From Spartobacteria bacterium (GTDB taxonomy: Bacteria > Verrucomicrobiota > Verrucomicrobiia > Chthoniobacterales > UBA6821), in the NCBI GenBank assembly GCA_947471565.1, contig CANIVT010000016.1, positions 1 to 51,203 on the forward strand: 51,203 bases of DNA. The letters run 5' to 3'. The notes below the pieces were generated by a model. The model was not told where the DNA came from and searched no databases. It saw nothing but the letters and a program-made list of their open reading frames with translations. The translations under genes were made by a program, and so were the position numbers. Below, one piece after another: positions 1 to 51,203 of this stretch (position 1 is its first letter; every line of letters starts with the position of its first letter).

Positions 1-9
1 CTGTTTTTC

Positions 10-840
10 ATGATCCTTTCCCTTCTTCCGATCGCCAGTGCCGAACTTGGTGCCGAGACCCCCGAGTTCCTGAGTCGCTCCTTTCTTCATTGGTTGACCA
101 ACTCCATCCTCGTCACCGCGATCGTGCTCGGTGTCATCGTCTGGATCGTCCGTTCCTGCACCCGCAGGATCGAGGTCATCCCCGGCATCGGTCAGAATTT
201 CCTGGAGGCCGTTGTGGAGGGATTTTACGGAGCTGTCGACGGGCTGCTCGGCCACAAGCTCGCCCAGAAGGCCTTCCCCCTGCTCGGTACGCTCTTCATC
301 TTTATCCTGATCTCGAATTGGTTCGGACTGCTCCCCGGTGTGGGATCGATCGGCTGGCACGAGGGTGAGAAGTTCGTTCCTCTTCTGCGTCCCGGAACCG
401 CTGACATGAACATGACGATTGCCATGGCGGCCGTCTCCATGGTCCTCTGGTTCATCTGGACCATGCAGGTGACCGGCCCGGTGGCCTTCATCAAGGAGAT
501 CTTCGGGGTCAAGGGTGGCATGACCGGTCCGATCCTCTTCCTGCTGGTTCCGCTCTTCCTCTTCGTCGGAGTTCTGGAGGTTGTCTCCATCCTCGTCCGA
601 CCAGTCTCTCTCTCCCTGCGTCTTTACGGCAACGTCTTCGCTGGTGAGAACATGCTGGCCACGATGATCAATATCGGTCACCTCTTCCACGCCCCCGACT
701 GGCTCTGCCAGGTGCTCAGTTGCATCGTTCCTGTCCCCTTCTATTTTCTCGAACTTCTGATCGGGTTCCTTCAGGCCATGGTTTTCACCCTGCTGGTGCT
801 CGTTTACCTCCAGCTCTCTACCAGCCACGAGGAACACTGA
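10..840 (+). CDS. atpB: F-type ATP synthase subunit a (Fo)
   Basis: Membrane subunit a of the Fo sector, which forms the ion half-channels against the c-ring. The 276-residue protein has five or six hydrophobic segments. It carries the family signature SLSLRLYGNVFAGE, in which Arg204 is the essential arginine facing the c-ring carboxylate. The C-terminus is a long amphipathic helix pair ending in STSHEEH. It is the first gene of an eight-gene operon in the order B-E-F-H-A-G-D-C; an atpI gene, if present, lies outside the window. The reading frame stays open to base 1, so a start upstream of the ATG at 10 cannot be excluded. Confidence 0.97.
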   Translation: MILSLLPIASAELGAETPEFLSRSFLHWLTNSILVTAIVLGVIVWIVRSCTRRIEVIPGIGQNFLEAVVEGFYGAVDGLLGHKLAQKAFPLLGTLFIFILISNWFGLLPGVGSIGWHEGEKFVPLLRPGTADMNMTIAMAAVSMVLWFIWTMQVTGPVAFIKEIFGVKGGMTGPILFLLVPLFLFVGVLEVVSILVRPVSLSLRLYGNVFAGENMLATMINIGHLFHAPDWLCQVLSCIVPVPFYFLELLIGFLQAMVFTLLVLVYLQLSTSHEEH

Positions 841-922
841 TTTCATCACTTTTGAACGCCGGGACCATGCAGGACGTGGACGGCGGCTCGAAAAACAACA
901 CCAACCCAACCATACCAAGCAT

Positions 923-1162
923 ATGATCACCACCATCCTCGCCGAGGCCGTCACTGCGGCCGGAGTCACCGGCAGCTTCACCCTCGGCGTCGCCGGCGCC
1001 GGATCCGCCATCGGCATCGGCCTCATCGGAGCCCGCATGGTCGAGGCCATTGGCCGCAATCCCGGCACCCTGCCCAAGGTTCTCATGATCGGCATTCTGA
1101 CGATCGCTCTGGCCGAGGCCATCGCGATCTTCGGTCTGATCTTCGCCTTCCAGGGCCGCTAA
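923..1162 (+). CDS. atpE: F-type ATP synthase subunit c (Fo ring)
   Basis: Proteolipid of the rotating c-ring, 79 residues, folded as a two-helix hairpin. Helix 1 holds the Gly-rich packing motif (GAGSAIGIGLIGAR), the polar loop holds RNP (45-47), and helix 2 holds the ion-binding Glu65 in LAEAIAI. At the positions that bind sodium in Na+-type rings, this protein has Ile32 in place of Gln and Ala66 in place of Ser. Proton coupling is therefore the likelier reading; this is inferred from family knowledge. The gene is followed by a strong hairpin before atpF, which may help set the higher expression that subunit c needs. Confidence 0.97.
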   Translation: MITTILAEAVTAAGVTGSFTLGVAGAGSAIGIGLIGARMVEAIGRNPGTLPKVLMIGILTIALAEAIAIFGLIFAFQGR

Positions 1163-1180
1163 GAGACCCTTCCTGCCGGA

Positions 1181-1208
1181 GGGCGCCTCCCGATAAGGGG
1201 AGGCGCCC
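1181..1208 (+). promoter_or_regulatory. Stable hairpin between atpE and atpF
   Basis: Bases 1181-1191 and 1198-1208 are perfectly complementary over 11 bp (gggcgcctccc), with a 6-base loop. No run of T follows, so it does not look like a simple intrinsic terminator. It lies 18 bases after the atpE stop and about 47 bases before atpF. Its position suggests transcript stabilisation of the c-subunit end, or partial attenuation of downstream genes; this role is inferred. Confidence 0.7.
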
Positions 1209-1255
1209 CGAGGCTTCCCTTTCCCGAGACCACGCACCAAGAGAATCACCCGCAG

Positions 1256-1759
1256 ATGTTCACCCAAATTTTCCAGCAGTTCGGAGTCGATTGGCCGCAT
1301 TTCATCGCCCAGTTGGTTCTCTTCCTCGTCGTATACTTCGTCCTCAGCAAGTATGCCTTCGGGCCGCTCCTGAAGATTCTGGACGAGCGCCGCAAGCGCA
1401 TCGAGGAATCGCAGCTCAATGCCGAGAAGATCAAGAAGCAGCTCGCCGAGGCGGAGCTCCGCTACCAGGAGATTCTTCGCAAGGCCAACGACGACGCGCA
1501 GGTGCTTCTCGAGGAATCCCGCAAGAACAACGAGGCCTTCTCCCAGCGCGAGATGGAGAAAGCCGTGAAGGAATCCGCCGCCATCGTTGAGCGCGCCCGT
1601 CACGAAATTGCCTCCGAGCGCAACCGCATGGTCGACGAGGTGAAGCGCGAGATGACCGGACTCATCATCAAGACCACCGCCAAGGTTGCCGGCAAGGTTC
1701 TCTCCGCCGAGGATCAGAAGCGCCTCTCCGAAGAGGCCGCCAAGGAACTCGCCGCCTGA
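1256..1759 (+). CDS. atpF: F-type ATP synthase subunit b (peripheral stalk)
   Basis: Subunit b, 167 residues. One N-terminal membrane helix (about residues 12-32, FIAQLVLFLVVYFVLSKYAF) is followed by a long charged helix rich in Glu, Lys and Ala that forms the dimeric stator stalk. The sequence FGPLLKILDERRKRIEE just after the membrane is typical of bacterial b subunits. Only one b gene is present, so a homodimer is expected rather than a b/b' pair. The start ATG at 1256 gives the expected length. Confidence 0.96.
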   Translation: MFTQIFQQFGVDWPHFIAQLVLFLVVYFVLSKYAFGPLLKILDERRKRIEESQLNAEKIKKQLAEAELRYQEILRKANDDAQVLLEESRKNNEAFSQREMEKAVKESAAIVERARHEIASERNRMVDEVKREMTGLIIKTTAKVAGKVLSAEDQKRLSEEAAKELAA

Positions 1760-1786
1760 TTTCCAACCAAGAAAACCCTTTCTCCC

Positions 1787-2173
1787 ATGCAGATCCCCAA
1801 GGAAGCCCGACGCAAGGCACGCGAACTCTTCGATGCCACCCTGGACGGGTCGGGTCGTCCCGACGCCGCGAGGACGCTTTCCGTTGCTGATCTGCTGGTG
1901 AAATCGGCCCCGCGCCACACTCTTCAGATCCTGAGGGAATTCACCCGTCTCGTGCGCCTCGAAAGCGCCAAGCACCATGCTGTCATCGAGAGTGCCGCGG
2001 CCATCGATGAGGGTGCCCGTGAGGCGATCGTCAAGTCCCTGCGCGCCCGCGATGGTGGCGAGGTGACCGTCGAGACAAAGGTCGATCCTTCCCTCATCGG
2101 AGGAGCCCGCATCCGCCTTGGCAGCGAGGTCTGGGACACCTCCGTCCGCTCGCGTCTCGCAACCCTTTCCTGA
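1787..2173 (+). CDS. atpH: F-type ATP synthase subunit delta, short form
   Basis: Delta (OSCP-like) subunit linking the stator to F1. The C-terminal half is canonical: [22 protein letters not shown] at about residues 98-119 matches the conserved segment that closes this family. The protein is only 128 residues against roughly 175-180 usually. Only 27 bases separate it from atpF, so no longer start is available. The deficit falls in the N-terminal helical domain that normally grips the alpha subunits. It is either a genuinely compact delta or a degraded N-terminus; the intact operon favours a functional short form. Confidence 0.88.
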
Positions 2174-2214
2174 ACCGAATCAACTATTTTTTCACCACTC
2201 ACCAACCACACACC

Positions 2215-3750
2215 ATGAGCAACCTCCTGCAAGAACTTGAAGCCAAGATCGACGGCCTCGCCAACTCCACCGTCACCAAGTCCAACGTCGGCACCGTCCG
2301 CGAGATCGGCGACGGCGTCGCCCGCATCGAGGGACTCGGCGGTGTCATGCTCAACGAGATGCTCGAGTTCCCGGGCGGTCTCTACGGTCTCGCCCTGAAC
2401 CTCGAGGAGACCGAAGTCGGCGCCATCATCCTCGGCGACTACACCACGATCTCCGAGGGTGACGAGGTGAAGACCACCGGCCGCCTTCTGCAGGTGCCCG
2501 TGGGCAAGGAGCTCCTCGGCCGCGTCGTCGACGCGCTGGGACAGCCTATCGACGGCAAGGGACCCGTTCAGGCCAAGGCCAACTATCCCGTCGAGAAGAT
2601 CGCTCCCGGCATCATCAAGCGCCGTTCGGTCAGCCAGCCCCTCTCCACCGGTATCATGTCTGTTGACGCGATGATTCCTATTGGCCGCGGCCAGCGTGAG
2701 CTCATCATCGGTGACCGCGCCACCGGCAAGACCACGATCGCCATCGACACGATCATCAACCAGGCCAACATCAACCGCGCCGCCGAGGCCGCTGGGGATC
2801 CCTCCTTCCGCCCTGTCTACAGCATCTACGTCGCCGTTGGTCAGAAGAACGCCAACATCGCCCGTGTCGTCGACACCCTCTCCCAGCACGATGCGCTGAA
2901 GTACACGATCATCGTCTCGGCTCCCGCTTCCGACAGCGCCACCAACCAGTACCTGGCCCCCTTCTCCGGCGCGGCCATGGGCGAGTGGTTCATGGACAAT
3001 GGGATGGACGCACTGATCGTGTTCGACGATCTCTCCAAGCACGCCGTGGCCTACCGCCAGGTTTCCCTGCTCCTCAAGCGCCCCTCCGGCCGCGAGGCAT
3101 ATCCCGGCGACGTTTTCTATCTCCATAGCCGCCTGCTCGAGCGTTCCGCCCGACTCAGCGAGAAGGCCGGAAATGGTTCGCTCACCGCGCTCCCGATCAT
3201 CGAGACCCAAGCCGGCGACGTCTCGGCCTACATCCCGACCAACGTGATCTCGATCACCGACGGCCAGATCTATCTCGAGACCGACCTTTTCTACCAGGGC
3301 ATCCGCCCAGCCATCTCGGTGGGTCTCTCCGTCTCACGCGTGGGTTCCGCAGCCCAGATCAAGGCCGTGAAGCAGGTCGCCGGCAAGATCAAGGGTGACC
3401 TCGCCCAGTTCCGTGAACTGGCAGCCTTCGCTCAGTTCGGCAGCGATCTCGATGCCCGCACCAAGGCCCAACTCGACCGCGGTCAGCGCATCGTGGAGCT
3501 CTTCAAACAGCAGCAGTACAATCCGCAGCCTGTGGAGCTTCAGGTCGCCGTCCTTTGGACGATGCAGAAGGGATACTTTGATGCGATTGCTGTCGACCGC
3601 GTGAAGGATTTCCAGAAGCAGCTCACCGAGTTCTTCACGACCCGCAAGGATTCGATCCTCTCCGCCATCCTCAAGAAGGGTGCCGTTGACGCCGAGATCG
3701 AGAAGGATCTCACCGCCGCGGTGGAGGAGTTCAAGGTTCTCTTCCGCTAA
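2215..3750 (+). CDS. atpA: F-type ATP synthase subunit alpha (F1)
   Basis: Non-catalytic nucleotide-binding subunit of F1, 511 residues, normal length. The Walker A segment GDRATGKT lies at residues 166-173. Further hallmarks are [15 protein letters not shown] in the N-terminal barrel, the [14 protein letters not shown] segment, and [18 protein letters not shown], which contains the arginine finger region. The start ATG at 2215 begins [12 protein letters not shown]. It follows atpH by 41 bases and precedes atpG by 42. Confidence 0.98.
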
Positions 3751-3792
3751 TTTTAAGCCAAGAAACCCGACTTTCCCGAAACCGAGCCCTCC

Positions 3793-4647
3793 ATGGCCAA
3801 CCTCAGAGACATCCGCCGACGCATCAAGTCGGTGAAGAACACCGCCCAGATCACCAAGGCGATGCAGATGGTCGCCGCTGCCAAGATGAGGAAGGCGCAG
3901 CAGGCCGCGCTCGCCGGACATCCCTATTCGCAGGTTCTGGATCGCGTGCTGGTATCGCTCCGTGATCATGTGAGCGAGGGAGCCCATCCACTGCTCGAGT
4001 CGCGTCCCGTGAAAAAGAGCCTCGTCCTGCTCGTCACCACGGACAAGGGTCTCTGCGGCGCGCTTAATACAAACATCCTCCGCGAGGCCGCTACCCTCGA
4101 TCAGGCCTCCACCGTGTTCGTCTCCAGTGGCAAGAAGGGAGCCTCCTTCCTGGCCCGCACTGGGCGGAAGATGATCGCCGACTTCGCGCTACCCGACAGC
4201 CCGACCTTTTTGCAGACCAAGGCGATCTCAAAGTTCTGCCTTGAGAAGTTCCTCTCCGGTGAGGTCGATAGCGTCTCGGTGCTCTATCCGAAGTTCGTCA
4301 ATACCCTGACCCAGAAGCCGCTCCTCGTTCCCATGCTCCCCATCTCCTCGGAGGCGGCCCAGGGCAAGGGAGAACATGTTGAGGGAGGCGCCCAGTACCT
4401 CTTCGAACCCGACGCCGACGGTGTCCTCGACGCGGTGCTTCCTTACTATTTCCACTTCTCCGTCTTCCAGATGATCCTCGACGCGAGGGCCTCGGAGCAG
4501 AGTGCCCGCATGGTCGCGATGAAGAGCGCCACCGACAATGCCAAGGGCCTCGTGAAGGACCTCACGCTGGAATACAACAAGGCCCGCCAGGCCGCCATCA
4601 CCACCGAACTCCTCGAGATCACCACCGCCCAGATGGCGTTGGCCTAA
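3793..4647 (+). CDS. atpG: F-type ATP synthase subunit gamma (central stalk)
   Basis: Rotor subunit gamma, 284 residues. The N-terminal coiled-coil helix begins NLRDIRRRIKSVKNTAQIT and continues KAMQMVAAAKMRKAQ. The C-terminal helix (KSATDNAKGLVKDLTLEYNK, then ARQAAITTELLEI) supplies the other half of the shaft. The central Rossmann-like domain includes LVTTDKGLCGALNTNI. Length and both helices are complete. Confidence 0.97.
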   Translation: MANLRDIRRRIKSVKNTAQITKAMQMVAAAKMRKAQQAALAGHPYSQVLDRVLVSLRDHVSEGAHPLLESRPVKKSLVLLVTTDKGLCGALNTNILREAATLDQASTVFVSSGKKGASFLARTGRKMIADFALPDSPTFLQTKAISKFCLEKFLSGEVDSVSVLYPKFVNTLTQKPLLVPMLPISSEAAQGKGEHVEGGAQYLFEPDADGVLDAVLPYYFHFSVFQMILDARASEQSARMVAMKSATDNAKGLVKDLTLEYNKARQAAITTELLEITTAQMALA

Positions 4648-6159
<1,512 letters not shown>

Positions 6160-6161
6160 TC

Positions 6162-6575
6162 ATGGCCCTCCTGAACCTCGAGATCGTCACCCCCGAGAAG
6201 CGGGCCTACTCCGGTAGTGCCCGCATGGTGGTCGTGCCGGGAGCCGAGGGTGAACTCGGAATCCTGCCCGATCACATGCCGCTCATGACCCAGATTCTCC
6301 CCGGGGAAGTTCAGGTCACCACGGAGTCGGGCGAGGAACTCTTCCTGGCTGTCGGCGAAGGATTCGTCGAGGTCTGTCCGGACCGGGTCTCCGTCCTCAC
6401 AGACATGGCGATCGAGGAGGTTGAGATCGACGAGAAGGCGGCGGAGGAAGCTGTGGCCCGTGCAGAGCGCGAACTCAGGGATCAGGCGTTGGGCGGCGAA
6501 GAACTTGCCACCGTGCAGGGTTCACTCCTTAAATCGCTTGCCCAGTTGAAGGTCAAGCGTCGCAGCCGTCACTGA
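6162..6575 (+). CDS. atpC: F-type ATP synthase subunit epsilon
   Basis: Epsilon subunit, 137 residues. The N-terminal beta-sandwich is clear (LNLEIVTPEKRAYSGSAR, then GAEGELGILPDHMPL). A C-terminal helical hairpin (EKAAEEAVARAERELRDQ) can regulate rotation. It is the last gene of the ATP synthase operon, starting two bases after atpD. The following Fe-S gene begins four bases after its stop, so that gene may be co-transcribed. Confidence 0.96.
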   Translation: MALLNLEIVTPEKRAYSGSARMVVVPGAEGELGILPDHMPLMTQILPGEVQVTTESGEELFLAVGEGFVEVCPDRVSVLTDMAIEEVEIDEKAAEEAVARAERELRDQALGGEELATVQGSLLKSLAQLKVKRRSRH

Positions 6576-6579
6576 TCTC

Positions 6580-7227
6580 GTGCGGGGAGACCTTTTCCCC
6601 GCGGAATCACCGGATTCTCCCCGGACTTCCCGGGAGTTGCTTGGTCGGTGCCTGGAGAGCGGCCGTTTGCGGATTGGTGAGGTCCTGCTAGGCACGGATT
6701 TCACGTTACGTCACCTCTCCGACGAGGGCTGCGATGTTCTCGAAACCCATTGGGATCCCCATGCGGCCCGCCTGATCGCGAGATTCGATGCGCAGGGGGA
6801 TTTCCGTTCGCTCAAAAGCGCTCCCGATCTGAAACGGGGCTGGTTGCTGGAGGCCGGGTCCTTGGAGGGAATGGAACTGGCCCTCGAGTTCTTTTATCCG
6901 GCAGCGCTTGGACTATTGCTCTCATGGCTGCGAGGATCGCTCCGTCCGAATCCGCTTCGCGAAACGCTGGATCGGCAGAGCGGGATGTACCGCATCACCC
7001 AACTTCTTCGTGATGATCAGGCGCTGGATCTGATCGGATGCCGATGCGGCGAGGGTTGCCTCAGGACTGTCTTGTGGGATCTCTCGTCCGGGAACGTCGT
7101 GACCTCGCTGCCTGTTGAGAGAAGAACGCTCGATGATTTCCCGCCCGACAGGATTCCACTGCTTTGCCGTGAGGCCTGCAATCTTCTCATTGCTGCTGCC
7201 CGTCCCATTGCCAATGGGAACCGCTGA
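6580..7227 (+). CDS. Putative DR2241-like 4Fe-4S cluster protein
   Basis: A 215-residue soluble protein starting with GTG four bases after atpC. The C-terminal half contains RQSGMYRI and then a cysteine cluster CRCGEGC (about residues 152-158), with a second pair CREAC near residue 195. This resembles my recollection of the C-terminal iron-sulfur domain of the Deinococcus DR2241 group, where such cysteines bind a 4Fe-4S cluster. The residues around DALEPHWD/ETHWDPHAARL in the N-terminal half have no known role to me. The biochemical function is unknown. The stop codon and last residues (PIANGNR) lie inside the left terminal repeat of a palindromic element, so the original C-terminus may have been altered. 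Confidence 0.6.
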   Translation: MRGDLFPAESPDSPRTSRELLGRCLESGRLRIGEVLLGTDFTLRHLSDEGCDVLETHWDPHAARLIARFDAQGDFRSLKSAPDLKRGWLLEAGSLEGMELALEFFYPAALGLLLSWLRGSLRPNPLRETLDRQSGMYRITQLLRDDQALDLIGCRCGEGCLRTVLWDLSSGNVVTSLPVERRTLDDFPPDRIPLLCREACNLLIAAARPIANGNR

Positions 7228-7492
7228 ATAAATCCCATGATGGCCGCTGAAGAACAGTTGCTGATTTTTGAAGGCGCGAGCGCTGGGCGATACCCGCAGT
7301 GGTCTCGCCCTAGCGAGCAACGCCGCAAAAATCGACAACTGGCTTCAGCCCATAGGGTTGCGGAGATAACAGGCCGGGGGCTGTGTTGGCTTGGCACTTA
7401 CAGCCCGTTGCAGGGATGCTCGTGCCAAGCCGTCTTGCCCGCGGCCCATTCTTTCTGCAACGGCCTCTATGCGATTTATTCAGCGGTTCCCA
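7215..7492. mobile_element. MITE-like palindromic element with 20-bp terminal inverted repeats
   Basis: Bases 7215-7234 (tgggaaccgctgaataaatc) and 7473-7492 are perfect reverse complements. Between them lie further pairings. Arms 7247-7276 and 7321-7348 match with few mismatches and enclose an inner stem (7281-7290 with 7305-7315). A separate perfect 10-bp hairpin is formed by 7388-7397 and 7422-7431. There is no plausible transposase and no obvious target duplication. It fills almost the whole gap between two genes. A non-autonomous transposon or a large REP-type repeat is the best explanation; a structured RNA is the alternative. Confidence 0.65.
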
Positions 7493-7501
7493 AAGGGAAC
7501 C
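7485..7501. repeat. Perfect 7-bp hairpin at the edge of the palindromic element
   Basis: ggttccc (7485-7491) and gggaacc (7495-7501) pair perfectly around aaa. It overlaps the right terminal repeat. A similar small palindrome (cccattg/caatggg, 7204-7218) overlaps the left one. It could act as a weak terminator, but no T-run follows. Confidence 0.5.
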
Positions 7502-7527
7502 TCCCCAAGGATGATTAGGGTCCGCTA

Positions 7528-8760
7528 ATGCCCTTTCCCGACGCTACCCGACTCTACCGCGCACGCCATCTCGTCACGATGGCCACCCCGTCGATTGAGG
7601 ACGGGGGTATCGCGGTTCGTGACGGGGAGATCCTGGCTACGGGTCCGTGGGAGCAGATCCGGCGAGAGCATCCCGGCGCCTCTTGCGAGGATCTTGGCGA
7701 GATGATCCTGCTGCCGGGCCTGATCAATGCCCATTGCCATCTCGACTACACGATGATGAGGGGGGCAATGTTTGAGCGAGGCGGTTTTACCGAGTGGATC
7801 AAGCGACTGAACTCGATCAGGCGCTCGCTTGACCCCAAGGACTATCTCGACGCCATCGCGATGGGGTTGTCGGAGCTTAAGCGCTGGGGCTGCACGACGG
7901 TCTTCAACATCGAGTCGTTCCCCGAGGTCATCCCGTTTCTGCCCGAGTCGCCCATCCGCGTCTGGTGGTTCCTCGAGGTCATGGATATCCGCAGTCGTCT
8001 GGAGTCATTCGAGGCGCTTGCCGGAGCGATCGATTTTCTGGAGCGTGCCGGTGCAGGAGCAGGGGGCTTGGGCATTTCCCCTCATGCGCCGTACACTGTC
8101 TCCGGGGATCTCTTCGAACTTTCGTCTGTTTTTGCGGAAAGGCACCATCTGCCGCTTTGCACCCATCTTTCGGAATCGGCCGAGGAGATGGCGATGTTCC
8201 GCGAGGGATCGGGTGTGATGCATGAGTTTCTATCAACCCTCGGACGTCCTATGGAGGACTGCACGGGCAGGACCCCTGTGGAGTTGGTCATCGGCGGAGG
8301 GCTAGTTCCGGAGGGAACCCTGCTTGTGCACATGAATGAACTGACGGATGAGGACAAGACGTTGCTGGCCTCCCGGTCCGGCCGTTATCCCGTCATCCAT
8401 TGTCCGAGGACCCATGCTTTTTTCGGGCGTAAACCGTTCGATCTGGAGTTTTTCCAAAATAGCGGCATCCCGGTATTGCTTGGCACTGATAGCCTGGCAA
8501 GCAACAGGGATCTGGACATGTTTTCCGAGATGCGTGCCATGCAGGAGGCTTTTCCCGGTCTCGATCCGGAGGAAATCCTCGCGATGGTCACCCTCCGACC
8601 TGCCGCCGCAATCGGTCGTGCAGGCAGAATCGGGGAACTCTCGCCCGGGGCGCTCGCCGATTTCATTGCGATTCCGGATCCGGGAGGGGAGGGGAGAGTT
8701 GCCGAGAGGATTCTCGCCAACAGGACTCTCCCGAAGGTATGGGTGGGCGGAGTTTCCTAA
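7528..8760 (+). CDS. Amidohydrolase-superfamily deaminase/hydrolase (SsnA/MtaD-like)
   Basis: A 410-residue cytosolic metal-dependent hydrolase. The metal-site signature HCH lies at residues 69-71 in LPGLINAHCHLDY. It is followed by SPHAPYTVS (His186), THLSES (His213), HCPRTHAFF (His291) and GTDSLASN (Asp321). These motifs are typical of the branch of the superfamily that deaminates adenine or guanine derivatives and of chlorohydrolases (MtaD, SsnA, TrzN relatives). The C-terminus (LRPAAAIGRAGRIGELSPG) completes the composite beta domain. The substrate cannot be assigned; neighbours give no help. The ATG at 7528 lies just after the palindromic element. Confidence 0.85.
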   Translation: MPFPDATRLYRARHLVTMATPSIEDGGIAVRDGEILATGPWEQIRREHPGASCEDLGEMILLPGLINAHCHLDYTMMRGAMFERGGFTEWIKRLNSIRRSLDPKDYLDAIAMGLSELKRWGCTTVFNIESFPEVIPFLPESPIRVWWFLEVMDIRSRLESFEALAGAIDFLERAGAGAGGLGISPHAPYTVSGDLFELSSVFAERHHLPLCTHLSESAEEMAMFREGSGVMHEFLSTLGRPMEDCTGRTPVELVIGGGLVPEGTLLVHMNELTDEDKTLLASRSGRYPVIHCPRTHAFFGRKPFDLEFFQNSGIPVLLGTDSLASNRDLDMFSEMRAMQEAFPGLDPEEILAMVTLRPAAAIGRAGRIGELSPGALADFIAIPDPGGEGRVAERILANRTLPKVWVGGVS

Positions 8761-8778
8761 AACTTTTTCCGATACGTC

Positions 8779-10707
8779 ATGCGTCCGACATCCCCCTGGT
8801 TTCCGAAAATCATCCTTGGTCTCGTGCTGCTTGCTGTCGGTGCAGTCTACGCCCAGATCGTCACCTTTCATTTTCTTCCTTTCTGGGATGACGACACGAA
8901 CATTCACCGGAATCCCCTCTACGCACCGCTTTCGTGGTCGAGTGTCGCCCTCTTCTGGAAGGGTCCCTTCCAGCAGCTTTACATTCCGGTGACCTACACG
9001 GCGTGGGCGGGGTTGGTTGCCCTGTCACGGATCGTTGCGGGGACGACCATAAGCTTCGGGCCGATCAATGCCGCCCTGTTCCACGGGGCCAACCTGCTGG
9101 TCCATCTCTTCTCCGTGGCCATGGTCTTTCTGATCCTGCGGAGATTGCTCACGGCTCACGCCCAGAGGCAGGGTGTCTCTTCGGGGCGGATTCTTTCAGC
9201 GGCGGCCATCGGTGCGCTGACCTTCGGTCTGCATCCTGTGCAGGTGGAAACCGTTGCTTGGGTCTCGGGTTTGCGAGATCTGCTCGGAGGGGCGCTTTCA
9301 CTGGCCTCGATCGAGCTCTTTCTTTCATGGCTCGATGTCCGAGCCAATCGATCCCGCCTGAACTGGCTGCGCTATGCCGGAGCGACCCTCCTATTGCTTC
9401 TGGCCTTCGGATCAAAGCCGGGCACCGTCGTGACTCCGGCCCTGGCCTTGGTCTGCGGTCTCTGGTTGCTGAAGGCGGAAGCACGCCGATTCGGGGTTTT
9501 GCTCTGGCTGATCCCTTGGTTTTTGTGTGCCGGGGCGGAGGTCGTGATGACCTCCCATGCACAGCCTGCGGCGGAGCTCGCACGATCGCTCGTGCCCGTC
9601 TTGGCTCGCCCCCTCGTGGCCGGTGATGCGCTGGGATTTTATCTCGGGAAGCTCTTTTGGCCGCTTGCTCCCTGGGGTCTTTGCGCGGATTACGGACGTG
9701 CTCCGAATTTCCTGTTCGCCGCCGGCACGCTTTACTGGAGTTGGCTGATCCCAGCGGCCGTTGTGGCTGTGCTCTGCGTCTTCAAGCGACTGCGGATCTA
9801 CCTTCTTCCGTGCGCCCTTCTGGTCATCGGGGTTCTGCCGACGCTCGGGTTGATCCCGTTCAACTTCCAAGTCGTTTCCACGGTCAGCGACCGCTATCTC
9901 TACCTCGGAATGCTTGGGCCCGGGCTCGCACTCGCCCTCTTCGCCTTGCGGGGAAATGCCGTGATCTGCGGAACGGTCGCCGCGTTGTTTGTCACCGCAT
10001 GGGCGGTCGTGAGTTTGATCCAGTTGCCCTGTTGGGCCGCCGGAGAGGTCTTCTTCCCGGCAATTCTCGAGAGGAATCCGACGAGTTGGAAATCGCGACA
10101 CAATTACGCATGCACTCTCGACGCGCAGGGAAAGTTTCCCGAGGCACTCCGGGAATTCAATGAGGCGATCCGCCTGCGCCCCTCCAATGCCGAGGCGTAC
10201 AACGACGCCGCGCTGACACTGCTGAAACTCGGGCGGCGGCAGGAGGCGATCCAATTTTTCCAGCAGTCGCTTCAGGTGCGTGCGACGGCCGGGGCTGCCA
10301 GGAACTTGGCCGCCGCGTTGCTGATGAGTGGAAATCCCGCAGAGGCGGCCAAGGTCTATCGCTTGGCGATGCAGATCGATCCGGGGGATCTCCAGAATCA
10401 GCGGGCGTTGGCCTGGCTGCTCTCCACGCATCCCGATGATTCCGTCCGCAGCGGGACGGAGGCGGTTGACTTGTCCCGTTCGATCGTCGTGGCCACCGGC
10501 GGGCAGGTGCCTCTTTTCCTGTTAACGTATGCGGCTTCTCTTGCGGAAAGCGGTGACTTTGACTCCGCAGTGAGCGTGGCGGGACAATCGGCCGCCGCAT
10601 ACCGGGCCTCGGGGGATAACCCGATGGGGGAGATGGTCGAGCAACGGATCATCCCCGCGTTCCGGACGCACCAGCCGATCCGCGACAATCCCGCCAAGAA
10701 TCCTTAG
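8779..10707 (+). CDS. Polytopic membrane protein with C-terminal TPR repeats (TMTC-like)
   Basis: A 642-residue protein. Residues 1 to about 425 hold roughly ten membrane segments. The first periplasmic loop has the motif FWDDDTNIHRNP, and FHGANLLVHLFSV follows, resembling the GT-C/TMTC class of membrane glycosyltransferases with an acidic pair after the first helix. From about residue 433 there are three or more tetratricopeptide repeats (AEAYNDAALTLLKLGRRQEA and flanking units). The likely role is transfer of sugar to an exported protein or polymer, or assembly of a cell-envelope structure. This is inferred from architecture alone. Confidence 0.75.
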   Translation: MRPTSPWFPKIILGLVLLAVGAVYAQIVTFHFLPFWDDDTNIHRNPLYAPLSWSSVALFWKGPFQQLYIPVTYTAWAGLVALSRIVAGTTISFGPINAALFHGANLLVHLFSVAMVFLILRRLLTAHAQRQGVSSGRILSAAAIGALTFGLHPVQVETVAWVSGLRDLLGGALSLASIELFLSWLDVRANRSRLNWLRYAGATLLLLLAFGSKPGTVVTPALALVCGLWLLKAEARRFGVLLWLIPWFLCAGAEVVMTSHAQPAAELARSLVPVLARPLVAGDALGFYLGKLFWPLAPWGLCADYGRAPNFLFAAGTLYWSWLIPAAVVAVLCVFKRLRIYLLPCALLVIGVLPTLGLIPFNFQVVSTVSDRYLYLGMLGPGLALALFALRGNAVICGTVAALFVTAWAVVSLIQLPCWAAGEVFFPAILERNPTSWKSRHNYACTLDAQGKFPEALREFNEAIRLRPSNAEAYNDAALTLLKLGRRQEAIQFFQQSLQVRATAGAARNLAAALLMSGNPAEAAKVYRLAMQIDPGDLQNQRALAWLLSTHPDDSVRSGTEAVDLSRSIVVATGGQVPLFLLTYAASLAESGDFDSAVSVAGQSAAAYRASGDNPMGEMVEQRIIPAFRTHQPIRDNPAKNP

Positions 10708-10753
10708 AAAGGATTTAATTAGGAATTGGAGTCAGAGAAGGACGAAGGGGTTA

Positions 10754-10916
10754 AAAAGGTTAGAACCGTTACAAAGTAAATCCCCAGAAACTTCAGGAAG
10801 GATTGGGATTTCCGATTCTGATAAAGAGCCGCTGCCACAGGATATATTGAGAAGCCGGAACAGGATGCCTCATTGAGCACTTTGTAACATTTTTAACGCT
10901 TTAACGGTTTTAACGA
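10754..10916. repeat. Inverted pair of degenerate 9-bp tandem arrays
   Basis: In the gap before rph, three units beginning gtta recur every 9 bases on the left (about 10750-10777). On the right (about 10879-10916), units ending taac recur every 8-9 bases, the reverse complement of the left unit. The innermost units are perfectly complementary over 10 bp (10768-10777 gttacaaagt with 10879-10888). About 100 bases of spacer separate them, with no gene visible. Confidence 0.55.
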
Positions 10917-11038
10917 TTGGATAACTCACCCTCCGGCATCCCGATCCGTCGACACTGACCTGTTGCGGAAACCAGGGGGCTGGAAATCCCCGAGAGATCT
11001 TGCGCTTCCCGTCAGGAGAAGCAAATCATGCTCATCCC

Positions 11039-11776
11039 ATGACTTCCACAGCACGACATTCCGGACGGGCGGCCGATGCGCTCCGTGACATTTCCTTTCA
11101 ACCAGGCATTGCCCCCCAAGCCACCGGATCCGTTCTGGTCTCCTTCGGGAAGACCCAGGTGCTCTGCGCCGCCTCGATCGAGGAGGGGGTGCCGCGCTGG
11201 ATGAAGGAACAGGGAGTGACGGGAGGGTGGTTGACGGCGGAGTATTCGATGCTGCCTTATTCGACATCTCCCCGGAAGGGGCGCGACAGCACGCGCGGCA
11301 AGATCGACGGCCGCTCGACCGAGATTCAGCGTCTGATCGGCCGATCGCTTCGGGCCGCCGTTGACCTCGAGAAACTCGGTGCGCGTACCCTTTGGATCGA
11401 CTGCGATGTGTTGCAGGCCGACGGCGGCACCAGGACCGCCTCGATCACCGGGGCGAGCGTCGCGGTCGCGATGGCCTGCAGGAAATTGATCGCGGATGGG
11501 AAAATCGCCTCCGATCCGGTGAAGCGCCGTGTCTCAGCCGTCAGTATCGGAGTTGTGGGCGGGAAAGCCCTTCTTGATCTCGACTACCTCGAGGATAAGG
11601 ACGCCGAGGTCGATCTGAACCTGGTGATGACCTCGGAACTCGAATTCATCGAACTCCAGGCTTCCGGGGAAGAGAGCGTTTTCGGCGATGCCCACCTTGC
11701 CGAGATGCTGGATTACGGTCGGAAGGGGATCCGGGAACTCTGTGCCCGACAGGAGGAAGTCCTCTCCTCTCTCTGA
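11039..11776 (+). CDS. rph: Ribonuclease PH
   Basis: Phosphorolytic 3'-5' exoribonuclease that trims tRNA 3' ends, 245 residues from the ATG at 11039. Conserved blocks are GSVLVSFGKTQVLCAASIEE, GWLTAEYSMLP, DGRSTEIQRLIGRSLRA and DCDVLQADGGTRTASITGA, all closely matching the E. coli enzyme. An in-frame TTG at 11000 would add 13 residues without homology, so the ATG is preferred. A four-codon frame (11027-11041) preceded by ggag ends in ATGA over this start. The gene has its own upstream spacer. Confidence 0.96.
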   Translation: MTSTARHSGRAADALRDISFQPGIAPQATGSVLVSFGKTQVLCAASIEEGVPRWMKEQGVTGGWLTAEYSMLPYSTSPRKGRDSTRGKIDGRSTEIQRLIGRSLRAAVDLEKLGARTLWIDCDVLQADGGTRTASITGASVAVAMACRKLIADGKIASDPVKRRVSAVSIGVVGGKALLDLDYLEDKDAEVDLNLVMTSELEFIELQASGEESVFGDAHLAEMLDYGRKGIRELCARQEEVLSSL

Positions 11777-11794
11777 AGGAAGTGTGAAAAACTC

Positions 11795-11824
11795 TTGACC
11801 TGAGACCCCTCAGCTGACCATATC
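11795..11824 (+). promoter_or_regulatory. Candidate sigma-70 promoter for rpmB
   Basis: ttgacc at 11795-11800 and catatc at 11819-11824 are separated by 18 bases and lie just upstream of the L28 gene. The sequence ctgag-accc-ctcag forms a small palindrome in the spacer. The match to a housekeeping promoter is moderate. Confidence 0.35.
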
Positions 11825-11845
11825 AACCATTCAACATTTCTAACC

Positions 11846-12109
11846 ATGTCCAGAAAGTGCTCCATCACCGGTTCCCGCCCCGTGCGCGGTTCCAAAATTC
11901 ACCGCAGGGGTCTCGCCAAGAAAAAGGGAGGCATCGGCATGCACGTCACCGCCATGACTCCGCGCTACTTCACCCCCAATCTCAAGACCAAGCGCATCTG
12001 GGTTCCTGAGCTCAAGAAGTTCGTCACCGTCAAGGTGTCGGCCCGCGCCCTTAAGACGATTTCGAAGAACGGCGCCCACGCCACCCTCTCGAAAGCAGGC
12101 CTCATCTAA
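11846..12109 (+). CDS. rpmB: Large-subunit ribosomal protein L28
   Basis: 87-residue basic protein. It starts MSRKCSITGSRPVRGSKIHR and contains RYFTPNLKTKRIWVPELKKF, then VTVKVSARALKTISKNG, all matching bacterial L28. Only Cys5 of possible zinc ligands is present, so this is the zinc-free type. It appears co-transcribed with a 67-residue gene 40 bases downstream, and the pair ends at a strong terminator. Confidence 0.95.
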   Translation: MSRKCSITGSRPVRGSKIHRRGLAKKKGGIGMHVTAMTPRYFTPNLKTKRIWVPELKKFVTVKVSARALKTISKNGAHATLSKAGLI

Positions 12110-12149
12110 ACCCAACCCAACCCCCAACCCAAAGAAAGGAACCAAGACC

Positions 12150-12353
12150 ATGGCATTCAGCGTCGTCAGCAAAAAGAGCGGCAAAACCTATTTTCTCCAT
12201 CATCGCCTCCAGAAGCTCCGTGGCGGTCAGGAAGTGACCCTCTACTACTTCGGTGGTGAGGCCAAGGAGGGTGCTCTTGATGCACTTCCCGCCGGTTACG
12301 AGGTCTCCGAGAACGAGCGTACCGGTCTCCCCCTTCTCAAGAAGAAGAAGTAA
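12150..12353 (+). CDS. Small basic protein encoded after L28, function unknown
   Basis: A 67-residue protein preceded by a good ribosome-binding site (aaagaaagga, a few bases upstream of the ATG). It opens MAFSVVSKKSGKTYFLHHR, has a compact middle (GGQEVTLYYFGGEAKEG, then ALDALPAGYEV) and ends in KKKK. No known domain is recognised. Its size, charge, lysine tail and place between rpmB and the shared terminator suggest a ribosome- or RNA-associated role. That role is inference only. The short residue pattern looks structured rather than random, so I regard it as a real gene. Confidence 0.8.
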   Translation: MAFSVVSKKSGKTYFLHHRLQKLRGGQEVTLYYFGGEAKEGALDALPAGYEVSENERTGLPLLKKKK

Positions 12354-12373
12354 GGATTTCCTCCCCGAGGATA

Positions 12374-12407
12374 CGGGTGACGGAGCAATGCTCCGTCACC
12401 CGTTTTT
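12374..12407 (+). terminator. Rho-independent terminator after rpmB operon
   Basis: Bases 12374-12386 and 12390-12402 form a perfect 13-bp G+C-rich stem with a 3-base loop. Five T residues follow directly at 12403-12407, and further T-runs come after. It lies 21 bases after the 67-residue gene. Confidence 0.93.
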
Positions 12408-12486
12408 CGTTTTTGGGGATCATCTTAAGCGGGCTTGTTCGGGTTGGTTGTTTGACCGCGTCGGCTCGTGCTAGTAGCATCGCCGG

Positions 12487-13350
12487 ATGAGCATCGACAG
12501 CAATTACGTCCATCCTGAAGTCCTGGTCACCACTGCTTGGATGGCCGATCACCTCAAGGATGACGGGATCCGGATCATCGAGAGCAACGAGGATGTCCTT
12601 CTCTACGACGTCGGCCATATCCCCGGCGCCGTGCACATCGACTGGCAGCGCGATCTTCAGGACCACACTGTCCGTGATTACATCCAGCCCGAGGCTTTCG
12701 CGGAGCTGTGCCGCAGGAACGGCATCACCCCGGAGACCACCTGCATTTTCTACGGGGACAAGTCCAACTGGTGGTCCTGCTACGCCCTGTGGGTCTTCCG
12801 TCTTTTCGGTCACACCAAGGTCAGGATCGTGGACGGTGGTCGCGATAAGTGGATCGCCGAAGGTCGCCCCTTGACCAGAGAGGTTCCTGCCTTTGCTCCC
12901 GTCGACTATCCAGTACCCTCCGCACGGCTGGACCGGGAGATCCGGGCCTTCTACGACGATGCGCTCGCCCAGAGCAAGGCCTCCCGCCCGCTCATCGATG
13001 TCCGCTCACCCGGTGAGTTCAAGGGTCTCGTGACCCACATGCCGGAATATCCCCAGGAAGGGGTGCTTCGCGGCGGACACATCCCCGGCGCACGCAGCGT
13101 TCCTTGGAAGGAGGCAGTGAATGCCGATGCGACCTTTAAAAGCGCCGCGGAACTCAAAGCGATCTATCAGGAGAATCTCGGGCTGAAAACCGACGACGAC
13201 GTCATCGCCTACTGCCGTATCGGCGAGCGCTCGAGCCACACTTGGTTCGTCCTGAATTACCTCCTCGGATTCACCAAGGTCCGCAACTACGACGGCTCCT
13301 GGACTGAGTGGGGGAATCGCGTCGGTGCCCCCATCGAGAAGTCGGTGTAG
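12487..13350 (+). CDS. Thiosulfate/3-mercaptopyruvate sulfurtransferase (tandem rhodanese)
   Basis: A 287-residue protein of two rhodanese domains (about 10-140 and 155-280). The N-terminal domain is the usual catalytically silent copy. The C-terminal domain carries the active-site loop [11 protein letters not shown] with the sulfur-accepting Cys243. The CRxGxR loop fits the thiosulfate-type group. It moves sulfane sulfur from a donor such as thiosulfate to an acceptor in the cytoplasm. A SufE-like gene starts 11 bases downstream, so that protein is a plausible sulfur acceptor; this link is inferred. Confidence 0.92.
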
Positions 13351-13361
13351 GTTTCGTACCG

Positions 13362-13817
13362 ATGAGCTATCCCGCCAAACTGGAGGCGATCATCTCGCTG
13401 TTCGAGGGGCTTCCCGATCCGGAAAAGCGGGAGACCCTCATCGCCTACTCCGACCAAGCCAAGGCGCAGGAACCGGGGGAGGGGGAGAGCTTCGATCTCG
13501 AGGATATCCGCAAGGACGAGGAGTGTACCGACACGGTAGCCGTCTTCCTGAGGATCGATGACGCCGGTGGCGCACACTTCCGGATAGCGCTCGGCCCGCA
13601 GGTGCAGACGCTCACCAAGGCGATGAGTTCCATCCTCTGCAAGGGGCTCGACGGCATCACGCCCGAGGAGATCCTTGAGATCCCAGCCGATTTCGTCCCG
13701 AGAATCGTCGGTGCTGAACTCGTGCGCCTCCGCAGCCAGACCGTCTACTACCTGCTCACCCGCATGAAGGGAATCGTGAAAGTTTGGCTCCGCAGAAAAC
13801 AGGCGGGGCGGGACTGA
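13362..13817 (+). CDS. sufE: SufE-family sulfur acceptor protein
   Basis: A 151-residue SufE fold protein from the ATG at 13362. The active Cys55 sits in KDEECTDTVAVFL, the position of the sulfur-accepting cysteine. The downstream LCKGLDGITPEEILEI, VGAELVRLRSQT and the helix YYLLTRMKGIV match the family. SufE normally accepts persulfide from SufS, but no cysteine desulfurase is visible here. The immediate upstream partner is a rhodanese, suggesting an alternative sulfur donor. A longer in-frame start at 13308 overlaps the rhodanese gene and adds no homology. Confidence 0.85.
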   Translation: MSYPAKLEAIISLFEGLPDPEKRETLIAYSDQAKAQEPGEGESFDLEDIRKDEECTDTVAVFLRIDDAGGAHFRIALGPQVQTLTKAMSSILCKGLDGITPEEILEIPADFVPRIVGAELVRLRSQTVYYLLTRMKGIVKVWLRRKQAGRD

Positions 13818-13834
13818 TTCCGCAGGATCAAGAT

Positions 13835-13856
13835 GCTTCTTTACCCTTACAGAAGC
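13835..13856 (+). terminator. Weak hairpin after sufE
   Basis: gcttct (13835-13840) and agaagc (13851-13856) pair around a 10-base loop, 18 bases after the sufE stop. No T-run follows. The rest of the gap to 14098 shows nothing else I can identify. Confidence 0.3.
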
Positions 13857-14098
13857 GGTGAGTGGCACCCTGTCATCTCAGGAATCCGATACCACGCGGT
13901 TCTTTCGGCGGTTTTACAGCACGGTTCGAGAAAAACCATCCATCCATTCCTCTCCAAACCTGATGACGGGGTTCGGTTCCGGGCGGGCGATTAGCTATCC
14001 CTCGCGACCTTGTGTTCAAGTCCAATGATTTGATGGGGCGCTGGATTGCATGCAGGATCTTCGGCTTCCCCATCCGTTTCCACTCTTTTCAAATCCAA

Positions 14099-15859
14099 AT
14101 GAGATTCCCCAAAACCCTTCTTCTTATCGGCATGATACCGGTCTGCCCGGTTGTTTGCCAAAGCGCCGAGTTTTTCGTGGCTCCGGACGGATCGGATGCG
14201 AATCCCGGAACAATGTCCCAACCGTTCGCCTCCGTTACCGCCGCCCGTGACGCCCTGCGGAAACTCGGTCCGGGAGCGATTCCCGGATCAACGGTCTACC
14301 TGAGGGGCGGCATCTATCGGTTGGGTGAAAAGATCGTCCTGGGGCCTCAGGACTCGGGCACCGCAAGGGCAAAGGTCGTTTACAGGGCGTTCGGCGATGA
14401 ACGGCCCGTGTTAAGCGGAGGCGTGACCGTGGGAGGATGGACCCTCCACGACCCCGAACGTGGAATTTACTCCGCGAACGCCGGCAAGGATCTGTTCCGG
14501 CAGGTATACGTTGACGGCGTTCCCGCAATCAGGGCGCGTCACCCCAACGGGAACATCTACGGTCCGTTCCTGCGACTCGCGGGCGCCGACCCCGCGAACG
14601 GGAGGATCCTGCTGCCTGCCTCGGACTGGAAGGAGGCCTCCTCCCTTGGCGACATGCACGGGGTCGAACTCGTCCATAACCTCCACTGGATCCAGCAGAG
14701 GGCAAGGTCGGGAGGCGTCGAGAACCTCGGGGCAACCGTCGGTTTCAAGGTCGATTCCCCGGATGCAAAGACCTTCTTTCTGAAGCCGTCGGCATGGTTC
14801 GCAGGAGCCCCCTATTACCTCGAGAACTCCCTTGGCTTTGTCGATCAGGACCGAGAATGGTTCCACGATCAGGGAACCGGCCTCCTGTACCTCAAGTTCC
14901 CGCAGGGCTGTGACGTTGCGCGCGCAACGGTCGAAATCCCGAAACTCCCCACCCTGCTGGAACTGGACGGATCTTCCGGAAACCCGGTACACGACATCGA
15001 CTTCCGGGGGATCGGCTTTGAGCTCTCGAACTGGATCAGGCCATCGCTCTCCTCCCTAGCCGCATCGCAGTTCGCTCAGCCCTATGCGGGCCGCAGGACT
15101 TTCGAAACTAGCGACTATCCGCAGGGCATCGTCAAGGCCAGGCACGCCGACAGGATCGCCTTCCGAGGATGTAGGATCAGGAACGCCGGCGCCACTGGGA
15201 TCCAATTCTGGCAGCACGTTTGCGACTCGGACATCGAGGGTTGCGAGATCTTCGACATCGCCGCCAACGCGATCGAGATCGATGCCGAGTCACGGCGCAA
15301 CCCGCCACCGGGAGAGCAGAGCACCGGAGTGGCCGTCTGGAACAACAGGATCTACCGTGCCGGCCAGTCCTACACGAGCGGCGGAGGAATTCTGGCGGGA
15401 TTTGTCCGGCGCCTGACTGTCGATCACAACGAGATCCACGATATGCCGTATTCCGGAATCCAGATAGGCCAGCAACCCGGTGGCTACGTCGATTGCGGTT
15501 GCGGCGACAACAAGGTTCGGTACAACGATATTTACCGCTGCATGCTCCTTCACGACGACGGCGGGGCGGTTTACACCCTTGGCGGGCAGCAGCGCGGCAC
15601 CGAGATCCTGGAGAACCACATGCATGATCTCAAGCGCAGCAAATGGACGGGTGGGTTTCCGGTTGCCGGGATCTACCTGGACAATTTCACGCAATTCGTT
15701 CTTTGTGCCCGGAATGTGATTCGGAACTGCGACAAGAACCGCCCTTATGGCCAGTTTAACAAGGCAAAGCAAAACGTGTTCAGGGACAATGATTCCGGTC
15801 ATGAGTCCGTCGTTGCCAATGCTGGGGTGAAACCTGGATACGATCCCCGTGCCAGGTAA
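14099..15859 (+). CDS. Secreted right-handed beta-helix glycosidase candidate (GH141-like)
   Basis: 586 residues from the ATG at 14099. A signal peptide covers about residues 1-23 (cleavage near QSA-EFF). Then comes FFVAPDGSDANPGT and a first parallel beta-helix half. The motif QVYVDGVPAIRARHPNG is typical of GH141-type and related beta-helix enzymes. Residues from about 295 on contain repeated N-x-I/H-D turns (NRIYRAG, NEIHDMPYSGIQIG, HDDGGAVY, ENHMHDL) that build the right-handed helix. It probably cleaves a plant or algal polysaccharide outside the cytoplasm. Nearby fucosidases make an alpha-L-fucosidase or xylanase activity of GH141 type plausible but unproven. An upstream start at 14012 would bury the signal peptide. 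Confidence 0.75.
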   Translation: MRFPKTLLLIGMIPVCPVVCQSAEFFVAPDGSDANPGTMSQPFASVTAARDALRKLGPGAIPGSTVYLRGGIYRLGEKIVLGPQDSGTARAKVVYRAFGDERPVLSGGVTVGGWTLHDPERGIYSANAGKDLFRQVYVDGVPAIRARHPNGNIYGPFLRLAGADPANGRILLPASDWKEASSLGDMHGVELVHNLHWIQQRARSGGVENLGATVGFKVDSPDAKTFFLKPSAWFAGAPYYLENSLGFVDQDREWFHDQGTGLLYLKFPQGCDVARATVEIPKLPTLLELDGSSGNPVHDIDFRGIGFELSNWIRPSLSSLAASQFAQPYAGRRTFETSDYPQGIVKARHADRIAFRGCRIRNAGATGIQFWQHVCDSDIEGCEIFDIAANAIEIDAESRRNPPPGEQSTGVAVWNNRIYRAGQSYTSGGGILAGFVRRLTVDHNEIHDMPYSGIQIGQQPGGYVDCGCGDNKVRYNDIYRCMLLHDDGGAVYTLGGQQRGTEILENHMHDLKRSKWTGGFPVAGIYLDNFTQFVLCARNVIRNCDKNRPYGQFNKAKQNVFRDNDSGHESVVANAGVKPGYDPRAR

Positions 15860-15885
15860 TTCCGGCTGAAAAGCAAAATCCCTCA

Positions 15886-15899
15886 TTCATTGTTCATTC
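15886..15899 (+). repeat. Two TTCATTx heptamers after the beta-helix gene
   Basis: ttcattg (15886-15892) and ttcattc (15893-15899) stand directly in tandem. The same heptamer recurs in tandem at 32684-32711, about 17 kb away, also between genes. Confidence 0.45.
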
Positions 15900-16002
15900 A
15901 CGGCGGGCCTGTGGCCTTGGTTTTTCCTTGGTGCATGATGTCCGGAAAGATAGTTATTTAGCCTCTCAAGACGCCATAAAGCATCCAAAGACGCATCCCC
16001 CC

Positions 16003-18234
16003 ATGACCTTGACCCCCTCCCTGAGTTACTTCCTCTCGTTGCGAACATGCTTCTTGATCATTTGCGCGGGACTTGCGTCGGTGTCATCGTCTGTTGATCT
16101 CAGAGCCACCGAGGAGGATCCCTCGATCAAGGCATACCGTGAACGGTGTGAAACGATCATTCAGGGCAATCTGACGGCGTTGAAGTCCTGGGCGTCGGCC
16201 AACGCGGGGGCAACCAACCTTGGACACCCCGGAAGAAAGATGAGCATTTGGACCGCTGCGGCCGGTTTCAGTCGGGGAGGCCAGGACAAGGAAGCCCTAT
16301 CGGCGGCACGCCTCTTGTCCGCTTCCCTTATGGCAAGCAGGTTGAATCATCCTTTCGGCGGTGGAAACGACGGATGGCCGGCATGGGGCACCGCAGACAC
16401 GCGCCTTCGCTATGCCGATTTCATCGTATCCGATCCCGACCGATATGCACCGCCGGGATATCCCGCGAACTCCGCCTCAAAGGACGGAAAGTACTCGCTG
16501 GATGATCTTTTCAGGATTGTCCTGACGCAGTCCTATTACGCACCGATTGACTCGACTGGGAACCATTACCTCATGAATGCGACTGCACGCTTTCTTGCCG
16601 AAATCATCTATCCCTGGCAGGTCGTGAAGCCATTCAACAACAACAAGGCGGATCCCCTTGGGGCCAAGCATATCCTTGGTCGTGTCACCGGGTTGGAAGA
16701 GGGGGGGCCAGGCGAGTACGGATCGCCCAACTACGGAGCGGACAACTGGGCCGAGTTCCTGAGTCTGGCCCAGTTGACTCCGACAAACAACCCCCTCAAC
16801 GCCTCGGTGAAGCAGGCTTCTGAAGCTGCTTTCTGCGTGGCTTTGGCCGATGCCGCCGCCTTCTGGATGAACGGAAATCTGGCCATGCCGACCGGGCGCG
16901 GTTATCCCACCACCGGTGCGTGGGGAGTCGCCGCGGGGGATGTGCTCACCTGGGTTTATGCGGGAGGGGATTTCGGAAACCCGAAAATCAATGAGGTTGT
17001 CTGTGACACGGGCGAAAAAACCCTCGGTGTCCTTGGCGCCGTGGCAATGCTTGCCGGCTATTCTCCGCCTATCGGGCTTTTGCATGTTGCAGACCGGGTG
17101 CCTCGCGTCACGCAAGCCAACTTTGGAAACAACCGCCAGTATTCCTATATGACCCGGGATTACGGACACTCCTGCGAGAGTTATAAGGACGGCGCTCACG
17201 GTGGATGGCAGACCCACTGGGACTCACGCGTTGTCTGGACTAAGCCTTATAACCAGATTTATCAGGCGACCGCCTGGGTTTCCAATGTCGGGATTAATGC
17301 CAGCATGAGCAATGGGGTGCCCACCCCCCACCTGGAGGGTAAGGGAACGCCAATGTTTGTTGATCCCATCACGCTGCAGCCTTATCCCACCCATGGATCC
17401 GGTACATACGGGCAGAACTGCTATGAAGATTTCACGCAGTCACTGGACACAGTCCTTCATGTCTGCAACATCCCGCCAAAAATCAAGGCCGGGACGCCAG
17501 GCGGTACCATGCCGGTCCGCGGGTCACTCATTTACCTGCCGGTTCCTCAGAAGATGGATGAGCATGGAGTTCTGACCCAGGCCACCGATGACTATATTCC
17601 TCCGTTCATCGCCAAGGACGGGAAACGCGTTTATGTCGGTTTCAACAGCGTGTTCATCGCGTTCATTTCCTCCGCTCCGATCGCGACGCCAAAACCCACC
17701 GACATCATAGATAAAGGGAGGCGTCAATTTTTCCGCATCTACGGCGGGCCCTCCGCCGATCTTCCCGTTGATTCGGAGCACTACATCCAATATGCGGTGG
17801 CCGTCCAGACAGCATCGCCGGCGGACTATCCCGGTTCATCCCTTGCTGAAAAGTTCGCCGCTTTCACCGGGGCCATGGACAAGCTACCCGTTCCCAAGAT
17901 GTCCAAGGTGGACCAGCTTCACCCCGTCTGGCAGTTCAGTAACGGCAAGGTAACCCTCTCAAGTACTTATCAGGGAGATCAGAGACACGGAGGTAACGAT
18001 GGCAAGGGAGAGGACTGGATTGGGGGCCCGAATAACGAAAACCCACAGCAAATCGATTACTATCACTGGCCCCAGCTAAGGGAGTCATTTGTTGGCAGCA
18101 CTCAACCGATTCTTGACCAACCGCAGAAGGGAAACCTGACGATCAGCTACCCCGGTCACCCGACAGTCTGCGTCGACTTCAAGACGCAGATGATCATTAC
18201 TGAAGGTCCTGCAAATGAGCCCAGGGGCAACTGA
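16003..18234 (+). CDS. Secreted protein of an unnamed family, paralogue 1
   Basis: 743 residues from the ATG at 16003, with a signal peptide ending near residue 30-36. It is homologous along most of its length to two other proteins in this window. Shared features are EYGSPNYG (residues 238-245), a later GR-GYP-T segment followed by GAWGV, the strand-rich segment DGKRVYVGFNSVFIAFIS, LAEKFAAFTGAM, and a closing LTISYPGHPTVCVDFK strand pair. The pattern, a helical N-terminal half and a beta-rich C-terminal half, is that of alpha/alpha-toroid polysaccharide lyases and hydrolases, but I cannot match a named family. It is the most divergent of the three and lacks the HxHG motif. Confidence 0.7.
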   Translation: MTLTPSLSYFLSLRTCFLIICAGLASVSSSVDLRATEEDPSIKAYRERCETIIQGNLTALKSWASANAGATNLGHPGRKMSIWTAAAGFSRGGQDKEALSAARLLSASLMASRLNHPFGGGNDGWPAWGTADTRLRYADFIVSDPDRYAPPGYPANSASKDGKYSLDDLFRIVLTQSYYAPIDSTGNHYLMNATARFLAEIIYPWQVVKPFNNNKADPLGAKHILGRVTGLEEGGPGEYGSPNYGADNWAEFLSLAQLTPTNNPLNASVKQASEAAFCVALADAAAFWMNGNLAMPTGRGYPTTGAWGVAAGDVLTWVYAGGDFGNPKINEVVCDTGEKTLGVLGAVAMLAGYSPPIGLLHVADRVPRVTQANFGNNRQYSYMTRDYGHSCESYKDGAHGGWQTHWDSRVVWTKPYNQIYQATAWVSNVGINASMSNGVPTPHLEGKGTPMFVDPITLQPYPTHGSGTYGQNCYEDFTQSLDTVLHVCNIPPKIKAGTPGGTMPVRGSLIYLPVPQKMDEHGVLTQATDDYIPPFIAKDGKRVYVGFNSVFIAFISSAPIATPKPTDIIDKGRRQFFRIYGGPSADLPVDSEHYIQYAVAVQTASPADYPGSSLAEKFAAFTGAMDKLPVPKMSKVDQLHPVWQFSNGKVTLSSTYQGDQRHGGNDGKGEDWIGGPNNENPQQIDYYHWPQLRESFVGSTQPILDQPQKGNLTISYPGHPTVCVDFKTQMIITEGPANEPRGN

Positions 18235-18316
18235 TCGGCGAATATGATGACGAATCGGATTGATTGTTGATTGCAATCGTTCGGTGACCGGGAAAGTTGC
18301 GAGGGCGATATGGCTC

Positions 18317-19717
18317 TTAGCGCGAGACTGCAATGACATCCATAAAGGGTGATCGCCGGATAGCATCCAGAGGAATTTTCGCCTTGCCGTTTTTATAGGA
18401 GAAAGGCAAAAAATCCTTTCCTCCCAAAAGTCGTACGGATGAAGGGCGTTTTTCGATCTTCAGATCGACTGGTTCAGACATTTCCGGCACAACAAAAAGG
18501 TATAGTGTGTTTCCCTTCTGGGTGACAGGTGTGTTGGCCTGTCCCGAGTGATCGGCAGTATCTATCCCGACAACGGATTCACGATTGATCGCCATCCACT
18601 GGGCCGTTTCTTTCATCCTTTCGTAACATGATTCGGGCAAGGTGCCGTCCGGTCGTGGGGAAACATTCACAAGAAGGTTGCCATTCCATGCGCGGACTTT
18701 GGCGAGATTCGCCAGCATCCAGGACAAGGATCGGTACTCCTCGCGTTTATTGTAGCCCCATCCTCCCACGGACCATGGACAGCAGAGTTCCCACCATCCC
18801 GGAGGACGGACCGAAGGCATCGCCACCTCCGGGGTGGCAAAATCTCCCATTCCGTGCAGCCGCGGATTAATCACGATGGAGGGTTGCAGTTCGCGTATTC
18901 TCTCAATGGAAATCACGGGGCCACCCACCTGGCCATCGAACCATATAAGATCGATAGGCCCATACAGCGTGAGCAGTTCCTCGATCTGATTTCTCAGGTA
19001 AGCGCGGTAAGCCACATCCCAGCCATCGGGTTTTTTGGGTAGCACAACAGGATGGTGATTCATGTCGAAATCCGGTTTGCCTTGGTTAAAGGACATGTAC
19101 CCCCTGTTGTAATACCAATCTGGTGGAGAATAATACAAACCCACCTTCAAACCGTATTTCCGGCAGGCCTCCACAAAGGGGCGTACCAAATCCAGCCCCG
19201 GCAGGGATTTTCTCACGCCGATCTCCCCGAATGCGCTGGGCCACATTGCGTAGCCGTCATGGTGTTTTGTGGTGAGGACGGCATAGGTAAATCCTGCTTC
19301 TGCCGCCGCATGAATCCACTTTTCAGGATCATACTTCTCCGGATGAAAGCGATCAGCCAAGGCGTAGTAGGTGTTCGGCGTAACGGTTGCCTTTCCTGTG
19401 TTTGATCCGCAATTGGCCATCATCATCCAGGAAATATCCCCGCCTCCGTGCACCGAGGAGATTCCCCAGTGCAAAAAAAGGCCGAGCGCCGCTTGACCAA
19501 ACCACTGCGCATCCGGGTGCTTCGTGTGCTGTTTATTCTCGGTCGGTTCCACTTCGGTCATCCCTATTGCGGCATGCTGCACAAGAGCTTCCTGAGCATC
19601 GATTGTTGACACGCCGTCTGCAGAGAGATGTTTCGGGTTTGTGTCTGAGATCCCGTCCGCGGCATACGAACCGACAGGCTGGAGCAGCAATAAGGCAATG
19701 AGAAAATACTTAGTCAT
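18317..19717 (-). CDS. Alpha-L-fucosidase, GH29 (copy 1)
   Basis: 466 residues with a signal peptide (about 1-20, SYAADG). The GH29 (beta/alpha) barrel is clear: GLFLHWGISS, LTTKHHDGYAMWPS, LVRPFVEACRKYGLKVGLYY and the nucleophile strand IDLIWFDGQ with Asp261. It removes terminal alpha-L-fucose, probably in the periplasm. The gene converges on paralogue 1 and diverges from paralogue 2 across an A+T-rich spacer. Residues 20-65 form a linker before the barrel. A short C-terminal beta domain follows (PVDLKIEKRPSSVRLLGG). Confidence 0.92.
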   Translation of the reverse strand: MTKYFLIALLLLQPVGSYAADGISDTNPKHLSADGVSTIDAQEALVQHAAIGMTEVEPTENKQHTKHPDAQWFGQAALGLFLHWGISSVHGGGDISWMMMANCGSNTGKATVTPNTYYALADRFHPEKYDPEKWIHAAAEAGFTYAVLTTKHHDGYAMWPSAFGEIGVRKSLPGLDLVRPFVEACRKYGLKVGLYYSPPDWYYNRGYMSFNQGKPDFDMNHHPVVLPKKPDGWDVAYRAYLRNQIEELLTLYGPIDLIWFDGQVGGPVISIERIRELQPSIVINPRLHGMGDFATPEVAMPSVRPPGWWELCCPWSVGGWGYNKREEYRSLSWMLANLAKVRAWNGNLLVNVSPRPDGTLPESCYERMKETAQWMAINRESVVGIDTADHSGQANTPVTQKGNTLYLFVVPEMSEPVDLKIEKRPSSVRLLGGKDFLPFSYKNGKAKIPLDAIRRSPFMDVIAVSR

Positions 19718-19863
19718 GATTTTATGGATGATAAAAACATAAATATTCTTATAGAGTGCTGTAATGATGTTAAGTTTTGATTTGGTAGAGCTGTTACAAC
19801 TGGTGCTGATGATTGGAGTCGCAATTTCTTATTGCTTCATTTTGGTAATGCAATCAGTTTCTT

Positions 19864-19895
19864 TTGAAAACTTAAATAATCGGGAGTTTTATAAT
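19864..19895 (+). promoter_or_regulatory. Candidate promoter for paralogue 2 in the divergent A+T-rich spacer
   Basis: ttgaaa (19864-19869) and a perfect tataat (19890-19895) lie upstream of the start at 19931, with a rather long 20-base spacer. A ribosome-binding site aagga sits about 11 bases before the ATG. The whole spacer 19718-19930 is far richer in A+T than its flanks. Confidence 0.35.
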
Positions 19896-19930
19896 TATAG
19901 CTTTGAGTAAAAAACAAGGAACCCTAGAAA

Positions 19931-22636
19931 ATGATTATTAAAATTCAATACGTTTTTCGTTTTTCGATACTCACTGTGTTGACCTCTGTTTCGGGCCTTG
20001 CCGCCGCCGAAGATTACCAATCAAAAATCGAAGAGCGGGCCCAGCAGACATTTGAAGCCGTTGATGTGGCTCAGAAAACAAAAAATACCCAGAGCGTTGG
20101 CTATCCGTGGCTGGCCCTCTGGCACTTTCGCCACGGTGAGAATACCGAGGGGTTGAGGGTTTTGTACTCGTTGCTTGATGTCATAAAGCCTGAGAACCAG
20201 GGACATCCGTTTGTTTCCTACGGTTTGGCCCACCTTTGGCTTCATTACAGTCATCTTTATGACAAGGCGCACGCCGAGAAGTGGCTGGAACTCACCCGTG
20301 CCCGCGGGAGTTATTCCTATAATCTCGATTCCTATCCCAATAATTACTCGACGACGAACCTGCGCATGGTGGGATCGACAACTTGGTATCTGAGCACCTT
20401 GGGTTTCGGACTCGACAAGCTACCCCCCAACTATCCACCAAAAGAGGATCCCACCCGGGTTGATTTCCTCCGCCAGGCGCTGACGAAGATCGGTCGCACC
20501 GGAATGCCGGAGTTCGCTTCGCGACCTTATGGTGGGATGGACTCCCTGCCGCTGCTATGCTTGGCTGAACAGACCGCCGACCCGGCACTGGCCAAGCAGG
20601 CCTCGGTGGTCTTCGAGACTTATCTGGCCACCGCCGCCGCCACCTGGCTCCAAGGTCATTGGCCTGTGGCAACCCAGCGTAGCTACACCGACACAATCAG
20701 TCAGCACGCCACCAGCGGGGTTAATCTCCTCTGGATGTACTTCGGCGGACTGCCAGGCGATGCAAGCCAAAACGGCATGGCTGCCGCCGCGATGGCCTAT
20801 CGGCCGCCAAACGAGATAGTATCCATAGCCAACCGCCGCGACCGCGCCTACGCCACAACCATGCGGGCCTCGTGGGTCAAGGACAACGACCCCGACATCC
20901 ATCTCAACCCGCCTGGGTTTCTCCAGTACACTTGGAGTGACCGCACTTACGCGGTGTACAGCCAGATGACCGCTCCCGGCACCCGCCTGCAGGAGCTGCA
21001 GATCTACGGTAACGGAGTGATGTGGCTTGATCCGAGCGGAGCCACCAGTTGCCTTTGGGTGACAGTGCCCAGCGGCGGCACCAGCCACACGCATGGTCAA
21101 CCTGAGGCTGGGGCCGAATATGTCCAGAACGAGGGTGCCTTACTGCTGGTTGCCAAGCCGCTGCCGGGAGAAGCCTTTCCTTGGATCAAGGGCAATGTGC
21201 CGGCCAACCATCAGGCCATGATCAATGACTCGGCCGCCGACGGGCGCATCTATCTGGCCTATCCGGGTGTTCTGATTGCGATCACCGCGCCGAAGCCTTT
21301 TACCTGGGATCCGGAGCTGCTGCTGCAGTTTGAGCAGGTCAAGACCGACAAGCGCCGCAAGCCCGGCGATAAGCCCACGGATGGTTTCTATCGGCTCAAA
21401 GAGGGGCCCTTGGCCGTGGCCATCGATACGATGGCGCCGGACCATGCCAAGGGAAATACTCCTGCTGAAAAGCTGGCCTGGTTCCGCGAGCAGGTGCGAA
21501 ACCGTACTCATCTGAGCGCCAAAGACGGCTCCGCAACCTACCGAGCACTGAACGGCCGCGAACTGCAGCGCACAATTGGTGAGTTGCCGCGTGTGGATGG
21601 AGTTCCAATCGACATCGCCGGCCAACCGTTCATTTCCAACCCCTGGATGTTCCAGCCCTACCAGCAGGATCCAAGGCAACCTTGCGAACTGACCGTCAGC
21701 ATCGACGGCCGCACGCGAATTTACGATCTTAAGGATTACACGATACGCACTCACAACGGGCCGGCACGCCCGACGCAACTCATAGCCTCTCCAGAGGCCG
21801 ATGCCGTTGCCCTGCGTTGGACGCCTGGGCCCGGCGAGCCGACAGGTTATATCATCCGCCGTGCCATCGGAGATGGTCCCTTCGAGGAGGTCGGCACGAC
21901 GACTGATCCTGCATGGAGAGATAACGGAGCCCACGCCGGTACCGTCCATCGATACGAGGTTGCCGCCCGTAACGCAGGCGGTACAAGCCCCGGCAGCGTG
22001 TCGGTGGAGGTGACCCCGGGAGCGGGCATTCCGTCGAATCCCGCGGGCCTGGCTGCTGTTTCTGGCGACGGAAAGATAGCATTGAGCTGGCATCCAAGCG
22101 CAGGTGCCACCGGCTATCGTGTCTGGCGTTCCACTGTTTCGGGCGGCCCCTACACCCTTCTCACTTCCGTCTCAGAGTCCGAATTTTCGGATAAATCCGC
22201 CGAGAACTACACCAGCTACTGGTACGCCGTGAGCGCGCTTGCTCCTTCCGGCGAGAGCGGTCGTTCGGCGGAGGCTTTGGGCTTGCCCGCTCCGATTCCC
22301 CCGGCGCCACCTTCCGGAGTGACCTGGGAGCGGGCCGAGCAGACTCTGGGGGGGGTGACTCAAACCGGTATTCGCGTTCACTGGCAACCCGTGTCCGGGG
22401 CTGTTCGTTATAATGTGCGGGTGGCTGCTAGTCAGCGGGGTTTGCCTATCAACCGGGCCATCGCCCGGGGAGAAACCACCGCATTCCTTCCTGATTCCGT
22501 TTTGGGCGGCTCATCGTGGATCACCGTCTCTGCGGTGAACGGGGGAGGGCAAAGCCCTGGTTCCGAGGCGATCCAAATTCCAGGCATTGGAGGACGGCAA
22601 CCTGACAAAGGGGCCGGCCCGAAAACCGTTGAATGA
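19931..22636 (+). CDS. Secreted protein of an unnamed family with three FN3 domains, paralogue 2
   Basis: 901 residues with a signal peptide (about 1-26, GLAAAED). The family core spans residues 27-610. It contains EFASRPYGG (194-202), TQRSYTDT, HTHG (386-389), DGRIYLAYPGVLIAI, KPFTWDPE, AEKLAWFREQ and a final RIYDLKDYTIR. Residues about 612-885 are three fibronectin type III domains, each with the W and Y-x-V core pattern (for example VALRWTPGPGEPTGYIIRRA). FN3 units are common spacers in secreted carbohydrate enzymes. It is divergent from the GH29 gene. Activity is unknown; a role in degrading the same glycan is inferred from context. Confidence 0.75.
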   Translation: MIIKIQYVFRFSILTVLTSVSGLAAAEDYQSKIEERAQQTFEAVDVAQKTKNTQSVGYPWLALWHFRHGENTEGLRVLYSLLDVIKPENQGHPFVSYGLAHLWLHYSHLYDKAHAEKWLELTRARGSYSYNLDSYPNNYSTTNLRMVGSTTWYLSTLGFGLDKLPPNYPPKEDPTRVDFLRQALTKIGRTGMPEFASRPYGGMDSLPLLCLAEQTADPALAKQASVVFETYLATAAATWLQGHWPVATQRSYTDTISQHATSGVNLLWMYFGGLPGDASQNGMAAAAMAYRPPNEIVSIANRRDRAYATTMRASWVKDNDPDIHLNPPGFLQYTWSDRTYAVYSQMTAPGTRLQELQIYGNGVMWLDPSGATSCLWVTVPSGGTSHTHGQPEAGAEYVQNEGALLLVAKPLPGEAFPWIKGNVPANHQAMINDSAADGRIYLAYPGVLIAITAPKPFTWDPELLLQFEQVKTDKRRKPGDKPTDGFYRLKEGPLAVAIDTMAPDHAKGNTPAEKLAWFREQVRNRTHLSAKDGSATYRALNGRELQRTIGELPRVDGVPIDIAGQPFISNPWMFQPYQQDPRQPCELTVSIDGRTRIYDLKDYTIRTHNGPARPTQLIASPEADAVALRWTPGPGEPTGYIIRRAIGDGPFEEVGTTTDPAWRDNGAHAGTVHRYEVAARNAGGTSPGSVSVEVTPGAGIPSNPAGLAAVSGDGKIALSWHPSAGATGYRVWRSTVSGGPYTLLTSVSESEFSDKSAENYTSYWYAVSALAPSGESGRSAEALGLPAPIPPAPPSGVTWERAEQTLGGVTQTGIRVHWQPVSGAVRYNVRVAASQRGLPINRAIARGETTAFLPDSVLGGSSWITVSAVNGGGQSPGSEAIQIPGIGGRQPDKGAGPKTVE

Positions 22637-22665
22637 TACTCCCCAGAAGGAGAGGGCAAACGGGA

Positions 22666-22775
22666 TCAGGATTTCGGAGTGAGGCGGGCAACAAAGCCCC
22701 CTTTGCCACGTATTGTGAGGGGAATGCTGTCCTTGGCGCGGGCCTTGAAGGTCTTGTGGGACCATGTGTGTGGTG
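22666..22775 (-). pseudogene. GH97 C-terminal remnant
   Basis: Read on the minus strand, this stretch encodes TWSHKTFKARAKDSIPLT, then IRGKGGFVARLTPKS and a stop. That is the C-terminal end of a GH97 enzyme, aligning with SWSRKNYSVGAKDSIPLT, then IRGKGGFVARLTPLP of the intact gene ending at 24471. Bases 22682-22737 are identical to 24487-24542 over 56 positions, then diverge. Nothing upstream on the minus strand continues the gene, because the intact GH29 gene ends at 22803. It is a decayed fragment of a second GH97 copy. Confidence 0.85.
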
Positions 22776-22802
22776 AGCTTCGAGTCCTAGAATTGAATCT
22801 CA

Positions 22803-24320
22803 TCACTTCGGGAGGTCAGGGCAAAGGAAGACGGCTATGGAACGGAGTTCGACCGGCCGGGCCGCTGATTTCACACAACGGAATCGGATCCTGTTGGTGG
22901 TGACCGGCTCGATCCTGTCGATTTTCTTGTGTCCGACGGTTTCGAACCCGGGATTGGGATTGAACGGATCCTTCGTGTCAAAGCGGTTCGCGGGGACGAG
23001 CGGCTGCCACCGTCCATTCACCATTGCCTCCAAAGTGTAACGGGCGATCTTTTGTCCGTGGGACAAATTTTCCATGAGGATGACAGTATTGACCGGTGTC
23101 GGGTTACCCCAGGACACTTCGGCGATATCGCTCGGGGCAATGCCTGTTGAGGAAGCGACAGGGCTGGCAAAGCGGGACCGGATTTCATCCCCTAACCGCT
23201 TGGCGGCCGTCGTCAGATATTCTGGCACAAGGCCTGTTGCATCAGGGGGCAGGTTGATCAGAACGTTCGCACCCAAGCCGACGGTCCGGTAATAAAGGTT
23301 CACATGATCGGCCAGCGTCCGCATACGGGGCTCGCGGGGGTGGCCGGGGGAATGCCAGAACCACCCGCCGGCATAAAGGGCATTGTGGGTCGGGCATTCG
23401 CGGTTCCGCCAGAATTTCCCGAACGGCGTTCCCGAAAGCACGTCACCCTCAAGTAGGCCATAATCATTTGCCAGCGTGCCATCGGACCCGCTCACAGTCG
23501 GCCGGCTCCAGATGCTACCATCGACCGTGTTCACGGCATTCCACATGGGATAGACTACGCGACCGTCCTCATTGCCGGGCACCCATGTGTCCGGCCCCAG
23601 CATCATGCAATGGGGCTGCAACCGGCGCATCACTTCGGTCACCGCCCGCCATGTACGGTCGGTTCCGTTCCAGTGGTCGCACCAGATATAGGAAATCTCC
23701 CCGTAGTTGCTCAGCAATTCTGTCATTTGCTCCACTTGAACTTTTTCGAAGCGCTCCCGGAATGTTTCGCCGCCTGATTGAAACGCGTTGGCCACGGAAG
23801 CGCTCCATGCCGGGCCCCAGCTGTGGGCGAAGTCGGCCTCCCCCTTGTAGCCGCGCATGGTCTCATGCGCATCAAACATCGCGGTGTGGTAGAATCCGAC
23901 TTTGAGCCCGTGCTTGCGGCAAGCCTCGACAAACTCGCGGACGATGTCCCCCTTGCCGTTCTTGTAGCGACTGTTTGCGATGCTGTATTCGGTCGTCTTG
24001 GTCGACCACAGGCAAAAGCCGCTTTCGTGCCTTGCCGTGAGCACAGCATATTTTGCCCCGAGGTTCTTTGCGGCGGTGACCCACTGCTCGGCATCAAGTT
24101 TGTCGGGATTGAACATCGCTGGTGACGCCCGGCCGTTGCCGTGTTCCTCACCGGTGAAGATGTTCAGGTCAAAGTGAACGAAAGCCCCGACTTCCAGATC
24201 CATGAAGGCGAGTTGTTCCGGGGTCGGCCGTGCCAGTGTTCTTCCCGAAGCAAATACAATGGAAGACATTCCAAAGACCAGCGGAATGGCAATTGATAGC
24301 AGGAGAAAATCTTTGCTCAT
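22803..24320 (-). CDS. Alpha-L-fucosidase, GH29 (copy 2, GH29-B-like)
   Basis: 505 residues with a signal peptide (about 1-25). The GH29 barrel shows VGAFVHFDLNIFTG, VLTARHESGFCLW (in place of the KHHDG of copy 1), VEACRKHGLKVGFYHT and the nucleophile strand ISYIWCDHW with Asp215. The C-terminal region, about residues 385-505, looks like a discoidin-type carbohydrate-binding beta-sandwich (SWGNPTPVNTVILMENL). The overall pattern fits the linkage-selective GH29-B group; this is family knowledge. It lies 150 bases downstream of the GH97 gene on the same strand, probably one transcript. Confidence 0.88.
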   Translation of the reverse strand: MSKDFLLLSIAIPLVFGMSSIVFASGRTLARPTPEQLAFMDLEVGAFVHFDLNIFTGEEHGNGRASPAMFNPDKLDAEQWVTAAKNLGAKYAVLTARHESGFCLWSTKTTEYSIANSRYKNGKGDIVREFVEACRKHGLKVGFYHTAMFDAHETMRGYKGEADFAHSWGPAWSASVANAFQSGGETFRERFEKVQVEQMTELLSNYGEISYIWCDHWNGTDRTWRAVTEVMRRLQPHCMMLGPDTWVPGNEDGRVVYPMWNAVNTVDGSIWSRPTVSGSDGTLANDYGLLEGDVLSGTPFGKFWRNRECPTHNALYAGGWFWHSPGHPREPRMRTLADHVNLYYRTVGLGANVLINLPPDATGLVPEYLTTAAKRLGDEIRSRFASPVASSTGIAPSDIAEVSWGNPTPVNTVILMENLSHGQKIARYTLEAMVNGRWQPLVPANRFDTKDPFNPNPGFETVGHKKIDRIEPVTTNRIRFRCVKSAARPVELRSIAVFLCPDLPK

Positions 24321-24470
24321 AAACCCGTGGGCGTCATCTTCACCCGGTTCATTACTCCGCGGCGTTTCTCCGGCAGAAATGGCAGATAATTAGGCAATAC
24401 CGCAAACTGAATAGAGATGCAGGTAAGGCAAAATCAGGAGAGCACCTTTCCTGGCCGACACGCAATTCCA

Positions 24471-26345
24471 TCAGGGAAGCGGCGTAAGGCGGGCAACAAA
24501 GCCCCCTTTGCCACGTATTGTGAGGGGAATGCTGTCCTTGGCTCCGACGCTATAGTTCTTACGCGACCACGAATCGTTCCGATCCGGGGCGTCCGCCCAT
24601 TGGTCGACGGAGTAAGTTCCCTGCCCTAGGAACCCCAACGGCAGGTTGAGTTCGGCCGTTTCACCGGAATTGATCACCCCGATGAACCATTCCTTACCGC
24701 TACGCCGAGCAAAAGCAGCCACGGATCCCACTTTACTGCCGGGGAGAACCACGGTCTCGTCCCATACGGAGGGGATGGACTTAAGCAAATCGATGCTCTC
24801 GTTCCCCAAGTAGTGATCGGGTCGGTCGGCATAGCATAGGAAGGGAGAGGTGAACACAATAGCTTGGGCCAGTTCCCGCGCCCAGGTGTAACCGTGAAGT
24901 TCATCGGGATTGAAGACGGTGGGGGTGTAGTCGCCGTGGCCTGCCAAATAGCGGTTGAATGGCAAGACGGCATCATGCTCGGGTGGCAGGATGCGATGAT
25001 AGCGGTTGATGTGCCATTCGTGTCCGCGGACGGCCTCGCGGCTGATTTCATTGGGCCAGGTTCGATCCCGCCCTGAGGGTTTCACAGCCCCGTGAAAATC
25101 GACAAGAAGATGCAGTGCAGCGGCTTCGCGGAGCACATCATCGTACCAGTTAACCCAATCGAGACGGGCTGCGGGAGGAAAATCAATTTTCAGGCCGGCA
25201 ACTCCGGCCCGCTTGGCATTGTCAAAATAGGTTTTCCGGTCACTTGGATCGAAAACCTCCTTGGAATGAACCCAAATCACCACTTTTACGTTCTGAGTAT
25301 TTGCGTAATCGACCACGCCCTTGAGGCACTTCCATTGGTCTTTGTCCCCGTCTTTCCAATTCCTCCACCCTTCGTCAATCAGGTAATATTCAAAGCCCAG
25401 TTGTTTCGCCCAATCCACCCATTTTCTCTGCTCGGAGTACTTTGGAGCTCCACTGCTCCACCATTGCCAGACGGTGCGCCCTGGCTGGATCCAATCCGCG
25501 AGGGCGAGCTCTTTGGACGCCGGCGGGCATAGGTTATGATGGATATCGCTGTTGACGAGACCATTGAGATCGGGGGATACCATCGTCACCCGCCAAGGGG
25601 AAATAATGTCACCCGTGGCGTTCCACCCCTCCTTGTCGGCGTGGAAAAGGGCGGAAAGCCCCCCTTGCGGCGTCACTTTGAGTGCCATATCGCTGTAGTT
25701 CACCAGGTTGGCCTCGGATACCACGGCGTACCCGATGCCATCCGGGAGTTCCACGGTGACGGGACTGCCCACCACCTTCTCGGGAGTGAGTTCCGAAACC
25801 TTGGCCTTGGCAAAGAGTCCCTCGTAACAGCCGATGTTATCCTGGGACCAGACGGTTGCGTTGCTTGGCAGTATCCATGCGGATGATTCCCCGTTCACCC
25901 TGCGTGTTCCGTTACCCGGCACAACGTAACGGTACGCTGCTCCGTCGTCGAACAAGCGGAACTCCAGGGTCCAAGGAGTATTGCTGGGGCCGCCGGTCAC
26001 AGGAATGGTTGCCACCTTGCAATAATTGACCGCGGTGGAGTGGACTCCCCGGGTTGGATAAGTCTCGTTGATTTCCGAGAAGGCGGGTTGTCCCAGCTTT
26101 GCGTTCGTCCCGAGGTCGTTGCCGTCGACGATGATCCCAATGGGGGAGGGGAGGAGCACGGTTTCCCCTCTGTTCTTGAGGGAGTAAGTCAGGCATCCGG
26201 CATCATTGAGCGAGATCGCAGCGGAAACCTGCCCGTTTGGACTCTTAACGACAATATTGGGAGCCTGCGCCGCCATTAGAGAAAACACCGAACATAGCAG
26301 CAGGCAGATCACTGCAATGCAGGTGAGTACGATTTTCGTTTTCAT
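24471..26345 (-). CDS. GH97 glycoside hydrolase (retaining type)
   Basis: 624 residues with a signal peptide (about 1-26, LMAAQAP). The N-terminal beta-super-sandwich begins IVVKSPNGQVSAAISL. The barrel contains WQWWSSGAPKY, FEYYLIDEGWRNW, VKVVIWVHSKE, and GLKIDF with Asp388. An Asp at this place matches the nucleophile of retaining GH97 alpha-galactosidases rather than inverting SusB-type glucosidases. The segments VDFHGAVKPSG and GHEWHINRYH follow. The C-terminal beta domain ends IRGKGGFVARLTPLP. It is divergent from paralogue 3 over an A+T-rich spacer and lies upstream of GH29 copy 2. Confidence 0.9.
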   Translation of the reverse strand: MKTKIVLTCIAVICLLLCSVFSLMAAQAPNIVVKSPNGQVSAAISLNDAGCLTYSLKNRGETVLLPSPIGIIVDGNDLGTNAKLGQPAFSEINETYPTRGVHSTAVNYCKVATIPVTGGPSNTPWTLEFRLFDDGAAYRYVVPGNGTRRVNGESSAWILPSNATVWSQDNIGCYEGLFAKAKVSELTPEKVVGSPVTVELPDGIGYAVVSEANLVNYSDMALKVTPQGGLSALFHADKEGWNATGDIISPWRVTMVSPDLNGLVNSDIHHNLCPPASKELALADWIQPGRTVWQWWSSGAPKYSEQRKWVDWAKQLGFEYYLIDEGWRNWKDGDKDQWKCLKGVVDYANTQNVKVVIWVHSKEVFDPSDRKTYFDNAKRAGVAGLKIDFPPAARLDWVNWYDDVLREAAALHLLVDFHGAVKPSGRDRTWPNEISREAVRGHEWHINRYHRILPPEHDAVLPFNRYLAGHGDYTPTVFNPDELHGYTWARELAQAIVFTSPFLCYADRPDHYLGNESIDLLKSIPSVWDETVVLPGSKVGSVAAFARRSGKEWFIGVINSGETAELNLPLGFLGQGTYSVDQWADAPDRNDSWSRKNYSVGAKDSIPLTIRGKGGFVARLTPLP

Positions 26346-26548
26346 ATTTATTGGATTCTATTAAACCTCAAAAAAAAGTACATTCTAATTGAGTGTATGA
26401 TGGTAGATATAAGCCGCTAGTTTTCTCAAAAATCGACATATTCACCTCCATTGCCACACTCCCCCGAATCTCTTTTTGAGGTATTGAACTCTCCGAATCA
26501 AAGAAAATCCCTCTGTCCTGATAACGGTTTGAAAAATACTCCCTGAAA

Positions 26549-28414
26549 ATGAATGTTTTAGTCCTTAAAAATTTCTCTCAACTTGTTGTAGTCCTCTTTT
26601 TGTTATCAATTATTTCCTCTTTGGTGGGGGCTGCCCCCCCATCGGTTCCTGAAACGAAAGCGGCGGATAGTGATGTATCGTCTCCGGCACCATCCACAGC
26701 CACCCCTCAATCTCTCAATACCTTTGGAGAGCGACGCAAGTGGATCATAGATACTGTCGTAGCTAACCCCGGTTCCTATGGGTCGTCAGACAACCCTTTC
26801 TTTGTTGCCGAAGCCTGCTTCCTTGCTGGGAAAATTGACGAAGGACGAGAAGTTGCCCGGAAAGGTTACCTTTATTGGAGTTCCAAAGATCCCCTTAAGG
26901 TACGCGCGACGGATTTCTTCCGACTGTGGCCGGCTATGGATTGTTACGTGCGCTACAAGCAATCCCTGGATGAGGAAAGCAAGGCCGCCTTCAAGAAGTT
27001 TATGACCGGCATTCGGTGCTACAGCTATGCCTATACCGCCAATCTGAGCATGGTGATGTGGACAACCCGGCTCTTGGGCGAGCAGGAATGGGGCTTTGAC
27101 GCGTTTGTCCCCATGGCGCCAAAAGACACGACTTCCCATTACAAAGCCGACCCTGAGATTCCCATGAAGAAACGCCTGATGGGAATGATCAATGCCCAAG
27201 CCATGACCGGCGGTGAGGAATATGCCTCACGTCCCTACGGATCGGCTAATCTGGCACCTATCCTAACTCTTGCCCAACTTGCAAGCGATCCGGAACTCAA
27301 ACTTCATGCGCGAATCGCGCACGAAACCTCGCTTGCCCGTTACGCATCAACCTGGCTCGAGGGAGCCATGGTCATCACGAGTCGTCGGAGTTATCCTGAT
27401 CTTTGGAACGACCCCATGGGTGTGGCCACCTGGTTCTGGGTCTTTTTCGGCGGTGAACTGCAGCCGGAGGTTCAAAGTCACGCGCTGGAAGCCGCGGTGC
27501 TGGGCGAGCCTGCACCTAGGCTTATTGAGTTTGCAGCCACCAACCGGGTCAAGCCATACAGTGTCTTTAGCCGATTTCAGGAGGGTTCCTCCGGACGACA
27601 GATTTCTTGGATCGAAAGCCGTTACGGACTCTTTAGCGAATCCTTTCACACGAAGCCGGGTCCCTTTGGCCAGACTTATCCGTTCGGCGTTCGCTGGATC
27701 GTTCCCAACGACCCGCACTTCACGGTCCTGTGGTTTTCCGTGCCGTCGTTGGACGAGAATAATACCGGAAGCCATCCGCACGGTTTCTCAGTTCGGAACC
27801 AGACGACGTTCCAACACGAGGACTCACTGTTATACGTGGTGAACACCGAGGCGGAGCAGTCCGCTAAATATCCGTATGGTCTGGCATTCGTTCCCGGAGG
27901 TGCGTCGGCGGTGATCGACGAGTCCAAGACCGCAGGGAGGATTTTTCTTCACTACCCGGGAGTGTTCATCTCATTCCAATGCACCAAGCCGTTCTCTTGG
28001 GATCCAACGGTTCCGATAAAGAGCCCCAGCGGCAAACCCCGCGCCGGCGACTCCGAGTTCCGGGTGCCGGGGCCGACTTTTGCCGCCGCCATTGAAACCG
28101 CGCCAGGAGAGGAGTTTCCCGGAGCATCTCCAGAGGAACGGCTAAAACTCTTTCGGGAAGCCATTCTTGCCAAAAGCAGGCTGAGTCTTTCAGAAACCAA
28201 ATCCCTGACTGGCAGTTACACCAACAGCCATGGGGTAGCGATTGCCCGGGTTTTCAAAGGAGCGGCGCAGGTCAATGGCAAGGGCGTGGATTTTGACAAT
28301 TGGCCAGTAATTGAGAGTCCCTGGGTCACTCAACCAACCAAAAGCGCTCCTCTCACCGTCACTGATGGGACGACGAAGCGCACGTATGATTTTCAGATTT
28401 GGACTATCAAGTAA
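26549..28414 (+). CDS. Secreted protein of an unnamed family, paralogue 3
   Basis: 621 residues with a signal peptide (about 1-28, SSLVGAAPP) and a Pro/Ser/Thr-rich linker to about residue 60. It is the shortest family member and gives the clearest core: EYASRPYG (224-231), SRRSYPDLW, HPHG (409-412), GRIFLHYPGVFISF, KPFSWDP, SPEERLKLFRE, and a closing KRTYDFQIWTIK. It aligns with paralogue 2 throughout except for the latter's FN3 tail. It is followed 91 bases later by the GH95 gene on the same strand. Conserved EYASRPYG and HxHG motifs are candidates for active-site or metal-binding residues; function is unknown. Confidence 0.75.
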   Translation: MNVLVLKNFSQLVVVLFLLSIISSLVGAAPPSVPETKAADSDVSSPAPSTATPQSLNTFGERRKWIIDTVVANPGSYGSSDNPFFVAEACFLAGKIDEGREVARKGYLYWSSKDPLKVRATDFFRLWPAMDCYVRYKQSLDEESKAAFKKFMTGIRCYSYAYTANLSMVMWTTRLLGEQEWGFDAFVPMAPKDTTSHYKADPEIPMKKRLMGMINAQAMTGGEEYASRPYGSANLAPILTLAQLASDPELKLHARIAHETSLARYASTWLEGAMVITSRRSYPDLWNDPMGVATWFWVFFGGELQPEVQSHALEAAVLGEPAPRLIEFAATNRVKPYSVFSRFQEGSSGRQISWIESRYGLFSESFHTKPGPFGQTYPFGVRWIVPNDPHFTVLWFSVPSLDENNTGSHPHGFSVRNQTTFQHEDSLLYVVNTEAEQSAKYPYGLAFVPGGASAVIDESKTAGRIFLHYPGVFISFQCTKPFSWDPTVPIKSPSGKPRAGDSEFRVPGPTFAAAIETAPGEEFPGASPEERLKLFREAILAKSRLSLSETKSLTGSYTNSHGVAIARVFKGAAQVNGKGVDFDNWPVIESPWVTQPTKSAPLTVTDGTTKRTYDFQIWTIK

Positions 28415-28431
28415 GTAGGACGGCTAATAAA

Positions 28432-28458
28432 AAATCCCCTCAAGCCCATAGGGGTTTT
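28432..28458 (+). terminator. Imperfect hairpin between paralogue 3 and GH95
   Basis: aaatcccct and aggggtttt pair with one bulge around a loop of about nine bases, and four T residues end the right arm. It may only attenuate transcription into the GH95 gene. Confidence 0.4.
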
Positions 28459-28505
28459 GCAAGGATCAATAGGGCTTCTGTTATTAAACTCTTCAAATCA
28501 TCGCC

Positions 28506-30839
28506 ATGAAACGCTCACTTCTCCCCTTGTTCTGGCTTTTATTCACATGCCTTGGATCTGCGAACACCACAGTCCTTGAGTCCATTAATTGGCCGCGGTT
28601 CATGGCGCGGCACGACATGGTTTGGGAACGCCTGCCGACGAGATGGACAGAGGCGCCGCATTTCGGCAACGCCATGCTCGGGTCGATGTTCTTTCAACAA
28701 AAGAATGAGTTAATATTACAAGTTTTCCGCGCGGACGTGCAGGAGCACCGCGATAACTCCTTCGGTTGGACAGCCTATAGCCGACCACGCCTGACCATTG
28801 GTGCGTTCGAGTTGAAGCCCGTGGGTAAAATCCAGGGCGGCAACCTGCGCACGGATCTGTGGAACGCGGAGTTGACGGGAACGATCACGACTGACCAGGG
28901 GGAAATCCGGCTACGCCATTTCGTTCACGCAGAAGATATGGCAATCGTGACGGAAATCTGGACCACCCCCGGTGAAGCCGCCTGCCAGTGGTCCTGGCAA
29001 CCCGCACCCGCGCAGAGCGTACGCAAAGGGTATCCTACAAATTCCGCGGAGCTTGCCGAGTACGTCAAAAAATACGGGGAAGCCGATGCTAAAAAACTGA
29101 AAGCCCCGGAGCCGAATCCACCCGGAAGACTTGAAAGCAAAGGAACGGTGAATGTTTGGACCCAGGATCTGCTCTATGGAGGCCAATATGCCACCGCCTG
29201 GACGGAACTCGACAAAGGGAACGGCCACCGCATCCACCTTGCCACGATCGCCAACAGCTACCCTGAAAAAATAGCCCGCAAGGAGGCGCTTAAAACGATC
29301 GGCGAATTGGGCGCATGCGATCTGGCAAGTGCCGAGGCGTCCCATCGGGATTGGTGGCACCGATATTATCAGCAGAGTTTTGTCACTCTTCCGGAAACCC
29401 GGCTGGAAACACTCTATTGGAACAGCATCTTCCGCTACGGATGCACCGCACGCACCGGGCGTGCATTCGTCGATTGCCCCGGTATCTGGTTCCAAGGTGG
29501 CCAATGGCCTTACATCACCACGGATTACAACATCCAGACCGCGCTCTGGGGCGTTTATGCAGCCAACCGCCTGGATATCGGCGGCGAACTGATGGAAACC
29601 CTTCACCGCAGCCGCGCAGCTCTGGCAAGCAACGTGAGGCCCGTCGAGTGGCAGAATGACTCCGCCTATCTGAGTGTGGCCACCCAGCCGGATATGATCT
29701 CTCCGCGCGATCAGGACATGCGTTACTGGAATCTCATGGGCTGCTTACCGTGGGCTCTTCACAACTGCTGGTGGCAATACCGTTACTCGATGGATGACGA
29801 CATGCTGAGGGAAAAGTTTTTTCCACTCTTGCGCCGATCCGTGAATTTCTACCTGCATCTGCTCCGGGAGGAGAACGGTAAGTTGAGACTGCCGCCCACG
29901 TATTCGCCTGAATCGGGCGTTTTTGAGGATTGCAATTTCGATTTATCGCTCCTGCGCTGGGGGTGCCGGACGCTGCTCTGGAGCGCGGCGCGCCTTCACA
30001 TCGACGATCCCCTCATTCCCAAGTGGAAGGACGTGCTTGAGCGCTTGGTTGATTTTCCAGCCGACGAAAACGGTTTTCGCCTTGGTAGCAACAAACCTGC
30101 TGAGGCAAACCATCGCCACGGTTCTCACCTGCTCATGATCTACCCGCTTTATCTGGTTAATATCGACCAACCGGGTACCGCCGAAGTCCTGCGTGAATCC
30201 GTCGAACGTTTCAGCCGTACCAAGCATCTGCCTGCCATGGTGGCCACTCACAGCGTCCCTGCGGCCACGGCCATCGGCGATGGCAACCTTGCGCTCGATG
30301 GCCTTCATAAACAGATCGCCAATCTCTTTCCCAACGGCATGTGGTTCAATCCTTGCTGCCTTGAGTCCTCCCTCTCCGCGGCCAATGGCATCCAGACAAT
30401 GCTAATCCAGAGCTGGGGTGATACCCTGCGCATCTTTCCGGCCGTTCCATCGGCATGGCCAGACGTCGCCTTCCACAATCTGCGAGCAGAAGGGGCTTTT
30501 TTGGTCAGCGGCGTTCGAAAAGGGGGCAAAACCGAATGGGTGCGCATCAAGAGCTTGGCAGGTGAACCGTGCCGAGTGAAAACGGACCTTCCCCCACCTG
30601 TTCGCTGCAGTCTTACGAAAGATCTCCTCACACCAAACGCCAGCGGAGCCTATGAATTGAATCTACGGAAGGGGGAGGAAGCTATGCTCCACTCAGGCAC
30701 CAGCATGCCGGAAACAAGAATCACCGAAGTTCCTGAGGAGCCAAGTCTGTGCCGCAGCTTTGGTCTCAAAGCCAAAAAGGAACAAGACAAGGAACAGAGG
30801 AATCAAAACGGGAGTGGCGTTAAAAATGCAGTTTTTTGA
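28506..30839 (+). CDS. GH95-family alpha-L-fucosidase/galactosidase
   Basis: 777 residues with a signal peptide (about 1-19). The N-terminal beta region contains WTEAPHFGNAMLGSMFF, a diverged form of the GH95 W-x-E-A-x-P-x-GNG opening. The (alpha/alpha) barrel carries YSPESG (Glu469), HRHGSHLLMIYPLY (His536-His541) and LRIFPAVPSAWPD. The C-terminal AFLVSGVRKGGKTEWVRIKS completes the family pattern. It is an inverting exo-enzyme expected to remove alpha-1,2-linked L-fucose or L-galactose. The last 35 residues are charged and without homology. The stop codon lies inside an 11-bp palindrome. Confidence 0.78.
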   Translation: MKRSLLPLFWLLFTCLGSANTTVLESINWPRFMARHDMVWERLPTRWTEAPHFGNAMLGSMFFQQKNELILQVFRADVQEHRDNSFGWTAYSRPRLTIGAFELKPVGKIQGGNLRTDLWNAELTGTITTDQGEIRLRHFVHAEDMAIVTEIWTTPGEAACQWSWQPAPAQSVRKGYPTNSAELAEYVKKYGEADAKKLKAPEPNPPGRLESKGTVNVWTQDLLYGGQYATAWTELDKGNGHRIHLATIANSYPEKIARKEALKTIGELGACDLASAEASHRDWWHRYYQQSFVTLPETRLETLYWNSIFRYGCTARTGRAFVDCPGIWFQGGQWPYITTDYNIQTALWGVYAANRLDIGGELMETLHRSRAALASNVRPVEWQNDSAYLSVATQPDMISPRDQDMRYWNLMGCLPWALHNCWWQYRYSMDDDMLREKFFPLLRRSVNFYLHLLREENGKLRLPPTYSPESGVFEDCNFDLSLLRWGCRTLLWSAARLHIDDPLIPKWKDVLERLVDFPADENGFRLGSNKPAEANHRHGSHLLMIYPLYLVNIDQPGTAEVLRESVERFSRTKHLPAMVATHSVPAATAIGDGNLALDGLHKQIANLFPNGMWFNPCCLESSLSAANGIQTMLIQSWGDTLRIFPAVPSAWPDVAFHNLRAEGAFLVSGVRKGGKTEWVRIKSLAGEPCRVKTDLPPPVRCSLTKDLLTPNASGAYELNLRKGEEAMLHSGTSMPETRITEVPEEPSLCRSFGLKAKKEQDKEQRNQNGSGVKNAVF

Positions 30840-30864
30840 TCGAGAAAAGATCGGATCAAAAAAC
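30831..30864. terminator. Palindromic terminator after GH95
   Basis: gttttttgatc (30831-30841) and gatcaaaaaac (30854-30864) pair perfectly over 11 bp around a 12-base loop. The T-rich left arm and A-rich right arm allow function on either strand. The GH95 stop at 30837-30839 is inside the left arm. Confidence 0.6.
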
Positions 30865-31144
30865 TCCAAAAGTATGAACTTGATGGGCTTTTCCTGATCA
30901 GGGATTAGGCCCGGAGGTATTTGGTTTCGAGTTCTTCATCCGCTGGACCTGCCCATCGGAGAGAGGGCATTTGAAAAAATGAGGTCCTGTTGCGCAACAA
31001 GGGTGAGCGGCAGGAAACGAAAAAAGCAGGTGCAGTTGGAACCTTCTGATTTGGAACGTATTAGCTTACCCCGATGATTGAGCTGGAGCTGGGTTGAGGC
31101 ATTGCCCCAAGGGTACCCTTGGGGGCAGCACTCAAACCCAGACC
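30865..31144. other. Gene-free spacer before the IS3 fragment
   Basis: No convincing gene is present on either strand. The one clear feature is a perfect 20-bp palindrome, ccccaagggtacccttgggg, at 31105-31124, just upstream of the transposase fragment. It may belong to the insertion sequence or be an operator. Confidence 0.4.
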
Positions 31145-31281
31145 ATGAGGAAAACACGACACACAGAAGAGACGATCATCCAGGTGCTCAACGAAACACG
31201 ATCAGGAGGGGTAGTCAGTGAGATCTGCAGGAGATACGGCATCAGTGAAGCCACCTTCTACAAGTGGAAGCAGAAGTGCGG
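31145..31281 (+). pseudogene. IS3-type transposase OrfA fragment
   Basis: The frame starts MRKTRHTEETIIQVLNETR and carries the helix-turn-helix VVSEICRRYGISEATFYKWK typical of IS3-family OrfA. After KWKQKCG the match ends. The remaining residues are an antisense reading of the end of the adjacent transporter gene, whose stop is at 31296-31298. No OrfB or second IS end is visible. It is a dead remnant of about 46 codons, cut at the transporter boundary. Confidence 0.82.
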
Positions 31282-31295
31282 TTCTCGATGCGCTT

Positions 31296-32564
31296 TTATC
31301 GGGATTCCGTTTGGTTCCTGACGAGCAGCAGGGCGACCAGGCTGATCAGGGCCATCGCGGCGAGATAGAGGCCGACCGATCCAAGTCCGTGGCTAAGTGC
31401 CAGCGCGGTCGCGGCATAGGGCGTGAGCGAGGCGCCTAGGATTCCGGCGATGTTGAAGGCAATCGATGCTCCGGTGTATCGCACCTCCACGGGGAAGAGT
31501 TCCGAGAGAAAGGTTCCGAGCGGCGCATAGGTGACCCCCATGAGGAGGAATCCGATCACGAGTGTCGAGACGACCCCCGGAGTGCCTGCGGAGAAAAGCC
31601 ATCCGAAACAGAGCCCGAAGATCAGGATCGCCACGGTGGCAAGGAGGAGCATGTTCCGGCGACCGATCCGGGTGGCGAACCATGCCGTGCAGGGAATCGA
31701 GAGAGCAAAGAACAGGACGCCGGAGAGTTGGAGAATCAGGAAAGTTTCCCGCGAGTAGCCAAGTTTTGTCGTGCCCCAGGAAAGGGAGAAGACGATCAGG
31801 ATGTAGAAGATCACGAAGGTCGCCACCGCGGCAAAGGTGGCAGGAATCACGATGCGGAGATGATGGCGGACGATATCGAGCATCGGGATAGCGACATGTT
31901 TCCCCTTGGAAGCAGCCTCCAGAAAGGCCGGCGTCTCGGTGATGTTCAGGCGGACGTAGAGCCCCACGAGCACGAGGATGCTGCTGGCGAGGAAGGGCAG
32001 ACGCCATCCCCACGACAGAAAGGCGGAGTCATCGAGGCATTTGGTGAGGATAAGAAAGATCCCCCCTGAGAAGAGGAATCCTATCGGTGCTCCGAGTTGG
32101 GGGAACATCCCGTACCAGTCGCGTTTTCCGGGAGGGGCGTTCTCCGTGGCCAGCAGGACGGCGCCGCCCCATTCCCCGCCGAGGCCGAATCCCTGTCCGA
32201 ATCGGCAGAGGGCGAGCAGGGCGGATGCTGCAACGCCGATCGAGCTGTAGGTGGGGAGGAGACCGATCGCCACGGTGGAGAGTCCCATGGTCAGGAGTGC
32301 TGCGACCAGGGTTGCTTTTCTACCGATTCGGTCACCGAAATGCCCGAAAAAAATCGAACCGAGCGGGCGGGCGAAGAAGGCCAGAGCGAAGGTCGCGAGC
32401 GACTGCAGTGTAGCCGCCGTCGCATCCCCTTGGGGGAAGAAGAGCTTCGGGAAAACCAGCACCGCCGCCGTGGCGTAGATGTAGAAGTCAAAGAACTCGA
32501 TGGCCGTGCCTGCGAGGCTGGCCATCAGGATCCGGATGGGGGAGTTTGGGCGAGGGGCGGACAT
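31296..32564 (-). CDS. MFS transporter, metabolite:H+ symporter (MHS) family
   Basis: 422 residues with about 12 membrane helices. The MHS signatures are present: GTAIEFFDFYIYATAAVLVF at the first helix, FARPLGSIFFGHFGDRIGRK in loop 2-3, and RFGQGFGLGGEWGGAVLLA. Family members import organic acids, proline or betaine with protons. The substrate here is unknown. The gene is single, with its 3' end touching a broken insertion sequence. Confidence 0.88.
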   Translation of the reverse strand: MSAPRPNSPIRILMASLAGTAIEFFDFYIYATAAVLVFPKLFFPQGDATAATLQSLATFALAFFARPLGSIFFGHFGDRIGRKATLVAALLTMGLSTVAIGLLPTYSSIGVAASALLALCRFGQGFGLGGEWGGAVLLATENAPPGKRDWYGMFPQLGAPIGFLFSGGIFLILTKCLDDSAFLSWGWRLPFLASSILVLVGLYVRLNITETPAFLEAASKGKHVAIPMLDIVRHHLRIVIPATFAAVATFVIFYILIVFSLSWGTTKLGYSRETFLILQLSGVLFFALSIPCTAWFATRIGRRNMLLLATVAILIFGLCFGWLFSAGTPGVVSTLVIGFLLMGVTYAPLGTFLSELFPVEVRYTGASIAFNIAGILGASLTPYAATALALSHGLGSVGLYLAAMALISLVALLLVRNQTESR

Positions 32565-32597
32565 CGTAGGAGGAAAGAAAAGCTGAAAACCTGAAAT

Positions 32598-32621
32598 GCT
32601 AAAAAGCTAAAAAGCTAAAAG
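32598..32621 (+). repeat. Tandem octamer (gctaaaaa)x3, left side of tex
   Basis: gctaaaaa at 32598-32605 and 32606-32613 and gctaaaag at 32614-32621 are contiguous. Related words (ctgaaaa, cctgaaa) stand just before. The reverse complement (agcttttt, agctttt) occurs at 35173-35188 on the other side of tex. Confidence 0.6.
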
Positions 32622-32683
32622 GGTGAAATGGGAATCAGAGATAAAGTCGATTGCCACCAGGTTCCTGTGGCATCCCCAATTTT

Positions 32684-32711
32684 TTCATTCTTCATTCATC
32701 CTTTTTCATTT
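32684..32711 (+). repeat. TTCATTC heptamer array
   Basis: Four units of 7 bases: ttcattc, ttcattc, atccttt, ttcattt. It lies a few bases beyond the 3' end of tex. Confidence 0.55.
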
Positions 32712-32716
32712 CCCCC

Positions 32717-35032
32717 TTAAAACCTCTTCTCCTGGGCCATAGAGAACCAGTCGCTTTTGGCGCCGGGTCTGCCTCCATCCTGGCGGATGTATTTGCTGAG
32801 GTCCTCGCCGCGGCCGCCGGGTCTTCCTCCCGGACCACCTGGTCCACCCTGACGGGGTTGGCGGGGACCGAGTTCAACGTTGGTCTTGAGCGAGAGGGCG
32901 ATGCGTTTGCGCGGCAGGTCGACCTCCATGACGGTGGCCTGAACCTTCTGGCCGACCTTAAGGAAGTCGGCGGGGTTTTTCACGAAGTCGTCGCTGATCT
33001 GGCTGATGTGAACCAAACCGTCCTGATGGACGCCGATGTCGACGAAGGCTCCGAAGGCCGTGACGTTGGTCACGATGCCGGGAAGCTTCATGCCGGGCTG
33101 GAGGTCCTCCACCTTCTCGACCCCGTCGGCGAAGCTGAACGCCTCGAACTGCTCGCGAGGGTCGCGGCCCGGCTTGGAAAGCTCGGCGACGATGTCCTTG
33201 AGCGTGGGAAGTCCTACCTCGGGGGTGACGTAGCGGTCGAGTTTGATCGCGGCCCGTTTGGCAGGATCCCTCAGGAGATCGGTCACCGTGCAGCCGAGAT
33301 CGGCTGCCATCCGGTCGACGAGTTCGTAGCGCTCCGGATGGACGGCACTCGCGTCAAGCGGATGAGCCCCGTCGCGGATACGGAGGAAGCCGGCCGCCTG
33401 CTCAAAGGCTTTCGGTCCGAGGCCGCTGACTTTCAGAAGCTCGGCCCGTGATTTGAAGGGGCCATTGGTGTCGCGATGGGAGACGAGGCTTGCGGCCGTG
33501 CGGGAGTTCAGTCCCGAGACATAGGCGAGAAGATGGCGGGAGGCGGTATTGAGCTCCACGCCGACTTTGTTCACGCAGGAGACGACCACGTCATCGAGCG
33601 AACGCTTGAGCGCGGCCTGATCGACATCGTGCTGGTACTGACCGACTCCGATCGATTTCGGGTCGAGTTTCACCAGTTCCGCGAGCGGATCCATCAGGCG
33701 ACGTCCGATCGAGACCGCACCTCGGACGGTGACGTCATGGTTAGGGAATTCCTCACGTGCGATCTCGCTCGCCGAATAGATCGAGGCCCCGCTCTCGCTG
33801 ACCATGACGATCGTGATGGAGGAGGGGAGCTTGAGCTTCTTCACGAAGGCCTCGGTCTCGCGCGAGGCGGTGCCGTTGCCGATCGCGATCGCCTCGACCT
33901 TGTGGATACGGACCATGTTGAGGATCGCCTCAGCGGCCTCCATCTCCTCGCCTCGACTGCGGCCGGGATAGATGACCTCGTTGGCGAGGAGCTTTCCCTG
34001 ACGGTCGAGCAAAACGACTTTGCAACCGGTGCGGAACCCGGGATCGATGCCGAGAGTCATCTTCTGACCCAGGGGCGAAGCGAGCAGGAGCTCGCGGAGA
34101 TTGTCGGCAAAGACGCGGATCGCCTCCTCGTCGGCCTTCTTCTTGTAGAAAGTGCGGGCCTCCACCTCCATGGAGAAGCCGAGCAAGCGCTTCAAGCAGT
34201 CGTCGCAGGCAAGGCGCGCCTGCTCGGCGGCGGGTGAGCTTCCCTTCACAAAGAGCCCGTAGAGCGTGCCGAGCGCCTCGGTCTCGGGAGGAGTGAGACG
34301 GGTGTAGAGGAAGCCCTCGGTCTCGCCGCGTCGCATGGCGAGAATACGGTGGGAGGGGGCCGTGGCGGCGGGTTCGCTCCAGTCGAAGTAGTCCTTGAAC
34401 TTGGCTCCCTCCTCTTCCTTGCCTGAGACAAGGGTCGATTTCATGACTCCTTTCTCCAAATAGAGCGAACGCAGGCGGGCACGGGCAGTGGCGTCGTCAT
34501 TGATCCGCTCGGCAAGGATGTCGCGAGCGCCGGCAAGGACCTCGGCCACGGTGGCCACGGTCGAGGTCTTGGCATCGACCGTAACGCTGTTGCCTACGAA
34601 GGGGGCGGCCTCCTTCTCGGGATCGGTCAAGGGATCCTGGGCCCAGAGGAGCTCGGAAAGCGGTTCAAGACCGAGTTCCTTGGCGATCGTGGCGCGGGTT
34701 CGCTTTCTCGGCTTGTAGGGCAGGTAGATATCCTCGAGTGCGGTCAGTGTCGCGGCGGTATCAACCTTTGCCCGCAGTTCCTCGGTGAGCAGTTTGCGTT
34801 CCTCGAGCGAGGAGATGATCGATTCGCGCCTCTTGTCGAGGGTCTCGAGTTGTTCGATGCGGTCGCGGATCGACGTGATCTGGACCTCGTCGAGCTCGCC
34901 GGTGCGCTCTTTACGGTACCGAGCGATGAAGGGAATGGTCGCACCTTCCTCGAGGAGCACGGCCGTGGCAGCGACCTGACGAGGCTGAAGACCGAGTTCC
35001 TTGGTAATCTGAACGATGTGTTTTTCGAGCAT
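32717..35032 (-). CDS. tex: Tex-family transcription accessory / RNA-binding protein
   Basis: 771 residues. The order of domains is standard for Tex: an N-terminal helical Tex region (VAATAVLLEEGATIPFIARY, then RKERTGELDEVQI), a YqgF/RuvC-like domain from about residue 327 (LGIDPGFRTGCKVVLLD), helix-hairpin-helix motifs near 531-553 (LLKVSGLGPKAFEQAAGFL) and an S1 RNA-binding domain at about 643-712 (GIVTNVTAFGAFVDIGVHQD). A Gly/Arg-rich tail after S1 (RQGGPGGPGGRPGGRGED) is additional. It acts on RNA in the cytoplasm. Short tandem arrays flank the gene in inverted orientation. Confidence 0.95.
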   Translation of the reverse strand: MLEKHIVQITKELGLQPRQVAATAVLLEEGATIPFIARYRKERTGELDEVQITSIRDRIEQLETLDKRRESIISSLEERKLLTEELRAKVDTAATLTALEDIYLPYKPRKRTRATIAKELGLEPLSELLWAQDPLTDPEKEAAPFVGNSVTVDAKTSTVATVAEVLAGARDILAERINDDATARARLRSLYLEKGVMKSTLVSGKEEEGAKFKDYFDWSEPAATAPSHRILAMRRGETEGFLYTRLTPPETEALGTLYGLFVKGSSPAAEQARLACDDCLKRLLGFSMEVEARTFYKKKADEEAIRVFADNLRELLLASPLGQKMTLGIDPGFRTGCKVVLLDRQGKLLANEVIYPGRSRGEEMEAAEAILNMVRIHKVEAIAIGNGTASRETEAFVKKLKLPSSITIVMVSESGASIYSASEIAREEFPNHDVTVRGAVSIGRRLMDPLAELVKLDPKSIGVGQYQHDVDQAALKRSLDDVVVSCVNKVGVELNTASRHLLAYVSGLNSRTAASLVSHRDTNGPFKSRAELLKVSGLGPKAFEQAAGFLRIRDGAHPLDASAVHPERYELVDRMAADLGCTVTDLLRDPAKRAAIKLDRYVTPEVGLPTLKDIVAELSKPGRDPREQFEAFSFADGVEKVEDLQPGMKLPGIVTNVTAFGAFVDIGVHQDGLVHISQISDDFVKNPADFLKVGQKVQATVMEVDLPRKRIALSLKTNVELGPRQPRQGGPGGPGGRPGGRGEDLSKYIRQDGGRPGAKSDWFSMAQEKRF

Positions 35033-35172
35033 GGAGAAAGGTTGTTTAGACTGAAGACTGTTAGACTTTTAGGAAAAGAGGGGAGGCAAGTGCGTGAGGG
35101 GATGGAAGTTGGAAGCTGGGGAAAAAACGGAGAAGCAAATAGGGGGTAATGAAACTTGAAGCCTGAAAGCTG

Positions 35173-35188
35173 AGCTTTTTAGCTTTTC
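35173..35188 (+). repeat. Inverted counterpart of the octamer array, right side of tex
   Basis: The sequence gagctttttagctttt contains two units of the octamer complementary to the array at 32598-32621. It follows words cttgaa, cctgaaa and gctga that recur elsewhere in spacers around this locus. It overlaps the last codons of the PHP gene. Confidence 0.5.
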
Positions 35189-35877
35189 CCCACCGGCTTG
35201 GGATTGAAGATACGGAACCAGTTGCCGAAATTCTTCTTCATCGCTTCACGGAAGGGAAGGTAGTTGGCATTAAGAGTGCCTCCTTTTGGGACGGCCTCGA
35301 GCAGGGCTGCCACGGAAAGTTCCGTCAGGTCATAGGCCGTCGAGGAGATGCCGGCGGCCGAATCATGGTGGGCATCGCTTCCTGCCGTGGCGGCGAGCCC
35401 TCGACGAGCGGCGTAGGTGGCGGCGTCGGTATTGAAGCTCTTGAAGGTCACCGCGGCATTGAATGTCTCGATGGCGGCCAGATCGAGGTCGTCGAGTACT
35501 TCCTGACGGATTCCGGCGCGGAAGCGGTCAAAGGGGTGGGGTGCCACGGCGATGCCTCCCCGTTCCCTGACCGCGGCGACCACCTCGGCCGCGGGGCGTC
35601 CCTTCATCTGGGGGAGGGTGGTGCCAAGGCAGAGCAGGTGACCGTCGGCGGTGGAGACCTCCACCCCGGGAATGATCAGGAATCCATCCACCGCGAAGCC
35701 GTCCTTGCGGATCAAACCCTTGCGGGTCAGATAGTCGACCGCATCGCAGGTATTGTGGTCGGTGAGGGCAATACCACTCAACCCCTTGTGCTTTGCTGCC
35801 GCGACCATGGCCTCGGGCGAACCGCAAGCATCCGCCGAATAGTGCGTGTGAAGATGAAGGTCAAAGGCGTGGCGCAT
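35179..35877 (-). CDS. PHP-domain metal-dependent phosphoesterase
   Basis: 232 residues from the ATG at 35877. The PHP metal-binding motifs are in order: DLHLHTHYSADA at the N-terminus, LTDHNTCD, PGVEVS, APHPFDRF and AGSDAHH. These form the trinuclear site of PHP phosphoesterases (histidinol phosphatase or TrpH/nuclease-like). A start at 35952 or 36030 is possible in frame, but homology begins at FDLHLHTHYS, so the ATG at 35877 is preferred. It is divergent from the regulator at 35998. The substrate is unknown. Confidence 0.85.
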   Translation of the reverse strand: MRHAFDLHLHTHYSADACGSPEAMVAAAKHKGLSGIALTDHNTCDAVDYLTRKGLIRKDGFAVDGFLIIPGVEVSTADGHLLCLGTTLPQMKGRPAAEVVAAVRERGGIAVAPHPFDRFRAGIRQEVLDDLDLAAIETFNAAVTFKSFNTDAATYAARRGLAATAGSDAHHDSAAGISSTAYDLTELSVAALLEAVPKGGTLNANYLPFREAMKKNFGNWFRIFNPKPVGKS

Positions 35878-35997
35878 GGTTTTGAGATCAATACTCTGAA
35901 CTGAATTCCTGAACGCTGAAAAGGGAAACTGGGCACGGAGATCAATATTCATTTCATTTTGAATTGAAATCTCCAATGGCCCTGCTTTGTTTAAGCC

Positions 35998-36561
35998 ATG
36001 CCTCCGGCTTCCTCGGCCAAGGCGAGTCATGAGACTCCCGGATCAGCGAGCGGTTCCCGTTCGCCAAGGGCGGCAGCATCTCCTGATCCCTTGGTGGAAA
36101 TTCAGCTCGGAATGGCAGGTATCTTTGCCGATTTGGCTGACCTGCTCGGCAATCCTTCCTCTCTGGGATCAATTTACGGACTGCTTTTTGCCTCACCCAA
36201 TCCGCTTTCGATGGAGGAGATTGTGGAAAGACTCGGCATCAGTACCGGCACGGCCAGTCAGGGGTTGCGTCGGCTTGTGGAACTCGAAGCTGTGACCCCT
36301 ATCAAAGCTGAAGGGGAACGTGTGACCCGCTACACGGCCAAGTTAGAGCTAAGACCGTTTGTGTCGGCCTTTTTGAATCAGCAGCTACTGCCTCGTCTCG
36401 GGAAGTCGTCCGATCGTCTGGCCTCTCTGGAAGAAGCGCTAGGTGGACTCGAGCCGTCCGATCAGGAGGCGCTACGTTTCCGAATCAGTCGGGCCACAAA
36501 ATGGCACAATCGGGCGAAGACGTTCCTGCCGATTATCAGGCGCTTCCTAGGAAGCACCTGA
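35998..36561 (+). CDS. GbsR/MarR-like transcriptional regulator
   Basis: 187 residues. A Ser/Ala-rich N-terminus of about 30 residues precedes a winged helix (about 50-115). The wing contains SIYGLLFASPNPLSMEEIVE, then ISTGTASQGLRRLVELEAV and GERVTRYTAKLELR, the pattern of GbsR-type regulators. The C-terminal helices probably dimerise. It stands just upstream of the surface-polysaccharide locus and divergent from the PHP gene, so it could control either. The effector is unknown. Confidence 0.8.
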   Translation: MPPASSAKASHETPGSASGSRSPRAAASPDPLVEIQLGMAGIFADLADLLGNPSSLGSIYGLLFASPNPLSMEEIVERLGISTGTASQGLRRLVELEAVTPIKAEGERVTRYTAKLELRPFVSAFLNQQLLPRLGKSSDRLASLEEALGGLEPSDQEALRFRISRATKWHNRAKTFLPIIRRFLGST

Positions 36562-36582
36562 GTCGAAAGTCGAAAGTCGAGA
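36562..36582 (+). repeat. Heptamer array (gtcgaaa), left of the four-helix-bundle gene
   Basis: Units gtcgaaa, gtcgaaa and gtcgaga are contiguous, directly after the regulator stop codon. Their reverse complement, tttcgac, is the unit of the array at 37041-37068 on the other side of the gene. Confidence 0.65.
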
Positions 36583-36608
36583 GCCAGGACCATTTGATGC
36601 AACTCACA

Positions 36609-36992
36609 ATGAATACATTTCGGTTTGAGAAACTTGAGGTCTGGCAACAGGCCAGAAAGCTGAATCGAAAGATCTACGACTGTACGCGCGGATTTCCCGA
36701 TGAGGAACGTTATGCTTTGATGAGTCAGATCAGAAGAGCATCTGTTTCAGTGGCCTCCAATATCGCAGAAGGGTCGGGAAGAAACTCCGATGTTGATTTC
36801 TCCCGATTTCTTGAAATTTCCTATGGATCCCTGATGGAGGTTATTTCGCAACTATACCTCGCGTTGGATGAGAAATACATCAAAGAGGTCCAGATGCAGG
36901 AGATATCCGTTGCTGCTCACGGACTTTCCGCCCAGATAATCGCTCTTTCCAGAGCCCTTGGCAGACAACCTCGGCGAACTGAGGGGAAGTGA
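36609..36992 (+). CDS. Four-helix-bundle protein (23S rRNA intervening-sequence type)
   Basis: 127 residues from the ATG at 36609. The family pattern is complete: FRFEKLEVWQQARKL, MSQIRRASVSVASNIAEG, FSRFLEISYGSLMEVISQL and a last helix LSAQIIALSRALGR. Such proteins are often encoded in 23S rRNA intervening sequences or near mobile or repeat-rich DNA; their function is unclear. They are related to the Avd accessory protein of diversity-generating retroelements, but no reverse transcriptase or template repeat is seen here. Inverted heptamer arrays flank the gene. Confidence 0.9.
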   Translation: MNTFRFEKLEVWQQARKLNRKIYDCTRGFPDEERYALMSQIRRASVSVASNIAEGSGRNSDVDFSRFLEISYGSLMEVISQLYLALDEKYIKEVQMQEISVAAHGLSAQIIALSRALGRQPRRTEGK

Positions 36993-37000
36993 TTCTGGCC

Positions 37001-37068
37001 GTTCGCCGTTCGATTCAACCTCCGCCTGCATCTGCTAGCATTCGACGTTCGCCCTTCGTCTTTCGACT
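37001..37068 (+). repeat. Heptamer array (ttcg core), right of the four-helix-bundle gene
   Basis: gttcgcc and gttcgat at 37001-37014, then ttcgacg, ttcgccc, ttcgtct and ttcgact contiguous at 37041-37068. The unit is the reverse complement type of the left array at 36562-36582. The array ends five bases before the glf start. Confidence 0.6.
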
Positions 37069-37072
37069 CATT

Positions 37073-38221
37073 ATGAAGCATTTTTTAATAGTCGGAGCGG
37101 GTTTTTCCGGACTGGTTCTCGCAGAGCGGCTCTCGAGTCAACTGGGGGCGAAGTGCACAATCGTCGAGAAGCGCGGTCATCTTGGAGGTAATGCCCAGGA
37201 CGAGTATGATGCAGCTGGGGTGTTGGTTCACAAATACGGACCTCATTATTTCCGTACCAATTCGCCTCGCATCGTGGAGTATCTCTCCCAGTTCACCGAG
37301 TGGCATCCCGTTGAGTACAAGATTCTGAGCTGGTCAGACGGGCGCTATTGGAATTTCCCGATCAATCTCAACACCTTCGAGCAGTATCTGGGTCGCGAGA
37401 GCACTAGCGATGAGTTCGAGGCATGGCTTGCTTCCAAACGGGTGCCGATCGAGAAACCTTCGAATTCCGAGGAAGTCATCGTATCTCAGGTCGGTTGGGA
37501 GCTCTATGAAAAGTTTTTTAAGAACTATACCCTCAAGCAGTGGAAAAAGGATCCCAAGGATCTTGATGCATCCGTCTGCGGGCGGATCCCTATCCGTACC
37601 AACCGAGACGACCGCTACTTAAGAGAGGAATTTCAGGCACTTCCGAAGGAGGGGTATCACCGCATGTTCGAGCGCATGCTGGCCGCTTCACCCGGCGTCA
37701 AACTCCTTCTCAATACCGACTACCGCGATGTGGTGGAGAAGATTCCTCACGATCATCTGATCTATACCGGCCCGATCGACGAATATTTTGATTTCTGCTT
37801 TGGACCGCTTCCTTACCGATCGCTTCGCTTCGAGAACGAATCCATCACTCCGGAACAACTCCAGGGGAGGGAAGCCATCGCCGGGAAAACGGGATTCTGG
37901 CAACCCGCCATGCAGGTGAACTATCCCAATGACCAGGAATACACCCGCATCGTCGAGATTAAGCACGCGACCGGCCAGGAGACACCGAACACAACGATCG
38001 TCCGCGAATACCCGGATGATTACGCTCCCGGGAAAGAAGCCTATTACCCGATTCCTACTCCTGAGACCGCGGCACTTTACCGGAAATACGCCGAAAAAGC
38101 CGAATCTCTCAGCAATGTCTCATTCGTGGGCCGCCTCGCTACTTACCGCTACTACAATATGGATCAGGTTGTTGGTATGGCTTTGACGGAGTTTGAAAAG
38201 ATAAAAGATTATACCAACTAA
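37073..38221 (+). CDS. glf: UDP-galactopyranose mutase
   Basis: Flavoenzyme that interconverts UDP-galactopyranose and UDP-galactofuranose, 382 residues from the ATG at 37073. The FAD-binding start [20 protein letters not shown] and the segment [14 protein letters not shown] are diagnostic. [35 protein letters not shown] and the late [11 protein letters not shown] match the family. It opens the polysaccharide locus and implies a galactofuranose-containing surface glycan. The next gene starts two bases after its stop. Confidence 0.95.
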
Positions 38222-38223
38222 CC

Positions 38224-38925
38224 ATGAATACCCACTGTCTCAGCGTCATCATGCCTGTTTACAACGAGGCTAATACCGTTGAAGAGGTCATTCGCAAGGT
38301 TCTTGAGCAGCCCCAAGTCGCCGAACTGATCACTATCAACGATGCCTCCCAGGACAGCACCGGCGATGTGCTCCGAGAACTGGCTAAGAGTCTTCCTAGG
38401 ATGAAAGTCTTCGAGCATTCGGTTAATCAAGGCAAGGGAGCTGCGCTTCGCACCGGAATCTCACATGCTACACATCCCTACGTGCTGATTCAGGATGCGG
38501 ATCTGGAGTATGATCCAGAGGAATATCCTATCCTGTTGAAGCCAATCCTCTGCGGGAAGGCCGATGTCGTCTTCGGTTCGCGATTTATTGGAGGAGAAGC
38601 CCACCGCGTACTCTATTTCTGGCACTCCCTGGGGAACCAGTTTCTGACTCTTCTTTCCAATATGTTTACCAATCTGAACATCACTGATATGGAGACCTGT
38701 TACAAGGTCTTCAGAAGGGAGATCATTCAGTCAATTAGGATTGAGGAAAACCGTTTCGGCTTCGAGCCAGAGATCACTGCCAAGGTCGCTAGAAAAAAAG
38801 TCCGCATCTACGAGGTGGCCATCTCTTACCACGGTCGCACCTATGCCGAGGGTAAGAAGATCGGATGGAAAGATGGCATCAGTGCGATCCGCTGCATCCT
38901 GAAGTACGGAATGAGCAGACACTAA
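38224..38925 (+). CDS. GT2 glycosyltransferase, DPM1-like
   Basis: 233 residues, GT-A fold. [17 protein letters not shown] opens the nucleotide-binding half, and the metal-binding DAD lies at residues 91-93 ([11 protein letters not shown]). [11 protein letters not shown] and the [29 protein letters not shown] segments are typical of dolichol- or polyprenyl-phosphate sugar transferases. There are no C-terminal membrane helices, so the product is likely a lipid-linked single sugar used by the GT-C-like neighbour. This division of labour is inferred. Confidence 0.9.
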
Positions 38926-38977
38926 GGTTTAAGATGGGAGCTAATTTTTAGATAGCATCTTCTGTCTCACGTTATTC

Positions 38978-40867
38978 ATGATCTACGCCTTTTGGATCCT
39001 ACTAAGTACTTGGCTCGTTTGCTCGGGGTGGGTGCTTTCTTTACTCAAAGAGTTGAATGCGGGTGGATACATCATCTCGATGCTTCTGTTTGGAGTTCTG
39101 ATTCTAGTATTACTCCGCAAGGGGATTGGGACTGGTTTTTTTAAGCCCTTCTATCCTTGGAGAAAGCTATTTAGACGATTCCGAAGACCTTTTCCTCTGA
39201 TCTTTTTACTTTATCTCCTGCTTAACCTGCTTGGTGGTGCTCTTTATGCACCCACAAATTACGACGCGATTTGCTACAGATTGCCGAGGATTCTTCATTG
39301 GTGGAGTGAGGGGCAATGGCACTGGATCGGGGGTTGGAATGAGCGCATGGACTATAGTGCCACAGGGATGGAGTGGTTGATGGCCCCAATCCTAATCCTA
39401 TTCAAGACAGACCGGCCTCTCTTTTTGATTAATCTCATTTCTTACGCTCTGCTACCCGGCATGATCTACACCGCTTTTACCGGGCTTGGCATTGCGCGGC
39501 GCGTGGCCTGGTGCTGGATGTGGATTCTCCCGACCGCTTACTGCTTTGTTTTTCAGGCTGGAAGCATTGGTAACGACTGCTTGGCCGCAGTCTATTTGCT
39601 TGCCGCGGTGGTCTTTGCTATGCGGGCAGTGAGAACTTCTAGTTGGTCTGACGCCGCACTCTCTCTTCTCGCCGCTGCACTCATGACAGGAACAAAGGCC
39701 TGCAATCTTCCACTGCTTCTACCACTGGCGTTTGTGATGATTCCTCTTTGGAGGATTCTTTTCCTAAAGCCATATTCGACCCTTATACTCTGCATTGTGG
39801 CTGTTGCTATTTCATTCCTTCCTAATGCTGCATCAAATAGCATCCATACAGGTGATTGGAGTGGTGATCCTTTTAATAAGGAAAAAATGAAATTGTCCTC
39901 TCCGATTGCAGGTATTGCAGGCAACTCACTTCAGGCGTTGCTTGGTGCAGTGGCGCCCCCGCTGCTTCCCAATGCAAAGAGCCTTAGTCACAAAACAGAG
40001 CAATTAATAACTGGAACTCCCCTAAGGGGAATTCGAGAGCATTTTCCGAGATTGGGGCTCTGGCTTGGTGAAATGCCTTCTGAAGAGGGAGCCGGTATAG
40101 GAGTGGGTATTACGCTACTGGTTCTTATGTCAATTATGGGAGGGGTTTTTCTAGGTTTTGGAGGTATTATTTCAAAGAAGGCGATGATCTTCGGTACGCT
40201 CGCCTGGGTGGCCCTTACGGTTTTTATGGCTAAAATGGGCTCAGAGAGCATAGCTCGCCTGATAGCACCTTACTACATCGTCATTATGATTCCCCTTTTG
40301 GTGCTGAGATGTCAGGGGAGAGTGATCAGGAGTCGGTTTTGGAATTCCATCGCCGTCGTCTGTATGCTGATGGCTGCGGTCCCGCTGCTTCTCAGCCCCG
40401 GTCGCCCGCTCCTTCCGGTAAACTTCATGATCTCGTACCTCGTGAATTTTCCCTCAATGACGGGAATCTCCGAGCGGATGCAACGAGTCTATTCCGTTTA
40501 TGGTAGTCGATCCGATAGTCTTACCGAAGTGCGTGATCAGTTGCCGTTCGGCACTAAAACAATCGGTTTTGCCGGTTCAGGAAACGAATCAGAGTACTCC
40601 TTTTGGAAGCCATTTCCCGGGAGGCAGGTCAAGGATCTTAAACCTGTAGAGGGGAAGATAGCTGATCTTAAGGGGGTGGATGTAGTCCTTGGATCTGAGA
40701 TGGGGTTGGATGATCGCTATCACATGAAGGCCTCGGAATTCGCCGCCCGCATTGAAGGGAAAATACTTTGGCAGGGGAAAGTCGACACGATGGCTAGTAG
40801 GGAACCAATGATGTGGTATGTTATAGTCCCTTCTTCTGGTCGATATTTTATAAAAGATAAATCCTAA
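38978..40867 (+). CDS. Polytopic membrane protein, GT-C glycosyltransferase-like
   Basis: 629 residues with about eleven or twelve membrane segments. The first outer loop contains APTNYDAICYRLPRILHW, an acidic motif of the kind that marks GT-C enzymes. The C-terminal 130 residues are soluble and probably periplasmic. It follows a DPM1-like enzyme that could supply its lipid-linked donor. Assignment to a numbered family is not possible from sequence alone. Confidence 0.7.
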   Translation: MIYAFWILLSTWLVCSGWVLSLLKELNAGGYIISMLLFGVLILVLLRKGIGTGFFKPFYPWRKLFRRFRRPFPLIFLLYLLLNLLGGALYAPTNYDAICYRLPRILHWWSEGQWHWIGGWNERMDYSATGMEWLMAPILILFKTDRPLFLINLISYALLPGMIYTAFTGLGIARRVAWCWMWILPTAYCFVFQAGSIGNDCLAAVYLLAAVVFAMRAVRTSSWSDAALSLLAAALMTGTKACNLPLLLPLAFVMIPLWRILFLKPYSTLILCIVAVAISFLPNAASNSIHTGDWSGDPFNKEKMKLSSPIAGIAGNSLQALLGAVAPPLLPNAKSLSHKTEQLITGTPLRGIREHFPRLGLWLGEMPSEEGAGIGVGITLLVLMSIMGGVFLGFGGIISKKAMIFGTLAWVALTVFMAKMGSESIARLIAPYYIVIMIPLLVLRCQGRVIRSRFWNSIAVVCMLMAAVPLLLSPGRPLLPVNFMISYLVNFPSMTGISERMQRVYSVYGSRSDSLTEVRDQLPFGTKTIGFAGSGNESEYSFWKPFPGRQVKDLKPVEGKIADLKGVDVVLGSEMGLDDRYHMKASEFAARIEGKILWQGKVDTMASREPMMWYVIVPSSGRYFIKDKS

Positions 40868-40875
40868 TACGTTTT

Positions 40876-42444
40876 ATGTCTGCGACCTTCAATGCAAGCA
40901 AACTGGGTCTCTTTATCGTTATGGGTCTGGGCATTCTATTTGCATGGATGGCAGGCAATTATGTGGTCGAAGAGGACTACACACCCATAGCCGCTGTGCT
41001 CGGGTTTCTAGTGGTTGTCACCATGATATTCGGAGTGGGCCAGTCAATTTACGCTCTGATTCCTATCTGCTGGGGGTTGACTGGTAAGATCAGCGTTCTT
41101 CCATTGCCCTTTGATGTCCGCCAACTAGTAATCATGCTTGCCTGTGGACTGTTTATCCCAGCAATCATCTTTAAATCAAAGATGAGAAAGCCCCCTTTCG
41201 AGTCGATTGATCTCTGGATATGGATCAACCTTCTCTACATCGCAATCACATTCATTAGGAATCCTGTAGGGGTAGCGGCCATAGGTGGTAGTGCTCGTGT
41301 TGGAGGTAAGCCGTATGTAGATGTTATTCTCGGATTAATGGCCTATTTGATGCTTAGCAGATTCCGAATATCAACGAAATTTGCAAGCGCATTGCCGCTG
41401 TATATAGTTTTAGTAAGTGCTTTCACTGCATTTGCTGGAGGAGTTGCAATGTTAGTTCCTAGTGTTGGCAGTGTTCTTGGTAAGTTCTATAGTGCATTTT
41501 TGGATACGTCATACTACGCAGGCGGTGATGCTCTGCAGGCTGTGGTCGGAGAAACGCGCCTTGGATTTTTAACAGGATTAGGAAGTTCCTTAATTCTCTT
41601 TTGCATCTCAAGCGTCAATCCCATTCAGATGATAAGAATCCAAAATCTAAAACTTTTGTTTTTCTATTGCTCTGGGTATATCATGATTCTCTTGGGAGGA
41701 TTCCGTAACGGTATTATTGCAGCATTCTTGCAGACAGCGGTAGCTATTTTCATTCGTGATCGATTTGTCGGAGTTGTAAAATTCTTGTTCCTTATCTTCA
41801 TCATCGCGGTGGGAGGGATCCTTTTGAGCTATTCCTCAGTGAATCTTCCCTACACATTCCAGAGGGCTCTCTGCTTCCTTCCTGGAAACTGGGATGAGAC
41901 TGCAAAATCAGATGCCCAGGGAAGTAGCGAGTGGAGGTTTGAGATGTGGAAGATGGCTTTGACATCGGATAAGTATATCAAGAGCAAGTTCCTTGGTGAC
42001 GGGTTCGGGTTTCTAAGAGAAGATTTTGAGAGAGGAGTGGATATGATGTATGGAAGAACTAGCTTAGCGGCTAATGAAGTTGAGCAGGAGCAGTTCATGC
42101 TGGGTGGGGATTTTCATAGTGGTCCCGTTTCCTCTATTCGCTTTGTCGGATATGTGGGGTTGGTGCTGTTCTTGATACTTCTTGTGAAGTGTGTATATTA
42201 TGCAACCAGCGTTATTAGGAAAGCAACCGGAACCCCTTTTCAAAAGATTAGCCTATTTATAGGAATACCTATCATTATCTATCCGATATTCTTCGTTTTT
42301 GTTTTTGGTGATTATCGAACAGGTATAGTAGATCTTTTATACTCTGTTGGAATGATAAAGTTGCTGACCTTCTCACTGCAGGACTACCAAGCAGGCAGAG
42401 GCAGGGGGAATGCGCTCCACCCAGCACGTAGTCCCTCGCTCTAA
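40876..42444 (+). CDS. O-antigen ligase/polymerase-like membrane protein
   Basis: 522 residues, very hydrophobic, with about eleven membrane helices. A large periplasmic loop near residues 325-420 contains SSEWRFEMWKMAL, GDGFGFLREDFERG and HSGPVSSIRFVG, the loop position and H-S-G pattern of Wzy/WaaL-type proteins. It probably polymerises or ligates the repeat units of the surface glycan. Its stop overlaps the next start by one base. Confidence 0.8.
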   Translation: MSATFNASKLGLFIVMGLGILFAWMAGNYVVEEDYTPIAAVLGFLVVVTMIFGVGQSIYALIPICWGLTGKISVLPLPFDVRQLVIMLACGLFIPAIIFKSKMRKPPFESIDLWIWINLLYIAITFIRNPVGVAAIGGSARVGGKPYVDVILGLMAYLMLSRFRISTKFASALPLYIVLVSAFTAFAGGVAMLVPSVGSVLGKFYSAFLDTSYYAGGDALQAVVGETRLGFLTGLGSSLILFCISSVNPIQMIRIQNLKLLFFYCSGYIMILLGGFRNGIIAAFLQTAVAIFIRDRFVGVVKFLFLIFIIAVGGILLSYSSVNLPYTFQRALCFLPGNWDETAKSDAQGSSEWRFEMWKMALTSDKYIKSKFLGDGFGFLREDFERGVDMMYGRTSLAANEVEQEQFMLGGDFHSGPVSSIRFVGYVGLVLFLILLVKCVYYATSVIRKATGTPFQKISLFIGIPIIIYPIFFVFVFGDYRTGIVDLLYSVGMIKLLTFSLQDYQAGRGRGNALHPARSPSL

Positions 42445-43943
42445 TGGGCACTCGGTCCAAGCGTTTTGCTTCCGGAGTCGTCACGTCCTATGGGGCGATC
42501 TTGGTCAATGTCTTCTACACCCTCTTTAGTGTACGCATGGCCCTGCACTATCTGGGTAAGGAGCAGTTCGGGCTCTGGGCATTAGCACTCCAGATTTCAG
42601 GCTACATGGCCCTTCTTGAGTTAGGAATGTCTTCTGCGATCAGTCGATTTCTTGCCGATCATAAGGATGATGTGAACGGCGGGGAGTATGGTAGCCTGCT
42701 ACTCACTGGTGGTATCGTTTTCGGGATCCAAGGGTGTATGATAGCGATAGCGGGAGCGGTATTCTCCTACGCCGCACCAAGTTTATTCCATATCCCCCCC
42801 GATCTGGCATCCGATTTTAGATGGGTGCTTGTCCTCCTTACCTCGCTCTCCGGATTCACCATTGCCACGCGCAGTCTTGGAGGGCCTCTATGGGCCTTTC
42901 AGCGGATGGACATCACCAATCTGTTGGCGATCGTAACGCTCGTTGTCAGCTATGGGGTGCTGTGGATGGGATTTAGGGCGGGATATGGAATCTATAGTCT
43001 GGCTTATGCCAATATCCCAACCGCTATCTTATCACCGGTCATTTTATGCATCGTCTGTTTGCGAAACGGCTATTATCCAACTCGAGGCTCTTGGGGTGGG
43101 CCAAAGTGGGTGCTTTTTCGAAAACTTTTCGCTTTTGGCAAGGATGTGCTTATAATGTCGAGTGGCTCCCAGTTGGTGAATGCATCGCAGGTCATGATCC
43201 TGAGCCGTCTTGCTGGTCTCGATGCCGCGGCAACCTTCTCTGTCGGTACGAAGTTCTACACGATGGGGCAACAGTTTGTTTGGAAGGTTCTGGACAATTC
43301 AGCGCCTGCTCTTACGGAGATTTTTGTCAGGGGCGAGAGGATTCGATTTAACGAACGGTTCTGGAATGTCGTGAGCGTGACGGCATTTCTAGCAACAATT
43401 GGTGCGTCAGGACTTATGATGGGGAATCAGATACTGGTTACCTTCTGGACATCGGGAGTCATACAGTGGAGTCTCGGCGCGGATGTGATTCTTGCAGCAC
43501 TTCTGATAGTCACCTCGCTCTCTCGCTGCTTCGTTGGAATCTTTGGTCTGGTTGGGGATCTCAGACCTGTACGACACATTTACTTCCTGGAAGGGTGCCT
43601 GTTTATCCTTCTTGCTCTTGCTGCCGTTAGGCATTTTGGGGTGATTGGTGTCTTGGCAGCATCTCTCGTAGCCCATCTCTCCGTGACAATGGTCATTTCG
43701 AGTCGTGTTGCCTCAACATGGCTTGATTCAATGAGACCACTTGTACACATAATCTGGAGCACTCTAGTGATCACTCTTGTCGTTCTTGTAGTGGCTGTTG
43801 CAATCAAGGTTTCTCATCCCTTAACAATCGTTGTCATTCCTCTCTCCCTCCTCCTCATCTTCTCTGTTACCCTAGCAGTTTGGCTGATGATACTACCCCC
43901 AAAAATAAGGCAGGACATCGCCCTTAGAATAAAAAAAACATGA
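42444..43943 (+). CDS. Polysaccharide flippase (Wzx/PST-like)
   Basis: 499 residues with about 13-14 membrane segments and little soluble sequence. The opening RFASGVVTSYGAILVNVFYT, then LFSVRMALHYLGKEQFGLW is typical of MATE-like polysaccharide exporters. It would move lipid-linked repeat units across the inner membrane. It overlaps the next gene by four bases (ATGA), indicating translational coupling. Confidence 0.88.
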   Translation: MGTRSKRFASGVVTSYGAILVNVFYTLFSVRMALHYLGKEQFGLWALALQISGYMALLELGMSSAISRFLADHKDDVNGGEYGSLLLTGGIVFGIQGCMIAIAGAVFSYAAPSLFHIPPDLASDFRWVLVLLTSLSGFTIATRSLGGPLWAFQRMDITNLLAIVTLVVSYGVLWMGFRAGYGIYSLAYANIPTAILSPVILCIVCLRNGYYPTRGSWGGPKWVLFRKLFAFGKDVLIMSSGSQLVNASQVMILSRLAGLDAAATFSVGTKFYTMGQQFVWKVLDNSAPALTEIFVRGERIRFNERFWNVVSVTAFLATIGASGLMMGNQILVTFWTSGVIQWSLGADVILAALLIVTSLSRCFVGIFGLVGDLRPVRHIYFLEGCLFILLALAAVRHFGVIGVLAASLVAHLSVTMVISSRVASTWLDSMRPLVHIIWSTLVITLVVLVVAVAIKVSHPLTIVVIPLSLLLIFSVTLAVWLMILPPKIRQDIALRIKKT

Positions 43944-44677
43944 ACAAGACGCGCTCCTTTCTTTATCGCATCGCAAAAATTGCAAAACACAACCCCGCAG
44001 ATTTGAGGGTTGTGTTTGGAACAGCCAACGCTGTGGCAGAAGCCATTGAGTCCCCCAGTGCCGATATAAGGGTCTTTCCGAGTATTGACTATGCTGACAT
44101 TACATGTGCCTCCAGCAGATTTGTCATGCAGACATTCCCTGGAATAGGCGCATCGATTTCCATGCTTGAGGGGGCAGCCCTAGCGGCTTTCATTCAGAAA
44201 CTTGGCGCTAAGCGCATTTTTGAATTCGGTACATACAAGGGAGTATCCACAACCCAACTGGCACTGAACCTGCCTGATGGTGGAATGGTCTACACACTCG
44301 ATCTCCCTGAAGATCATCCCGCCTACACTCTGGCAATAACGAAAGCCGAGGAGCGTGAGATCGCAACTGAAATCGGTAAGGGCATCCTCATTCCTCAGGA
44401 ACTTCGGCATAAAGTAATATTCCTGAGATCTGATTCAGCTACATTCGACACGACTCCCTATCTGGGCTCCATGGATCTTGTATTCGTGGATGGGGCGCAT
44501 AGCTTTGATTATGTAAAAAACGATACGGAAAAGGGGTGGGAGATGTTGCGCCCGGGCGGGATTATCGCTTGGCATGATTGCACTCCAAGTCATCCGGAAG
44601 TTGTCAGTTATCTGAAATCACGCACCCCTATGCCTACACTGGTACAGGGAACTGCACTGGCCTTTGTTAAAAAGTAG
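43940..44677 (+). CDS. Class I SAM-dependent methyltransferase
   Basis: 245 residues. The SAM-binding motif IFEFGTYKGVSTTQLALNL is at about residues 91-110. DLVFVDGAHSFDYVKNDTEKG and LRPGGIIAWHDC follow. This layout is that of the Methyltransf_24 or macrocin-O-methyltransferase-like group. It probably methylates a sugar of the glycan made by this locus. It is coupled by ATGA overlap to the flippase gene. Confidence 0.85.
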   Translation: MNKTRSFLYRIAKIAKHNPADLRVVFGTANAVAEAIESPSADIRVFPSIDYADITCASSRFVMQTFPGIGASISMLEGAALAAFIQKLGAKRIFEFGTYKGVSTTQLALNLPDGGMVYTLDLPEDHPAYTLAITKAEEREIATEIGKGILIPQELRHKVIFLRSDSATFDTTPYLGSMDLVFVDGAHSFDYVKNDTEKGWEMLRPGGIIAWHDCTPSHPEVVSYLKSRTPMPTLVQGTALAFVKK

Positions 44678-44722
44678 GATAGTAGAATGATTGATAGGGT
44701 GGATTGATAACATAAGAACAAA

Positions 44723-45946
44723 TTGAAAATCCTCATCGCAACTAACACGTTTCCTACTAATAAGGATGGTGTTTCGGAGGCTGCCTCGGTGATGGCATCT
44801 GCATTTTTAGAGAAAGGTTGGAATGTGGAGATCGTTACCGAACCTATCGTTCCTGCCCGAGAAGCACTTGAATGGAAGGGTATCCCGATCTACGAATTTA
44901 AGATTACTGGAGCGACCAAGTTTCCATATCCCTTGGTAGGAGAGGTCGGAGCGTATCGGCGCTTTCTTATGGCGGGAAGTTGGGATGTAATCATTTTCCA
45001 TAGTTATGCCTGGCCGCTTTATGCGGCCGCTCCCATTCTGGAAAAACTTATAGCGCGGAAGGTCTTGGTCAGTCATGGCTATGGTGCATTGCAGTGGATT
45101 CCTGCCAAGAAGCCTCCCTTCGGTTTCGCCCAACTGGCTCGTTCCATTGTTCAGAGTCTGCGGATGCTGACTTGGTTGAAGAAAATTGACCGTGTTGTCT
45201 ATCTGAGTGAGCGAAGGGACTGGAAGGCATTCTACGATCATCGCCTGGCATCGTTGATTGGTCATCCCGGGATCAGGGTTATTCCCAATGGGGTTGACTC
45301 CGATGCGAGGAGGGTAGTATCCCCTCGATTTCGAGAGAGTCTTGGTGTGCCAAAGGAGAGTTTTCTCCTCCTCTGCGTGGCCAACTACTCCCGACGTAAA
45401 GATCAAGGATTTGCAGCCCGAGCATTCCGCCGAGCAGGCATTACCAACGCGACCTTGGTTTTTATCGGAAGTGACTTCAATGAATGGTCGCAAAAGTTCC
45501 AGAGAGAAGACGCCGCGTCGCTACAGAGTCACTCTTCAGAAAGAATCATCTGGCTGGAGAAACTGGACAGGGAATCAACCCTTGGTGCCTTTGCTGAGTG
45601 TGATGGCTTTGTGCTCTCGGCCGATCATGAAGCCCAACCAATTGCCCTGCTCGAAGCCATGAGGGAACAAAAGCCATGGATTGCTCGTGCTGCCGGATGT
45701 ATCTCTGAAATGCCGGGTGGAGTCTGTGTCCATTCAGAGAAAGAAATGGCGAAGCAGATGATCCATCTGGCAGGCGACCAAAAAGTGCGGACCACCCTTG
45801 GAAAACAAGGACATCAGGCCGTGGAGGAAACCTACAATCGCCAACACTACATCGACGCCTACTGCAAGTTGGTCACCGAGATGACAGACATTAAATCGGA
45901 TCGTCTGGCAGCGCAATTCTCGCAAACCAATACAAACGCCCCATGA
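44723..45946 (+). CDS. GT4-family glycosyltransferase
   Basis: 407 residues. The only usable start in frame is TTG at 44723, because an in-frame stop lies at 44708. The N-terminus MKILIATNTFPTNKDGVSE and the donor-binding half (LLCVANYSRRKDQGFAARAF) are GT-B in type. The E-x7-E motif lies in HEAQPIALLEAM at about residues 302-313. The acceptor is unknown. It overlaps the next gene by four bases. Confidence 0.87.
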   Translation: MKILIATNTFPTNKDGVSEAASVMASAFLEKGWNVEIVTEPIVPAREALEWKGIPIYEFKITGATKFPYPLVGEVGAYRRFLMAGSWDVIIFHSYAWPLYAAAPILEKLIARKVLVSHGYGALQWIPAKKPPFGFAQLARSIVQSLRMLTWLKKIDRVVYLSERRDWKAFYDHRLASLIGHPGIRVIPNGVDSDARRVVSPRFRESLGVPKESFLLLCVANYSRRKDQGFAARAFRRAGITNATLVFIGSDFNEWSQKFQREDAASLQSHSSERIIWLEKLDRESTLGAFAECDGFVLSADHEAQPIALLEAMREQKPWIARAAGCISEMPGGVCVHSEKEMAKQMIHLAGDQKVRTTLGKQGHQAVEETYNRQHYIDAYCKLVTEMTDIKSDRLAAQFSQTNTNAP

Positions 45947-46818
45947 GTCAATTCACGCACTATAGAGAAGCCATCAAGACTGCCCTCTTCGGCCACTTGA
46001 CTGCATTCAAGCAGAAACACAATATCAGACGGCGGCCCACTAGCCGTGTCATGCACTGCGGCATCGATCACGCGGTGCAGCGTTACACACGGATCTGCAA
46101 GACATTGCTGGCTCACATCCCTAACCGAGAATCACTCAAGGGAGCGGTGGTCAGCGAGATAGGCTGCGGAGATTGTTTTGCGTCTGCTGATATGATGCTT
46201 GGACTTGGGGCCAAGCACGTGCACTTGGTGGAATCTCTGCCTCTTGATTTAACAGAAGGCAACCGTGCTGCACTGCAAATCCTGGCAAACAATTCAGAAC
46301 TTCCAAACCGCGCTGAACTGCTGGACGATGGGGATTTGCTTCAATTGAATCCGTTAAAGGCAAGCTATCACAGGGGATTCCTTGAAAGCATCAAACTTCC
46401 CGAGCAAGTCGATTTTCTCTACTCGTTTGATGTCCTCGAACACGTCGAAGATCTGGAAGGATTCTTCTCCTACTGTGGCGAGGTGGTTCGGCCGGGAGGG
46501 GTCATGGTGCACAAATTCGATCTCAGCGGCCACGGTTTATTCGAAGATCCAATGCCACCACTCGATTTTCAAACCTTTCCTAAATGGCTGTTCGACCTGA
46601 TTTTTGTGAAATATCAACGTGCTGTAGGCCACTTTGCAGATGAGTTCATTACCTCCATGGAAAAACACGGCTTCACTGATTTGAAGATCATTCCCATAAG
46701 AACTGCGGACCCGGAATATCTCGACGAGATCTGGCCTGAGTTACGAAAAGAGGCGCGAGTCCGTAAACGCGAAATTGTTTCCCTTTTGGATCTTGTCGTC
46801 ATCGCAAAGAAATCATGA
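45943..46818 (+). CDS. Class I SAM-dependent methyltransferase
   Basis: 291 residues. Motif I is VVSEIGCGDCFASADMMLG near residue 69. YSFDVLEHVEDLEGFFSY and VVRPGGVMVHKFDLSGH mark a methyltransferase of the Methyltransf_11/23 type. The His-rich region around residues 25-45 (MHCGIDHAVQRYTRI) is not typical. It starts by ATGA overlap with the GT4 gene. Its substrate is presumably a sugar of the surface glycan. Confidence 0.82.
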   Translation: MSQFTHYREAIKTALFGHLTAFKQKHNIRRRPTSRVMHCGIDHAVQRYTRICKTLLAHIPNRESLKGAVVSEIGCGDCFASADMMLGLGAKHVHLVESLPLDLTEGNRAALQILANNSELPNRAELLDDGDLLQLNPLKASYHRGFLESIKLPEQVDFLYSFDVLEHVEDLEGFFSYCGEVVRPGGVMVHKFDLSGHGLFEDPMPPLDFQTFPKWLFDLIFVKYQRAVGHFADEFITSMEKHGFTDLKIIPIRTADPEYLDEIWPELRKEARVRKREIVSLLDLVVIAKKS

Positions 46819-46864
46819 AACACATTAAATACTTAAACCTCTCAGAAAAGAAAATTAAAGCCAG

Positions 46865-47590
46865 ATGAACACTACAAAATATCATATCGCAAATCGAATT
46901 AATCAGGAGCTATTAAAATATACTCCTTATGACTTGAAAATTCGTATTCCAGATTCAAATATTGATGTAGCTTCTATTGGATTAAATCTAGTAAAAGAAT
47001 CACAAAACAAAATAAGACTAGTTCAAGTAGGAGCCTGTGATGGGAGCACAGGAGATCCTGTAAACCAGCAACTGCGTACAGGTTCAGTAGATGCTGTCGT
47101 TGTTGAGCCTGTTTATGAAAACTACTTGGCGCTAAAGCAAAGTTATAATGGAGTGAATAATGTAGTTGCTGTGCATGCTGCAATTGGAAAGAAAGATGGG
47201 AAAGCTAATTTCTATAAAGTGAAAAATGAGGGGCGCTGGATAGATTCATCTTATGCGAAGCAATTGGGATCATTTAATGTAAATCACTTAGAAAGACACG
47301 GCGTGCAATGCAGTGAAATTGAGGTCATAGATGTAACAGTATTTACTCTAGAAACATTAATGCAAAATAATAATATAAGTAATATCGATTTTCTCTTGGT
47401 TGATACCGAGGGTTATGATGCTGAAATTATTAATATGGCTCTTGATATAGACAACCCGCCAAACATACTATGTTTCGAATATATTCATTTAGCAAAAAAT
47501 GAAATATCTAACTTGTTTAATCGTTTCGAAAAAATGAGTTATAAATGGATTCATGATTCAATGAATACATTAGCGATTAGAAACCTATAA
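46865..47590 (+). CDS. FkbM-family methyltransferase, A+T-rich
   Basis: 241 residues. Motif I is VQVGACDGSTGDPVNQQL near residue 53. VVVEPVYENYLALKQ and IDFLLVDTEGYDAEII (about residue 174) are the FkbM hallmarks. Two sampled lines of the gene contain about 32% and 40% G+C, well below the genes on either side, and codons ending in A or T dominate. Recent acquisition is likely. Confidence 0.88.
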   Translation: MNTTKYHIANRINQELLKYTPYDLKIRIPDSNIDVASIGLNLVKESQNKIRLVQVGACDGSTGDPVNQQLRTGSVDAVVVEPVYENYLALKQSYNGVNNVVAVHAAIGKKDGKANFYKVKNEGRWIDSSYAKQLGSFNVNHLERHGVQCSEIEVIDVTVFTLETLMQNNNISNIDFLLVDTEGYDAEIINMALDIDNPPNILCFEYIHLAKNEISNLFNRFEKMSYKWIHDSMNTLAIRNL

Positions 47591-47618
47591 TAATTCAAAC
47601 TATTATGAATAGGAAAAA

Positions 47619-48737
47619 ATGCCGAGTAATATTCACATAAGTGAATCCTGTATTCGCTTGGGTGGAGTCGAGAGTCTGATCCGGCAACTCCTTCTTTACG
47701 ATCCACTTTCGTCTGCCGTTGGTATTCTAGATCCGGACTCCGGAGTAATGGATCGTGCTATGGGCCTTCGTAAGCATCGCTTTTCATCTGCAGTCAGCGT
47801 CCGTCGTGCGGCTCAAAGCTACAGACTTTCTGCTGAAACTGTTATTTGGCACAACTTTGCGGGTCTGATGATGTGCGGTGCCGTCATTCCCTGCGATCAA
47901 AGTATTCTTTTCCTGCATACTAATAGTACAGATGTCTTTGATTTGCTCCCTGAGAGGATTCCCTATCTTCACGGTATCCTGACCAGTGGTGATGATCTGA
48001 AAAAGGAGATCCATGCTCGGATTCCCAAGGTGCCCCTACCAGTGATACCGCTTCAGTATCCCCTTCCTCGCGCTGGCAAGCGTGGGCCGAGTAGGGATGC
48101 CGGGGAACCCATCGTCATCGGTTATTCCGGCAGGCTGGAAATCACCCAGAAAAAGGTACTGAGGCTGGAAGAATTCTGCCGAGCCCTCAATGCCGCCGGC
48201 ATCCACTTTAATCTGGAAATTCTAGGTGCTGGATCCGCCGAAGAGGCATTGAGAAAAATCCTTAAACCATGGAAGCCATCCTTCTTGGGAAAATGCTCCT
48301 CTGGCGAGGTTATGGAGATCTACGGAAAGTGGGACTACAGTGTCTGCTGCAGTGATTATGAGACAGGCCCCTTGTCCATCCTTGAAGGAATGGTCGCGGG
48401 AGCACTCCCTGTATACCCAGAAATCCCATCCCAAGCCGCAAAGGTGCTCCATGAATTGGAATATCCACGATACACCCCTGGAGATATGAAGGATGCTGCC
48501 GATCTCATATTGAAAATCGAGCAAGAGGGGAAAGGAGAGCAGATGAGGACTGCGTTGTCATGGGCCTTGGAACATCGGAGCCCGATGAAGTTTGTCGAAG
48601 ATATGAATCAAGCGCTTGCGGTTATCGCCAGGGAACGCCGTCAGGTGATGATTCCGCCCCTGCCTTATGGATTTAAAGAGTATTTGCCTTTCGTGCTACG
48701 AAGTCTTTTACCAGAGAAAGGAGGCTTTCTCAAGTGA
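47619..48737 (+). CDS. Glycosyltransferase, GT4-like
   Basis: 372 residues. The GT-B C-terminal half is visible: GYSGRLEITQKKVLRLEEF, then a late YETGPLSILEGMVAGALPV near residue 244, which carries the E-x7-E type motif. The N-terminal half is less conserved and opens MPSNIHISESCIRLGGVESL. The stop overlaps the next start (GTGA). The acceptor is unknown. Confidence 0.8.
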   Translation: MPSNIHISESCIRLGGVESLIRQLLLYDPLSSAVGILDPDSGVMDRAMGLRKHRFSSAVSVRRAAQSYRLSAETVIWHNFAGLMMCGAVIPCDQSILFLHTNSTDVFDLLPERIPYLHGILTSGDDLKKEIHARIPKVPLPVIPLQYPLPRAGKRGPSRDAGEPIVIGYSGRLEITQKKVLRLEEFCRALNAAGIHFNLEILGAGSAEEALRKILKPWKPSFLGKCSSGEVMEIYGKWDYSVCCSDYETGPLSILEGMVAGALPVYPEIPSQAAKVLHELEYPRYTPGDMKDAADLILKIEQEGKGEQMRTALSWALEHRSPMKFVEDMNQALAVIARERRQVMIPPLPYGFKEYLPFVLRSLLPEKGGFLK

Positions 48738-50014
48738 AGCAAGTGCTCCGAATTGCCATATTAACGACCGATGCCAGGGGTGCCATGGGGTTTCCTAATG
48801 ATGATTTACCTAACTTTGGAACTGCCATCCGATCGTTACTGGAAGGGTTTGAGATGCTTGGAGGACATGGAGAAACTGATAAAGAGAGCTCAGGAAAACC
48901 ACGAATCAGATACCAAGAACTAGGAACAGTACCTCCCTTTGAAATCCATGTAATTTCCTGCACCCAGCAGATCATGGCGTCTCCGGAGAAATTGGCTTCC
49001 AATATTTGGTTCCACTCGCTTTATGTTCCCAAGGCAGGATGGCTGAGATCCGGGTATCTGGGATGTGCGCTAGCCGTCAGGAAAAAGCTCCGAGAGATCA
49101 AACCCGACCTAGTTCATGCCCAGGGAACCGAGCGTGACTGTGCGCTGAGTGCAACTTTCTCTCCTTATCCAAGGCTGCTGACAATTCATGGAAACCTTCG
49201 TCTTATCAAGAAACAGATGGGATTTAAACTATTCTCTGCAATGTGGTTTCAGAGTTTTCTTGAGGGTTTTGCAGTTCCCCAGTTCGACGGAGTCATCTGC
49301 ATCACAAATTATACGAGGGAAGCGGTAGAGCACGAAGTTCCTAAGACCTGGGTGGTGCCAAATGCGGTTGATCCGGCGTTCCTCGCACTAGGTGAGAAAC
49401 GACTATCTGATGCCAGTGCTCGACTATCAACACTCGACTCTCGACTCACAACTCCAATTATCCTCGTCGTTGCCAACATTGATGAAAGAAAGAACCAGAA
49501 CGCTTTTGTTCGTGCGCTCGATCCCTTAGCGAAAAAGATGAACTTCCAGGTTCGCTTTTTCGGCGGCTGTGAAGGGTCCGACTACGCACGGGAGTTCAAA
49601 GAACTAATTGCCTCTCGACCTTGGTGTCACTATGGGGGGATGCTTGGAAGGCAGGAACTGTTGAATCAGTTTGAGCAAGCTACTATGCTTGCGTTGCCCA
49701 CGCATGAGGACAACTGCCCCATGGTCGTGCTGGAAGCCATGGCCGCAGGCGTTCCGGTGATGGCATCCAAAGTTGGGGGGGTCCCTGACCTGATTGAACG
49801 GGTAAGAACCGGGCTATTCTGTGATCCCTGCGATCCTGAAAGTTTCAGAGCCGGAGTTAAAAGACTGCTCGGAGATCGTGAGTTTGCTCACCAAATGGCA
49901 TCTGCGGCCCAGGATGATGCGATGCGGCGCTTTCATCCCTTAGTCATTGCCAGCAAACATCTGGAGATTTACCAAGAGTTGCTGTCTGGAAAAGGGAAAA
50001 TCAATGGATGTTAA
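48734..50014 (+). CDS. GT4-family glycosyltransferase with an in-frame heptamer-repeat insert
   Basis: 426 residues from the GTG at 48734, coupled to the previous gene by a four-base overlap. The acceptor half has DLVHAQGTERDCALSA. The donor half has ILVVANIDERKNQNAFVRAL and THEDNCPMVVLEAMAAGVPV (about residue 322). Between them, residues 223-240 (RLSDASARLSTLDSRLTT) are encoded by a period-7 repeat, ctcgact. That is an insertion at the hinge between the two GT-B domains. The protein otherwise looks complete. Confidence 0.87.
   Translation: MKQVLRIAILTTDARGAMGFPNDDLPNFGTAIRSLLEGFEMLGGHGETDKESSGKPRIRYQELGTVPPFEIHVISCTQQIMASPEKLASNIWFHSLYVPKAGWLRSGYLGCALAVRKKLREIKPDLVHAQGTERDCALSATFSPYPRLLTIHGNLRLIKKQMGFKLFSAMWFQSFLEGFAVPQFDGVICITNYTREAVEHEVPKTWVVPNAVDPAFLALGEKRLSDASARLSTLDSRLTTPIILVVANIDERKNQNAFVRALDPLAKKMNFQVRFFGGCEGSDYAREFKELIASRPWCHYGGMLGRQELLNQFEQATMLALPTHEDNCPMVVLEAMAAGVPVMASKVGGVPDLIERVRTGLFCDPCDPESFRAGVKRLLGDREFAHQMASAAQDDAMRRFHPLVIASKHLEIYQELLSGKGKINGC
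49400..49453 (+). repeat. Intragenic heptamer array (ctcgact)
   Basis: Units ctcgact at 49419-49425, 49433-49439 and 49440-49446 are in 7-base register. Degenerate units (atcaaca at 49426, cacaact at 49447) lie between and after them, and acgacta stands at 49400. The word resembles the tcga-centred heptamers beside the four-helix-bundle gene. The reading frame of the glycosyltransferase is kept through the array. Confidence 0.65.
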
Positions 50015-50053
50015 CAGATGGCATGATTACAAACGGGAATGAATGGCTTCAAC

Positions 50054-51203
50054 ATGAAAACTAAGCCGCTTTTCCCCATCCCAGACCCGAGATCGGAACC
50101 CTTATTCCCCTTTCGGGAATTAGGAACCCTGCTCGGTATCCTGCTCGGCTACACCCTTGTTACCTTAATTCTATGGGGCAGTCTTGAACCGCATTACGAC
50201 AGTCCTGGATACACAGATCCCGCCGCAAGTTACCTAATGGGTAAGGGGTTCACCTCGGGATGCTGGTATCTTCAGGGAAATAGGGAATTCTGGGTCGGAA
50301 ATGTACCTCTACATCAGTTACTCCTGATTCCTTGGTTTAAGTTAGCAGGATTTTCATATTGTTCAGTGAAACTCCTAAATTCAATCTATCTATTCATGGG
50401 AATGGTCTTGTTCTGGCTCGGAATGAGATCCGGAAAACTTGTCATTTCTCCCGTCCTGCGAATCGGGGCCATCAGTTTCTTTCTCATCACATATAGCGCA
50501 TACACACTGGAGACCTCAGGCCGTCCAGAGCCGCTCTGCTTCCTTATTGCCTGTGCAAGTTGGTATTTCTTCAACAGTAAGGGTAAATTGCTCCGCTGGA
50601 GTGGACTTGGGCTGTGCGGAGTTCTCGCGCCATGGGCGGGATTGCCTTTGGCCGCTTTTTTTGCATTTGCCGGCTTGGGTACAATCCTGATCTATCGCAA
50701 GAGATACTTCGTGGAAGTACTTGCGCTGGCATTTGGTGGAATCATCGGCACCTTGGCTCTTCTTTTCTTATATCATTCGATGGGTGTTCTGGAAATATTT
50801 CTTGCCAATATTAGTCCTCATACGAATTTATTGACAGGCAACAATAAGCATCAGACAGCGGCTTATGTCGAATGGGAAAAACTAATGAATTCTCCGGATT
50901 GGAAACTAGGAGGATTACGGTCAAACTCGCTATTCTTGATAGTTCTCATTTCGATGGGGGTATCGTTGACAGCGCTCATTACCTCTCAAGCCAAAAAGCT
51001 TGCGGCGGTAAATATCAGTTGTTTCACAATGCTACCGAGCTTATTCTTATTAATAGGGGTGTTCCCATATTACTACACATTCTATATGATACTACCGCTT
51101 ACGTTATCTCTTTTTGGATTGATATCTGCCGGTGTGATCAAGAACCAGTTGATTTTTCGGTTCATAATTGTACTCCTTATTGCAGGAGCTTTTCTTCCTG
51201 GGA
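50054..51203 (+). CDS. Polytopic membrane protein, GT-C-like (truncated by the window edge)
   Basis: The frame from the ATG at 50054 stays open to the end of the window: 383 codons and no stop. It begins MKTKPLFPIPDPRSEPLFPF, then a membrane helix and an outer loop with EPHYDSPGYTDPAASYLMGK, an acidic loop of GT39/GT-C type. Further helices contain SAYTLETSGRPEPLCFLIA, with the R-P-E motif frequent in such enzymes. It lies 39 bases after the last glycosyltransferase and belongs to the same locus. The C-terminus is outside the window. Confidence 0.78.
   Translation, partial: MKTKPLFPIPDPRSEPLFPFRELGTLLGILLGYTLVTLILWGSLEPHYDSPGYTDPAASYLMGKGFTSGCWYLQGNREFWVGNVPLHQLLLIPWFKLAGFSYCSVKLLNSIYLFMGMVLFWLGMRSGKLVISPVLRIGAISFFLITYSAYTLETSGRPEPLCFLIACASWYFFNSKGKLLRWSGLGLCGVLAPWAGLPLAAFFAFAGLGTILIYRKRYFVEVLALAFGGIIGTLALLFLYHSMGVLEIFLANISPHTNLLTGNNKHQTAAYVEWEKLMNSPDWKLGGLRSNSLFLIVLISMGVSLTALITSQAKKLAAVNISCFTMLPSLFLLIGVFPYYYTFYMILPLTLSLFGLISAGVIKNQLIFRFIIVLLIAGAFLPG

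Follow-up and report, generated by a model that had tools for sequence, protein, structure and literature searches.

The window, by which we mean the whole 51,203-nucleotide stretch of the Spartobacteria bacterium contig that was analysed, carries three genes for related proteins set among GH29, GH95, GH97 and GH141-like genes, with Pfam matches at each neighbour:

14012..15859, + strand, GH141-like beta-helix protein (Pfam GH141_M, an insertion domain, 1.6e-10; Beta_helix 2.8e-10)
16003..18234, + strand, P0001, family member of 743 aa with a signal-like N-terminus (by eye); signature residues N187 (then H188), E238, Y244 and R299
18317..19717, - strand, GH29 alpha-L-fucosidase (PF01120, 7e-68)
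19931..22636, + strand, P0002, family member of 901 aa; signature residues N143, E194, Y200 and R250
22803..24320, - strand, GH29-like protein (PF01120, 2e-34)
24471..26345, - strand, GH97 (PF10566, 8.1e-56)
26549..28414, + strand, P0003, family member of 621 aa with a signal-like N-terminus (by eye); signature residues N165, E224, Y230 and R280
27041..27043, + strand, P0003 Asn165 codon, putative carboxylate neutraliser by analogy with the PL table in PMC12088678
27218..27220, + strand, P0003 Glu224 codon, Glu in 88/88 rows of the family alignment
27236..27238, + strand, P0003 Tyr230 codon, putative acid/base
27386..27388, + strand, P0003 Arg280 codon, Arg in 88/88 rows, with a putative role in the site
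28506..30839, + strand, GH95 (PF22124, 1.9e-23)
31296..32564, - strand, MFS sugar-transporter-like protein (PF00083, 6.3e-29)

A preliminary description of this DNA had presented the three proteins as secreted paralogues of an unnamed family interleaved with fucosidases, and both their open reading frames and their homology were borne out, with BLASTP E values of 7e-51 (P0002/P0003), 5e-17 (P0001/P0003) and 1e-11 (P0001/P0002) and pairwise alignment scores 23-74 SD over those of shuffled sequences. The signal-like N-termini of P0001 and P0003 agree with secretion. The shared motifs are also present, EY/FAS..YG corresponding to E224-Y230 and R-S/G-Y to R280-Y282 of P0003, and HxHG is found at residues 386-389 and 409-412 in P0002 and P0003, the equivalent in P0001 reading PTHG. 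In P0002 the family domain extends to approximately residue 608 and is followed by C-terminal fn3-type domains (Pfam fn3, 1.1e-8). An in-frame TTG further upstream of the P0001 reading frame would move its start to 15928.

Three additional family copies, with GH29 genes alongside, lie on another contig (C18) of the same genome, making six in all. Most of these group with sequences from other genomes in the tree, and the six are not recent duplicates. An L-fucose catabolic gene set is apparent in the genome, and its own GH88 sits on a different contig from the family genes. Specialisation of this organism on sulfated fucan is unlikely, there being one sulfatase match only.

The family was present in 56 of 388 genomes, spanning much of the window organism's phylum, and rhizobia, Thioclava and Subdoligranulum carry further members on plasmids, the annotated ones under the name 'hypothetical protein'; in some relatives the family domain is fused into giant repeat proteins. 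A scan of viral contigs gave no match to the family, and the sole match of a genome-wide pattern scan with P0003, Paenibacillus protein L059, was rejected as weak, local and unconfirmed by profile comparison. The family domain had no Pfam-A or NCBIfam profile match over curated cut-offs (the fn3 match of P0002 falls outside it) and no match to PDB chains by sequence or profile, a search that a relative by fold only could escape. No description of the family was found in the literature searched, which mostly lay outside subscription papers. Within Pfam, NCBIfam and PDB sequences the family was indeed unnamed.

Conservation was counted over 88 aligned members, 86 of which are complete at all four signature columns. 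Every one of these 86 rows carries an Asn-Glu-Tyr-Arg quartet, and no other equally invariant set occurs in the alignment; column by column, Asn is found in 86/86 covered rows and Glu, Tyr and Arg each in 88/88. The quartet is also kept in all five plasmid homologues from Pseudomonadota and Bacillota. The most conserved stretch of the family is the EY..S..YG segment, with E and Y in all 88 rows, in agreement with the preliminary description. The HxHG motif, which that description had put with this segment around a conserved pocket, fared differently: H411 (P0003 numbering) is found in 9/88 rows only and the H409 column is unconserved, and on these counts the motif was rejected as catalytic. 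Since four polar residues are invariant despite a mean column identity of approximately 20%, an active site is suggested.

The spacing of the quartet resembles that of known lyases. Median distances in the family are 61 residues from Asn to Tyr (with outliers) and 50 from Tyr to Arg, while PL8 proteins of the window organism's phylum, conserving N255, H305, Y314 and R368, give 59 and 54. In published alpha/alpha-toroid polysaccharide lyases the distance from the catalytic Asn to the Tyr is 53-63 residues (PMC12088678, PMC11848413), a range that includes the family median, the likeness being one of layout only. His directly follows the Asn in 63/88 rows; an Asn-His pair likewise occurs in PL39 (PMC12088678), and titles of PL5 mutants name N171L, H172A and Y226F, which is Asn-His and then Tyr. 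Unlike the known toroid lyases, the family has no invariant His among its 88 rows, neither in the beta domain nor ahead of the Tyr.

Structures were predicted for the three window sequences only, with low confidence (pLDDT 46 for the full model; pLDDT 60 and pTM 0.67 for the N-terminal model), and show helices first and strands after. By VIA-align, the full model matched PL8, PL17, PL12, PL15, PL39, PL33, PL40 and PL21 at Z 8-10, scores which, at an rmsd of mostly 8-10 Å, may reflect a common helical arrangement. The N-terminal model matched toroid carbohydrate enzymes including PL5, GH76, GH9, GH116 and GH88, and beta-D-glucuronate dehydratase. Foldseek gave no match at E <= 0.001 with either model. 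The N-terminal part of the family is probably an alpha/alpha-toroid, as the preliminary description had predicted, going by low-confidence model matches to toroid carbohydrate enzymes, many lyases included.

Profile comparison by HHalign aligned the toroid with PF05426 in register (N-H on N-H and Y on Y) at an E value of approximately 0.07, with a score over those of all 60 block-shuffles. Comparison with PL8 gave E values of 0.06-0.5 with the best alignment out of register, and that with Hepar_II_III gave no significant link, its score being beaten by 4 of 60 shuffles; neither was better than the PF05426 link. No significant link was found to GH29, GH78, GH95 or GH127.

Of the known enzymes nearest to the family, PL8 (hyaluronate, chondroitin AC and xanthan lyases) shares the conserved Asn, Tyr and Arg at similar spacing and the match to the low-confidence full model, but its His lies nine residues ahead of the Tyr whereas the family has a Glu six ahead, and both a sequence-profile link and a Pfam Lyase_8 match are absent. 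The PL5/PF05426 alginate lyases share N-H followed by a Tyr approximately 55 residues on, together with the in-register alignment and the N-terminal model match, but PF05426 proteins are mostly shorter (many open reading frames of approximately 390-450 aa), the alignment E value is approximately 0.07 only, and an Arg of the aligned PF05426 set corresponds to the Glu of the family. The toroid plus beta-sandwich lyases (PL12, PL15, PL17, PL21, PL33, PL35 and PL39) share the predicted two-domain plan and the Asn...Tyr layout, with N-H as in PL39, but their beta-domain His is without an invariant counterpart in the family and the Hepar_II_III link is not significant.

The genes beside relatives in other phyla bear on function. 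GH88, an unsaturated-uronyl hydrolase, is encoded directly downstream of the family gene in Sinorhizobium and Subdoligranulum (by Pfam) and in Rhizobium and Thioclava (by annotation); because the rhizobial loci are near-identical, this link rests on approximately three independent lineages. The rhizobial operons comprise the family gene, GH88, the nearby GH28 and an ABC transporter, and kduI/kduD lie near the gene in Thioclava. No GH88 match adjoining a family gene was seen in the window organism's phylum, as judged by coordinates. GH88 was commoner in genomes with the family (33/56 versus 94/332; Fisher 2e-5), although genome size and kinship confound this comparison. The expected association with fucosidases did not hold in other genomes: at 29 loci elsewhere the genes included no GH29, GH95, GH97 or GH141 relative, ruling it out as a general rule, and a fucose-specific role is not general for the family.

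That these are non-catalytic secreted glycan-binding proteins, as the fn3 domains of P0002 and the giant repeat fusions might suggest, is very improbable given the invariant quartet, and the rhizobial members, which have no obvious signal peptide (by eye), lie in operons with GH88 and GH28. An alpha/alpha-toroid glycoside hydrolase, with Glu224 as catalytic acid and acting on a fucosylated glycan in the same pathway as GH29, GH95 and GH97, would suit the fucosidases and other hydrolases beside the copies in the window and on C18, the toroid hydrolases matching the N-terminal model (GH76, GH9, GH116 and GH88) and a further set of relatives (f17) adjoining GH127, GH78 and GH51. The usual mechanism employs two carboxylates and only E224 is invariant here (Asp247 79/88, Asp581 62/88), and the Asn-Tyr-Arg set with GH88/kduI/kduD neighbours suits a lyase better, making a hydrolase unlikely. 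A uronyl C5-epimerase or dehydratase that shares the fold and has a comparable Asn/Tyr site, altering the glycan without cutting it, has a precedent in the DS-epi1 epimerase, which has the toroid-lyase fold and part of the apparatus (PMC11848413), and in the match to beta-D-glucuronate dehydratase; it is a distinctly improbable reading, as the adjoining GH88, and the nearby kduI/kduD in Thioclava, are users of lyase products.

Of the earlier proposal of a new lyase or hydrolase, it is therefore the lyase that the signature and the neighbours in other phyla favour. The three proteins are probably secreted members of a large, unnamed polysaccharide-lyase-like family performing beta-elimination on uronic-acid glycans. 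More tentatively, this may be a widespread new lyase family of several phyla with its own Asn-Glu-Tyr-Arg set lacking an invariant His, subfamilies of which would act on different uronic-acid glycans and which, in the window organism, would make the first cut in a fucosylated uronic-acid-bearing glycan.

By analogy we infer enzymatic activity, residue roles and substrate alike. In an N-terminal helical toroid followed by a C-terminal beta-sandwich, Asn165 would neutralise the uronic acid carboxylate at the +1 subsite and Tyr230 would serve as acid/base at C5 and O4, as in toroid lyases, with Glu224 and Arg280 shaping or charging the site. Beta-elimination would then break the chain to leave an unsaturated uronyl end which, in rhizobia, Thioclava and Subdoligranulum, would be handed to the GH88 enzyme of the adjoining gene. 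The copies of the window organism probably open a fucosylated glycan that bears uronic acid, for trimming by the GH29, GH95, GH97 and GH141-like enzymes.

If this is correct, many 'hypothetical proteins' of plant-associated rhizobia, the window phylum and some Bacillota would gain one testable function, and a lyase type with a different catalytic set would be added to the known toroid lyases. Through its four-residue signature the lyase claim lends itself directly to testing by mutation, and the rhizobial operons are a convenient genetic system for a first test of function. PL42 (FoRham1) is a gum arabic Rha-GlcA lyase, whereas among PDB sequences nothing matches the family; GlcA-bearing plant gums of this kind are conceivable substrates for the f17 relatives beside GH78, GH127 and GH51.

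The preliminary description had placed three paralogous open reading frames in the window, and their coordinates were borne out:

16003-18234: P0001, secreted-type family protein
19931-22636: P0002, secreted-type family protein
26549-28414: P0003, secreted-type family protein, whose residue numbering is used here

Their paralogy was confirmed by BLASTP (7e-51, 5e-17 and 1e-11, with scores far exceeding those of shuffled sequences), the motifs listed as common to the three were present, and the surroundings proved as rich in fucosidases as claimed, with two GH29 genes, GH97, GH95 and a GH141-like protein recognised by Pfam. All three proteins have, by eye, signal peptide-like N-termini. A polysaccharide biosynthesis cluster (36989-48737) follows the degradation genes and includes UDP-galactopyranose mutase, glycosyltransferases, an O-antigen-type ligase and a flippase; within it, 38978-40867 had no Pfam match.

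A profile search of 388 genomes of the phylum detected the family in 56; 98 matching ORFs were gathered, of which 88 were put into an alignment, and the two main subfamilies can be aligned for the greater part of their length (hhalign E 2.8e-59). In no member tested did the family domain match Pfam, NCBIfam or PDB sequences; the family is unnamed by these resources, and a recent CAZy family may already include it. Two other genomes from the order carry the domain inside giant proteins of more than 2,000 aa (L026:1-8319 and 8316-14972; L027:1705-9590, the latter gene divided between two frames), which also carry fn3-like and repeat regions; the adjacent gene in L026 encodes a second giant with a region resembling, by eye, heparinase-type lyases.

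E224, Y230 and R280 were present in 88/88 alignment rows and N165 in all 86 rows reaching that column, with His directly following N165 in 63/88; the next-best conserved polar residues were R62 (80/88), Q422 (80/88) and D247 (79/88). The HxHG motif stressed previously is not a family feature, as His occurs at 411 in just 9/88 rows. Asn-to-Tyr spacing has a median of 61 and Tyr-to-Arg of 50, with outliers; in a set of 22 PL8 proteins from this phylum, N, H, Y and R are conserved at spacings of 59 (N-Y) and 54 (Y-R). In published lyases the Asn-to-Tyr spacing is 53-63, with the pair at N238/Y291 in PL33 (PMC11848413), and at N192/Y246 in PL35, N240/Y294 in PL12, N186/Y239 in PL39, N201/Y258 in PL17, N183/Y242 in PL8 and N236/Y299 in PL23 (PMC12088678). 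The family differs from known toroid lyases in having an invariant Glu and no invariant His. A hydrolase using a two-carboxylate mechanism is disfavoured because just one carboxylate is invariant, whereas two would be needed.

Structures were predicted from the window sequences for full-length P0003 (pLDDT 46, poor; about 12 helices, then strands) and for its N-terminal part alone (pLDDT 60, pTM 0.67). Foldseek gave no match at E <= 0.001 with either model. By VIA-align, the full model matched chiefly PL8, PL17, PL12, PL15, PL39, PL33, PL40 and PL21, and also GH139, GH81 and GH95, at Z 8-10 and rmsd up to 10, where such Z may mean a common arrangement; the N-terminal model matched chiefly toroid carbohydrate enzymes (GH76, PL17, PL5, GH154, GH88, GH9, GH116). 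When the toroid part was compared with PF05426 proteins by HHalign, the E value was 0.07 and the score exceeded those of 60/60 block-shuffled controls; the N-H pairs and the Tyr residues of the two sides fell in register, unprompted. Comparisons with PL8, Hepar_II_III and hydrolases yielded no usable alignment. These low-confidence models suggest that the N-terminal fold is likely an alpha/alpha toroid.

Searching plasmids by tblastn with a subfamily II member returned 131 records, 115 from Rhizobium, 11 from Sinorhizobium and one each from Thioclava, Subdoligranulum, Pararhizobium, Ciceribacter and Allorhizobium. Five full homologues, each carrying N-H, E, Y and R, matched the family HMM (E 1e-69 to 1e-88); annotated homologues are labelled 'hypothetical protein'. 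GH88 lies directly downstream of the family gene in Rhizobium and Thioclava (annotation) and in Sinorhizobium and Subdoligranulum (Pfam), about three independent lineages, with GH28 next in rhizobia and kduI and kduD close by in Thioclava; in R. etli CIAT 652 the downstream gene, equal in size to this GH88 gene, is annotated 'putative glycosyl hydrolase'. This adjacency is the strongest functional clue, because GH88 enzymes take off the unsaturated uronic acids that lyases make. No GH88 match was seen beside a family gene in the window's phylum, judged from match coordinates; GH88 was commoner in genomes of the phylum with the family (33/56 vs 94/332, Fisher 2e-5, genome size and kinship uncontrolled).

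We consider it fairly probable that these proteins form a polysaccharide lyase family that has so far gone unrecognised and shares a fold relationship with known lyases. If the mechanism is like that of toroid lyases, Asn would neutralise the uronate carboxylate, Tyr would take the C5 proton and/or protonate the leaving oxygen, and Arg and Glu would position the substrate or tune Tyr.

The co-occurrence with fucosidases expected in other genomes did not hold, no GH29, GH95, GH97 or GH141 relative being found in 29 loci, and contexts vary; it thus seems that the subfamilies act on different substrates and that the link to fucose is particular to the window organism. In one group of relatives (f17) the neighbours include GH127, GH78, GH51, DUF6807 and TonB receptors, and the family genes often directly adjoin a BNR-type beta-propeller gene, which was not found in the organism's own loci. 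At L061-L069 and L150, most family genes adjoin this gene of about 337 aa (e.g. L062:6619-7629), a secreted BNR/Asp-box, VPS10/Ycf48-like protein (13 aligned). Sulfatases made up 6/64 neighbouring proteins of distant members (L146-L164), a hint that these lineages may act on sulfated substrates.

Distribution within the genus is patchy, the family being missing from most of the sister genomes (G001-G015), many of them >90% complete. Three additional members, C18a, C18b and C18c, lie together on another contig, C18, of the window's own genome (2.28 Mb, 46 contigs). In the tree, P0003 groups with domains of giant repeat proteins, P0002 with C18c and C18a with sequences of other genomes, while C18b falls in a separate clade; from this scatter the six copies appear to be old paralogues, possibly with different roles. 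The copies on this second contig adjoin GH29 genes, sugar transporters and genes for an SDR, an amidohydrolase, an enolase-type dehydratase and an FAH hydrolase, the last four of which fit non-phosphorylating L-fucose breakdown, the SDR identity and pathway assignment being our own reading. The contig (L023, L024) is a dense fucose cluster, with at least five GH29-type genes, GH16, a SASA esterase, SSS- and MFS-like transporters and, likely, an L-fucose catabolic gene set.
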